Virus record (IMG/VR): IMGVR_UViG_3300022911_000001
Location: 1 to 44,276 of that record
Length of the DNA: 44,276 nucleotides
DNA from: a virus
Direction: 5' to 3' (one strand)
The translations under genes and the position numbers were made by a program. Shown piece after piece: positions 1 to 44,276 of this stretch. Within the stretch, counting starts at the first letter, position 1. Each line of letters starts with the position of its first letter. The notes beneath the pieces are model-generated. The model made no database searches. It saw only the letters and a program-made list of their open reading frames with translations, and was not told where the DNA came from.

Positions 1-127
1 ATGCACTCAGCGGGTGCAGCGGTTGTGTGATGCGTGTCTCTGGTGCGTTAGGTGTAGTAGGTGGTTGTGGTATCTCTCTGTCGAACGAGCGTAGTGGACC
101 TTCACGTAGTGCGCCCTTAGATGTACC
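1..127. repeat. Direct terminal repeat, left copy (circular overlap)
   Basis: The first 127 bases are identical to 44150-44276. A long minus-strand gene reads through the join in frame: 1909 nt on this side plus 2414 nt on the other give exactly 1441 codons. The repeat is therefore an overlap from a circular or circularly permuted genome. A length of 127 equals a common assembler k-mer size, so I infer an assembly artefact rather than a biological terminal repeat. Confidence 0.93.
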
Positions 128-1909
128 CTCGCTAGCCCTGATCCTTGCGGTACGTGCTTTATCACTAAGGTCTGCAAACGTACGCGACCAACCAGTCAGA
201 TCACCGTGCGGATCACTGACTGCTTGTACATAGTACGGGTTACGTCTATGCCATTCATCAGCAACAGCTTGTGACAACCTACCACTTCTCACCTGTCTAT
301 CAAGCAACTCCCTATTGCGCGCTTGTACAGCGTTCCTATACGCAGCAACTTGTGGATCAGGGTCAACTATGAATGCATTACGTGCAGCGAATACAGAGTT
401 CTGCGGACGTGCAGGTATACGTTGGCGTGCTGTAGGATCATCAGCTATCAACCGCTGCAAGTCAGTCTGCAACGCAGCCTCTTGTCTACGCAGACCATTG
501 AGAGATGCTTGATGTGTATACGGATTGTTTATCTGTGTCTGTATCTCAGCGATCCTAGCACGGTAGTCATCCATCGTTGTGAGTATGTCTGACCCGTACG
601 ATGTCAACCAATGCGAAGCAGCAACTGCGCGCTGTTTCTCAGGCACCATCGCTGACCAAGCATCAAGCACAGGGCCATCTATAGTGAGGCTGTCTGATGC
701 TACGCGATCATTCAACACTGCGCCTGTATTACGTGTGTACAAGTCTTCAGCTTCACGTGCTACTTGACCACCGTGTATATCGCGGATCATGCCAAGAGGC
801 TGTGCGTTCTGATCAATGAAACGCTCACGCGCTGTACGGCGTATGTTTTGTATACGTCCCCACATACCGCTATTAGATACAGCATCAATCTCCGATGACG
901 GACCTAGCTGTTGTGCAGGACCACCATTTATAATAGCTTGACCTGTTGGTGCATCAGGGCTAACGCTGTAGTTTAAGTGTGGATCACTGTTTAAGTTGAT
1001 CTCGACCTGACTAGGGTGTATTGCCTGCCTAGTCCTACCACGCACAGCAGCTACGAATGCAGCAGCGGCACCCGTTGCACCTACTACACCAGCTAGTGCA
1101 GGAATACCAGCAGGGTCTTCGTGTGTAGGTGTGAATGCAGTACTCTTACCCTGTGCATAGCGCATACCTTGGTCTATAGCTAGACCAGCACCAGCGTTGA
1201 TAGCTACGTTCGTAGCGTTATAAGGTATAGTCAACGGAGTGAGTGCTTCACCTACACGCACAGCACCACGTACTGCGGGATTAGCCATGACACTTGCAGC
1301 GGCGGCACTTGTACGCGCAATCGCATTAGCACCACTAAGGACAGGTCCAACAGGTGCACCTATGAATGCACCACCTATAGCTTCAGCAGCACTCTCTGTC
1401 CAACTGCGCTCATCTTCAGTGCGCTCATCACCTAGCAGGCGTCTGCTAGTGTCACGCCACTTAGCTGCGAGGTAGTGTGGACCGCTCAACTGCTCAGTAG
1501 AGAAGTCTTCGTACGCTTTCGACTTCTGATAGTCAGTGATACCCTTCTGTATTTGTTCATTAGTCAGCGAAGGATCACGCCGCCTCCATGATGCAACTAT
1601 ATCTTGCAGATGTTTGAGCTTAGCATCATCAGCACCTTCAACTTGAATGCGCTTCTGAAACTCATCTGTGAACTTGGTGTCATTGGCATACGCATCATAG
1701 AGTGCACCTGCACCTTGATACACAGTAGGTCCGAAGTTGATTAGGTCTGTAGGTAGTGTCATCACACCTACAGCAGCAGACTTCAAGTGGTTCCTAACCC
1801 ACGGTTCATCTGCGCTCGCAGTCTTAGCGTCTGTAGCTACGCTGTCAGGATCATAACCGAACTTGGATATGAAGTCCTCACGCGTATACGCTGTATAACC
1901 ATCAGACAT
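1..1909 (-). CDS. Giant internal virion protein, N-terminal part (continues across the join to 44149-41736)
   Basis: This is the first 636 codons of a 1440-residue protein whose remainder is at 41736-44149. It starts MSDGYTAYTRED; its ATG overlaps the stop of the transglycosylase gene (TAATG), which implies coupled translation. Residues around 170-310 hold several Ala/Gly-rich hydrophobic stretches that could insert in or cross a membrane. Around residues 480-550 there is a charged, helical-looking region rich in Arg, Gln and Asp. There is no enzymatic motif that I recognise. Size, position last in the virion block and composition resemble the large T7 gp16-like or N4-type ejected proteins that help DNA cross the envelope; that role is inference. 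The 13-bp palindrome lies within its first codons at 1885-1897. Confidence 0.85.
   Translation of the reverse strand, partial: MSDGYTAYTREDFISKFGYDPDSVATDAKTASADEPWVRNHLKSAAVGVMTLPTDLINFGPTVYQGAGALYDAYANDTKFTDEFQKRIQVEGADDAKLKHLQDIVASWRRRDPSLTNEQIQKGITDYQKSKAYEDFSTEQLSGPHYLAAKWRDTSRRLLGDERTEDERSWTESAAEAIGGAFIGAPVGPVLSGANAIARTSAAAASVMANPAVRGAVRVGEALTPLTIPYNATNVAINAGAGLAIDQGMRYAQGKSTAFTPTHEDPAGIPALAGVVGATGAAAAFVAAVRGRTRQAIHPSQVEINLNSDPHLNYSVSPDAPTGQAIINGGPAQQLGPSSEIDAVSNSGMWGRIQNIRRTARERFIDQNAQPLGMIRDIHGGQVAREAEDLYTRNTGAVLNDRVASDSLTIDGPVLDAWSAMVPEKQRAVAASHWLTSYGSDILTTMDDYRARIAEIQTQINNPYTHQASLNGLRRQEAALQTDLQRLIADDPTARQRIPARPQNSVFAARNAFIVDPDPQVAAYRNAVQARNRELLDRQVRSGRLSQAVADEWHRRNPYYVQAVSDPHGDLTGWSRTFADLSDKARTARIRASEGTSKGALREGPLRSFDREIPQPPTTPNAPETRITQPLHPLSA
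1885..1897. promoter_or_regulatory. 13-bp palindrome TATACGCTGTATA
   Basis: Exact TATACNNNGTATA match inside the first ten codons of the giant virion protein. Confidence 0.6.
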
Positions 1910-4900
1910 TATTCTGGCTCTGCGGCTTCTTCAACTATAGGTGCTTGTATCGCTGCATTAGGTACAACGAACACAGGCACACCATCAGGACCAACTATAC
2001 GCTGCACAGGTGTACCCTTAGCAGCAGGCTTACCAGCGCCAGCACCCGGTAGAGGTACTGCATCTGCACCTGTAGCTGGTTGGCTAAGTGTAGTGTTAGC
2101 AGGTCCACTACCAGCACGTGGTGGCACGTTGAGTGGTTCAGCTTCTGGTATATACGGACGACCATCAGGCATAGTGCGTATAGGTGCAGGAGGTGGCGCT
2201 GCTACTGGTGCACCCGGTGGACGACCGTCCATCTTAGGTGGCTGCTGTTGTCGATCTCTGTACAACCAGTTAGTCAACATGCTCGCTGCATTAGGACCAG
2301 CGTTCTTTACAAACTCTTGCACAGCCCTCTGGAACACCTCCTGATTGTCAACAGGCGGTTTGTTGTGCTCACCAGCGTAGTTGTACTTCTCCTTCAACCA
2401 CTCACCGATTTGATTGAGCGTAGCTTTGCTATCGCCGGAGTTGATGTACTCTTTGTATGAGTTATCATTGCGAGGTTCGCTAGGTGCGCTTGGTGGGCGT
2501 GCGTTGCGTGGGTCTTCAGTGGACATATTAGGCAGTTGTCCATTGTAGATCGCATCAATCACACTGCGCATCGTAGGCGCATTACCTGATACAACTTCAG
2601 GCTCAAGCTGGCGTGGTAGATTAGGTGGTAGCTGTGTTCCACCACGAGGCATTGTGTTGGTAGGTGCACTAGCAGTAGCACTCACACTGCTACCATCAAG
2701 TTGCGGCAGTGGCACCTTAAATCCCGGAGGCAGTGGCACGCGTGGTGTTACATTCGCCACATCTAGATTAGGTGTGAGCGTCTTGTAGTTAGGAGGTGCA
2801 GCACCACCCAACATAGGATCGGGTGTAGCTTGTGCAGGTGATACAGATGTGAACTCATCAGGCAGCGGTGTCCTTGGTATAGCTCCAGCTTCAAGCTGCG
2901 GAGGCATATCAGCAGGAGGCTTCTGTACGTTGAACGCCTCGTTCGTGTAGTTAGGCTCAGTGCGTTGACGCATAGCATCAACCATCGCATCCTGCACACT
3001 GTCAGCAGATGTAGGACTGCGGTCAGCTTGTGTAATCTCCTGTTCAATAGGCGGACGAATAGGTGGCATGGGCATATCGAAGTATGACCCATACTGATCA
3101 CCCGGTAATTGATTATCAGCAGGTGTGCTAGCTGGTGTAGCGTTGTAAGCTAGATCACTACGTGCTGCTAGCGTGCCAACATCAGGAGGTGTAATGCGTC
3201 CTTGACTTGGTTGACCTGTAATAGTGTCAACACCGTCTACGAACCTGTTAGGATGATCTGGTCCTTTGAACTGTGACGGCCAATGCAACATGTTGTTGTC
3301 GGTTGGATCACGCACAAGGTTGTTCTGTGCACCAGCCTTCCATGCTGCGCGGTAATTATAGTTAGGATCATCTAGATCAGGATGCTCGTTGTACTTAGTA
3401 ACGAACTCCTTGTACCAATCGCTATCACGTATACCACGTTGGAAGCGACCTTCTTCATCTAGCCCGTAGTCTAGATCGCTACGCGCAGTAACACCGCTCG
3501 CGCTAGGCTTAATACCTTGTGGTGTAGCTTCAGGTACGACAGGCGCAGTAGCAACTTTAGGTGTAACTGCACGCTTGCCATCAAACCCAGCGCTCGCTAT
3601 CTTATTATCATAAGTAGCAGCTACCTCATCGCTAGTAGGAATGCGAGAGATAGCAGGCATGATAGCGCGTTCAGATGATGTAGGCGTAGCTTGTGCGGTT
3701 TGTGTAGGAGGTGAAGCTGGTCCGGGCTGCGCCCTCTGGGCTGTTTGTGTAGGTGCATTGCGTTCGTGGTCTGCTAGTGGTTGTAGTCTAGAGAACTGTA
3801 CTTCAGGATGCAGACGCCCACGACTACCGCCCCAGTCATAGTGCATAGTATCAGCACGACCGCTACCTTTGCTAGTCTCAAATGCACCACCATAGCCGAT
3901 ATGCTTCTCAGCCTCTGGATCGTTCTCACGTACCCACGTCTTAACACCACGTGCTAGCCGTGTGTACAAGCCTGTGTAATCTGGACCGCTGTGTGGTATA
4001 CGTTCACCTGTTGGCGTGACAATCCTGAAGTCACCAGCATTGCCTTTGTGATGATGACTAGCACTACGTCCACCCGGTCTAGCACCTGATGTCTGCTCTA
4101 GTGTATAACCCGGTGGCAACGCTAGCTCAGCACCACCGCGTACAGCGCGCACTAGACGTGGGCTAGTACCCATCGTGCCGTGTTGCTGCGGCGGTATGTT
4201 AGATGGAGGACGTGGTGCGTTAGGATCACCAGCGCTGGTAGTGGGTGTCGCTCCCGCTCCGGGCTGTATCTGTGGTGCTGCTACAGGTGTATACTTACCT
4301 TGTGGCTGCATCGCATGTTCACTGAATTGCTGCGTATATGCGCTGTACCAAGGCACAGCCTTATTACGCAACGCCTCTTTCACAGTTATAGTAGGGTTAT
4401 GACCTTGGTTAGCTAATATGGTGTAGTTAGGAATGACATTGCCCTGTGCATCCTTCTGCGTACCCATGATGTTGTGGTCAATCATACGCGCATCAGGGTT
4501 CTGCAAGTACGCCTTCACTACACGTGGCCCTCTACCACTACCCCACTGGTGTAGCGCATGGAACATCGGTATAGTCTCAGGTGTAGCTGGTAGCTTGATG
4601 CCGTACTTCTGCTCTAAGATGTCAGCGTTGCGCCGCATGTTCATTGCAGCAGCAGGGATCATCTTCGCAGGATCATAGATGTCGCGGTCACTAAGCCTGT
4701 GTTCATCACGCAGTTCTTTAGTGAACTGATAGATGCCTTCAGCACTACTCTTAGAGTTCCTACCAAACTGACGACCACCACCATTCTCAATGCCGTACGT
4801 TGTCATCATCACACCGCGAGGCAAGTTGTACTTGTCCTCCATCGTGTGCATGAGGTCTAGCCACTTAGCATCTACCTCTAGAAACTGACCTTGTGGACGC

Positions 4901-5496
4901 GTTGCTGCTTGACGTGGTGTAACGCGTGGTTGATTTGGTAGCTGTGTATTATCTGGTGTCTCTCTGCGAGGTGAACGTGGTGGCTGGTCTACAGTAGGCA
5001 ATGGTTTACGTGATTGTGCACTGAACTCTGTATCCTGTGCACCAGCATCAGCACGTGGCGCGGGTGTAGCTGGTGTATTAGCACCCGCGCCTTTACTAAA
5101 AGGGTTGTTGTCAATCGTGTACACACTAGGACGTGCACTAGGTGCTGCTGATGTAGGTGCAGCAGTTGGTTGTGCAGCAGGTGCCATCGGGTTAGGTACA
5201 CCACTAGCACCCGGTCCTAGATAGTTAGGCCCTGTTGGCGCACCATTAGGATTACGCAAGCTGTGATCAAACTCACGTCGCCTATACCACTCATCATTAG
5301 CAGCACCGATGCGATCCTGCGCGATGTTCTCACGCATACCCATCATCTCTTTCTGGTGTGCTTCATTCATGCGGCGTTCTTCATACTGAGCTAGTAGCTT
5401 AGTATAAAGCTGCGCAAGCGCTTCATTCCCCTGCGCCATCTGCCGTATGAAAGCACCTGTCTCATCGCGTATAGCGACAGGCATTGTCCGTGGCAT
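1909..5496 (-). CDS. Virion-associated peptidoglycan hydrolase: lytic transglycosylase plus M15-type peptidase
   Basis: This 1195-residue protein is probably an internal or ejected virion protein that opens the peptidoglycan during entry. Residues 1-90 are charged and helical. A Pro/Ala-rich linker follows to about 200. Residues ~205-345 form a lytic transglycosylase (SLT-like) domain: the catalytic Glu is probably E237 in YGIENGG, followed by SSAEGIYQF, matching the family's ES...S..GA.GLMQ pattern. Residues ~445-570 carry a second hydrolase: SHHHKGNAGD at 480-489 fits the M15 metallopeptidase motif SxHxxGxAxD (H482, D489), and MHYDWGG supplies the third zinc ligand, H552. The remaining 600 residues are Pro/Gln/Asn-rich with no recognised domain. 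The start at 5496 has a good GGAG ribosome site. No separate endolysin gene is visible, so it might also act in lysis. Confidence 0.85.
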   Translation of the reverse strand: MPRTMPVAIRDETGAFIRQMAQGNEALAQLYTKLLAQYEERRMNEAHQKEMMGMRENIAQDRIGAANDEWYRRREFDHSLRNPNGAPTGPNYLGPGASGVPNPMAPAAQPTAAPTSAAPSARPSVYTIDNNPFSKGAGANTPATPAPRADAGAQDTEFSAQSRKPLPTVDQPPRSPRRETPDNTQLPNQPRVTPRQAATRPQGQFLEVDAKWLDLMHTMEDKYNLPRGVMMTTYGIENGGGRQFGRNSKSSAEGIYQFTKELRDEHRLSDRDIYDPAKMIPAAAMNMRRNADILEQKYGIKLPATPETIPMFHALHQWGSGRGPRVVKAYLQNPDARMIDHNIMGTQKDAQGNVIPNYTILANQGHNPTITVKEALRNKAVPWYSAYTQQFSEHAMQPQGKYTPVAAPQIQPGAGATPTTSAGDPNAPRPPSNIPPQQHGTMGTSPRLVRAVRGGAELALPPGYTLEQTSGARPGGRSASHHHKGNAGDFRIVTPTGERIPHSGPDYTGLYTRLARGVKTWVRENDPEAEKHIGYGGAFETSKGSGRADTMHYDWGGSRGRLHPEVQFSRLQPLADHERNAPTQTAQRAQPGPASPPTQTAQATPTSSERAIMPAISRIPTSDEVAATYDNKIASAGFDGKRAVTPKVATAPVVPEATPQGIKPSASGVTARSDLDYGLDEEGRFQRGIRDSDWYKEFVTKYNEHPDLDDPNYNYRAAWKAGAQNNLVRDPTDNNMLHWPSQFKGPDHPNRFVDGVDTITGQPSQGRITPPDVGTLAARSDLAYNATPASTPADNQLPGDQYGSYFDMPMPPIRPPIEQEITQADRSPTSADSVQDAMVDAMRQRTEPNYTNEAFNVQKPPADMPPQLEAGAIPRTPLPDEFTSVSPAQATPDPMLGGAAPPNYKTLTPNLDVANVTPRVPLPPGFKVPLPQLDGSSVSATASAPTNTMPRGGTQLPPNLPRQLEPEVVSGNAPTMRSVIDAIYNGQLPNMSTEDPRNARPPSAPSEPRNDNSYKEYINSGDSKATLNQIGEWLKEKYNYAGEHNKPPVDNQEVFQRAVQEFVKNAGPNAASMLTNWLYRDRQQQPPKMDGRPPGAPVAAPPPAPIRTMPDGRPYIPEAEPLNVPPRAGSGPANTTLSQPATGADAVPLPGAGAGKPAAKGTPVQRIVGPDGVPVFVVPNAAIQAPIVEEAAEPE

Positions 5497-5499
5497 ACG

Positions 5500-6564
5500 T
5501 TAGTCTCCTGTCCAGCCGTACTCATTCATTGAAAACATGCCGTTGCTGCTGCTACCACCTGTAGGACCGAAGCCTGTTACTTGCGCCTGCTGACCACCAC
5601 GGTTGTTGTATGAGTTCTGTGCACCCATACCCTTGAACGCACTACTCACACTCGCACCAAGTCCTGCTAGTGCGTTGCCGTATCCAAGGTTAGGCTGCAC
5701 GTAATCAAACTCACCGCCCTTCATAGCTGACATCTTCGTCAAATCTTGTCCTGCTACAAGCGCATTGCGTGCAGCATTACCCATCTGATCACCAGCTAAT
5801 GGATCGGTTGGCTTGTATTCAGCAGATGCACCTTGTCCTGCGCGTGTAGCGAACAGGTTGTACAAGTTAGCAAGTGGCATACGTTGTTCATTCTTCTCCT
5901 TCATACCCATGCCGCGAGCCATCAGCTTCGACTGTAGTGCAGCACTCTGATACGCGCGGTTAGTCTTATCCTGCATCTCACCAGCAGCAGCCGCGATGTT
6001 GCTACTACCTGCACCGGTTCTAAACATCTGCTGGAACGCACGCTTGCCTGCACTACGCTCTGCGTCTTGCAAGCCCATCGTCTGCGCAGTGTAGAGATCG
6101 TGTGCGTATGCGTCATCACCGCGTGCAGGCGTAGCTTCTAGGTTCTGTAGCTTCCTTCTATACGTGTCAGCTATAGCTTCTTCACCTAGCCCACGCTTGT
6201 AGTTACGCTCACGCACCGCGCGAGCCATCGGCAAGTCTTTAGTAAGTACGTTAAGTTGCTCAGCCTCTTGCAACTCAAACAGACGCTTCATCGTATCTGA
6301 CGGCGTACTTACCCACCCCTGACCGGGGATGAATTTAGTACGCATACCACGTGCGTCAGTGTATCCTAGCTTCTGCTCAGCTTGTAGCTTCTTCGCCATC
6401 TGAATGGCTTCAGCGCGTTCACGTTCACGCATTGCCATGTTGGCGTAGTTGAAGTCCATATTGGCGCGTGTTGCATCACGCTGAGCATCAGCTTGCTCCA
6501 TCGCGCCCATGTAACCAAGGACACCACCGGCAATACTACCGATTGCTCCTAGACCCATGTCCAT
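5500..6564 (-). CDS. Internal virion protein (ejection protein-like)
   Basis: This 354-residue protein starts MDMGLGAIGSIAGGVLGYMG, a Gly-rich hydrophobic N-terminus like that of many podovirus internal core or ejection proteins. Residues 25-130 are Ala/Arg/Glu-rich and probably helical or coiled-coil. The last 50 residues are Gly/Ser/Asn-rich. It sits between another structural protein and the transglycosylase. By analogy with T7 gp14-16 I infer that it is part of the internal core ejected with the DNA. The start is well supported: GGAGG lies 7 nt before ATG, and the 13-bp palindrome (6577-6589) abuts that GGAGG directly. No sequence motif proves function. Confidence 0.7.
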   Translation of the reverse strand: MDMGLGAIGSIAGGVLGYMGAMEQADAQRDATRANMDFNYANMAMRERERAEAIQMAKKLQAEQKLGYTDARGMRTKFIPGQGWVSTPSDTMKRLFELQEAEQLNVLTKDLPMARAVRERNYKRGLGEEAIADTYRRKLQNLEATPARGDDAYAHDLYTAQTMGLQDAERSAGKRAFQQMFRTGAGSSNIAAAAGEMQDKTNRAYQSAALQSKLMARGMGMKEKNEQRMPLANLYNLFATRAGQGASAEYKPTDPLAGDQMGNAARNALVAGQDLTKMSAMKGGEFDYVQPNLGYGNALAGLGASVSSAFKGMGAQNSYNNRGGQQAQVTGFGPTGGSSSNGMFSMNEYGWTGD

Positions 6565-6576
6565 TGTTGCACCTCC

Positions 6577-6589
6577 TATACAACGTATA
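6577..6589. promoter_or_regulatory. 13-bp palindrome TATACAACGTATA
   Basis: Fills half of the 27-nt gap between two virion genes. On the minus strand it abuts GGAGG, the ribosome site of the gene starting at 6564. Confidence 0.8.
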
Positions 6590-6591
6590 CC

Positions 6592-7713
6592 TTAGAAGAT
6601 GCCTTCGTTCGCCTTGACGTTCGTGTTGTTACGAGTAGCTTCATTAGCGAAGGTATCGAGCAGTGCGTTAGAACCGCTGTCACTACCCGGTGCACTAGCA
6701 CTACCAACGCGAGCTTTCGCCTTACCCAGCAATGAGTTGATGTCAAAGAACTGCTTGCCACCAACAGCACCACGCACGTCACCTTCAAGCTGTGACTGAC
6801 GTTCGCTAGCGTAGTTGCGAATGCGGTTAGCTTCAGCAGTGGGATCGTAGGTAGAGCCGAAGTCCCATGCAGCAGCGTTATCGAGTGAGCCTTGACGACG
6901 CGTGTTGATGTCACCAACAATGTCCTCAAGCACACCACGACCCATGCCCTGCAACTCAGTATTCGCAGTAGCACGGCCAGTATCAAGGTCACGCAGCGCA
7001 CGCTCGTACACAGAGCTAGTCGCCTGACCGCGATCACGTGCAGACTGCAAGTCCGCAAGCGCATCGCCGTACTGCGTGTCTAGAATAGACGACAAGATGG
7101 CATCATCCGCAGTACTACCGAAGGTATCTTCAGCGTAGTATGGATTGATCTGCTGACCGAACGCAGTTGCGTACTTGTTACGCTGACCACTACGTGCACT
7201 ACCGATTTCTTCCTCGTACACATTCGGTGAGAATGCACCACTGTAGTCTGCACCCGTTTGTAGTGAGTTGTTAGCAGTATCGTACTTGCCCATGATGCTG
7301 CTATACAAGCCGTAGTCATCACCAGCTTGAATGCCCAGCGAGTTCAACCTGTTACGCGCGCTTGACTGTGCACCTTGATAAGCGGCGTTCTTACCACTCA
7401 TCCACGCAGCATCAGCAGCATCTTTGTCAGTCTTAGCTTTCGCGTCGATAGCAGCTTGACGCTTTTCCTCGCGCGCAAACTCTTGCTGAGCTTCCCACTC
7501 GCGAGCTTCTGCTTGTTCTTTAGGTGTAGGTTGCGGAGGTGGAACATAGCCACCACCACCTTTAGTCTCTAGCACACGCTCATTGTCGTTGTGCTTCTTC
7601 TGTTTCTTAGGCGTAGCAATAGATGTGACGGCAGTCGCAGCCACACCTTCGTTGTTGCTATTGCGCTGCGTGTTCTTCGACAGCGCCCACGACGCGATGT
7701 GTGGAGCGATCAT
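6592..7713 (-). CDS. Structural/internal virion protein, unknown function
   Basis: This protein has 373 residues if it starts at MIAPHIASWAL (7713), which has AAGGA 8 nt upstream. An in-frame ATG at 7743 lacks a ribosome site. Residues ~55-75 are Pro/Gly-rich (VPPPQPTPKEQ). Residues 75-110 are strongly charged (Glu/Lys/Arg/Ala) and look coiled-coil. The rest is Ala/Gly/Ser/Asp-rich without a known domain. It overlaps the end of the upstream acetyltransferase gene by 56 nt. Its place directly before the gp14-like and transglycosylase genes suggests a virion component. I do not recognise the family. Confidence 0.65.
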   Translation of the reverse strand: MIAPHIASWALSKNTQRNSNNEGVAATAVTSIATPKKQKKHNDNERVLETKGGGGYVPPPQPTPKEQAEAREWEAQQEFAREEKRQAAIDAKAKTDKDAADAAWMSGKNAAYQGAQSSARNRLNSLGIQAGDDYGLYSSIMGKYDTANNSLQTGADYSGAFSPNVYEEEIGSARSGQRNKYATAFGQQINPYYAEDTFGSTADDAILSSILDTQYGDALADLQSARDRGQATSSVYERALRDLDTGRATANTELQGMGRGVLEDIVGDINTRRQGSLDNAAAWDFGSTYDPTAEANRIRNYASERQSQLEGDVRGAVGGKQFFDINSLLGKAKARVGSASAPGSDSGSNALLDTFANEATRNNTNVKANEGIF

Positions 7714-8215
7714 TGTCCAGTTCCTTGTTTGTGGGTTTATCATAGGTAGGCACTTTCACAGCGATATAGCCTTGAGTTCTGTAGCCTAAGCGAGACATCA
7801 GTTTCATTATCTTCACGACTAGAGTATCATCTGCATCATGTTCGACTTGCATATAAACGCGCTCGACGCGATGAGACAAAGCCCAACGCTCAAATTGTAC
7901 CAGTAGTTCGATTGACGCTCTAGTGCCTCTAGCTCGCGGTACAACGTACCACATCTCTTGCACAGCATACGAACGACGACTATAGAAGCTAGGACGAATA
8001 GTAGCAGCGAGATAACCAATAGGCTTGTCATAGTCGTCATATGCCACCCAGCAGTTGAGATACTTGCGCTCTTTGTCCATCACACAGTGGAATGCTGCTT
8101 CACCTACAGCAGTGCGATCAAACTCACGCGAGGTGCCAAATTCATCGTGATGAAGTTGAGCTAGTTCCTCAACATCAGTGCCGTCTTTAGGGTTCTCAAT
8201 CTGTCTAACAATCAT
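7658..8215 (-). CDS. GNAT-family acetyltransferase
   Basis: This protein has 185 residues from MIVRQIENPKDG. The order of elements matches the Gcn5-related N-acetyltransferase fold: an N-terminal helix pair (VEELAQLHHDEFG), CWVAYDDYDKPIGYLAA (beta strands 2-4), AVQEMWYVVPRARGTRAS (beta 4 plus the acetyl-CoA loop, with RARGTR in the Q/RxxGxG/A position), then IELLVQFERWALSHRVERVYMQVEH. Such proteins transfer an acetyl group from acetyl-CoA to an amine. The substrate is unknown; phage GNATs in virion operons may modify phage or host proteins. Its stop lies inside the next gene (56 nt overlap). A GTG five codons upstream (8230) is an alternative start. Confidence 0.75.
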   Translation of the reverse strand: MIVRQIENPKDGTDVEELAQLHHDEFGTSREFDRTAVGEAAFHCVMDKERKYLNCWVAYDDYDKPIGYLAATIRPSFYSRRSYAVQEMWYVVPRARGTRASIELLVQFERWALSHRVERVYMQVEHDADDTLVVKIMKLMSRLGYRTQGYIAVKVPTYDKPTNKELDNDRSTHRVVGAVEEHAAQ

Positions 8216-8217
8216 GT

Positions 8218-8409
8218 TCAATCCAAACACGCATCTGTGCGTATAACTGTGTTACGAACACGCCCACCTACCCATGTATCAGTGACACGTCGCTCTGTAT
8301 TAATGACACCACCTTTGCACTTCTGCACTGGTGCATCTACTACCCATCTACCGCCAGTCACTTGGCATCCGCTAACGAGTATACAAAGTATAACTACAAC
8401 GGCACGCAT
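8218..8409 (-). CDS. Small lipoprotein, candidate outer-membrane spanin
   Basis: This 63-residue protein starts MRAVVVILCILVSGCQVTGG. It has a short basic N-terminus, a hydrophobic stretch, and the lipobox LVSGC, so signal peptidase II should cleave before Cys15 and leave a lipidated periplasmic peptide of about 49 residues. Its ATG overlaps the stop of the upstream membrane-protein gene (TGATG). Phage outer-membrane spanin subunits (Rz1-like) have this size and layout, but they are usually Pro-rich and this one is not, so the role is inferred. It contains one copy of the 13-bp palindrome near its start codon. Confidence 0.65.
   Translation of the reverse strand: MRAVVVILCILVSGCQVTGGRWVVDAPVQKCKGGVINTERRVTDTWVGGRVRNTVIRTDACLD
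8380..8392. promoter_or_regulatory. 13-bp palindrome TATACAAAGTATA
   Basis: Inside the signal-peptide codons of the small lipoprotein. Confidence 0.6.
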
Positions 8410-8612
8410 CACAGCCTCATAGGTGTTACTACACCGAGCAAGCCTGCGATGATCCACACTACGACAAGCACGACGATGACAGTGACCAACACATTGATGA
8501 TCGTTGCGAATGGCTGTGGCAATGGCACAAGGGGCAACAACTGCTGCACAGCCCACAAGATGACACCAAGTACAATCAACGTGAGGATGATAGAGATAAG
8601 AGTACCGATCAT
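8409..8612 (-). CDS. Two-transmembrane small protein, holin-like
   Basis: This 67-residue protein is almost entirely hydrophobic. A first membrane helix spans residues ~3-22 (LISIILTLIVLGVILWAV), then comes a turn with QQLLPLVPLPQP, then a second helix at ~38-61 (INVLVTVIVVLVVVWIIAGL), ending TPMRL. Two-helix proteins of this length in a compact membrane/lipoprotein cassette are typical class II holin candidates, which make inner-membrane lesions timed for lysis. Both neighbours overlap it by 1-4 nt, so the three genes are translationally coupled. A general virion-operon membrane protein of unknown role is the alternative. Confidence 0.6.
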   Translation of the reverse strand: MIGTLISIILTLIVLGVILWAVQQLLPLVPLPQPFATIINVLVTVIVVLVVVWIIAGLLGVVTPMRL

Positions 8613-8815
8613 AGCGTGCTCCTGTTAGGTTTGCAGTTCACGACAAGATCACTTAGCAGCTTGTCTCTACGTTCACCGCTCTCTTTCACACTCCACAGCA
8701 CTAATGATGTAACTAGCAGGAATGCAATATTAACAATGACAAGTGCAAGTGCGAGCGGCCTATCTTTCAAGGCACTCGCCACATCACTAACAGCTTTGCC
8801 AGTTGCTTGTATCAC
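8609..8815 (-). CDS. Single-transmembrane small protein, lysis cassette candidate
   Basis: This 68-residue protein starts at GTG (8815), 2 nt after the upstream stop, and overlaps the next gene by ATGA. It has a soluble helical N-terminus (residues 1-21), one membrane helix (LALALVIVNIAFLLVTSLVLW, ~22-43) and a charged tail with KESGERRDKLLSDLVVNC. It could be a holin, an antiholin or a very short inner-membrane spanin partner for the lipoprotein two genes downstream; nothing in the sequence decides among them. The ribosome site is weak, so expression probably relies on coupling. Confidence 0.55.
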   Translation of the reverse strand: MIQATGKAVSDVASALKDRPLALALVIVNIAFLLVTSLVLWSVKESGERRDKLLSDLVVNCKPNRSTL

Positions 8816-8817
8816 TA

Positions 8818-9204
8818 CTACTTCTTCTTTCTCACGATTGGAGCTTCTGCTATTACTGGCGCAGGCACACCTTCTGACGCTGCTACAACATCTTCACCAC
8901 GCCACCGCTCAAAGAACAATGGCAGTGCTTCAGCGATTGATGAGAATGATACAATCGTACCGTCTTTGAGTGTGACTGTCTCACCTAGCACAGCATCAAT
9001 AGGACGCGTGATCTGCTGTGAGTCTGACACTGCTCCATATGTAACAACGCCATCTTCACTAGTCGTACCGTTGAAAACATCAGCAGGTACATCAGCTTCT
9101 TGCAGTAGTACCTCACTCATACCACGCACATGAGGCTGCATACCGTGCCATGCATTGAACTCAATGCGTGACATGCGCCACGTTGCTTCTACTGTTACTT
9201 GCAT
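8818..9204 (-). CDS. Hypothetical tail-region protein
   Basis: This protein has 128 residues from MQVTVEATWRMS, with AAAGG 7 nt upstream. It has a mixed alpha/beta-looking sequence, an Ala/Val/Pro-rich tail and a terminal VRKKK. There is no signal peptide or membrane helix. It lies between the glycine-rich adhesin and the membrane cassette, a place where small tail-fibre accessory or assembly proteins often occur, but I recognise no family. Confidence 0.6.
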   Translation of the reverse strand: MQVTVEATWRMSRIEFNAWHGMQPHVRGMSEVLLQEADVPADVFNGTTSEDGVVTYGAVSDSQQITRPIDAVLGETVTLKDGTIVSFSSIAEALPLFFERWRGEDVVAASEGVPAPVIAEAPIVRKKK

Positions 9205-9218
9205 CGTCAAACCTTTCT

Positions 9219-10265
9219 CTATGCAAACCAAGTTATGAAGACAAGACCAACTTCGCCGTGATGTGCACCGCCACCTGTATAAAGAGGACCACCACCGCCA
9301 CCACCATACGCACCACCGGGTCCACCTACACCTGAGTAGTAACCACCCGCACCACCTGCACCGGCATAAGCACCGCCACCACCACCACCGGGCGCTTGTT
9401 GATAGTTCGACATTGTGCCGCCGTTATGCGTACCACCCGTGCCACCACCACCACTAGGTCCAGCACAACCTCCACCGCCACCACCGCAGATGCTATTAAG
9501 CATGTGACCACCGCTACCACCGGGGTACAACAACTCACCTACACCAGCGTAACCATTGCTACAAACACCACCATATGATGCAGCACCATATGTAGGATCA
9601 GCAGGATCAATCGGATTTCCACCGCCACCACCATATGCAAGACACAGCCACGCAGTGCTAGATGGATTTAAGATACCAGAGTGACTACCTGCTGCGTGCC
9701 AAGCGCCGTTAGCAGGTCCAACAACGATTGGTAGTACTTGTCCTGCAAACGCCTGTATGTTGTACTTACGCGCATATGCACCACCAGCGCCGCCACCGCC
9801 ACCTCCGTAAGCTGCGCTATTCAAAGCTGCACAACCACCAGCACCCCATGCTTCAGCATAGTTGTTATTTGGATTGAAGTTGGTTGGCACCGTCCAACTT
9901 GTGTTTCCGCTCCATGCAGCACTGCCGTTAGAAGTTTGCCACGCCGTTGAGATAGCGCCGCTTGTACCTGTTAGCAGTGCGTTGTTAGTATCAATCGCAG
10001 TGATCGTGTATGCACCAGCATTCGGGAATGATGCAGTGAATGTGCCTGAGCCATTCGTCAGTGTAACGTTGCCCGGTAGTGATGCGCCTCCAGCAGTTGA
10101 TGTGAAACGAACAGTGCCTGTATAACCCGGTACAACAATGCTCCCTGCCATAGCTGTGACAGTGAAGTTGAATGCCACGTTAGTTGTAGCATTAGCAGGA
10201 GCAGACACCGCGAATGATGTCGGTGATAAACCTCCGTGTAGTGTGGTTATAAAGCCCGGCAGCAT
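9219..10265 (-). CDS. Glycine-rich tail adhesin with Ig-like domain
   Basis: This protein has 348 residues. Residues ~13-105 look like a bacterial Ig-like fold (TSFAVSAPANATTNVAFNF... FPNAGAYTITAID). Residues ~110-140 include a WxxSWTVP motif. From ~150 to the end there are many runs of 4-7 glycines separated by short loops (AYGGGGGGAGGAY, CGGGGGGCAGPSGGGG, GGPGGAYGGGGGG). This pattern resembles the polyglycine-II sandwich of T-even gp38-type receptor-binding adhesins, whose loops contact the host receptor. It follows the tail fibre with a TAATG overlap, so it is probably mounted on or near the fibre. The loops would be the host-range determinants (inference). Confidence 0.7.
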   Translation of the reverse strand: MLPGFITTLHGGLSPTSFAVSAPANATTNVAFNFTVTAMAGSIVVPGYTGTVRFTSTAGGASLPGNVTLTNGSGTFTASFPNAGAYTITAIDTNNALLTGTSGAISTAWQTSNGSAAWSGNTSWTVPTNFNPNNNYAEAWGAGGCAALNSAAYGGGGGGAGGAYARKYNIQAFAGQVLPIVVGPANGAWHAAGSHSGILNPSSTAWLCLAYGGGGGNPIDPADPTYGAASYGGVCSNGYAGVGELLYPGGSGGHMLNSICGGGGGGCAGPSGGGGTGGTHNGGTMSNYQQAPGGGGGGAYAGAGGAGGYYSGVGGPGGAYGGGGGGPLYTGGGAHHGEVGLVFITWFA

Positions 10266-12904
10266 TATGAATAGCTCTTACCGAATGTGCAGAATATGTG
10301 AGTGAGATCGCTGTAGACGAAGTACGTTAGGATGTCGAAGCCTGCTATAGCTTGTGTTGGTTTAACACCATTGGGGAAACACCAGTAAGAACCCCACGTT
10401 GTAACTGATGCACCGCCTACACCGGGATAAAGTATGATGGTGCCCTTCTGCCCATTCTTGAGATTGATTGGGTTGTTCATAGTTCTGCCAGCAGCACCTA
10501 CGACCCAAATAAAGTCAAACGCTGCGTTGAAATCCATTGTGACAGCAGCAGCATCAGGAACACCTACTTGAGCAGCAGAGGCCCACACCTGACCTATCGT
10601 AAGTACATTATTAGCAGCAGGACCGTAGTTAGCGCGGTAGTCTGCAACAGATGCTCTAGACACATTGCCATCGTGCCATAGCTTGTGAGCTACAGCACCC
10701 ATCGACCAACCGCCGACCTTCCACTGGTTGTCGGTGTCTATGCCAAAGTATGCGGCGAATGAACCCTGCCGATGGAACGCCATGTAAGCAGCATCTGCTA
10801 CATTGTTCGCAGCTAGAACCTGCACACCACCCGTGCTAGCAGCAGCATTGCTGATAGCACCAACAGACGCTGTTGCTGCTGTGAGGAGTGGCCCAGTTAA
10901 CGAACCACCACTAATTGGCAGCTTAGTATCAGCGTATGCTTTAGGTATTAGTTGTGATGGATCAGTACCTACAGCGCCGTAAGATACAACAGGACCAACG
11001 AACGAAGCTATACCTGCGCCTGTCAAATTAAATCGCGCACCACCAGCACCACTATAAAAAACAAGCCCACCGGGTGTGCCGTGATCACCGCCTGATGCAG
11101 CAATTTGCCAAAGACCACCACCAGCAATAGTGCTATTCAGCGTAAGTGTTGCACCTTGTGATGAAGCATACTCTAATGCTAAGCCGCCAGTCATCTTGTC
11201 GCCAGTCTTAGTGACCTTGCCATTAGCTAGTGCAGTGTTTGCAGCATCACCCGCATCTGCGTGTGCAATTACAGCACTATCTGCTGCGTCTACATATTCC
11301 TTTGTAGCAACTTCTGATTTACTTGGGCCAATCTTAACAACACCTCCTAATGGCTGTAACCACATATCAAGTAGAGTGCCGCCCGTATTGTGGGCCTGCG
11401 ACCAAGCATCGAACGGTGATGTATCATGACCACCGAAGGACCAAGCGCCGTAGCCACCGTTAGCACTGCTTAAAACAGCATAAGTGAGATTTAAGTCTGT
11501 TGATGGTGCAGCTTGTAGACCCTTCGCAAACAATGCGAGGCCTGTAGGTCTATCTATTTGTAGTATCCCTGAGATTATATCACCTTCACGACTAGCAAAG
11601 TTCAACCTATCTCTAAACGCTAGCTGCCCTGCGCCATTATCCGCATTGAGCATAGGTGGTGTGATTTGATCATCAGCAATGATCGTAGTGCCACCTTGTG
11701 CTAGCATGTTCCAGTTAGCACTTGGTGGTTGTGAGTTGGTGTTAGGAGCTACAGCAATATATGAATTGCCATTGAGATGAACACCATCATGCACTACATA
11801 ATCAGCAACACTACTCCAAGCACCACGCCATATCAGCCCCGGATCACCTGCGGGACCATCAACACCATCAGCACCGCTGACAAGTATCATCCAGTTGTTG
11901 TTTGGACCTGAGCCAGTTACACCCTTGGTCTGTGTGATAAACACTTCCAACGTAGTACCTGAGTATGACGTGACCATACCGGCCATGCCACGATTAAGAG
12001 GATCAGCTACATCTAGAATAGTAACGTAAGAACCACCGACGAACTTCTTGTTAGCTTGTGTTTGAAATGTCTTAACACCTTCAGAGATGCTATTCGTTGT
12101 AGCAGATGTAGCATGTAGTGCATCAGCTTGATTAGCAGCTTCAATCGCACTAGCCAACGCGTTCGCTTCACTAACGTCTGCACTGTCTGCACTAGCATCA
12201 GCAGCAGCGGCACTGTTGGCGCTATTGGTTTCAGAAGTTAGCGCAGCACTAGCACTAAGTGCACTAGCGTTCGCACTAGCTTGCGATGCATTCGCATAGG
12301 TTAGTGCATTGTTAGCACTCAACAACGCCGCAGCTTCGCTAGTAGCTGCGTTGACTTCGCTTACACCAGCATTATACGCAGATGCAGCGGCAGCATCTCT
12401 AGCAGCTTCAGCAGCACCAACGACTTCATTACCGTCGAATAGCAATTGCCAGTAAGCTGCGTCTGCTGGGAATGTTGCCGCTGAAGTGTGTGCATTTGTG
12501 CAGAGGTAATAAGTGTAATCGTCAACTGAGACAATATCACCTAATGAGTAAGTAGCACCAGCTACCCATGCACCTCTGTACACAGGCACACCGGGCATCT
12601 GCAATGTCCAATGATCTGACGTTGCAGGATTTGTTCTATATTCCTCAAATGTACCAGTTGCAGGACTCGTGTGTTCTACTTGACAACGAAACACGTCATT
12701 GGTGACGTTATCAAATACACGATCACCAACTAGGTACAGTGTACTATTCAACCACTCACCGCGCACCTGCGCAATGCCAGCCTGCTGTAGAATAGCATCA
12801 AGCTGGTTCCAGTTAGCATACTCAAGAGTATGCCAACGTGGTGTGTCGAAGTTGACTAGTTTGAAACCATAGTTGGGTGTGTAACCGCGTATATTGGCTA
12901 CCAT
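10265..12904 (-). CDS. Tail fibre protein with carbohydrate-binding-like repeats
   Basis: This protein has 879 residues from MVANIRGYTP (12904); a TTG seven codons earlier is possible. The N-terminus (1-45) would attach to the tail. Three related aromatic modules follow the pattern GxWxxxxxYxxGDxVxxxxxxYxC, as in chitin-binding CBM5/12-like domains, at ~48-102, 109-154 and 358-400. Residues 160-270 are Ala/Ser/Asn-rich and probably a trimeric coiled-coil shaft. A short collagen-like GADGVDGPAGDPG lies at ~344-356. The C-terminal half has repeated TKEYVDAADS-like and SGGSLTGPL segments and the fibre-typical HKLWHDGN. The role is host recognition, with surface polysaccharide the likely target. 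Confidence 0.8.
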   Translation of the reverse strand: MVANIRGYTPNYGFKLVNFDTPRWHTLEYANWNQLDAILQQAGIAQVRGEWLNSTLYLVGDRVFDNVTNDVFRCQVEHTSPATGTFEEYRTNPATSDHWTLQMPGVPVYRGAWVAGATYSLGDIVSVDDYTYYLCTNAHTSAATFPADAAYWQLLFDGNEVVGAAEAARDAAAASAYNAGVSEVNAATSEAAALLSANNALTYANASQASANASALSASAALTSETNSANSAAAADASADSADVSEANALASAIEAANQADALHATSATTNSISEGVKTFQTQANKKFVGGSYVTILDVADPLNRGMAGMVTSYSGTTLEVFITQTKGVTGSGPNNNWMILVSGADGVDGPAGDPGLIWRGAWSSVADYVVHDGVHLNGNSYIAVAPNTNSQPPSANWNMLAQGGTTIIADDQITPPMLNADNGAGQLAFRDRLNFASREGDIISGILQIDRPTGLALFAKGLQAAPSTDLNLTYAVLSSANGGYGAWSFGGHDTSPFDAWSQAHNTGGTLLDMWLQPLGGVVKIGPSKSEVATKEYVDAADSAVIAHADAGDAANTALANGKVTKTGDKMTGGLALEYASSQGATLTLNSTIAGGGLWQIAASGGDHGTPGGLVFYSGAGGARFNLTGAGIASFVGPVVSYGAVGTDPSQLIPKAYADTKLPISGGSLTGPLLTAATASVGAISNAAASTGGVQVLAANNVADAAYMAFHRQGSFAAYFGIDTDNQWKVGGWSMGAVAHKLWHDGNVSRASVADYRANYGPAANNVLTIGQVWASAAQVGVPDAAAVTMDFNAAFDFIWVVGAAGRTMNNPINLKNGQKGTIILYPGVGGASVTTWGSYWCFPNGVKPTQAIAGFDILTYFVYSDLTHIFCTFGKSYS

Positions 12905-13012
12905 ATCATTGCCCACTCTTTGCAAGTGGCAATATAGCCAGCACGCTTCTTACTTGTGTCGCTGCGCGAAGCAGAACTCTTATAGCATGGTTCTTCAATG
13001 TTGTCAATGGGG

Positions 13013-13025
13013 TATACACTGTATA
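13013..13025. promoter_or_regulatory. 13-bp palindrome TATACACTGTATA
   Basis: In the ~120-nt gap between the nozzle protein and the tail fibre. Here the palindrome extends one base each side (GTATAC...GTATAC). Confidence 0.75.
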
Positions 13026-13027
13026 CG

Positions 13028-15508
13028 TCATCCGCGCACTTGCGAGCCACGTTGATACAAGAATGACATACCGCTAATCGAGAGTGCTTCAGTTGCGCTA
13101 CCTGTGATGCGTGTTTTAATGATCTTGAACTTGACAGGCATCTGCCACAGCTTCTGTTCTCTAGTACGACGCCCTGCACCATACACCTGTGCACCAGCAC
13201 CATAAGCACTAGCTTCATTCGGCACGAAGTCTAGTGTACGTGCAGGAGCTAGCATACCTGTGGCTGCGTCTTTGTAGATGTTGTCATCGAACAATTCGAG
13301 TGTGAAGCGTGCACCACCGTTGGCGTCTAGGTGTACAAAGCGTAGTGACTTTGTGTTCTGTCTAGCACCGAAGTCACTCCAAGGTAACTCCCATGCGAAC
13401 TTGACACCTTCGCCCTTGTATTCCTCCCAGCTATCAGGGTGTAGAGAACGCGCTGTTGCGAAGTCGGCGGCTGTAGTAGTAATGTCCTCTACGCAGCGAT
13501 ACACAAGGTCTTCTGTTGTATCAAGTACACGCTCGCCTGCGTGGTATGTCTGACCACTCACCCATGCTACGTGATCGTACATGCCGTACCAGTCACCATA
13601 GACCTGAGCATCAGAGCTACCATAGCGCATCATGTAGCCATCATGTGTAAATACGAATGCCCTACCTTCTACAGTGCCGCAGCCACAGTTAAACCTCATC
13701 CCTGATGGCGTCTTGAAGCGTGACCATGAGAACAACTTCAACTGCGGTACGTAGTGATAGATGTAACCAACAGATGCATCGTTCATTGCTTTGACATTGA
13801 CGTTATTACCGCCTCCACTTCCAGCAGCATCAAGCGGCGGTAGTGTAGCGCCAATCTCCAGCAACACGAAGTTCTCATTCAACACACTGATAACACGGCG
13901 AAGACCGTTGATCGCTGTATCAGGGATACCACTGAAACCTGTAGCACCTGAGATAGTCACATCATCATCGGCTTCTAACTGGTGATCATCGTGACGCATA
14001 ATCAGCGCATGTTTCGTTGCTTCGTTAGCTGACATGCCTCTATCAAAGTAGAACGGATCGCGTGTTAGTACACGTTCATACGACTCATCGTACTTAGGCA
14101 GGTAGAAGTGCACGCTCTTGTTCTTAGCATCATAGAAGCCAAACGACTTCAAGCGCATTGTCTCTTTCTTCATGCGCCCGATGTGCTTACTCATCATTGT
14201 TTCGATGTAATTGCTAACGCGCTCAGCTTGTACAGCGTTGCTAACAGTTGACAGCTTTGCGCTAGGTACACCGTTGAAGTCAACCATGAACACGTCGCTA
14301 CCGATCTCGACGATAGTTCGTGGTGCGTTGCTACCAAAGCCATTGAGCGTATCAACAGGTTGGGGGTCATGTGCTACACCACTATCACCTACAGGTGTTT
14401 CAATGCCGTACTTCATCATCGTTGTAGCTGTAGGTGTGATGACTAGAATAGTATCCTTGATCGTAGCGAACCCGCGCACTGTCTGCTCAGGGCTAGCGAT
14501 GATCTTCGACATGTTGATGTCAACAGCATCACCGGGATCAGTTGATGTGCTATAGACTACAGATGTGTCTTTAGCTGTGATGCGTATAGACGTTAGCCGT
14601 TCTTTAGGCTCTAGTAGTTCTGTATCATGTACAGTGAAATATCTGAACGCTGACTTACACGCATCGAATGCTGGTATGTTAATATCACCATGCACACCAT
14701 CGAGTAGTGGTGCTACCCAATCAGTCTGTGTGAAGTCAATACGCAGTGGCTTGTCTCTGCCATTGCTACAGATCAACTCAGCACCAAAGATGTCCTGTGC
14801 AACTAGCTCTGTGAATGTCCACGCAATAGGACTAAGCGTACGCGCGTAGGTGAGTGCTTGTGACCATATACGTTGCGCGTTCTTATCTCTGTCAATGCGG
14901 ATGATCTCACCCGAGCTAGTCCACAAGATGACGTAGTTCGCAAAGTAACGGCACTCTACCGGCTCACCGCCAAGCAGGTGATTGTCATGCTTCCAGTTGA
15001 TAGTATCAGGTCCACTAGCACCAGCAGCAGTTGCTCTATTGCTTACAACAATCTCGAAGTTGTTCGCATCTATAACACGGCGTATACCATGTATACGGTT
15101 GATCATCTCTGGCACGATGCCGTTGAACGTCAAGTCCCAGCCGCTGATAGTAAGATGCTCAAAGCCGCTACCTGTGAATGGGTGAGCAGGCCAATAGACA
15201 ACTACAATGCGCTCTGTGTTTGATCCGACATTGGTTGATAGTTGTATAGTAGCAGTGCCAGTGCTCTCTACACCCTGTTTCAACTTCAGCCACATCTCAT
15301 AGCCGTAACGTGGCCCAACACGTCGATCGGTGTAAGTGACCATGTTGTCAAACACAGGAGAGAACTTGCTTGTCAGGTTCTGCTCACTATCGACAACGTT
15401 CAACCCACCGCCGAAGTCTCTAATCGTGGTGTTCTGCAACTTGCTAGTAGGCCGAGGTGCTTTAGGTCTACCGAGTGGCTTCAATGACCTTGAGAGCATC
15501 TGTACCAT
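13028..15508 (-). CDS. Tail tubular protein B-like (T7 gp12-type) tail protein
   Basis: This 826-residue beta-rich protein starts MVQMLSRSLKPLGRPKAP. It lies immediately downstream of the adaptor-like protein with a one-base TAATG-type overlap. Features typical of podovirus tail nozzle proteins are the N-terminal DFGGGLNVVDSEQNLTSKFSPVFDNMV, the central DVFMVDFNGVPSAKLSTVSNAVQAERVS, and later HYVPQLKLFSWSRFKTPSGM and GYMMRYGSSDAQV, as in propeller-like nozzle folds. Another aromatic module (WVSGQTYHAGERVLDTTEDLVYRCVEDITT) around residue 645 resembles the carbohydrate-binding-like modules of the fibre. It is inferred to form the tail tip channel. Confidence 0.78.
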   Translation of the reverse strand: MVQMLSRSLKPLGRPKAPRPTSKLQNTTIRDFGGGLNVVDSEQNLTSKFSPVFDNMVTYTDRRVGPRYGYEMWLKLKQGVESTGTATIQLSTNVGSNTERIVVVYWPAHPFTGSGFEHLTISGWDLTFNGIVPEMINRIHGIRRVIDANNFEIVVSNRATAAGASGPDTINWKHDNHLLGGEPVECRYFANYVILWTSSGEIIRIDRDKNAQRIWSQALTYARTLSPIAWTFTELVAQDIFGAELICSNGRDKPLRIDFTQTDWVAPLLDGVHGDINIPAFDACKSAFRYFTVHDTELLEPKERLTSIRITAKDTSVVYSTSTDPGDAVDINMSKIIASPEQTVRGFATIKDTILVITPTATTMMKYGIETPVGDSGVAHDPQPVDTLNGFGSNAPRTIVEIGSDVFMVDFNGVPSAKLSTVSNAVQAERVSNYIETMMSKHIGRMKKETMRLKSFGFYDAKNKSVHFYLPKYDESYERVLTRDPFYFDRGMSANEATKHALIMRHDDHQLEADDDVTISGATGFSGIPDTAINGLRRVISVLNENFVLLEIGATLPPLDAAGSGGGNNVNVKAMNDASVGYIYHYVPQLKLFSWSRFKTPSGMRFNCGCGTVEGRAFVFTHDGYMMRYGSSDAQVYGDWYGMYDHVAWVSGQTYHAGERVLDTTEDLVYRCVEDITTTAADFATARSLHPDSWEEYKGEGVKFAWELPWSDFGARQNTKSLRFVHLDANGGARFTLELFDDNIYKDAATGMLAPARTLDFVPNEASAYGAGAQVYGAGRRTREQKLWQMPVKFKIIKTRITGSATEALSISGMSFLYQRGSQVRG
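15083..15095. promoter_or_regulatory. 13-bp palindrome TATACCATGTATA
   Basis: Inside the nozzle protein gene; also extended to GTATAC...GTATAC. Confidence 0.55.
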
Positions 15509-16176
15509 TACACACCACCATTAGGCAACGGAGTAAAGTTTGTGATCAGGTGTCCGTATGATTGTGCACCTATTAAACCAAGCGGTATGTTGTGTGTCTG
15601 TCTGTTGAACTGTGCTAGTGCATCCTGAAACAAGATGCGGAACTTGTCACTAGCACCGGGGTTCGTGCCATCGTCTTCTAACACGTCCCAGCATGTGCCT
15701 AGCAACAACAACTGCGTGTCCAAGTGTATCTCATCACTATCTTCTTCAAAGTCAGGTGGCTTGATGCGATATGTGACGTAGACCTCACCTACTGAAAGCA
15801 CTGGCAGTACCTTGAACATCTTCGCCTTGTTCGTAACGAATGGCCTAATGCTAGGATACTGAATGTCTCTATCACGCGTGTTCATAGGTGCGATTGGTAA
15901 TGGTCTACTAGAACCTTCCCACATCACGCTATGTAGATCGCGCCAGTCATTGAGCTTGTCTGTGAGGTCGCCAGTAATAAGACCATTCACGCCATCAAGC
16001 GTGTATGTCTCTTGATACACCATGTAATCAGGTAGCCAATACTCTCTAAACAATAGATCGAACTTGTGTTGCACAGCCAACTGAATACGTGGCTCTGCGT
16101 ATATCTGTGCATCTAGTCCTTCAACTAGTGCTAATCTCTGGAGTACTTTAGTAACAATCTGTCCGAACGTGATCAT
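15508..16176 (-). CDS. Tail tubular protein A-like (T7 gp11-type) adaptor
   Basis: This protein has 222 residues from MITFGQIV, chosen because GGAG lies 6 nt before this ATG; an ATG four codons upstream (16188) is the alternative. The start MITFGQIVTKVLQRLALVEG and the segment LAVQHKFDLLFREYWLPDYMVYQETYTLDGVNG are typical of the gatekeeper/adaptor proteins that sit under the portal in T7-like tails. LHSVMWEGSSRPLPIAPMNTRD is a further family-like segment. It joins the portal to the nozzle protein encoded next. The assignment rests on context and this sequence style. Confidence 0.72.
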   Translation of the reverse strand: MITFGQIVTKVLQRLALVEGLDAQIYAEPRIQLAVQHKFDLLFREYWLPDYMVYQETYTLDGVNGLITGDLTDKLNDWRDLHSVMWEGSSRPLPIAPMNTRDRDIQYPSIRPFVTNKAKMFKVLPVLSVGEVYVTYRIKPPDFEEDSDEIHLDTQLLLLGTCWDVLEDDGTNPGASDKFRILFQDALAQFNRQTHNIPLGLIGAQSYGHLITNFTPLPNGGV

Positions 16177-16195
16177 CACCCACTCCATATAGTGC

Positions 16196-16229
16196 GACCT
16201 GCATGGCGGTCTTGTACACCATGCAGGTC
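16196..16229. other. Perfect 11-bp hairpin in the head-tail intergenic gap
   Basis: GACCTGCATGG (16196-16206) pairs perfectly with CCATGCAGGTC (16219-16229) across a 12-nt loop. It lies in the 60-70 nt gap between the decoration-type protein gene and the adaptor gene. No T-run follows on the minus strand, so a simple terminator is unlikely. An mRNA processing or stabilising hairpin that separates strongly expressed capsid genes from tail genes is plausible. Confidence 0.7.
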
Positions 16230-16257
16230 TTACACCTCGCTACTTGGTGGCAGATAG

Positions 16258-16896
16258 TTATGCAACAACGTGCGCGCTACCGTGCAAGTTGCTACGATCT
16301 ACGACACAGGTGAAGCGGTACGACTTAGTACCATCAGGTGCAGCAGCCGGTGTGTATGCACCACGCGGATCACCACTCGTAAGCGTCTGTGCTACTACAC
16401 CAGCGAGCAACGCGCCCGCAGCCGCAGTAACATCGTTCGTCAGTTCACCATACAGTGCAGTGTGCAGCACCTTGTACGGCACACCGAGAATAGCACCGAC
16501 ACCGATGCTAATGGTGGCCGCAGCAGGCACGCTCACATACGCTACATCTTTGAACATCTTCTTGCCGACTACAGGACCAGCAGCAAGCGCGATGTTCTCT
16601 TTCATAGCCTGACCGAGATAGTCATAACCCACAATTACACCGGCACCAGTGCCACCTGAGACTGTGACGTTACGACCATAACGACCCATAACAGCGTCGG
16701 TCTGCACTACTGTTGGTGCAACGTTACCAGCAGCAGCAAGAACGACAGCGTTCGCGAGTGCGTTGGCAGCCGCTGCAATAGGTGCAGGGATGTCAACGGT
16801 AGTATGTCCATCGACACTCACATCAGCGGCATACATCATGTCCGCGACACGATGACTGACACGACGAGTGCTAGGAACAGCGACTTGTACGGCCAT
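16258..16896 (-). CDS. Probable head decoration/minor capsid protein
   Basis: This 212-residue protein is Ala/Val/Gly-rich (NALANAVVLAAAGNVAP; VSVPAAATISIGVGAILGVPY) with few charges, as is common in capsid decoration proteins or head fibres. It starts MAVQVAVPSTRRVSHRV after a GAGG site. It lies two genes after the major capsid protein and before the tail genes. Codons are more C-ending than in the tail genes, which suggests high expression. There is no motif that fixes the role; a head-completion protein is possible. Confidence 0.6.
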   Translation of the reverse strand: MAVQVAVPSTRRVSHRVADMMYAADVSVDGHTTVDIPAPIAAAANALANAVVLAAAGNVAPTVVQTDAVMGRYGRNVTVSGGTGAGVIVGYDYLGQAMKENIALAAGPVVGKKMFKDVAYVSVPAAATISIGVGAILGVPYKVLHTALYGELTNDVTAAAGALLAGVVAQTLTSGDPRGAYTPAAAPDGTKSYRFTCVVDRSNLHGSAHVVA

Positions 16897-16898
16897 AG

Positions 16899-17351
16899 TT
16901 ATTCATCCTCTTTGTCTACTTGCTCTTTAGTCCCTAGCAGCTTGTCTACGATGTTAGGATCACCTTCAACAAGCCGCGTGAGAATATCGAGCGTTTGTTT
17001 CTGCTTGTTCGTGAGTGCAGCATTCGCATGTTGCATTCCTACTGGTGTATCGTCACCACCTTCCATGAAAAGCGGTACGAGGTTCTTATCAAGCCGCAAC
17101 CTCACAAGGTCTTCGTGAGTGACGAATACACTATCGCCACGTAGGGTACGCACCATGTACCCATCCACTTCAACATCAGTAGGCACAATGCGAAAACCGA
17201 TTTCATCTTTCACAGTGCGATTGACTACAGTCTTACGCTTTATCGGTTCGACAGTGAATGCAGGCACAGCCTTCTGCTTCTGCTCCATGCTAAACGCTTG
17301 TTGCGTCTGCTTGTTCTCGAAGCTGACTACTGGTGTTGGCTCACTAGACAT
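16899..17351 (-). CDS. Hypothetical protein downstream of the major capsid protein
   Basis: This 150-residue, charged protein (many Lys, Glu, Val) starts MSSEPTPVVSFENKQTQQAF after a strong AAGGAG site. The middle has FRIVPTDVEVDGYMVRTLRG. The acidic tail ends KLLGTKEQVDKEDE. It lies 10 nt after the capsid gene and 2 nt before the next. Its position suggests a head-associated or head-assembly factor; I recognise no domain. Confidence 0.6.
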   Translation of the reverse strand: MSSEPTPVVSFENKQTQQAFSMEQKQKAVPAFTVEPIKRKTVVNRTVKDEIGFRIVPTDVEVDGYMVRTLRGDSVFVTHEDLVRLRLDKNLVPLFMEGGDDTPVGMQHANAALTNKQKQTLDILTRLVEGDPNIVDKLLGTKEQVDKEDE

Positions 17352-17361
17352 TGTAACTCCT

Positions 17362-18312
17362 TTAGTCGTTCACAACTGCGTGGGTGCGATATTGCTTCCA
17401 CGTTGCGAACTGACACTGCGTGATGACACGCTGTCCGTAGCCGTCAATCGTCCACGGTGCAGTGAGGTCAACATTCTTCATGTTGTTGTCACCGAGGATG
17501 TGAAGGCGCAGGTAGGTGTCGTTGAGGAAGTAGGCACGATCAACCGGGCAGCTTTCATCATAGATGATCGGTACGCCGTTGTGCGACACACCATCAAAGC
17601 CGAGGTCCATCATACGCTTGCCGCTGCTTGTGTTCGTGAGCGGAATAGTGAGCTTGCTACGAACGGCAGCACGATACAGGCGATAGTGATTACGTCCAGC
17701 AATGATAACTTTAGGACGTTCCGTACCTTGTTTGAGGTCAAGCAGCACATCATCGTAGGCTTCCTCGATATTCGTCGCGTTAAGAGTACCCGCGAAGTCG
17801 TACGAGGAACTACGCCACTGCACTTCTGTAGCACGATCAACACCAGCGAGCGATCCAACAGTAGGATCGTCAGGAACAAGTAGTGCAAGTCCATTCGGAT
17901 CATTGCCACCACCGACACCGTAGAGGTACGCTGAGAACTTCTCCTTGATTGAGAGTTCAAGCGCCTCAAGTTTACCTTGGAGTAGCTTAACAGCAGCTTG
18001 CTCACCCTTGTTCTCGTCTTCTTCTTGATTGCTGATGATAACGGTACCAGCAATACGGCTCCAACGATATTCAAGCTTGATGAACTCTTGCGTCTGCACT
18101 ACTGGCAAGCTGTCGTAGTAGCTATAGCTGCCCACTGTAGGATTGCGACCAGTCAACAATGGGTTCGTGATGTTGTAACCGCTCGACTCATTCTCGATGC
18201 GATCACGTGCGAAGCACCACGCCATAAGCGCGTTGCTCTGCATAGCTGCGACGATGAGCTTCTTACGTGAACGCTCAATAGTCGTAGCCAGTACGTTCTG
18301 GAGTACGGGCAT
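17362..18312 (-). CDS. Major capsid protein
   Basis: This protein has 316 residues. It follows terminase, portal and scaffold genes in the invariant packaging order and has the composition of an HK97-fold capsid protein. An N-terminal helix region (NVLATTIERSRKKLIVAAM), the E-loop region with SYSYYDSLPVV and FIKLEYRWSRIAGTVIISNQEEDENKG, a long spine helix (AVKLLQGKLEALELSIKEKFSAYLYG), and a P-domain GTERPKVIIAGRNHYRLYRAAV followed by GVSHNGVPIIYDESCPVDRAYFLND are all visible. The GVPIIYD...YFLN segment is typical of capsid proteins of this fold. AGGA precedes ATG. Codon use is C-rich, consistent with abundant expression. Confidence 0.85.
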   Translation of the reverse strand: MPVLQNVLATTIERSRKKLIVAAMQSNALMAWCFARDRIENESSGYNITNPLLTGRNPTVGSYSYYDSLPVVQTQEFIKLEYRWSRIAGTVIISNQEEDENKGEQAAVKLLQGKLEALELSIKEKFSAYLYGVGGGNDPNGLALLVPDDPTVGSLAGVDRATEVQWRSSSYDFAGTLNATNIEEAYDDVLLDLKQGTERPKVIIAGRNHYRLYRAAVRSKLTIPLTNTSSGKRMMDLGFDGVSHNGVPIIYDESCPVDRAYFLNDTYLRLHILGDNNMKNVDLTAPWTIDGYGQRVITQCQFATWKQYRTHAVVND

Positions 18313-18323
18313 TGTTCAATGTC

Positions 18324-19382
18324 CTATTTATGGTTGAGTTCTGTGAACACTGCCGCTGCGATGTCTTTCCAAGGAGCGTTCGAGCGGAAGTCTCCACGCG
18401 AGTTAGTGTTATTGTGTGTAGCAATGCCGCCGTTAGGTGGTACACCACGCATATCGCCCGGTGTTGACTGTCTACGTCCACCATTACCGTTGCCGTTGCG
18501 CTGGCGCTGCATAGCAGCCTCAATCTGTGGCTTCAGTGGTGACGTGAAGTCAAATCCTCTACGTTCGGCCCAGCTACGCAACTCATAGTACGCTTTCTCA
18601 GGCGATAAGCCGTGTTGCTGTACTAAGTTGCTGATTTCTACCCCATGCGTTTCAGAATGAGGGTGTTGTTGTACAAACTGCTCCATCTGCACTTGAGCGC
18701 GTTCCTCAATCTGCGCCTGTTGCTGACGTGCTTGCGTCTGCTTCTCAAGAGGCCCCAAACGGCGGTCTAGCTCGTTGGTAATAACACGTGCATTGATCTG
18801 TGGTACAGCATCCGTGCCAAATAGCTGTTCCATAGTGACGCCAGTAGCAAGTACACGTGCTACAACATCACGCACTGCCATGATCGGATCTCGTTCCGCC
18901 ATAGCACGTAGTTGCAGAGCCTCTTGTGCCATCTGCGGCGATAAGTTGTTCTGCTTCATCACTTGATCTAGAGCTTGGTAGTGTTGAATGTGCTGCTGCA
19001 TAGCGCGCATCTGGCGCTGTGACTGATTTGCAGCGTACTGCGCACGATTGAGGTTGTATGCTAGCTGTTTCTCACGCCGAGTTGACGCAACGACGTTACC
19101 ATTGCGGTCAAGTAGCTCACCTTTTGGTCCCTTGCGCGGTTTGTCGGTGAAAAGCTGATCGTCTTTCGCTTTCTGTTGCGGTGTATGACGGTCACTACCT
19201 GTCTCTGGTCGCTGTTCACCACCTTCACCACCGTCTTGCGCACCTTCTACCCCTTGTGGGTGACTAAGTGGTAGCTCTTGCTGTTGTTCTCCACCTTCAT
19301 CACCGCTATCTTGCTGTGGTGCTTCGTCTTTAATACCAAAGCTGTCACCAACCGCAGACATCAAGTCTTTTTCTTCTGGCAT
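18324..19382 (-). CDS. Capsid scaffold protein
   Basis: This 352-residue, highly hydrophilic protein has an acidic Gln/Gly/Glu-rich N-terminal third (DEGGEQQQELPLSHPQG) and a central long helical Gln/Arg/Met-rich region (NLNRAQYAANQSQRQMRAMQ). A Gly/Asn/Arg-rich linker and a basic/polar C-terminus (SNAPWKDIAAAVFTELNHK) follow. Placement between portal and capsid genes plus this composition is the usual signature of an internal scaffold that directs procapsid assembly through its C-terminus. A very good ribosome site, AAAGGAGG, precedes ATG. Confidence 0.8.
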   Translation of the reverse strand: MPEEKDLMSAVGDSFGIKDEAPQQDSGDEGGEQQQELPLSHPQGVEGAQDGGEGGEQRPETGSDRHTPQQKAKDDQLFTDKPRKGPKGELLDRNGNVVASTRREKQLAYNLNRAQYAANQSQRQMRAMQQHIQHYQALDQVMKQNNLSPQMAQEALQLRAMAERDPIMAVRDVVARVLATGVTMEQLFGTDAVPQINARVITNELDRRLGPLEKQTQARQQQAQIEERAQVQMEQFVQQHPHSETHGVEISNLVQQHGLSPEKAYYELRSWAERRGFDFTSPLKPQIEAAMQRQRNGNGNGGRRQSTPGDMRGVPPNGGIATHNNTNSRGDFRSNAPWKDIAAAVFTELNHK

Positions 19383-19393
19383 TGTAGCCTCCT

Positions 19394-19498
19394 TTAGAGT
19401 TCGTTCACCGCTATACAGCTATACCAAAAGCGATGCCACGCCTTGCCGTAGTACTTTGGCAAGTCAGGGTAACGTTTTAGTACATCATTCCAACTCAT
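19394..19498 (-). CDS. Tiny 34-residue ORF between portal and scaffold
   Basis: The reading is MSWNDVLKRYPDLPKYYGKA and continues to end WYSCIAVNEL. Its ATG overlaps the portal stop (TGATG) and its stop lies immediately before the scaffold's ribosome site, so it exactly fills the gap, as real small phage genes do. It is rich in Trp, Tyr and Lys. Function is unknown. Confidence 0.5.
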   Translation of the reverse strand: MSWNDVLKRYPDLPKYYGKAWHRFWYSCIAVNEL

Positions 19499-21822
19499 CA
19501 CGCCGCAGCACCATGCTGCATCTGTTGTATCATCTGCGTAGCAATATCAGCTACACTCTTGCCACGTGCTAGCTGCACACCGAGTGATTGTTTGATCTCC
19601 GGTGGCAAACCGTCAATAAGACCAGCTACTTGTTGCACAATTTCAGCTATTCCGTCAACATCTAGACCACCAGCACCACCTCCACCTCCTGGTGCCTGTT
19701 GTCCACCTTGTCCTTGTGCACGTGCCTTCATCGCTTCAACGACCATCTGCTGTTTACGGTCGGCACCTTGTTGTGCACCCTGTTGTGCTAGCTGTTCTGA
19801 CTGTTGTTCTTCAGGTCCGGGAGCATTGGCTTCTTTCATAATGCCTTTGTAGATAAGCTCCCAGTCTTCCTGACTTACAACTACGTTGTCGAACGCTTGC
19901 GAGAGTACTTTGAGAGCAACAACTGCTGCGATTGGTGTTGCACGCGTAAACTGACCGATGATCTGAGAAATCTGAAGCGCCTGCTCCTTCTTCGCTCGCG
20001 ATGTCGGCTTAAGTGTACTACCGCCCACGACACGAGGCGTGAATGTGCTGCGTATCTTCTGCGCATCCATCTTCTCCCAATCAGCAGCCATCTTAGCGCC
20101 TAGTAGTACACCTACTTCCTCCTTATCCATGAATTGCATACACATCTGCGCAACAAGCCATAATACAGTGCCCACGCTATCTTCGATAGCATCCATCTTC
20201 TCATCTGCACGTGTCTGTATCTGCGACTCATAGCTCTCGATAGCTTTGTTCGTGGTATTGGTTTTGTACTCCACTCCGCGCTGAACAGACGCAACTCCTG
20301 ATAAGCGATCAATGGCTTCAAGTACTGGCTTCTTGTCGAAGAACTTAATTGCTTCAGCGCTAGGAGGTAGGAGGGGTCCGAGTACATCACCAATCTTCTT
20401 TCCCTCTGGTAGATCAACGCCGAGTGTGTTGGTGTCTAGTGTACCAGCTATAAGGCTCTCCAACATGGAGCCATCTTTGATGCTGTTCTTGTCAAAGACT
20501 ACTTTACCAGCCGCAAACTTTCGTACCTTGGCCCATTCGTTATTAATGATGTTGATGTCGTCTTGTTGGTCAAGGTAGTAAGTAACTTCGCCCTTGGCGT
20601 ACATGGTAATAGGGTCAGTATGAAACTCCATCGGCACGACTGTAAAGAACTGGTCGAGAGAGTATGGATCATCCCACACCCACAGAGGATAGCACCAGTC
20701 ATTGCAGTTGTAGAGTTCAACGCGTCTTGTAACTTTGTCCCAAACATAGACCACCTTCGTCATCTGTGCAGCAAGGAACGAGCGTTGATCTGCGTATCCG
20801 TACTTGGTGTGCTCACTTGTTGAATAACTGAATAGCTGGAAGTTGTCCGTCTGCCCTCTATCACCTTGGTCTGGAGACACACCAGCTTTGATGACGTTAG
20901 TCGGAGAGAATACAGACTCCCACTCATCAGTGCCGGGTTTCTTACGTCCGTATCTGGCACGAAGTAGTGAAGTATACATGAGGTCTTCAATCATCACCCA
21001 ATTGCACGGACCACTAAGGTCGAGGTCTGTAGCTGTAGTATCAACGATGATCTGATCTGGTCTACGCACCTTCACCCACGGACCTGCTGGTGTGAGCATG
21101 TCAATGGTTTCTTCAAGTGCAAGTAGCTTGCCTTCGATCTCTTTAATGTCCTTCTGACTTTCAGCTTTCTCTAGCTCTAGAGATAGGCGTTGTACTTCTT
21201 CTAGCGCAGCTTCACTACTCTGCTCACGTAGTGTGTAGCCTACTTCAAACCAACCGATGTTGCAGAGTGATGTGCTGACGATGTTGCGTTTGACTTTGCG
21301 CTTGAGATTAAGTCCCGGCGTGGTCTTCTTTGCGGCGAGGACATTAACAAGTTTCTCAACAACGCGTGCTTGCTTTTGATCTTCGTCATCCTCACAGGTA
21401 AATTCCGCGTCAGGGTTCTTTGTAAACAGCAGAGGCACAAGTGCACTGACGTTTGCGAATACAATGTTTTCAGTGCTGTCAAATGAGCCGTTGAGCGACT
21501 TACCACCCGATGCGTTATCTTCGCCTGTCCGTGATGTGTTGTTACGAGTATGGTCATGTCTATAGTACCTATACGCTTCGTTCCAAGCATCTGTGCTCTT
21601 AGACATAGCACTCTTGCTCTGATCGTAGCGACTACGCCACAATGGGCCACGGTGTTTACTAACTGGTATCTTACTCTCACCTAACATGCGGTAGATAGGT
21701 TGATCGTCTATCATCTCGCTTTCAGGTTTCATAATACCTTCAAAGCTAGTGAACTCACTGCTATCAGCAGCAGGTTCTGCTTTGCGGTTGTATTCCTCAC
21801 CAGCGTCATATTCACTAGCCAT
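19498..21822 (-). CDS. Portal protein
   Basis: This protein has 774 residues and overlaps the end of the large terminase gene by 8 nt, the standard terminase-portal order. Acidic residues and NTSRTGEDNASGG fill the first ~110. The clip/wing region includes WFEVGYTLREQ and a coiled-coil at ~203-240 (ALEEVQRLSLELEKAESQ). DQIIVDTTATDLDLSGPCNWVMIEDL, VVYVWDKVTRRVELYNCNDW and YYLDQQDDINIINNEWAKVRKFA (stem/crown helices) fit podovirus portals of the P22/N4-like size class. The C-terminus is Gln/Gly-rich (AQQGAQQGADRKQQM) with a GGGGGAGG run, probably a flexible barrel extension. It forms the dodecameric DNA channel at the capsid vertex. Confidence 0.85.
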   Translation of the reverse strand: MASEYDAGEEYNRKAEPAADSSEFTSFEGIMKPESEMIDDQPIYRMLGESKIPVSKHRGPLWRSRYDQSKSAMSKSTDAWNEAYRYYRHDHTRNNTSRTGEDNASGGKSLNGSFDSTENIVFANVSALVPLLFTKNPDAEFTCEDDEDQKQARVVEKLVNVLAAKKTTPGLNLKRKVKRNIVSTSLCNIGWFEVGYTLREQSSEAALEEVQRLSLELEKAESQKDIKEIEGKLLALEETIDMLTPAGPWVKVRRPDQIIVDTTATDLDLSGPCNWVMIEDLMYTSLLRARYGRKKPGTDEWESVFSPTNVIKAGVSPDQGDRGQTDNFQLFSYSTSEHTKYGYADQRSFLAAQMTKVVYVWDKVTRRVELYNCNDWCYPLWVWDDPYSLDQFFTVVPMEFHTDPITMYAKGEVTYYLDQQDDINIINNEWAKVRKFAAGKVVFDKNSIKDGSMLESLIAGTLDTNTLGVDLPEGKKIGDVLGPLLPPSAEAIKFFDKKPVLEAIDRLSGVASVQRGVEYKTNTTNKAIESYESQIQTRADEKMDAIEDSVGTVLWLVAQMCMQFMDKEEVGVLLGAKMAADWEKMDAQKIRSTFTPRVVGGSTLKPTSRAKKEQALQISQIIGQFTRATPIAAVVALKVLSQAFDNVVVSQEDWELIYKGIMKEANAPGPEEQQSEQLAQQGAQQGADRKQQMVVEAMKARAQGQGGQQAPGGGGGAGGLDVDGIAEIVQQVAGLIDGLPPEIKQSLGVQLARGKSVADIATQMIQQMQHGAAA

Positions 21823-23413
21823 AGCGATGTGCCTTTGAGTTATCTTTGTCCTTCTCGCGTTCCTGCCACAGCATCCAGCTAGGTACGCGCTCGTTCTCAG
21901 GTACTACGTATCTGCCGATGTCGGGCATATCAGAGAGAAGGTAACGGGTGGTGTCCATTGCATGGTCGTTGCGATCCATCGGCTTGTCGATGCGTTCACC
22001 TGACGTAGACTGTTGCCAGAAATACCCTGTGCACTCATCCATCCACCAATCAAGCTTTGCATTGACGAACAAACGTGGTGATGGTGTAGATCGGGTAATT
22101 GGTCCGATGAGTCCACGATTAATGTTAAGGTAACTTCCAACTTTAACAATTCCGTTGTTGATGTCATTGTTACCTCTACGCATCGTGATGCCGTCTTCTT
22201 TGAACATGTCAGCGACAGTCTTACCCACAGTGCGTTTGTGTACTGTCTTACGACCGAAGATGCTAGGGTCAGCTAGTATCTTGTGCATCTCGTCTACTTC
22301 AACAGACCAATCGCTACGTATACGTCGTATAGCTGCAACTTGCTGGTCTATGGACATTTCCTTTTGATAGAAGCCATCGCATATGATGACGTGTTGTTCT
22401 GGAGTGACGAACGCTAGCAGATAACACGATTGCTGTGCTTGCCCGTAGTCATATCCTTCAATCCAGTTAGGTTGATAGTGGGTTTCATGGTAGGCATCCA
22501 ACTGTGCAGTGATGTTGCCTTCTTGTAGTAGGTGCACGCTGCTGTCGAACTGCGGATATACAAGTCCTTCGTATGCAACCCATTTGCCAAGAAGAAATCT
22601 ATCACGCTGTTGACCGCTGTACATGGTTTCGAGAGTTTGGATGAAGTCACCTCCCTCTGCTTCATGTACATGTCGTAGTTCATAGGTGCTACCTTCAATA
22701 ACTTCGATGAGTAGCTGTGGTTTGCCTGCATCGTCGAGAACAGGCTTCCTGTCAACGTCACGTATGCAGATGAGGTCATCGGTTATATATCCTCCCTGCT
22801 TGTACTGTACGAGTGGACGTACTAACTTCGTGTAGACCCAGTTACCTGTAGGATTGCACGTGAGCATCATCCAACGTGGCCCAGTTGCAGGCATTGTTAC
22901 ATCTTCACCAACATATCTAGCGCGACCACGTAGACGACCGAACAAGTCAAGGAAGTCCTTGTGCGTTATCTCCGGGTCTTCCACTTGATCCACTATCACC
23001 CAATCGAATGTAGCGGAGAGCAAATTTGATGAACTGCTTTCTGTCTTCGTACCTTGTTGCGCTATATACCTGAAGTAGATGGTTGTACCGTTCTTCAGGT
23101 GGCAGATGTTGTCTCCGTTCTGCCCAACTGCGAATGACACGATCCACGTCGGGGGGCACCATTTAAGGAACTCCTTACGTATAGTGTCGTTTAGCTTAGG
23201 ATACGTCGAGCGCGCAATAAGACCAGTGCAACCCGGATAGCTGTCAGCAAGCTGGATGGCTTTAATAACAGCAGCAGTAGTCTTACCGTTACCGAAGCCT
23301 CCACCATATACTTGTACCTTAGCTTTGCTACGCAAGAAGCGATCTTGCAAGCTGCCTTCTTTAAGCAGTAGCTCAGGACGTTCAGCTATAGCGTTAGCAC
23401 GTGGACGAGCCAT
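21815..23413 (-). CDS. terL: Terminase large subunit
   Basis: This 532-residue DNA-packaging motor has both expected domains. In the ATPase, Walker A GGGFGNGKTT spans residues 37-46 and Walker B is VIVDQVED (139-146), preceded by RYIAQQGTKTESSSS. A CNPTG segment typical of coupling motif III lies at ~186-190. In the nuclease (RNase H fold), the acidic residues are D322 in GYDYG, D382 in LADPSIFGRK, and D483/D487 in RNDHAMDTTRY. The family cuts concatemers and pumps DNA into the procapsid. The 5' end lacks a strong ribosome site. It contains a palindrome copy at 22319. The packaging strategy (headful or cohesive ends) cannot be deduced from it alone. Confidence 0.93.
   Translation of the reverse strand: MARPRANAIAERPELLLKEGSLQDRFLRSKAKVQVYGGGFGNGKTTAAVIKAIQLADSYPGCTGLIARSTYPKLNDTIRKEFLKWCPPTWIVSFAVGQNGDNICHLKNGTTIYFRYIAQQGTKTESSSSNLLSATFDWVIVDQVEDPEITHKDFLDLFGRLRGRARYVGEDVTMPATGPRWMMLTCNPTGNWVYTKLVRPLVQYKQGGYITDDLICIRDVDRKPVLDDAGKPQLLIEVIEGSTYELRHVHEAEGGDFIQTLETMYSGQQRDRFLLGKWVAYEGLVYPQFDSSVHLLQEGNITAQLDAYHETHYQPNWIEGYDYGQAQQSCYLLAFVTPEQHVIICDGFYQKEMSIDQQVAAIRRIRSDWSVEVDEMHKILADPSIFGRKTVHKRTVGKTVADMFKEDGITMRRGNNDINNGIVKVGSYLNINRGLIGPITRSTPSPRLFVNAKLDWWMDECTGYFWQQSTSGERIDKPMDRNDHAMDTTRYLLSDMPDIGRYVVPENERVPSWMLWQEREKDKDNSKAHRYG
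22319..22331. promoter_or_regulatory. 13-bp palindrome TATACGTCGTATA
   Basis: Inside the terminase nuclease domain coding sequence. Confidence 0.5.
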
Positions 23414-23475
23414 TAGTTATAACACCAGATGGATGCTTACAGTCATCCTTACAGTTTGAAGCACGTCAATTCGTA

Positions 23476-23694
23476 CTATCTGATGTTCGTCTCAATCCAC
23501 TGTGTCGAGCCAGTAGCGAGTGCACGGTACACTTCACCTGTTGCTGTGTTGAGTGCCATCTGTGATGCATACACAGCAGCACCCGTAGGAGCTACAGCAC
23601 CGATCATCGAGGGTACTTCATAGCTAGGATCGACTTCACCATAGAAGCCGTTCGCTTTGATACCCATGCCATCCTTGTTACGAACGATAGCCAT
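23476..23694 (-). CDS. Hypothetical small virion-block protein
   Basis: This 72-residue protein starts MAIVRNKDGMGIKANGFYGE, begins 1 nt after the upstream stop and precedes the terminase. The segment MIGAVAPTGAAVYASQMALNTATGEVYRALATGSTQWIETNI has the short beta-strand pattern seen in small phage trimerising or tail-fibre-associated proteins, but I recognise no family. A 62-nt gap with a small GGATG...CATCC hairpin separates it from the terminase start. Confidence 0.6.
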   Translation of the reverse strand: MAIVRNKDGMGIKANGFYGEVDPSYEVPSMIGAVAPTGAAVYASQMALNTATGEVYRALATGSTQWIETNIR

Positions 23695-23695
23695 G

Positions 23696-24352
23696 CTACT
23701 TCTCCTGTATGACTTGTGATGTTACATCGCGAGCATCTACATCTACTGTGGGCATGTGCTTGGGTTGTGCGATCTCGCGAATGTGTCTAATAACCAAGCC
23801 GCCTTCTAGCGAGTGTCTATGCTCCATGACCTGTTTAGGTGAGAAGCCACCACGGTCGAGCATGTTCATCGCGATGCGAGCTTTAGTAGCAGGACGTGTG
23901 TCTTCGTGATCCATCATGTCTTCAAGTGTGTTGAGTGCATCACTAGAAAGCGCGTCAATGCGCTTCTGTACACTGTCAGCTTGAAGTGCTGCGATGTTGT
24001 CTTTGACTAATGTATCTAACTGTGTGAATAGCTGTAGACCCTTGATCATGTCTACTTGTGAAATCTTCAAACCTGTAGCTTCTGCAATCTCTGCGTCATT
24101 GATACCGAGGTTGAAGTAGAGCCACACTACACCCGCAGTGGTGACAGCTTTGCTATCAGCAGGTAGATCAACCAGACCACGGCGTATGCTGCGGTTGTTG
24201 CGATCACGACCTCTAGTAGTAGTCTCTTGTTTGTTCGTCTTGTACTTCGCCGTCTGTTGTTGTATGACAGCATCCGGCGACGTGCTAGGAAGTATTGCCT
24301 GCCCCGTAGTAGTATCAATGATAAGACCATTAGCTAGTGGTAGATCAGGCAT
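23696..24352 (-). CDS. Terminase small subunit-like DNA-binding protein
   Basis: This protein has 218 residues. A helix-turn-helix is visible at ~85-110 (NLGINDAEIAEATGLKISQVDMIKG), followed by a helical oligomerisation-like region with LVKDNIAALQADSVQKRIDALS and ALNTLEDMMDHEDTRPATKARIAMNML. The latter resembles small terminase or phage DNA-binding proteins that use multiple helices (DTRPATKARIAMNMLDRGG). Two genes upstream of the large terminase, it is the best candidate for the pac/cos recognition subunit. It overlaps the preceding gene by 8 nt. A regulatory DNA-binding protein is the alternative. Confidence 0.65.
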   Translation of the reverse strand: MPDLPLANGLIIDTTTGQAILPSTSPDAVIQQQTAKYKTNKQETTTRGRDRNNRSIRRGLVDLPADSKAVTTAGVVWLYFNLGINDAEIAEATGLKISQVDMIKGLQLFTQLDTLVKDNIAALQADSVQKRIDALSSDALNTLEDMMDHEDTRPATKARIAMNMLDRGGFSPKQVMEHRHSLEGGLVIRHIREIAQPKHMPTVDVDARDVTSQVIQEK

Positions 24353-24977
24353 TAGCTTTCTTCTTGCTACTTGTGCCAGCCTTCTTACGGAAGATGTCAG
24401 CGATCATCTGTTGACGTTCATTAGGACCGCCGCTAGCTGGTGGACCTTGACGTGATGCAGGAATAGCAGGGCGTTGCTGTCTACCAGCTTGCATACCACT
24501 AGGCACTGGTGCATTAGGGTTGCCTACAGCAGACTGCATCATCTGTGCAGAGATTAGATCGTCAATAGGATTATTGCTGCGAGGCATAGAATTACTCCCA
24601 CCGCTAGGTACAGGTGTACTTGCTTCCTGCGTTTCAGCTTCGTGCTCATCGACTGGATCGGGCGTGTCTGGTGGTTCTCCTGCTTCATCTTCCATCTGCT
24701 CCATTTCATCATCGGCAGTAGGAGGTGCTTCAGCAGTAGCTTCGTCATTAGGAGGTAGTGATGCTTGAGCAGCTTCATCAGGCCATGATGTAGTCATGTC
24801 AATGAGTTCTTGAGCATCTACATCTAGCCCCGCGTGCTTCATCACTTCAGCAAGCAGTTCGGGGTTCTGACCTACTACACGCAGCATGTCAGGGTTCTGG
24901 TTAAGCTGTGCGAACAGAGCGTCCATCTCAGGTGTACCTGCGTGTGGTACATCCTGAACACCTTCAGCTTCTGCCAT
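24345..24977 (-). CDS. Acidic low-complexity protein, unknown function
   Basis: This protein has 210 residues from MAEAEGVQDVPHAG, where AAGGAG precedes the ATG; the upstream in-frame start at 24995 has no such site. The N-terminal ~65 residues look folded (MDALFAQLNQNPDMLRVVGQNPELLAEVMKHAG). The centre is very acidic and Pro/Ala/Glu-rich. The C-terminus is basic (RKKAGTSSKKKANA). A charge-segregated protein at the head of the virion block could be a scaffold-like, nucleic acid mimic or assembly protein; this is speculation. It contains a pattern resembling STI1-like NPxxL repeats (NPDMLR, NPELLAE). Confidence 0.6.
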   Translation of the reverse strand: MAEAEGVQDVPHAGTPEMDALFAQLNQNPDMLRVVGQNPELLAEVMKHAGLDVDAQELIDMTTSWPDEAAQASLPPNDEATAEAPPTADDEMEQMEDEAGEPPDTPDPVDEHEAETQEASTPVPSGGSNSMPRSNNPIDDLISAQMMQSAVGNPNAPVPSGMQAGRQQRPAIPASRQGPPASGGPNERQQMIADIFRKKAGTSSKKKANA

Positions 24978-24979
24978 TG

Positions 24980-25309
24980 TTACTCCTTGGGCCAAATGAT
25001 TTCGCCGTTAGGACCGATCTTGATTGCAGGTGCAAACTGTTTACCACCCGGACCCATTCTTGTATCAGTAGGTGCAGCAGATTTACCAATACTATCCATA
25101 AACACCTGTTGCTCAATCTGCTTCTGCATAGCATCGTTGCGTATGTTAGGTTCACTCAACTCACGCATACGCATTGCACCAGCCGCTCTAGGATTACGCT
25201 GTATGAACTCAGGTGATGGTCCTGGTCCTAGACCCGGTGGCACTAGCATCTTGTTGATGAGGTCATCAATGCTACGCGGATCAGCTTCTGCACTGAGTTC
25301 GTCAGGCAT
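24980..25309 (-). CDS. Hypothetical protein of the late block
   Basis: This protein has 109 residues and starts MPDELSAEADPRSIDDLINK after AGGTGG. It is Pro/Gly/Met-rich with RNPRAAGAMRMRELSEPNIRND and ends IKIGPNGEIIWPKE. There are no membrane helices or motif that I recognise. It is the second gene of the leftward block, in a tight array (2 nt and 7 nt spacings). Confidence 0.6.
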   Translation of the reverse strand: MPDELSAEADPRSIDDLINKMLVPPGLGPGPSPEFIQRNPRAAGAMRMRELSEPNIRNDAMQKQIEQQVFMDSIGKSAAPTDTRMGPGGKQFAPAIKIGPNGEIIWPKE

Positions 25310-25316
25310 AGTCCAC

Positions 25317-25712
25317 CTACTTGTTGACGGTGCCTAGAATACCACCACCGCTGTTACCACTCTTATCAACTGGATACGGGTTAGGTGCCCACGTTGGCGT
25401 CATCTGTGCTTGGAACACTTCACGATCTTGAATGGTAGTAACACGTGGTGCGTAGATAACGTAGTCTGCAATCGGACGCATACCACCTTGGTTCATGCCA
25501 TCAGCTTGAATAGCTGCAACTTGTTTGATCTTCAAATCTACTTGTGAAACACCAATAGCACCTGCTGCCAGTGCACGGCCTAGTTCACCGAAGTACTGAC
25601 CAGCTACAGAGTTAGTAAGTCGTGCTGTACCACGCATTGAAGCTGTAGACTGCTTCGTGAGTGCGTATGGTTCACCGAATTGATTATCCCAACCACCGGC
25701 CCATGACGGCAT
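25317..25712 (-). CDS. First gene of the late block, hypothetical
   Basis: This 131-residue protein starts MPSWAGGWDNQFGEPYALTK after a clear AAGGAG site. Sequence elements: MRGTARLTNSVAGQYFGELGRALAAGAIG (amphipathic) and VDLKIKQVAAIQADGMNQGG. The Gly/Ser-rich C-terminus ends GGGILGTVNK. The composition resembles small virion proteins. As the promoter-proximal late gene it should be strongly expressed. The family is unknown. Confidence 0.6.
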   Translation of the reverse strand: MPSWAGGWDNQFGEPYALTKQSTASMRGTARLTNSVAGQYFGELGRALAAGAIGVSQVDLKIKQVAAIQADGMNQGGMRPIADYVIYAPRVTTIQDREVFQAQMTPTWAPNPYPVDKSGNSGGGILGTVNK

Positions 25713-25796
25713 GATCGCTACTCCTTATATACGAGTGAGGGAACCTATCTTGTACTGATGCACATTACGAGCGAAATGTCAATAGATACAATCATC

Positions 25797-25809
25797 TATA
25801 CACTGTATA
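25797..25809. promoter_or_regulatory. 13-bp palindrome TATACACTGTATA, late-block leader
   Basis: Located 85 bp upstream of the first late gene, in the divergent control region. On the minus strand a TTGACA (25782-25777) lies 15 bp downstream of it, without a good -10 box. Confidence 0.82.
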
Positions 25810-25908
25810 CGTAGGTCTACCCGATCTAAACCTAAACGGGGACGATAGTCCCCGCCTTGCACCCTAGCGTTGATGAGTACACATACAGCTACACGCACCT
25901 ACTACGAC

Positions 25909-25936
25909 TTGCATGTGATTGTGTTTGTGATATACT
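25909..25936 (+). promoter_or_regulatory. Promoter P1 (sigma70-like)
   Basis: The -35 is TTGCAT (25909-25914), followed by a 16-nt spacer and a -10 of TATACT (25931-25936) preceded by TGTGA. The expected start is ~25943. It drives the short RNA unit ending at the 26005-26045 terminator. Confidence 0.8.
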
Positions 25937-25942
25937 ACTATT

Positions 25943-26046
25943 GTTACATAAGTACACCAGTCATGCGTACGTGTGTAACAAAGACTGACATGGTAGCTCT
26001 ACTTACGCCTCTAGTAGTATAACAACTACTAGGGGCGTATTTTTTA
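25943..26046 (+). ncRNA. Candidate phage small RNA (~104 nt)
   Basis: A promoter (P1) and a very strong intrinsic terminator bracket about 104 nt with no real gene. The 5' end folds: GTTACA (25943-25948) pairs with TGTAAC (25974-25979), and GTAC (25952-25955) with GTAC (25967-25970), across a 3x3 internal loop. A ~25-nt unpaired stretch (AAAGACTGACATGGTAGCTC and beyond) precedes the terminator stem. That layout (5' stem-loop, single-stranded seed, terminator hairpin with U-tail) is typical of trans-acting bacterial sRNAs. Alternatively it is an attenuated leader; the stretch contains a possible 10-residue peptide, MVALLTPLVV (25990-26022), but without a ribosome site. The target is unknown. 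Confidence 0.55.
26005..26045 (+). terminator. Intrinsic terminator T1
   Basis: The stem is 14 uninterrupted pairs with one G-U: ACGCCTCTAGTAGT (26005-26018) against ACTACTAGGGGCGT (26025-26038). The loop is ATAACA, followed by ATTTTTTATTT. It ends the P1 transcript. Confidence 0.9.
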
Positions 26047-26409
26047 TTTCATATACACACTAGAGTACTACACACATAGCGCGTTTGGGATTTATCCTAT
26101 ACATATTATAAATCTATTTCACACACGCAGGGGCTTGTGACGCTGCTCATCTCAGCTCACACGCGGCCACGCCAACACCGGCTTTGGGATTTGCCGGGGG
26201 AGTGCGTCTTCACCATGCACACATGCAACACAGCAACACACCACATGCAGTAGGTGTTGCACATCTAGCACGCTACATATAGCACATGTAACATGGCATA
26301 TGTTATGCATGTGTAGTTGGATAGGAGGGTGACGCGGCATAGGCCCATGCACATCCCCGCGTATGTGTGCACCATGCGTGCGCTGTGTATGGTGGCGTGC
26401 TGTGTGGTT

Positions 26410-26422
26410 TATACCTTGTATA
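26410..26422. promoter_or_regulatory. 13-bp palindrome TATACCTTGTATA
   Basis: In the non-coding region ~170 bp upstream of P5. Confidence 0.75.
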
Positions 26423-26591
26423 GCTTATTCCGCTTGTTCGTTTGTCCTGTTATGCGTGCGCTATATGTGCAAGCTATTGATATGATTGCAGTATCTTTGC
26501 GCGGTACATGTACACATATGCACACAATGCACGCTGATATGCGCTAGATGTAGCGGCTTACATGCACACATTGCCGCTACTAATAGTAAGC

Positions 26592-26619
26592 TTGCATCTG
26601 ATTTAGTATCTGTTATTCT
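26592..26619 (+). promoter_or_regulatory. Promoter P5 (sigma70-like)
   Basis: The -35 is TTGCAT (26592-26597), followed by a 16-nt spacer beginning CTGATTTAG and a -10 of TATTCT (26614-26619). The expected start is ~26626, giving a leader of about 180 nt before the gene at 26808. Confidence 0.7.
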
Positions 26620-26625
26620 AGCTTT

Positions 26626-26807
26626 AGTTGGATGACTGTGATCACGCGGGACGCAAGTCCTACCGTTCGCACCACCGGGTTCCAGCTAGGGTTTAAGATT
26701 ATTCGGCACATGTGGTGCTGTTTGTCACCCGTACGCAAAAGCGGCTTAACTGCACGCTGCGTTCCACCCTACAAATCCACATCAAACCCTGAAAGGGTAA
26801 ACCTACC
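26626..26807 (+). promoter_or_regulatory. Structured 5' leader of the first early protein gene
   Basis: About 180 nt lie between the P5 start and the ATG, unusually long for this compact genome. Small hairpins are visible: GGAC-GCAA-GTCC, GCAC-ATGTG-GTGC and, just before the start, ACCCT-GAA-AGGGT, whose 3' arm contains the only ribosome-site-like AAAGGG (10 nt before ATG). That hairpin could gate translation. No known riboswitch class is convincingly matched. Confidence 0.45.
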
Positions 26808-27674
26808 ATGTCAAAGTCAAACTCCACGCTGTTCTCCGATATGCTCCGCATTGCTAACAACAAAGCGGACTATGACAGCGGCCCCGTCTATCTCGTTCAT
26901 GCTCACTACTCCGAGCTTGCCGAGCTTGTTGCATTGCTTGCCAAACGTGGCGAACAGTCAACGCGTGCGTGCGTGCTGGAATACTGGAGTGAGCGCACGC
27001 CAGATGGAAAGGCTTTCGAGGCTGAACGTGCGAAGCTTGCTGCTACTGAAAAACGCACGCCAGAACAGGAAGCTAAATTCCAACGCATGGGCAAGCAGAA
27101 CAACGCCATTAACATGTCGCTGGAACGTGCGGTTAAGGCATACGCTGGCGTTAACTACCTTCGCTCTATCGGCATTAGCGTTGATATTGAAAAGGTAGAA
27201 GGTGCTGGTGGTACTAACACTTATGACACCTTCGCTAAGCGTCCTAAGGTGGAACGGAATGACGTTTACTTCAACGCTTCTCAACTTATGAAAATCGAGG
27301 AGCACATTCCGCATATCAGCAAAGACGCGAAGGCCGTTGACATCCGCGCCATGCTTAAGACTGCCAAAAAGGGTGCGGCGAATGTCACTAAGGCTAAGGG
27401 TAATGGCGAAGCTATTGCACCTAGCAAGCTTGCGGAACCCGTTGCTAATCTTGATAGCACCTTGGCAGGACTAGCTAAGGATGACGGCGGGTTCGCTGTA
27501 GGTACTGAGGCTAGCAAAGCGTTAATGCTAATGTATGCCCGTATGCACTTCTCTTATAACGAAGCGCAACGCCAGCACGCATACGATATGTTTGCCGCTG
27601 AAGGTGCCAATGGCAAGCAAGCCGCTAAGCCTATCAACGTGGTAACAGCGGTTAAGAAAGCCGCAAGCAAGTAA
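26808..27674 (+). CDS. Early protein with own promoter and terminator, unknown function
   Basis: This 288-residue protein starts MSKSNSTLFSDMLRIANNKA. It is Ala/Lys-rich and mostly helical-looking, with charged segments (KLAATEKRTPEQEAKFQRMG). A Lys/Ala-rich linker at ~185-215 (TAKKGAANVTKAKGNGEAIA) precedes a C-terminal helical part ending VTAVKKAASK. It forms a one-gene unit: P5, structured leader, gene, terminator T2. Codons favour CTT, GCC, AAG and GGC, whereas most neighbours favour CTA and CAC, which suggests selection for high expression or a different origin. As a probably abundant, first-expressed protein it could be a host take-over or DNA-coating factor; this is inference without motif support. 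Confidence 0.7.
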   Translation: MSKSNSTLFSDMLRIANNKADYDSGPVYLVHAHYSELAELVALLAKRGEQSTRACVLEYWSERTPDGKAFEAERAKLAATEKRTPEQEAKFQRMGKQNNAINMSLERAVKAYAGVNYLRSIGISVDIEKVEGAGGTNTYDTFAKRPKVERNDVYFNASQLMKIEEHIPHISKDAKAVDIRAMLKTAKKGAANVTKAKGNGEAIAPSKLAEPVANLDSTLAGLAKDDGGFAVGTEASKALMLMYARMHFSYNEAQRQHAYDMFAAEGANGKQAAKPINVVTAVKKAASK

Positions 27675-27679
27675 GCATC

Positions 27680-27692
27680 TATACAACGTATA
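27680..27692. promoter_or_regulatory. 13-bp palindrome TATACAACGTATA
   Basis: Exactly between a stop codon and terminator T2, touching the terminator's 5' arm. Confidence 0.82.
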
Positions 27693-27728
27693 AGCCGCGC
27701 GAGCCTCACAGCTTGCGCGGCTTTCTTC
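27693..27728 (+). terminator. Intrinsic terminator T2
   Basis: AGCCGCGCGAGC (27693-27704) pairs with GCTTGCGCGGCT (27711-27722) over a CTCACA loop, giving 12 pairs with one G-U, followed by TTCTTCGT. The 13-bp palindrome at 27680-27692 directly abuts its 5' arm. Confidence 0.88.
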
Positions 27729-28008
27729 GTGTCTATTGTGCAACAGACATGAAAGACACACAGACAAGCGAGGCAGTGCAACAGCACAGCCGAGCGCCCG
27801 CCACCGCATACGCCGCATATACAACACATATACCACATGTGCACTAGGAGCAGAGCGACACCAGCTCACTTACTACTACCCCATAAGCACATATACATTG
27901 TATAAATCAACAATACGCAGCAACGTGCGTGAGTGGGTGTCGGCTCCGCCTCCTAGATAAGTCTAGATGTAGTAGTTGGGTCAGTTATACACACAACCGC
28001 ATGTGGAC
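27729..28008. other. Non-coding gap between T2 and P2
   Basis: About 280 nt hold no convincing gene. The gap contains a palindrome (27892-27904) and a GC-rich element GGGTGTCGGCTCCGCCTCC (27935-27953), nearly repeated at 35989-36005, likewise just before a promoter. Reading frames through here have odd Cys/His-rich composition and no ribosome sites. Confidence 0.6.
27892..27904. promoter_or_regulatory. 13-bp palindrome TATACATTGTATA
   Basis: About 105 bp upstream of promoter P2. Confidence 0.78.
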
Positions 28009-28036
28009 TTGCATGTGATTTATCTTGTGATATAAT
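28009..28036 (+). promoter_or_regulatory. Promoter P2 (sigma70-like, strongest match)
   Basis: TTGCAT (28009-28014), a 16-nt spacer GTGATTTATCTTGTGA and a perfect TATAAT (28031-28036). The stretch 28031-28043 is also a one-mismatch version of the 13-bp palindrome, covering the -10 to the start site. It should drive the main early gene array. Confidence 0.87.
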
Positions 28037-28077
28037 AAGTATACTGTCGAGGAAGATAGGTAGCATAAGTTGTGCTA

Positions 28078-28090
28078 TATACAATGTATA
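28078..28090. promoter_or_regulatory. 13-bp palindrome TATACAATGTATA
   Basis: About 35 nt into the P2 transcript, followed by ACCAAGGAG, the ribosome site of the 46-residue protein. Confidence 0.85.
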
Positions 28091-28107
28091 ACCAAGGAGA
28101 TGTAGCT

Positions 28108-28248
28108 ATGGGTTATGTTGTTGTTATCATCACGAGTGATGGAAGTGAGAAACGCATATCGTATATTGAGAGCCAAAAGCCTACTGCTGAAAACTTTGTA
28201 AACCTGTTGAAGCGTCATGGTGTTACTGCGTGGGTAGCACGTCCATAG
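28108..28248 (+). CDS. Small early protein (46 residues)
   Basis: It starts MGYVVVIITSDGSEKRISYI after AAGGAGATGTAGCT, an excellent ribosome site directly downstream of a palindrome (28078-28090). The pattern (VVVIITSDGSE..ISYIE....T..NFVNLLKRHGVTAWVA) suggests a small beta-beta-alpha-beta fold, unusually regular for a chance frame. It is the first gene after P2. Function is unknown. Confidence 0.7.
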   Translation: MGYVVVIITSDGSEKRISYIESQKPTAENFVNLLKRHGVTAWVARP

Positions 28249-28252
28249 TACC

Positions 28253-28265
28253 TATACAACGTATA
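28253..28265. promoter_or_regulatory. 13-bp palindrome TATACAACGTATA
   Basis: Followed by ACCAAAGGAGATGTAGCT and the DUF932 start; nearly the same leader cassette as at 28078. Confidence 0.85.
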
Positions 28266-28283
28266 ACCAAAGGAGATGTAGCT

Positions 28284-29123
28284 ATGTCACAACAACTCTG
28301 GTTGCCAATGCAGACTACTGCTGAACTCAATGCACAAGAGACTGCTAAGGTGTTTGAAGACATCAATGCAGTTAGAGAACGAGCACCCGCACTGTTTGCT
28401 ACAACTGCACATCCACGTATGAGTGAGCGTTATTCATTTACTAATACATATGACATCGTGCTCGCGATGCATAATCGTGGTTATCGTGTGAATAGTATCA
28501 GTGGTGGTACTAGTACATATAAGAAACTCATGGTGCGTATGCGTAATACTAACTACGATGCAGCTAATGGTGTATCATTCGCACCCGAGTTAGTACTACT
28601 AGATAGCCATGATGGCACATCACGCTTGAAGCTGTTCCTCGGTGCAATCAAGTTCGCATGTATGAATGGCATCATTGCTGGTGATATACTCTATGCACGC
28701 AGCTATCTACACTTTGCTAAAGACCTAATGGCACAAATACGCCTCGACATGGATGACATCAACACGCACACAGTTAAGCTTATACAACGTATAGCTGCGA
28801 TGCGTGAGCACAAGGTGACATATGCTGAGCGCATTCTACTAGCTGATACAGCAGTCAAACAGCGCTATGGTGAGAACAAAGACGGCACCTTTGTAGCTGA
28901 TGTACGTCAGTCATTCCTCTCAACACGTAGACCTGAAGATGAGAGCAACGACCTATTCACTGCAATGAACGTAGTGCAAGAGAACGCACTGCGTGGTGGT
29001 GGCTACTATACTAACAACAACCGTGTGCAGCACATCCGATCTATCACTCAAGTAGATCGCAATGTGAACATCAATCAGTCATTGTGGCAGTGTGCTGAAG
29101 ACATCATGAAGAAGGCTGCATAA
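28284..29123 (+). CDS. DUF932-family phage protein
   Basis: This protein has 279 residues from MSQQLWLPMQTT, after AAAGGAGATGTAGCT; an upstream in-frame start at 28230 lacks a ribosome site. The core PELVLLDSHDGTSRLKLFLG, then FACMNGIIAG, and the C-terminal ITQVDRNVNINQSLWQCAEDI match the DUF932 (phage/plasmid-like) family, whose members follow the pattern NSHDGTS...R..CMNGL..G and end in a replicator-like NxxLW helix. The molecular function of the family is not established; members occur near replication or recombination genes of phages and plasmids. A palindrome copy sits inside the gene at 28781. Confidence 0.82.
   Translation: MSQQLWLPMQTTAELNAQETAKVFEDINAVRERAPALFATTAHPRMSERYSFTNTYDIVLAMHNRGYRVNSISGGTSTYKKLMVRMRNTNYDAANGVSFAPELVLLDSHDGTSRLKLFLGAIKFACMNGIIAGDILYARSYLHFAKDLMAQIRLDMDDINTHTVKLIQRIAAMREHKVTYAERILLADTAVKQRYGENKDGTFVADVRQSFLSTRRPEDESNDLFTAMNVVQENALRGGGYYTNNNRVQHIRSITQVDRNVNINQSLWQCAEDIMKKAA
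28781..28793. promoter_or_regulatory. 13-bp palindrome TATACAACGTATA
   Basis: Inside the DUF932 gene. Confidence 0.6.
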
Positions 29124-29124
29124 C

Positions 29125-29235
29125 ATGTATGAAAATCATCCTAACTATGGCTCATCACTAACTGCTGCTATAACAGAGATAGTGCTATCATGTGGGTGGG
29201 TTATCATACTCATATTGATAGTACTATTCGCATGA
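29125..29235 (+). CDS. Tiny single-transmembrane protein (36 residues)
   Basis: It starts MYENHPNYGSSLTAAITEIV and has one strongly hydrophobic helix, VLSCGWVIILILIVLFA, at the C-terminus. Its ATG lies 1 nt after the DUF932 stop, so it would be translated by coupling. The composition fits a small inner-membrane peptide, for instance an early host-takeover or superinfection factor, but nothing is specific. Confidence 0.45.
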   Translation: MYENHPNYGSSLTAAITEIVLSCGWVIILILIVLFA

Positions 29236-29280
29236 AACACAGGGCAAACTCGGTGGCGGGCTTCGCCCGATAGGTGATAG

Positions 29281-30219
29281 ATGCTAGCACAAGATTGGCT
29301 ATATGGCGACCGTGTGCGTACTCAACTTGATGCACGTGTAGAACGGCATCTCAAACTCCCTACGGAGTTCAATAAGCACAGCACAATAGCTGTGCTCAAC
29401 ACCTTAGCAGAGCGCATCGTCTTCACGGACGATGTGCCTACTATCTTATATGACATGCATGACAACAGACAACTCTCCTTCGATGGTATGTTGTCTAGTG
29501 TGAAGCTGCCCTATGACTGCTTCTGGATTGAATACAACACAATGGTAGGCATGGGTGATGGCAGTGATGGCTTAGAGAACAGCAGCTACGGTGCACTTAT
29601 ACAACGTATAGGCACTGAAGCTGTACGCATGTATGTCATCATCGGCCTCAAGTGGTCTAACTCACCTATGCTCTCAACGCTGGCATATGTCATAGAGTTC
29701 AACACATGGCCTCCCATTGTTAAGAGTGCAAAGCATGGTGATCGCAAGGTACTCACCTTCGAAGTTGTCTATGCATTCAACTACGACACTCTTGTAGTTA
29801 ATAAGCACAGACAAACTGTGTCTGACTTAGGTAGCGTAGTAAACGAACTACTATTCGGCATCTTCCTAGTAACACAACCACGTGTGTATAGCGATGAGAC
29901 AATCAAGTGGAAGGCGTCTCACAAGCGCGCGCGTGTTGCGCGTAACAAACCACCTCTACTTGAGTATAGGCGTATACGCTTGCACATCGCTAAACCACGA
30001 CGACACTACGAGCAGCGGCCCGCCATCGAACATACACACAGTGATACAGGTGGAACTGAAAGCCCCGAAGCTGTTCAACATCGTCGTTATCACAAAGTCA
30101 TGGGACACTTTCGACATTACATCAATCACGAGCCGCCTCATACCGTATGGATAGAGCCACACTACAGAGGTGATCCTTCACTTGGTGTAACATTCACAGA
30201 GAGAGATGTATCAAGATGA
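29281..30219 (+). CDS. Hypothetical early protein
   Basis: This protein has 312 residues and starts MLAQDWLYGDRVRTQLDARV after AGGTGA. The first ~200 residues look like an alpha/beta domain (FDGMLSSVKLPYDCFWIEYN; VLTFEVVYAFNYDTLVVNK). The last ~100 are basic and His/Arg-rich (SHKRARVARNKPPLLEYRRI; HRRYHKVMGHFRHYINHEPPHTVWIEPHYRGD). The C-terminal YRRIRLHIAKPR and the HTVWIEPHYRGDP ending recall phage proteins of unknown role often seen near replication genes. A hairpin CGGGC-TTC-GCCCG lies just before the ribosome site (29258-29270). Confidence 0.68.
   Translation: MLAQDWLYGDRVRTQLDARVERHLKLPTEFNKHSTIAVLNTLAERIVFTDDVPTILYDMHDNRQLSFDGMLSSVKLPYDCFWIEYNTMVGMGDGSDGLENSSYGALIQRIGTEAVRMYVIIGLKWSNSPMLSTLAYVIEFNTWPPIVKSAKHGDRKVLTFEVVYAFNYDTLVVNKHRQTVSDLGSVVNELLFGIFLVTQPRVYSDETIKWKASHKRARVARNKPPLLEYRRIRLHIAKPRRHYEQRPAIEHTHSDTGGTESPEAVQHRRYHKVMGHFRHYINHEPPHTVWIEPHYRGDPSLGVTFTERDVSR
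29598..29610. promoter_or_regulatory. 13-bp palindrome TATACAACGTATA
   Basis: Inside the 312-residue early gene; same spacer AAC as at 28781. Confidence 0.6.
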
Positions 30220-30443
30220 GCAAGCACCTGTTCACACTTATAATCCACTACATAAACGGCTCAAAGGATGAACTACCCTTTGATCAATACAGTGCTGTGC
30301 GTGACTTCTATCAACACGGCATCAGTTATACAGGTAATAAAGTAAAGCGTGTTGAAGTGGCTATGAACTACGACAATACACTGCGTGCTATATGGGACAT
30401 AGCATGGCATCCAACCAGTCAACATGAAGGACTAAGAGCATGA
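30216..30443 (+). CDS. Small early protein (75 residues)
   Basis: It starts MSKHLFTLIIHYINGSKDEL and overlaps the preceding stop (ATGA). The pattern of alternating hydrophobic residues at the start (LFTLIIHYI) and VKRVEVAMNY suggests a small beta-rich fold. No family recognised. Confidence 0.62.
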   Translation: MSKHLFTLIIHYINGSKDELPFDQYSAVRDFYQHGISYTGNKVKRVEVAMNYDNTLRAIWDIAWHPTSQHEGLRA

Positions 30444-30679
30444 GCAATGATGAAACAGAAGAAGTGCGCCGCACTATGATTGCGCTAGGTACACCACAGC
30501 AGAACCTTGAGAAAGCTGCTGAGAAATGGAACACAGATCAACTACGCGAACAGTTTGAAGTAGTCGGCTTCCTCGCACCATTCGTAGCTGTAGTGCGTAA
30601 GTCTGATGGTGTTAAAGGCACACTTGAGTTCACACACATGCCACGTTGGTACTTCAACTTCGTGAAGGATGACAAATGA
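30440..30679 (+). CDS. Small early protein (79 residues)
   Basis: It starts MSNDETEEVRRTMIALGTPQ and overlaps the previous gene by 4 nt (ATGA). The reading NLEKAAEKWNTDQLREQFEVVGFLAPFVAVVRKSDGVKGTLEFTHMPRWYF shows an N-terminal helix and a beta-hairpin-like C-terminal half. The last residues are NFVKDDK. Its order within a run of coupled short genes suggests an accessory early factor. No family recognised. Confidence 0.62.
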   Translation: MSNDETEEVRRTMIALGTPQQNLEKAAEKWNTDQLREQFEVVGFLAPFVAVVRKSDGVKGTLEFTHMPRWYFNFVKDDK

Positions 30680-30855
30680 TATGCTCTATATGTGAGGCTG
30701 ATTGCACTGAGATCAACTTCAATGCACAGCCTATCAAACCCGGCACGCGCTGCTGCTCCGACTGTAACCTGATGGTAGTTGTACCTGCTAAGATAAGCAT
30801 ACTCACATCTAAGGTGCTGTATGACATCGACCACCATGAGGACAAAAATGAATGA
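30676..30855 (+). CDS. Small zinc-ribbon-like protein (59 residues)
   Basis: It reads MICSICEADCTEINFNAQPI and then KPGTRCCSDCNLMVVVPAKI. Two cysteine pairs (CSIC near the start and CCSDC about 22 residues later) form the CxxC...CxxC pattern of a small zinc ribbon or knuckle. It overlaps the upstream stop (ATGA) and the downstream start, so it is embedded in a coupled array. Zinc binding is inferred from spacing only. It might bind nucleic acid or protein. Confidence 0.6.
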   Translation: MICSICEADCTEINFNAQPIKPGTRCCSDCNLMVVVPAKISILTSKVLYDIDHHEDKNE

Positions 30856-31081
30856 GGCATTGAACAATGTATGGCTCCAACCCGGTACACGTGCTCACAT
30901 GCTTGTCTACCGTCCTACTACTAACACTTGGCAACTATGGACAGCTACCAACTCGCGTAGCGGCAACAGCGACACATGGTTCGGCACGTATATGGAGTTG
31001 TATGCTGATGGAACCTGCATACAACATTACCGCTCTGAGACTGAGGTGCGAGATATTACGGTTCGACCCGCATGTGAATAA
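30848..31081 (+). CDS. Small early protein (77 residues)
   Basis: It starts MNEALNNVWLQPGTRAHMLV, chosen because GAGG lies 8 nt upstream; an in-frame ATG at 30821 is inside the previous gene. The sequence is rich in Thr, Trp and Tyr (YRPTTNTWQLWTATNSRSGN) with beta-like alternation. No family recognised. Confidence 0.58.
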   Translation: MNEALNNVWLQPGTRAHMLVYRPTTNTWQLWTATNSRSGNSDTWFGTYMELYADGTCIQHYRSETEVRDITVRPACE

Positions 31082-31094
31082 CTAGGACAACAGC

Positions 31095-31107
31095 TATACA
31101 ACGTATA
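31095..31107. promoter_or_regulatory. 13-bp palindrome TATACAACGTATA
   Basis: In a 43-nt gap, followed by ACCAACGGAG, the ribosome site of the next gene. Confidence 0.85.
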
Positions 31108-31124
31108 ACCAACGGAGTAACACA

Positions 31125-31448
31125 ATGGCAATACCCCTCGTCACATCGCAGATAGATGACATGGATCGTTCACGCATGACGTTCATCGGTGACATCCTTG
31201 ATCACATCAACAAGCTACGCGAAGAACTACGCATCAACGAGATCATCTTACACAGCGTCGTGCAATCACTCAGCGCACCTACTGATGCAATGTCACAACT
31301 CGATGTTAACCTGCATGAACAGCGAAAGGAGTCTGCTAACCATAGACCAATGATCCTCACTAAAGAGGAACAACAACGCGTTGAACGTATGCAACAGGCA
31401 TTACTAGGTGAAGTAGGAAAGCTCAATGGTGTCAACTCCGAGGGGTAG
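31125..31448 (+). CDS. Helical early protein (107 residues)
   Basis: It starts MAIPLVTSQIDDMDRSRMTF after a CGGAG site and a palindrome (31095-31107). Most of it looks helical and coiled-coil-prone (LDHINKLREELRINEIILHSVV; KEEQQRVERMQQALLGEVGK). The charge distribution suggests a small dimeric factor. Function unknown. Confidence 0.62.
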   Translation: MAIPLVTSQIDDMDRSRMTFIGDILDHINKLREELRINEIILHSVVQSLSAPTDAMSQLDVNLHEQRKESANHRPMILTKEEQQRVERMQQALLGEVGKLNGVNSEG

Positions 31449-31650
31449 TTATATCATATCTGTGCTAGGTGAGGACTGTGGCACTATAAAGTGGAACAGC
31501 AATCGCCTTGCATGGTACGACGCGAAATCAGATACAGCACCACGTGTTGTATTCAATCGTAGTGCTGGTATCCAGAAGGTACGCATCAGCATTGCTCGCG
31601 CACTAGGTGTACCTATTACGCAACTGAACATCAAATACATCAGGGGATAA
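31426..31650 (+). CDS. Small early protein (74 residues)
   Basis: It starts MVSTPRGSYIISVLGEDCGT after AGGA, overlapping the previous gene by 23 nt in another frame. Beta-rich beginning (SYIISVLGEDCGTIKWNSNRLAWYD) followed by a helix VRISIARALGVPITQLNIKYI. Function unknown. Confidence 0.58.
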   Translation: MVSTPRGSYIISVLGEDCGTIKWNSNRLAWYDAKSDTAPRVVFNRSAGIQKVRISIARALGVPITQLNIKYIRG

Positions 31651-31671
31651 ACAAGTTTAGTAAGCGTTGCG

Positions 31672-31684
31672 TATACAGCGTATA
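31672..31684. promoter_or_regulatory. 13-bp palindrome TATACAGCGTATA
   Basis: In the 114-nt gap before the Trp-rich small protein. Confidence 0.75.
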
Positions 31685-31764
31685 GCTGTGGTGGTGTGTT
31701 AATCGGTCACGCATCTAACACACCACCACTAATGCTCACACATAACTGCAATAAGGGAGCGCAC

Positions 31765-31926
31765 ATGCTAATTTCGCAAGAAGGCCAAGGATGGCGTATC
31801 GAACGCTTCACTTGCTGTTGGTGGGTTGTTCTCGGAAAATACGTCCTGCGCGTCGGTAAGCCGTGGGGCCATCAGTATCGCTACGCATGGCGACCGTTGT
31901 TGAGTTTCTTTCGAGCGTTTCGCTAA
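31765..31926 (+). CDS. Small basic Trp-rich protein (53 residues)
   Basis: It starts MLISQEGQGWRIERFTCCWW with AAGGGAG 8 nt upstream. It has six Trp and many Arg/Lys/Tyr (KPWGHQYRYAWRPLLSFFRAFR). It could associate with a membrane peripherally or bind nucleic acid. It is preceded by a palindrome at 31672-31684 and an imperfect GTGGTGTGTTA hairpin region. An upstream in-frame start at 31696 has no ribosome site. Confidence 0.52.
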   Translation: MLISQEGQGWRIERFTCCWWVVLGKYVLRVGKPWGHQYRYAWRPLLSFFRAFR

Positions 31927-31968
31927 CGCGGAATAAGCGTACACACATACAACAAACAGGAGATACAC

Positions 31969-32379
31969 GTGTCTAAGCCAACTACACCACCTGATACCAC
32001 TGAAGAAGGCTACTACGTTGATCTAATCGCTGATGACGCTGAGCAGCTACCTGCTATGGTGCAAACACACCTACGCCACCTCCTACTCGCTTGCGAACTA
32101 GGTGATCTAGTCGTAGCTCGCTGTGCACGTAGGATCGACAACACCTATGCATACATCATCTGTGCTAGTGTAGTCGATGCTAACAACAAGCGCCGTCTAC
32201 TACCTATCTGCGAACTTGAAGACACCAACATTCTGCTAGCGCGCTATCGACCGCCAGCAGCAGCAAAGAACGCCTTCGTCAACCCTGCGCATACAGGAGA
32301 GTATGAAGTGCGTACACTCACTAACCCTGATGAAACAGCACTCGCTGAAGTCTTCAACAACGGCGATAGTGTGCACTGA
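31969..32379 (+). CDS. Hypothetical early protein (136 residues)
   Basis: It starts with GTG (MSKPTTPPDTTEEGYYVDLI) after CAGGAGATACAC. The first 40 residues are acidic, then comes a helix (QTHLRHLLLACELGDLVVARC), a beta-like stretch (NTYAYIICASVVDANNKRRLLPICELED), and a polar tail. No recognised domain. The next gene overlaps its stop. Confidence 0.6.
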   Translation: MSKPTTPPDTTEEGYYVDLIADDAEQLPAMVQTHLRHLLLACELGDLVVARCARRIDNTYAYIICASVVDANNKRRLLPICELEDTNILLARYRPPAAAKNAFVNPAHTGEYEVRTLTNPDETALAEVFNNGDSVH

Positions 32380-32537
32380 TGCCGCATGAGTACGCACTGC
32401 ATATGATGTGGCTGTACACTAGGTACTACTTCGCAGCAGTACTCATATACGGCTTAGTCTACATGCTACCAATCACACTCACACTCTATGGAGTTAAACA
32501 GTGGTTGAGAAGAAGGAGATGCCGCAGCACGTTGTAG
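32379..32537 (+). CDS. Small membrane protein with basic tail (52 residues)
   Basis: The reading is MPHEYALHMMWLYTRYYFAA, then a membrane-length hydrophobic stretch (VLIYGLVYMLPITLTLYGV), then a very basic end (QWLRRRRCRSTL). Its ATG overlaps the upstream stop and its 3' end overlaps the HNH gene by 37 nt. A small inner-membrane protein is plausible. It is too short to assign a role. Confidence 0.42.
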   Translation: MPHEYALHMMWLYTRYYFAAVLIYGLVYMLPITLTLYGVKQWLRRRRCRSTL

Positions 32538-33193
32538 ATCAACGAGCAGGTGGTACTAATCCTAAGCTGCGCCCGCGTCGTGAGAAGTCGGAGTTCTACG
32601 ATGTATTCCGACGCATCAACATGCATGATGGTGATAAAGTAGCATGTTGGGAGTGGAAGGGTGCACATGGCAAAGGCACACGTGGTGAATACAGACCACG
32701 CGTAGTGATAGGTCAGAAGGACTACTACGTACACCGCATAGTGTATCAGCTCTATACAGGGTATAACCTAGAACCTAAAGATGTGATCAGACATCAATGC
32801 GACAATCATTGGTGCTGCAACCCACATCACATGTTGATAGGCACTCAAGCTGACAACGTGCGTGATATGCTAGAGCGTGAACGCGTGGGCATGAAGTTGT
32901 TCCACGTCAAGCGCATCATGCAGATGCTGGAGATGGGATGCTCTGCTGTATTCGTAGCTGAGAAGATGAAGCAAGGCTATGACATGCAGCTAGATGTGTC
33001 TACTATACGCAAGATCCGTATGCGTACTATCTACAGACATGTAGAGTGGCCGTGGGGTGATGAGTACAAGGCCACACGTAGGAAGCGACTAGATGATGTG
33101 AAGGCTAGTAAACTTGCATGTGTTTCTGAATGTGATATAATACTAGATGCTACCAGATCAAAAGGAGATAAGCATGGCAACAACGAAGATTAA
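32501..33193 (+). CDS. HNH endonuclease
   Basis: This protein has 230 residues and starts at GTG (32501) with GGAG 7 nt upstream. The HNH core is VIRHQCDNHWCCNPHHMLIGT (~95-115): H98, C100, C105/C106, N107 and H109/H110, with ADNVRDM following, as in the phage HNH homing-nuclease family. Upstream, CWEWKGAHGKGTRGEYRPRV and YYVHRIVYQL form the usual beta-hairpin and scaffold. The C-terminal ~100 residues are a helical, basic region that probably contacts DNA (FVAEKMKQGYDMQLDVSTIRKIRM has helix-turn-helix character). The 3' end of the gene carries promoter P3 and overlaps the next gene's start. It may be a free-standing homing nuclease or a nicking factor in recombination. Confidence 0.85.
   Translation: MVEKKEMPQHVVDQRAGGTNPKLRPRREKSEFYDVFRRINMHDGDKVACWEWKGAHGKGTRGEYRPRVVIGQKDYYVHRIVYQLYTGYNLEPKDVIRHQCDNHWCCNPHHMLIGTQADNVRDMLERERVGMKLFHVKRIMQMLEMGCSAVFVAEKMKQGYDMQLDVSTIRKIRMRTIYRHVEWPWGDEYKATRRKRLDDVKASKLACVSECDIILDATRSKGDKHGNNED
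32753..32765. promoter_or_regulatory. 13-bp palindrome TATACAGGGTATA
   Basis: Inside the HNH gene. Confidence 0.55.
33114..33141 (+). promoter_or_regulatory. Promoter P3 inside the HNH gene
   Basis: TTGCAT (33114-33119), a 16-nt spacer ending TGTGA, and TATAAT (33136-33141). It lies within the last 80 nt of the HNH coding sequence and ~30 nt before the next gene's ribosome site. Confidence 0.78.
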
Positions 33194-33629
33194 ACCTAAA
33201 GACAGCAACCCACTCCCTCTAGAAGCCCGCGTTATACAGTGTATAGCAGACTTCGATGCACCTAAGACCTCACAAGACAGCGTAGACCAGCTAGCTGCAC
33301 AATACATGACAGCATCGCTGTTGAGAAGCGCCGCGGAGAAGCGCTACGAAGCTGTTAAGCGTGTAGTCAATGACGAGTTCAATGTGCACATTGCTAAGGT
33401 GCGCAACGAAGCCACTGAGAACATGCAGAAGTCTACTAGCTTTCTCATTGGTAGCGAGTGGCAGTTCGACTTCGCAGCTAACAAGCCAGCTACGCGTGTA
33501 GATGTAGACGAGCTTAAGACTGAGCTTGTGAAGATGGGTGTGAGTGCTAAGAAGATCGACGAAGCTATCACTGCTGTCGGTAAGAAGGCTACGCCTGCTC
33601 TCATCATCACAGCTAAACCAGTGGTATAA
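33174..33629 (+). CDS. Hypothetical protein near recombination genes (151 residues)
   Basis: It starts MATTKIKPKDSNPLPLEARV after AAAGGAGATAAGC, overlapping the HNH stop. Residues ~20-80 are helical with a coiled-coil (LLRSAAEKRYEAVKRVVNDEFN), then SFLIGSEWQFDFAANKPATRVDVDELKTELVKMGVSAKKIDEAI and a beta-like C-terminus. The layout recalls small phage proteins near nucleases (Gp157-like), but I do not claim that family. A palindrome lies inside at 33233. Confidence 0.6.
   Translation: MATTKIKPKDSNPLPLEARVIQCIADFDAPKTSQDSVDQLAAQYMTASLLRSAAEKRYEAVKRVVNDEFNVHIAKVRNEATENMQKSTSFLIGSEWQFDFAANKPATRVDVDELKTELVKMGVSAKKIDEAITAVGKKATPALIITAKPVV
33233..33245. promoter_or_regulatory. 13-bp palindrome TATACAGTGTATA
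   Basis: Early in the gene that follows promoter P3, about 90 nt after its expected start. Confidence 0.6.
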
Positions 33630-33635
33630 CATCCA

Positions 33636-33998
33636 ATGACAGACGACAACAACAAAGTCGTCAAACTGCGCCAGCCCACGAGCAATCGTGTGGCTGGCGT
33701 TGTTGTTGATGACCCTATCCAACCTAAGTCACTACTCAATATGACTGATGTAGAACAAGACATGTTCTTGCAGTCCCTCCGCGATCGCAGACTACGTGCA
33801 GCGGAGATGATCAAAGCTGCTCAACACGCTAAGCATCAAGCTAGCAGCATTGCATCAGCTATCAAGCTAGAGCGCAAAGCCGAACAAGCACAACGTCAGT
33901 ACGACAAAGCCAACAAGGCATTAGAACGTCTTGAGGAAATGCTCTATGACTTGCGCGCTCTAACACTTCAACACGCCGACATCGACATCGGTAAGTAA
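33636..33998 (+). CDS. Coiled-coil early protein (120 residues)
   Basis: It starts MTDDNNKVVKLRQPTSNRVA, 6 nt after the preceding stop, with no clear ribosome site, so probably coupled. The C-terminal two thirds is one long helix (AAEMIKAAQHAKHQASSIAS; LERKAEQAQRQYDKANKALERLEEMLYDL) ending LQHADIDIGK. Likely an oligomeric accessory protein. Function unknown. Confidence 0.58.
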   Translation: MTDDNNKVVKLRQPTSNRVAGVVVDDPIQPKSLLNMTDVEQDMFLQSLRDRRLRAAEMIKAAQHAKHQASSIASAIKLERKAEQAQRQYDKANKALERLEEMLYDLRALTLQHADIDIGK

Positions 33999-34010
33999 GG
34001 GTACTTCTAT

Positions 34011-34283
34011 ATGAAGTTCATCATAGACACCATAACACCATGCATCCACGAAACACGCGTCGGCAATGTCTACCACGTCAAAGGTGGTTATGGTACTCGT
34101 CATGGTCACATGATGGTGCTAATAGCCATTACCGAGAGTGGTATGTGCCTACTTGTAATCATTGATAAGCATGGTGCGCCTGTAAACACCGCTACATATG
34201 CATCATCATCGCTTGATGAACGTATGCCTATCGCGTTCTGTGAAGGGCTAGATTTGTTAGAGTTCCGTGTTAGAAGCTTGTAG
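34011..34283 (+). CDS. Small early protein (90 residues)
   Basis: It starts MKFIIDTITPCIHETRVGNV after AAGGGTACTTCTAT. Beta-rich-looking (GNVYHVKGGYGTRHGHMMVLIAITESGMCLLVII) with a final short helix. No family recognised. A palindrome follows its stop by 1 nt. Confidence 0.55.
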   Translation: MKFIIDTITPCIHETRVGNVYHVKGGYGTRHGHMMVLIAITESGMCLLVIIDKHGAPVNTATYASSSLDERMPIAFCEGLDLLEFRVRSL

Positions 34284-34284
34284 C

Positions 34285-34297
34285 TATACAACGTATA
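34285..34297. promoter_or_regulatory. 13-bp palindrome TATACAACGTATA
   Basis: In a 26-nt gap, directly followed by AGGAG, the ribosome site of the gene at 34310. Confidence 0.85.
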
Positions 34298-34309
34298 AGG
34301 AGAACTACA

Positions 34310-34564
34310 ATGGTCAACTTCGTTAACCGTGCACGTGATGTGCGTCACCTCTTGCAGACTGAAGGCATGGAGAAGGGCACACGTATGATGCTTGAACGCC
34401 TTGCTGAAGACAATGAGATGATCCGTCAAGAGCTGACTGCTGTTACTAACCTCGTCAACAAGATGGCTGACATCATCAGCGAGATGGTAACTGCAAGCGT
34501 AGGGCTGAAAGACGAGTTCAACAAGATTATGAACAACTTCCACCCTGACAAAGACATGTCGTGA
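34310..34564 (+). CDS. Small helical early protein (84 residues)
   Basis: It starts MVNFVNRARDVRHLLQTEGM after AAGGAG, with a palindrome (34285-34297) directly before that ribosome site. It is mostly helical with heptad-like leucines and isoleucines (MMLERLAEDNEMIRQELTAVTNLVNKMADIISEMV). Possibly a dimeric coiled-coil factor. Function unknown. Confidence 0.58.
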   Translation: MVNFVNRARDVRHLLQTEGMEKGTRMMLERLAEDNEMIRQELTAVTNLVNKMADIISEMVTASVGLKDEFNKIMNNFHPDKDMS

Positions 34565-34591
34565 GTGCGACCGCCAGCAGAGGACACGAAA

Positions 34592-34879
34592 ATGAGCAAC
34601 AGCAGCGACATCCCACGTGCACGTCGTATGATCAGTCAAGTACTACATGATATGCCTAACAACGCCCTCAAGAAGACACTCGCTAAAGCTCTCTCACTCA
34701 TGTTCCGTGCTAAGTACATTCGCAAAGCACGCCCTGTGCATCAAGACATAACGGATAAGATGCGGCGTAAGATACACAAGCTCAATCCTAATCGTAATCT
34801 CACACAGGTAGACATCGCTCGTCGTGTTGGGTTGCGTAGACCAGCATCTGTGTCTGAAATACTTAATGAAAAGAGGTAG
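34592..34879 (+). CDS. Small helix-turn-helix DNA-binding protein
   Basis: This protein has 95 residues from MSNSSDIPRARRMISQVL (ATG 34592, GAGGAC upstream); a GTG nine codons earlier is possible. It is highly basic (KALSLMFRAKYIRKARPVHQ; DKMRRKIHKLNPNRN) with a C-terminal helix-turn-helix, LTQVDIARRVGLRRPASVSE, like the Q.DIA...G...S.VS pattern of HTH regulators. It could be a phage transcription factor, and it is the best candidate to bind the 13-bp palindrome family. That link is inference from size, charge and HTH only. Confidence 0.6.
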   Translation: MSNSSDIPRARRMISQVLHDMPNNALKKTLAKALSLMFRAKYIRKARPVHQDITDKMRRKIHKLNPNRNLTQVDIARRVGLRRPASVSEILNEKR

Positions 34880-34882
34880 CAA

Positions 34883-35965
34883 GTGTTAATCAAACCAACA
34901 ACCGACATGTCGCTGTCATGGATAGACTACAGTACGATGAGTGCAGTTAACACTTGTCCGAGGTGGGGTATCATCAATAGCTGGCACGGCAAGAAGCTGC
35001 CTAGTGGTAATGAACGCGTGTTACCATTAGAGGCTGGCCGCGCAATGCATGATGTGTTCGCGTGTTGCCGCTTCTTCGACTTGCTAACTGACTTCAGTAA
35101 GAAAGAGCCAATCAACTATACAAAGTATAAAGCGATTAACTCGTACGCAGAGAGGCTGTTCAACAATGCTAGTTTTCCAGATCGCTGGCAACAAGCGCTC
35201 GCTTACTTTAATAGCACGGAAGATGCTGAGACACGATGTATGCAAATGTGTCTCAATCTCTTGGAAACATCAGGTTATCACGATGATCCGCGAGACAACA
35301 GACGAACGCAGTCTAACCTTGAAAGTGCGGCTATATCCTACGTACAACGTTATCCGCTTGGTCGCTTCATACCAATATGTAACGACGACGCAAGCATCAT
35401 CGGCATAGAAGTACCATTCGATGTCACACTGCATGATTACAGCGATAAGCCTCTTGTTCGGTTCGTTGGTAGGGTCGATGCTGTGTGCCTTGATACTCTC
35501 AGACCTAATGACACCATCCCTGAAGTACATGAGAACAAAACTGGTAGCCGCATTGATACTGTCTGGAGCAGCAGCTTTGACACTTCTAATCAAGTCACTG
35601 GATACTGTATCGCGATGTCAACTATCTTAGACATGCCTATACGCAATGTCATCATGTGGGGACTACAGATACCAGTGCCTAAGTCTAGCAGCTATAGCGA
35701 TGGCATCATGCGCTACCCTACTACACGCAACGAGGCTAGCTTCTACGAGTGGCACAAGTGGGTAATGCATACATTCGGAACCATACTACAACATGAAGAC
35801 GAACCCACCAACGCCCCAATGTACACTCACTCTTGTAATCGCTATTTTCGTAGTTGCGCTTTCATCCCTCTATGTTGCGAAGATGAAGAACAACGCAAGC
35901 ACATATTCGACAACGAGATGATTGTGCAACGCTGGTCACCGCTAGCAGAGACGCTTGATCCTTAG
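34883..35965 (+). CDS. RecB/Cas4-like PD-(D/E)XK nuclease with Fe-S cysteines
   Basis: This protein has 360 residues and starts at GTG with AGAGG upstream. Catalytic motifs of the RecB-type nuclease domain are present: H56 (EAGRAMHDVF), D199 (FVGRVDAV), E217-x-K219 (VHENKTGSR) and motif IV Q237...Y241 (QVTGYCIAM). One Cys near the N-terminus (C25 in NTCPRWG) and a C-terminal cluster (C318, C325, C331/C332 in HSCNRYFRSCAFIPLCC) match the four-cysteine iron-sulphur arrangement of Cas4 and AddB-type nucleases. The protein should degrade or process DNA ends. Placed beside a Sak4-like ATPase and an ssDNA-binding protein, it forms a phage recombination module. Confidence 0.85.
   Translation: MLIKPTTDMSLSWIDYSTMSAVNTCPRWGIINSWHGKKLPSGNERVLPLEAGRAMHDVFACCRFFDLLTDFSKKEPINYTKYKAINSYAERLFNNASFPDRWQQALAYFNSTEDAETRCMQMCLNLLETSGYHDDPRDNRRTQSNLESAAISYVQRYPLGRFIPICNDDASIIGIEVPFDVTLHDYSDKPLVRFVGRVDAVCLDTLRPNDTIPEVHENKTGSRIDTVWSSSFDTSNQVTGYCIAMSTILDMPIRNVIMWGLQIPVPKSSSYSDGIMRYPTTRNEASFYEWHKWVMHTFGTILQHEDEPTNAPMYTHSCNRYFRSCAFIPLCCEDEEQRKHIFDNEMIVQRWSPLAETLDP
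35117..35129. promoter_or_regulatory. 13-bp palindrome TATACAAAGTATA
   Basis: Inside the RecB-like nuclease gene. Confidence 0.55.
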
Positions 35966-36009
35966 ATGCACATGTAGCAGCACGAAGCGGGTGTCGCTCC
36001 GCTCCTAGC

Positions 36010-36037
36010 TTGCTTGTGATTTAGTATGTGATACAAT
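36010..36037 (+). promoter_or_regulatory. Promoter P4 (sigma70-like)
   Basis: TTGCTT (36010-36015), a 16-nt spacer GTGATTTAGTATGTGA, and TACAAT (36032-36037). The start is ~36044, 20 nt before the ATPase gene. Preceded by a GC-rich element at 35989-36005 shared with P2. Confidence 0.75.
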
Positions 36038-36063
36038 AGTACTTACACATCAGGGAGAGATGT

Positions 36064-36840
36064 ATGGAATTGAAGATAGAGAAACCTACTGACATGCTAT
36101 CACGTATGTCAATGATACTATGGGGCGATGCTGGTTGTGGTAAGACTACACTAGCTGCAACAGCACCGGGTCGTAAGTTGTTCGTTGCATTAGATCCCGA
36201 TGGTGACATGAGCATTCGCAACATACCGGGTTGGGCACGCATCAATCTGACGAGCGAGAAGTCTGTAGACATTGTGAAAGAGGGAATGAAGCCTGACCCT
36301 TATACATTGTATAACATGTTGAATGACTTCGACACAGTGATTGTAGATAGCCTCACGAAGTTCTCTGAACATGCACTACGTCACGCTGTCAACGTTGCGC
36401 CTAAGTCCTCAATCGAAAGCCCCGGTCTTAACGGCTACGGTATGCGTAACATCTACGTTGGTGCATTCGTATCTAACATGATCCGCATCACTGGTATGTT
36501 AAACAAGCACATCATCTTCATCACGCATGAGAAAGACGCAGACCGCAACAGTGATGGTGGTGTGATCGGTGTGAGCATGATGCTAGGTGGTCAACTACCT
36601 AACATGACGAGCAAGGACATCTCTGAAGTGTGGAACATGCGTGATCAAGGTGGCAAACGCTATATCTCTATCCGCCCTGAACGCTTACGTGCTCCCATGA
36701 AGTCGCGAATGTTTGACATGTCAGGCTCTACCTCGTTCGAGTGGAAGTACAACGCTAACAAGAACGAAGGTAACACTATAGCTGACTGGTGGGACACATT
36801 CACCAAAGGCGGCCACGTTAAGCTCCCAATCCCGAAATAG
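36064..36840 (+). CDS. Sak4-like RecA-fold ATPase (single-strand annealing/recombination)
   Basis: This 258-residue protein has Walker A WGDAGCGKTTLA at ~25-36 and Walker B TVIVDSLT at ~91-98. ALDPDGDM sits where the signature region of AAA_24/Sak4 proteins lies, followed by IIFITHEKDA (sensor-like). GVSMMLGGQLPNMTSKDISEVWNM and PERLRAPMKSRMFDM fit phage AAA_24 family members. These proteins act with ssDNA-binding proteins in phage recombination and replication restart. The ribosome site is GGGAGA before ATG. Its neighbours are a RecB-like nuclease upstream and an SSB downstream. Confidence 0.85.
   Translation: MELKIEKPTDMLSRMSMILWGDAGCGKTTLAATAPGRKLFVALDPDGDMSIRNIPGWARINLTSEKSVDIVKEGMKPDPYTLYNMLNDFDTVIVDSLTKFSEHALRHAVNVAPKSSIESPGLNGYGMRNIYVGAFVSNMIRITGMLNKHIIFITHEKDADRNSDGGVIGVSMMLGGQLPNMTSKDISEVWNMRDQGGKRYISIRPERLRAPMKSRMFDMSGSTSFEWKYNANKNEGNTIADWWDTFTKGGHVKLPIPK
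36301..36313. promoter_or_regulatory. 13-bp palindrome TATACATTGTATA
   Basis: Inside the Sak4-like ATPase gene, between Walker A and B. Confidence 0.55.
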
Positions 36841-36842
36841 CC

Positions 36843-36924
36843 CTACTACATCTAGTAGTAGTTCTATCCACACGGACTAGCCGTCGTAGCTTGCTAGTTC
36901 TAATGTGTGGTTGTACGCTGTATA
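36843..36924. other. Structured gap between ATPase and SSB genes
   Basis: The gap contains CTACTA/TAGTAG (36843-36859), then a larger hairpin: CCACAC (36868-36873) with GTGTGG (36905-36910), enclosing ACTAGC (36876-36881) and GCTAGT (36893-36898). TGTACGCTGTATA (36912-36924), a one-mismatch palindrome, follows. No T-tract follows. A processing or attenuation element is possible. Confidence 0.45.
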
Positions 36925-36949
36925 GCTACATAAACAAGGAGAGACTACA

Positions 36950-37357
36950 ATGGGTCTACTGACCTTTAGTTCTAACATCGCTGATGCGGAAGCACCCCCG
37001 CAGCTTCCTCCGGGTGAGTACAAGGCTATCTGTTCTGCTGCGCAGGATAAGATCGCTGCATCATCTGGCAACACGATGCTTACGCTGACGTTGCAAGTCC
37101 CGCGCTCGGAGTTTCCTGCTGACTTCGATCCGGGTGATGGTGTTGATGAGTTGACGTTCACGCTGAATGTCGTAGCTCGCGACATCCCTGCTGATCGCTG
37201 GCGCTTGAAGAAGACGTGCCAAGCGTTCGGTGTTGCTGCATCTAATGCAGTAGACCCTAACGACTTCGTAGGTCGTGAAGCTCGCGCCCGCGTTCGTATG
37301 GGTAAAGACCTTGAGAACAATCCACGTGCGGAAGTGTCTCAGGTGTTGCCTATCTAA
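36950..37357 (+). CDS. DUF669-like single-stranded DNA-binding protein
   Basis: This protein has 135 residues and starts MGLLTFSSNIADAEAPPQLP after AAGGAGAGACTACA. The early PPGEYKAICSAAQDKIAASSGNTMLTLTLQVP is the hallmark beginning of the phage DUF669 / OB-fold ssDNA-binding family (GxYxAxI...E.K....G...L...). WRLKKTCQAFGV is also family-like. FVGREARARVRMGKD with NNPRAEVSQVLPI completes the beta-barrel. It probably coats ssDNA for the fused polymerase and the Sak4-like ATPase. Codons are C-rich and codon-optimal, implying high expression. Confidence 0.78.
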   Translation: MGLLTFSSNIADAEAPPQLPPGEYKAICSAAQDKIAASSGNTMLTLTLQVPRSEFPADFDPGDGVDELTFTLNVVARDIPADRWRLKKTCQAFGVAASNAVDPNDFVGREARARVRMGKDLENNPRAEVSQVLPI

Positions 37358-37374
37358 CTAGCCTGTGTATACTA

Positions 37375-37407
37375 GCTAGATGGCGTACTCAACGTGCGCC
37401 ATCTAGC
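37375..37407 (+). other. Perfect 11-bp hairpin after the SSB gene
   Basis: GCTAGATGGCG (37375-37385) pairs with CGCCATCTAGC (37397-37407) around an 11-nt loop. No U-run follows, so it is probably not a terminator. An RNA-processing or stabilising hairpin between two highly expressed genes is likely. Confidence 0.65.
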
Positions 37408-37441
37408 ACTTCAACCCAACTCTTACAAGAGGATACACCTA

Positions 37442-37729
37442 ATGGCTACTTCTCCTATCCGTTCCGCCACCTCATCGTCCGCGAAGAAGCAGGTCAACCG
37501 CGCACCGCAGAAGCGTACGTTCCATTTCTTCGTGCGTGTCACCGATGAAGCTGGCAACGTCATCCCCGGTGCCAAGCTCAGTGTGGATCGCATCATGTCT
37601 GACGCCCGTAAGGTGGTCGAGTTCCTTGACACCCCTGAGTATGCCAACTCCGGCCTGACGCGCATCAAGCATGAGGTCATCGCCAACAAGCGCGGCGAGG
37701 AAAGCGATGGAGCTACGTCAGTCGGTTAA
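37442..37729 (+). CDS. Small basic protein after SSB (95 residues)
   Basis: It starts MATSPIRSATSSSAKKQVNR after AGAGGATACACCTA; an upstream in-frame ATG at 37394 lacks a ribosome site. A basic disordered N-terminus (~25 residues) precedes HFFVRVTDEAGNVIPGAKLSVDRIMSDARKVVEFLDTPEYANS. Codons are strongly C-ending (GTC, ACC, GCC), unlike nearby genes and like the capsid gene. Sandwiched between a hairpin and a strong terminator, it should be abundant. A DNA-binding or SSB-accessory protein is inferred. Confidence 0.62.
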   Translation: MATSPIRSATSSSAKKQVNRAPQKRTFHFFVRVTDEAGNVIPGAKLSVDRIMSDARKVVEFLDTPEYANSGLTRIKHEVIANKRGEESDGATSVG

Positions 37730-37764
37730 CGCCCCCCGTTTCGTCTAGCTGACTGACTGAGCAG

Positions 37765-37810
37765 CGCCGTACACACAACGCTTCCCGCCACGTGTGTACG
37801 GCGTTTGCTT
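37765..37810 (+). terminator. Intrinsic terminator T3
   Basis: CGCCGTACACAC (37765-37776) pairs perfectly with GTGTGTACGGCG (37792-37803) over a 15-nt loop, followed by TTTGCTTTAT. The palindrome at 37811-37823 abuts the T-tract. Confidence 0.82.
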
Positions 37811-37823
37811 TATACAATGTATA
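37811..37823. promoter_or_regulatory. 13-bp palindrome TATACAATGTATA
   Basis: Between terminator T3 and the helicase gene, touching the terminator T-tract. Confidence 0.82.
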
Positions 37824-37858
37824 TCTATTAGTGCGAAACACAGCACGCGGAGAACATC

Positions 37859-39199
37859 ATGTTGCTAGATGCGGAACAGCAAGCCGCTGTCAACTCTTGC
37901 GTCGATACAGCTAAACGCCTAGTCAGTGTAACAGGTGAAGCCGGTACTGGTAAGACTACAATCATCAGACAAACGTGCGACCTGCTACAAGAGAAGAACA
38001 TCAGCTTCGCAATCGCCGCTCCTACTGGTAAAGCAGCGCGCCGCATTAGAGAAGCTACAGGCTACCCAGCTACAACCATTCACAAGCTGCTTGAGTTTAA
38101 TCGTCCTGACATGGATGAGGAAACTGGTGAAGCTACATCTGTGAGTGGCCCTGCACGTACACGCAGCAACCCACTCGACCAATACGTTATCATCGTCGAT
38201 GAGTACGCGATGGTATCTACTGCACTACACCGCGACCTAGTTGCAGCTATCCCTAGTGCCGGCTGCTTGCGTACGTTCGGTGATGTTAGACAACTCCCAC
38301 CTATTGAGAACGGTGATCTCGCTGATCCAACATCGCCGTTCAGCAAGTGCCTCGCTATGCCTAACACCTTCGCACTCAACAACATCTACAGACAGGCTGA
38401 AGGCAATGGCATCATCGAGGTTGCTCGACGTATCACACGTGGTCAGTTCTTCACCAGCAATACAGACGTAAGCGTGCAGCTAGGCGATGCAGTGCTGCAT
38501 ACATTGTATGGCTCACTTACTAACAGCGACACCGATTGGCGTGACATCAACAACCAGATCATATCACCAGCACGTAAGAGTGACATCGGTACTATCAGGT
38601 TGAACAACATACTACAAGCACGCTTCAACCCTGACATGCCGGGTAAGATCGAACTACCTCGTAACAAGTGGGAGGTTAAGAACAAGGTCTACGTGTCGAT
38701 CGGTGACAAGGTTGTATGCAACACTAACAGCTATGACCTGCGTGACTACGGTGAACGCTTTAGTGAGTACAACAACAGGGGTGTCGGCTTGATGGGTAGC
38801 TTCATCCCATGCCCTGAGACAAAGCAGATGCTCAATGGTGAGGTGGGTAGAGTAGTAGACATCGACGCACTAGGTGTACTTGAGATTGACTTCGGTGATC
38901 GCGTCGTTGAGCTACCACCAACTGTTGAGGAATACAGTGCACGTCATAGTAGGCACTTCAACTACGACCCACGTAAGGTTATCGAGCTAGCCTATGCTCT
39001 CACCACTCACAAGTGTCAGGGTAGTCAGTACGACAACGTGTGCTACATCATGGCATCATGTGCGTTCTACAACTTAAGCCGTCCTAACTTCTACACAGGA
39101 GTAACACGCGCAGTCAAACACGCAACGATCATAAGCGACCAACGCAGCCTAGCTACATCGCTCAAGTCAATGGGTTGGAAAAGGAAGCCTAAGAAATGA
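37859..39199 (+). CDS. SF1B helicase (Dda/RecD2-like)
   Basis: This 446-residue ATP-driven 5'-3' DNA helicase has motif I GEAGTGKTT (26-34), motif Ia AAPTGKAARR, Walker B VIIVDEYAMV (110-119), motif III FGDVRQLPPI (140-149), and C-terminal VIELAYALTTHKCQGSQYDNV and FYTGVTRAVKHATI (motifs V-VI). SKCLAMPNTFALNNIYRQAEG is also typical of the RecD2/Dda group. It lacks an N-terminal RecD extension. Its stop overlaps the polymerase start (ATGA), so both are co-translated. It is the only helicase recognised in the genome, so it probably serves replication or recombination-dependent replication. Confidence 0.88.
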   Translation: MLLDAEQQAAVNSCVDTAKRLVSVTGEAGTGKTTIIRQTCDLLQEKNISFAIAAPTGKAARRIREATGYPATTIHKLLEFNRPDMDEETGEATSVSGPARTRSNPLDQYVIIVDEYAMVSTALHRDLVAAIPSAGCLRTFGDVRQLPPIENGDLADPTSPFSKCLAMPNTFALNNIYRQAEGNGIIEVARRITRGQFFTSNTDVSVQLGDAVLHTLYGSLTNSDTDWRDINNQIISPARKSDIGTIRLNNILQARFNPDMPGKIELPRNKWEVKNKVYVSIGDKVVCNTNSYDLRDYGERFSEYNNRGVGLMGSFIPCPETKQMLNGEVGRVVDIDALGVLEIDFGDRVVELPPTVEEYSARHSRHFNYDPRKVIELAYALTTHKCQGSQYDNVCYIMASCAFYNLSRPNFYTGVTRAVKHATIISDQRSLATSLKSMGWKRKPKK

Positions 39200-41721
39200 A
39201 CATGACAGAACTGCGTGACAAGTTCACGCTACAAGCACAGACTGCTGGTATGGTGGTAGAGTGTGCGATGGGAGGTATCACACTTGCCACACTCGCAGTG
39301 ATAGCTGAAGCTCCCGGACGTAACGAGGTCGCTCAAGGTGTGCCACTGATAGGTGGTGCGGGCAACATATTGTGGAAGGCCATACGCACATACTGTCCAG
39401 AGGTGAAACGCCATGAGTGTTACGTCACTAACGTAGTCAAGCGCCAAGTCACGTTTGACGTAAGCGATAGCGCAAACAGAAAGGCCGTTGGTAAGCATGA
39501 GTTGACAAGCTGGCAAGAGCTACTGTTGTGGGAGCTATCACTACTACCCAACCTCAAGCATGTACTATTGCTGGGCAACTACGCAGTCGAAGCGGTGCTA
39601 GGTAAGAGAGGCATAACCAATTGGCGCGGCAGTGTAATTGATTGCGAGATACTTGGCAAGCCTGTCACTGCGATATGCACATACAACCCTGCATACTGTG
39701 CACGTGATCCTATGGCGCACGTCATCTTCGACATGGACATAGGTGATAAACTCCGTCCTGTTATACTAGGCAACTACAAACCACATGCAGTCACCACACA
39801 CATCAACCCCACCTACGTACAAGCAGTTGACTATATTCGTATGTGTGAAGCCTCACGTAATCCTGTCGCCAGTGACATCGAAGTCATCAGTAATGAGACA
39901 GCTTGCGTCGGCCTTGCTCCTACAGCACACGAGGCCATGTGCATCGCATTCCGTAACGAGCAAGACAACGTATACAGTGTACAAGAGGAAAGCTCCATAC
40001 GCTACCATCTGCAACAGCTATACGCATCGCCTACTGCAAAGATGGTGTGGCAGAATGGAGGCTTCGACATGGCATGGCTGTGGTTTAAGGATCGCATACG
40101 TTGCAAGCCAGCATACAGCGACACGCTGCTTGGTCATCATGTGCTATATCCCACAATGCCGCACGACCTTGGCTTCATTGTCAAGCAGTACACAATGCAT
40201 CCGTACTATAAGAATGAGAAGGACGACTGGCGACATACAGGCGGTGTTGACAATTTCTGGATATACAACTGTAAAGACTGCGCTCTCACACTTGCAGCGA
40301 ATGCGCAGATCGTGAGTGAGCTACGCGACCAGAAGCTAGACAGGTTCTACTTTGAACACGTCATGCGACTGCAAGCGCATCTAGTGCTGATGACTGTAGG
40401 TGGTGTGCTCAATGACATGGAGCTACGTGAGCACATGCTAGATCAGAATGTAGAAGGTAACTTGTATGCTGACTTACAACGTAAGCTCGCTGCGTTCTAT
40501 GAAGCAGCACGCACAGCTACAGGTGATCCATTCTACACACCTAACCCTAACTCACCGAAGCAGATGGCAGAGTTGTACTTCAGTAAGTTGAAGCTAGTAG
40601 GTAGAGGCGTGAGTACTGACGCTACCAATCGCGAGTTGATGCGTAAGCACCCACGCACACCACCTGCTGCGCGAGCAGTCCTTGATGCTGTAGATGCGTA
40701 CATTGAAGACGACAAGTTCTACAGCGTGTATGCTTCAGCTCGCCCTGACGGGGATAGTAGGATGCGTTGCGACTACAGACAAACGGGGGTACGCAACGCG
40801 CCGGGTAGATTGAGTAGTGCGCAAACGTTGTGGGGCAGTGGCGGTAATCTGCAAAACATTCCCGACCGTGCGAAAGCGATGTTCATTGCTGATCCTGACT
40901 GCTGCTTTATATACATCGACGGCAGTCAAGCGGAGGCTCGCGTCGTCGGTTGGCGCTACAACATCGACACGTGGATTGCTCAGTTTGAGCGTGCGCGTAT
41001 CGACGGCTCCTACGACTGCCACCGCGCTCTTGCCGCTGACATGTTCGATGTACCGTACGACGAGGTTCCCACCTTCGACCGCTACCCATTGGACGACATC
41101 GCCGCTAAGCGCGACGGCATCGAGTACAACGCGGAGCTTGCTGGCAAGCCAACCATTCGCTTCGTTGCTAAAAGGTGTCGTCATGGTCTTAACTACCGTA
41201 TGATGCCTGACAGGCTTGCGCTTACAACTGGCTTATCACTAAGCACAGCAAGCGAGGCGTTTGTCAAGTACCATAAGCTAACTCCCGAACTCAAGAAAGG
41301 TTGGGAGCAAGACCTAAAAAGAGTACGCGAGGATCGTGCAATCTATAACGCATACGGCAGGCGCTACGTGCAACTCATACCAGCTACAGATGAAAGCACA
41401 GAGTCCATCGTCGCGTTCTACCCACAGTCAACTATCGGAGATCACATCTGCCGGGTAGTGTACAAGGCGCACGACGACCCCGCTTGGCCGAAGGGTAAAG
41501 CGCGTGTTGCACTTAACACACATGACGGACTGATCGGTATAGCGAGGCGTGATGTTGCTAAGCAGGCGCTCCGCATACTTGCTAAGCACGCAGAAGCACC
41601 CATCCTGATAGGAGGTAAGCAACTCATAATCCCTGCCGAATGCGGTATAAGTGTACCTGACGCCAATGGTGTCCATCGGTGGTCAACGATCAAGAAGATC
41701 AAGCGCGCAGAGATTATGTGA
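39196..41721 (+). CDS. polA-like: UDG-like domain / 3'-5' exonuclease / family A DNA polymerase fusion
   Basis: This protein has 841 residues. Residues ~25-195 form a UDG family 4/5-like domain: EAPGRNE at 38-44, GVPLIGGAGNIL at 48-59, and TYNPAYCARDP at 162-172. In most relatives the latter is a His-Pro motif; here Asn164 replaces His. The exonuclease acidic set is D227/E229, D291 (NGGFDMAW) and Y357...D361 (IYNCKDC). In the polymerase, motif A is D575-GSQAEAR. Motif B is R655-x3-K659-x3-H663-G-LN-Y667, with His at the position of E. coli F762 / T7 Y526. Motif C is H776-D777-G778. SPO1-type phage polymerases also carry N-terminal UDG-like domains. It replicates the genome. Confidence 0.9.
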   Translation: MNMTELRDKFTLQAQTAGMVVECAMGGITLATLAVIAEAPGRNEVAQGVPLIGGAGNILWKAIRTYCPEVKRHECYVTNVVKRQVTFDVSDSANRKAVGKHELTSWQELLLWELSLLPNLKHVLLLGNYAVEAVLGKRGITNWRGSVIDCEILGKPVTAICTYNPAYCARDPMAHVIFDMDIGDKLRPVILGNYKPHAVTTHINPTYVQAVDYIRMCEASRNPVASDIEVISNETACVGLAPTAHEAMCIAFRNEQDNVYSVQEESSIRYHLQQLYASPTAKMVWQNGGFDMAWLWFKDRIRCKPAYSDTLLGHHVLYPTMPHDLGFIVKQYTMHPYYKNEKDDWRHTGGVDNFWIYNCKDCALTLAANAQIVSELRDQKLDRFYFEHVMRLQAHLVLMTVGGVLNDMELREHMLDQNVEGNLYADLQRKLAAFYEAARTATGDPFYTPNPNSPKQMAELYFSKLKLVGRGVSTDATNRELMRKHPRTPPAARAVLDAVDAYIEDDKFYSVYASARPDGDSRMRCDYRQTGVRNAPGRLSSAQTLWGSGGNLQNIPDRAKAMFIADPDCCFIYIDGSQAEARVVGWRYNIDTWIAQFERARIDGSYDCHRALAADMFDVPYDEVPTFDRYPLDDIAAKRDGIEYNAELAGKPTIRFVAKRCRHGLNYRMMPDRLALTTGLSLSTASEAFVKYHKLTPELKKGWEQDLKRVREDRAIYNAYGRRYVQLIPATDESTESIVAFYPQSTIGDHICRVVYKAHDDPAWPKGKARVALNTHDGLIGIARRDVAKQALRILAKHAEAPILIGGKQLIIPAECGISVPDANGVHRWSTIKKIKRAEIM

Positions 41722-41734
41722 TATACAATGTATA
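41722..41734. promoter_or_regulatory. 13-bp palindrome TATACAATGTATA at the convergent junction
   Basis: Occupies 13 of the 14 bp between the polymerase stop (ends 41721) and the stop of the leftward block (41736). Confidence 0.85.
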
Positions 41735-41735
41735 G

Positions 41736-44276
41736 CTACGGGACCGGCTGCTGTTGTTCACCAACAGGAGCAGTAGCCGGTCTACCGCTATTCTCACGCA
41801 TGATCTTGTCAAGCGTAGACATGTTGATCTGTCTACCACGCAACAGTGGCTTCAGAGCTTGACCATACTTATCAGCTATCACCTGTTCAGCATACAGCGT
41901 TGCAAGCCTTTGCTGTTCTAGGTTAGCCTGCTGCAACTTCACGTACTTGTTCTTCTCTTGAGTGCGTTGTTCGAGTGGCATGTTATACTGCGCATCAATG
42001 CCGCGGACAGCCGCACGTATCTTTGCTTGCTGTGTTTTCAGCTTGCCTAGATCACCGCTCGGATACTGCCACGCTGCAATGTCGTTAGCAATCTGCGTAA
42101 GCACCGCACTGGTCATTCCCTTCTCAGGTATACCACCAGCCTGCACAGCAATCTGTCTACGCTCCATTGCAGCTTTGCCTAACTCATTACGCATACCTAC
42201 GATAGAGCTGATGTGCACGTTGTTCTGCGATGTCATCTGCCATGTAGGTGTCATCGCACTGTAGCGTTCTTTGTTCTGCCATATTAGCGGTATCTCTGGC
42301 ATCCTAGATACAGTGCGATCAAACACTTCACCAGTAGCACGGCGCAACCCTTCACCGTAGTTAGCACTCTCTCTAGGTGTTGGCAGTGGTGAAGGCCCTG
42401 TGCCTTTGTTGTAGTTGGCAGAGTGCAACATCACATCAGTAGCCATCGCTATGTGTGTACCCATAGCACCGAACAAAGCGGCCATCATCAACGATGTGCT
42501 ATTGCTTATCTCACCTAAGTTAGACACGCTCTCCGCATTAGGACCAGCACGAAACAGTGAGCCGCTATCACGTATCCAATTGCCGCCACGTGTTTCAGAT
42601 GTAGATGGATCAAGCCGCTTGCCACTCTGTGCAAGTAGTATCTGCGCTATAGGTGGCATAGCTGGTGTGAAGCTATCAATAAACACCTTGCCTATGTCAC
42701 TGCTCAGTGGCTTGATAGTAGCACTACTAGGAATAGCACCCATCATCTGGAAGAATGCAGCAGTGCCAGCAACCATGCCTGCGATGTCAGGAGGTATGCG
42801 TATCTTGTAGTACAAGTCCTCACTGAATGGCAGTGTCTTACCTTGGAAGTGTGCTAGCGCTAGCTTAGGTGCAGGCAAGTATGCGTAGCGATACCTGTCA
42901 TACTCAGGTGTCTGCTCCCACAGCATCTTGCGGCTCTCATCATTCCAGTGCGTCATAAAGTAGTATGACTGTGCTATAGCACCCATACCAATCATCATGC
43001 GCGGTAGTGTAGTAAGTGCGGTATCCCTGCCAAACATGTTTCGTATCAGGTGATATGCACCTAACTTAGTCTGCGTCATGTAAGGCACTATACGCTCTAC
43101 ATCTTGCATTATCTTACTGCCCGGTACGAGCGACATGTCACCGGCGATGTTGCGTGTCTCATCAAGTAGTCGCTCTATCCGCTCAGGCGGTATGTTGCCA
43201 CCGAATTGACGTGACAACATTGCGTGGTTCTGCGTGTAGTACTGCGTCTTGTCAGCCATATGGAAGCTGTCAAGTATGTCTGTATACAACTGCCACACAT
43301 GCCTCATAGGTGCAGGCACATGCTCCTTCATCGCGCTGAATGAGTTGCGTACAACTGGTATGTTGTCGATGCTATGCGTACCATGCCCAGCACCACCTCT
43401 ACGCACAGCTACAGCTTCAGCATTGTCAGCCCACAATGCAGCGCGTGATGCCGCAGCGATCACAGCGTTGTACGCACGTGGACCTAGCACAGTCTGCAAC
43501 GCCTGAAATGGTGCTACCTGTTGTGCAAGTGCTCGCGCTATAGGACGCGTCAGGTAGTGTGTCTGTAGTTGAATGAGGTTCCTAACTGCGTAGTACGGTA
43601 TACCAACTATCACTGCTGATATGTCAGGCACTACAGCGTTGATACCTCTAGCTACACGCTCTGGTAAGAACTGATGCAGTCTATGTGATATAGGTCCGAA
43701 GACACGATCATTCCTATGTGTCAGCATCGCAATCGCTGTATTGTAGTAAGCGTTGATAGGTGCGAATGCCCAGTTGCCCGGACCTGTTGTCCAGAACTTG
43801 TTGTTGTTAGTGACAACTGTGACAGCTTTCATCAAGCCACTAAGTTGCACAGGCTCCATACGTGCAGCACGTGCTACTTCCGCATCACCGAACTCCCATA
43901 CACGCGCGCGACCATTCTCCCATTCGATGCCAATGTTAGGGCTATCTTCTAGGTGTCTAAACTGCTGCGACTTTAGTTGTGCAGGTGTGAACCAGTAACG
44001 GCCCGGCCCACTTTGTACAGCACGTATACGCCCATTGGTAACTAGGTGCGTAGGGTTGCCAACAGCATCACGTGTTAGCAGTCTGAACAATTGATTGCGT
44101 GCTGTCGTGTGTGCAGCTTCACGCAGCGTCTTATCGGTGTATTGTTTCGATGCACTCAGCGGGTGCAGCGGTTGTGTGATGCGTGTCTCTGGTGCGTTAG
44201 GTGTAGTAGGTGGTTGTGGTATCTCTCTGTCGAACGAGCGTAGTGGACCTTCACGTAGTGCGCCCTTAGATGTACC
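41736..44276 (-). CDS. Giant internal virion protein, C-terminal part (continues from 1-1909)
   Basis: In-frame continuation of the 1440-residue protein that begins at 1909; the frame is open to the window end. Around 700-900 of the full protein it is basic and hydrophobic (VARGINAVVPDISAVIVGIPY). The C-terminal half includes TLPRMMIGMGAIAQSYYFMT, then YYKIRIPPDIAGMVAGTAAF, then VFIDSFTPAMPPIAQILLAQ. That order (a helical membrane-like stretch, an IPP/IP motif, then P..P domain) resembles the large polyvalent-protein C-terminal domain (LPD38-like) seen in phage internal/ejection proteins; I hold this loosely. It ends with a Gln-rich helical tail. Its stop (41736) is 14 bp from the polymerase stop. 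Confidence 0.82.
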   Translation of the reverse strand, partial: GTSKGALREGPLRSFDREIPQPPTTPNAPETRITQPLHPLSASKQYTDKTLREAAHTTARNQLFRLLTRDAVGNPTHLVTNGRIRAVQSGPGRYWFTPAQLKSQQFRHLEDSPNIGIEWENGRARVWEFGDAEVARAARMEPVQLSGLMKAVTVVTNNNKFWTTGPGNWAFAPINAYYNTAIAMLTHRNDRVFGPISHRLHQFLPERVARGINAVVPDISAVIVGIPYYAVRNLIQLQTHYLTRPIARALAQQVAPFQALQTVLGPRAYNAVIAAASRAALWADNAEAVAVRRGGAGHGTHSIDNIPVVRNSFSAMKEHVPAPMRHVWQLYTDILDSFHMADKTQYYTQNHAMLSRQFGGNIPPERIERLLDETRNIAGDMSLVPGSKIMQDVERIVPYMTQTKLGAYHLIRNMFGRDTALTTLPRMMIGMGAIAQSYYFMTHWNDESRKMLWEQTPEYDRYRYAYLPAPKLALAHFQGKTLPFSEDLYYKIRIPPDIAGMVAGTAAFFQMMGAIPSSATIKPLSSDIGKVFIDSFTPAMPPIAQILLAQSGKRLDPSTSETRGGNWIRDSGSLFRAGPNAESVSNLGEISNSTSLMMAALFGAMGTHIAMATDVMLHSANYNKGTGPSPLPTPRESANYGEGLRRATGEVFDRTVSRMPEIPLIWQNKERYSAMTPTWQMTSQNNVHISSIVGMRNELGKAAMERRQIAVQAGGIPEKGMTSAVLTQIANDIAAWQYPSGDLGKLKTQQAKIRAAVRGIDAQYNMPLEQRTQEKNKYVKLQQANLEQQRLATLYAEQVIADKYGQALKPLLRGRQINMSTLDKIMRENSGRPATAPVGEQQQPVP
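41740..41782. other. Imperfect hairpin at the convergence point
   Basis: GACCGGCT pairs with AGCCGGTC, and an inner CTGTTG with CAACAG, within the 3' end of the leftward gene and just past the polymerase stop. It lacks a clear U-tract in either direction. It may slow polymerases where the two blocks meet. Confidence 0.45.
44150..44276. repeat. Direct terminal repeat, right copy
   Basis: Identical to 1-127. It carries the internal virion gene in frame through the join. Confidence 0.93.

Follow-up and report, generated by a model that had tools for sequence, protein, structure and literature searches.

A class of phage family A DNA polymerases with histidine at the Phe762 position

The stretch of DNA analysed here (the window; a viral record 44,276 bases long) encodes a family A DNA polymerase (PolA) with histidine, His663, at the position equivalent to F762 of E. 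coli and Y526 of T7, and every class relative with motif B covered has the same residue (71 distinct segments, which clustering at 90% reduces to 45; the class was gathered with His762 queries, and these counts are not a frequency of His762). Comparison of these sequences establishes a fourth natural state of viral PolA position 762, confined to a single clade or almost so; with His in the window as in 45/45 class members, the polymerase fits none of the published Phe762, Tyr762 or Leu762 viral classes. Position 762 is among the most studied single residues of any polymerase: it switches dideoxy use, the basis of Sanger sequencing enzymes (PMC3997047), changing the equivalent residue in T7 alters infection (PMC13228545), and surveys classify viral PolAs by Phe, Tyr or Leu at this site. 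The His762 class was filtered out of a major survey because Keown et al. restricted entry to sequences whose residue 762 is F, L or Y (PMC9069017), and Nasko et al. tabulate the same three residues, with a sum of 2,045 against the 2,095 peptides of their text, leaving 50. No mention of natural His762, nor of F762H or Y526H, was found in the literature searched, which mostly excluded subscription papers. The class is well supported and has been overlooked; altered nucleotide selectivity, and any link to lifestyle, are inferences.

The window probably represents a genome of some 44.15 kb, either circularly closed (k-mer overlap) or terminally redundant, since its two ends carry an identical 127-base stretch (1–127 and 44150–44276), and its P22-like portal (Pfam), terminase large subunit and major head protein genes identify a podovirus-like phage. 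The polymerase ORF lies downstream of the Sak4-like ATPase and exonuclease genes, and its start overlaps the stop of the helicase gene (ATGA). The features on which the analysis rests are as follows.

34883–35965 (+), exonuclease of the same replication block (PHROG 1218)
36064–36840 (+), Sak4-like ATPase of the same replication block (PF13479; PHROG 124)
37859–39199 (+), SF1 RecD/Dda-like helicase (PF13604/PF13538; PHROG 4412/325)
39196–41721 (+), 841-aa family A DNA polymerase (Pfam PF03167, PF01612 and PF00476 over cut-off; PHROG 17 DNA polymerase, E 9e-65)
39874–40278 (+), ExoI D227-I-E229, ExoII N287-x3-D291 and ExoIII Y357-x3-D361 (invariant in a 35-sequence alignment)
40918–40935 (+), motif A D575-GSQA-E580, with D705 and the steric gate E710 retained (alignment)
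41158–41199 (+), O-helix / motif B, R655 to R668 (translation; helix 654–667 in the model)
41182–41184 (+), His663 codon (CAT), equivalent to E. coli F762 / T7 Y526 (several alignments)
41191–41193 (+), Asn666, equivalent to E. coli I765; Asn in 41 and His in 4 of 45 His762 sequences (alignment)
41413–41415 (+), Ala740, equivalent to E. coli N845; all 45 His762 sequences have Ala here, and 16 of 18 others have Asn (alignment)
41521–41529 (+), motif C H776-D777-G778, HDG (translation, alignment)

Elsewhere in the window, a large late protein that carries a CBM_5_12 carbohydrate-binding module (10265–12925, −) is probably a tail or receptor-binding protein, a DUF932 protein (PHROG 12094) is encoded in the early region (28230–29123, +), and an HNH endonuclease (32501–33193, +) is possibly a free-standing homing endonuclease. 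Positions 1–20000 of the window had no megablast match in the phage collection.

The polymerase comprises a UDG-like domain (residues about 32–172), a 3'-5' exonuclease (about 211–374) and the polymerase domain (about 424–820). D575 aligns with Asp705 of motif A and H776-D777 with His-Asp882 of motif C, as in 45/45 members of the class, and R655, K659 and Y667 match the PolA O-helix pattern R754-x3-K758-x7-Y766. The proofreading residues are also present (ExoI D227/E229, ExoII D291, ExoIII Y357/D361), and the enzyme is predicted to be active as a polymerase and to proofread. An AlphaFold2 model of the protein without DNA and dNTP (mean pLDDT 91, pTM 0.86; built from 35 related sequences) superposed on Bst, Klenow, Taq Pol I and pol theta with Z about 29–33 (VIA-align, residues about 198–833), and has the right-hand fold, matching Bst 4dsj with Z 32.6 at 2.7 A across 545 residues. 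The top Foldseek match, the G20c polymerase (7r0k), was considered as a solved His762 structure and excluded, as it has Phe at the site (KVVNFALIYGG). Within the UDG-like domain (39289–39711), EAPG and TNVVK are retained, but in the window clade NP (N164) stands in place of HP, a motif that most MW202489-clade sequences keep. We take an active family 4 uracil-DNA glycosylase to need the catalytic-motif His of HP besides the GEAPG motif. Having NP at this motif, the domain of the window clade, which was aligned to UdgX, is probably inactive as a family 4 enzyme.

The original prediction read motif B as R655-x3-K659-x3-H663-GLN-Y667-R668 and set His663 at the F762/Y526 position. The translation bears out the first reading, giving R655-FVA-K659-RCR-H663-GLN-Y667-R668, and the second is agreed on by an HMM alignment, by MAFFT in three modes and by a profile alignment to Klenow ('RRSAKAINFGLIYG' against 'ryiaKrcrHGlnYr', E 1.6e-57). 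The range to which the motif had been assigned, 41149–41190 (+), encodes PTIRFVAKRCRHGL (residues 652–665 of the ORF); Y667 and R668 are encoded at 41194–41199, just past its end. R655, K659, H663 and Y667 all fall within the single modelled helix, a placement based on sequence and secondary structure rather than on side-chain distances. That His is rare agrees with the Phe/Tyr/Leu set published for position 762 (PMC9069017, PMC6302109). Absence from such surveys is the sole support for blaming the His on faulty sequencing or assembly, or on misalignment, an explanation of negligible probability that is refuted by the relatives: the same His occurs in every close relative with the region covered and in distant ones, independent metagenomes and isolates agree, two synonymous codons are used (CAT in 52 and CAC in 6 motif matches from the fetched loci), and several alignment methods concur. 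The observation is real and extends from one enzyme to a class.

Relatives were gathered by six scans of viral_contigs and by tblastn of the phage collection, at identities from 93% to about 20%, and His762 persists down to about 20–25% identity. It is common to independent metagenomes and isolate genomes, and the cultured phages that carry it include Tiera, Kuura, Mel-JY34, Aeromonas P5 and Pseudomonas Neko. Motif B varies across the class.

Window clade: KRCRHGLNYRM
MW202489 clade: KSFAHGTNYLG
Microcystis phage Mel-JY34: KAFVHGTNYGG
Polaromonas phage Tiera and Pseudomonas phage Neko: KKIVHGTNYMM
Aeromonas phage P5: KRTNHGANYNM
Caulobacter phage Kuura: KRIGHGSNYYG
Desulfofustis phage: KAGNHSLNYDF
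Vibrio phage ABTNL-3: KAGGHATNYRT

Reference sequences carried Phe762 (E. coli, SPO1, T5-like SE24, Gordonia Cleo and others), Tyr762 (T7, MW202554) or Leu762 (Listeria LP-032, Streptococcus SP-QS1, Bacillus 268TH002). A scan of genome_contigs, whose patterns were specific and which is hence weak evidence of absence, found no His762 prophage and returned only a Phe762 Parcubacteria PolA. In several phages of the class (L045, L068, L072–L074, L079, L114–L118), a break upstream of motif B divides the polymerase gene into two ORFs, and the intervening sequence could be an intron or a homing-endonuclease insertion.

When the 45 non-redundant His762 sequences were compared with 18 others, the Asn/His and Ala replacements at 765 and 845, neither of them noted in the original prediction, were joined by Pro at the M848 position (42/45). 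The catalytic residues were largely unchanged, with E. coli D705, R668, Y766, Q849, H881 and D882 identical in 45/45 sequences, K758 retained in 44/45 and R754 in 37/45. At the E710 position, Glu (n = 27) and Asp (n = 18) both occur; the change of this steric-gate residue to Asp falls in the MW202489 and Mel-JY34 clades (L038, L039, L045, L054–L070, L073, L079) and may affect ribonucleotide exclusion. Two further peculiarities of the original prediction were narrowed by the comparison. Arg668 is indeed present at the Gly767 site, but is clade-specific, position 767 being variable in the class (R 19, L 14, M 4, G 3, D 3). Motif C does read HDG, but this is ordinary and within the normal range, because the residue at 883 is Ser in 27, Gly in 9, Ala in 7 and Glu in 2 sequences of the class; in the phage Tt72 polymerase, Ser at this third position is dispensable, S616A retaining 76% activity (PMC9324360).

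The loss of N845 matters because its KlenTaq equivalent, N750, together with Q754 and E615, touches the nascent pair in its minor groove (PMC7155079), and because N845A reduces Klenow selectivity and fidelity (PMC3347538, PMC7708058). We regard it as probable that the window enzyme, a member of the His762 PolA class, is the replicative polymerase of a podovirus-like phage of ~44 kb and a working replicase with altered sugar discrimination. The imidazole would take over from the Phe/Tyr ring in stacking on the sugar of the incoming dNTP, and its N-H may hydrogen-bond the beta-phosphate in the manner of the Tyr526 hydroxyl of T7; with N845 lost and a polar residue at 765, the nascent base pair would be checked by rearranged contacts. 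The expected result is altered sugar discrimination (dideoxy or ribo) nearer to that of Tyr enzymes than of Phe or Leu enzymes. This Tyr-like direction is our leading guess because an imidazole could both pack on the ribose and present its N-H to the phosphate; in T7, the Tyr526 hydroxyl and the 3'-OH of the sugar both extend to the beta-phosphate, and swapping Phe for Tyr is by itself enough to abolish dideoxy discrimination (PMC3997047). The literature searched yielded no biochemistry on any His762 enzyme.

Alternatively, His762 could be neutral and fixed by lineage, its ring doing the job of Phe with ordinary selectivity. The imidazole ring is planar; with a single origin or only a few on the tree, fixation could be a founder effect; and position 767 and motif C drift too in the class. 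This is a fair rival but the less likely reading, as the His is strictly conserved to 20–25% identity while its helix neighbours vary, and N845, although Asn in nearly all of the other sequences, is lost simultaneously in every member. The maximum-likelihood tree placed 45/45 His sequences in one 46-tip clade with weak support (52), the sole extra tip being MW202554, a Tyr sequence on a long branch. Once the trait columns were dropped, two changes were required to account for the His label, and a single origin was not rejected (p-AU 0.286); a single origin is, from these sequences, likely rather than proved. The co-variation of 762, 765 and 845 should not be tallied as many independent events, and may be one inherited event rather than repeated coupling. 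The second polymerase ORF of MW202554 (L047) has Tyr762 (KRIRYAFGYRAG) and Ser at 845 on its long branch inside the His762 clade, and is possibly an intermediate or a long-branch artefact.

Replication genes were surveyed across 24 genomes carrying His762, including a fragment of 31 kb. A Sak4-like ATPase match was present in 24/24, and in 19/24 the AAA_30 domain of a RecD/Dda-like helicase scored over cut-off; both belong to P-loop families, and the weakest matches may therefore be cross-matches; DnaB and SNF2 helicases were each over cut-off in 0/24, and PrimPol (PF09250) was searched for and not found. Keown et al. found gp4 with most Tyr762, SNF2 with most Leu762, and SNF2 or DnaB with many Phe762 contigs (PMC9069017). 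Against this published pattern, set beside the class without a matched control, a module of Sak4 and RecD/Dda with neither DnaB nor SNF2 over cut-off makes the His762 class look different from the Phe, Tyr and Leu classes. Tentatively, and at somewhat less than even probability, His762, Asn765 and Ala845 would form a coupled, rearranged pocket that defines a fourth functional PolA class, with sugar and base-pair selectivity unlike that of Phe, Tyr and Leu enzymes and with its own Sak4 and RecD/Dda module.

Neither a tyrosine integrase nor a serine recombinase was found in the 24 genomes, yet plaques are turbid for Kuura, which has a putative repressor (PMC9959647), and for phage Shea (genus Jamesmcgillvirus; 98.57% ANI to PaP2), which persists without integrating (PMC13348215); the lytic/lysogenic rule drawn from Phe, Tyr and Leu is therefore not extendable to His on present evidence. 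Tiera forms clear plaques, with no temperate genes seen (PMC9959647). Neko, the congener of Shea and PaP2, carries His762, from which the residue of Shea is predicted, and the PaP2 polymerase is known here solely as a 42.5% tblastn match to that of Tiera. Culturable phages that combine a fixed fourth state at 762 with the loss of another checkpoint residue offer a natural test of family A nucleotide selection and of the proposed link of residue 762 to lifestyle.

Among known enzymes, DpoZ of vibriophage phiVC8, a 2-aminoadenine polymerase, resembles the window enzyme as a phage PolA with unusual motif B residues. A pocket suited to a non-standard genomic base such as 2-aminoadenine is very improbable for the His762 class: loss of the minor-groove contact N845 could suit a minor-groove amino group, and MazG-like or phosphohydrolase genes lie near the polymerase in some relatives, but no modification genes were present among the window proteins scanned, and no PurZ (PF00709) was over cut-off in the 24 His762 genomes, with no match at all in the window and one weak below-cut-off match in another record. 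DpoZ has insertions, and Tyr766 is Phe in both DpoZ clades (PMC8599892), but Tyr in the window (Y667) and in 45/45 sequences. The 2-aminoadenine reading was rejected on the retained Tyr766 and the failure to find PurZ over cut-off.

The E. coli enzyme shares with the window enzyme the fold, D705, D882, R668, K758, Y766, Q849, H881 and the exonuclease motifs, and differs at F762 (His in the window), N845 (Ala), I765 (Asn), G767 (Arg) and E883 (Gly); it has a 5' nuclease where the window has the UDG-like N-terminal domain. The polymerase of Bacillus phage SPO1 is likewise a phage PolA, but has F762, N845 and Gln at the G767 position; family 4 UDGs are commonly annotated as SPO1 DNA polymerase-related proteins. 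T7 gp5 is also a replicative phage family A polymerase, whose position 526 governs dideoxy use, but it has Tyr at 762 and Asn at 845, and the His762 genomes have no DnaB-type helicase over cut-off. The Tiera polymerase has 18% identity to the window enzyme, and Tiera-type rows of the alignment have no recognisable UDG-like motifs; it and the polymerase of Neko (Jamesmcgillvirus) carry the same His762/N765/A845 signature in cultured phages.
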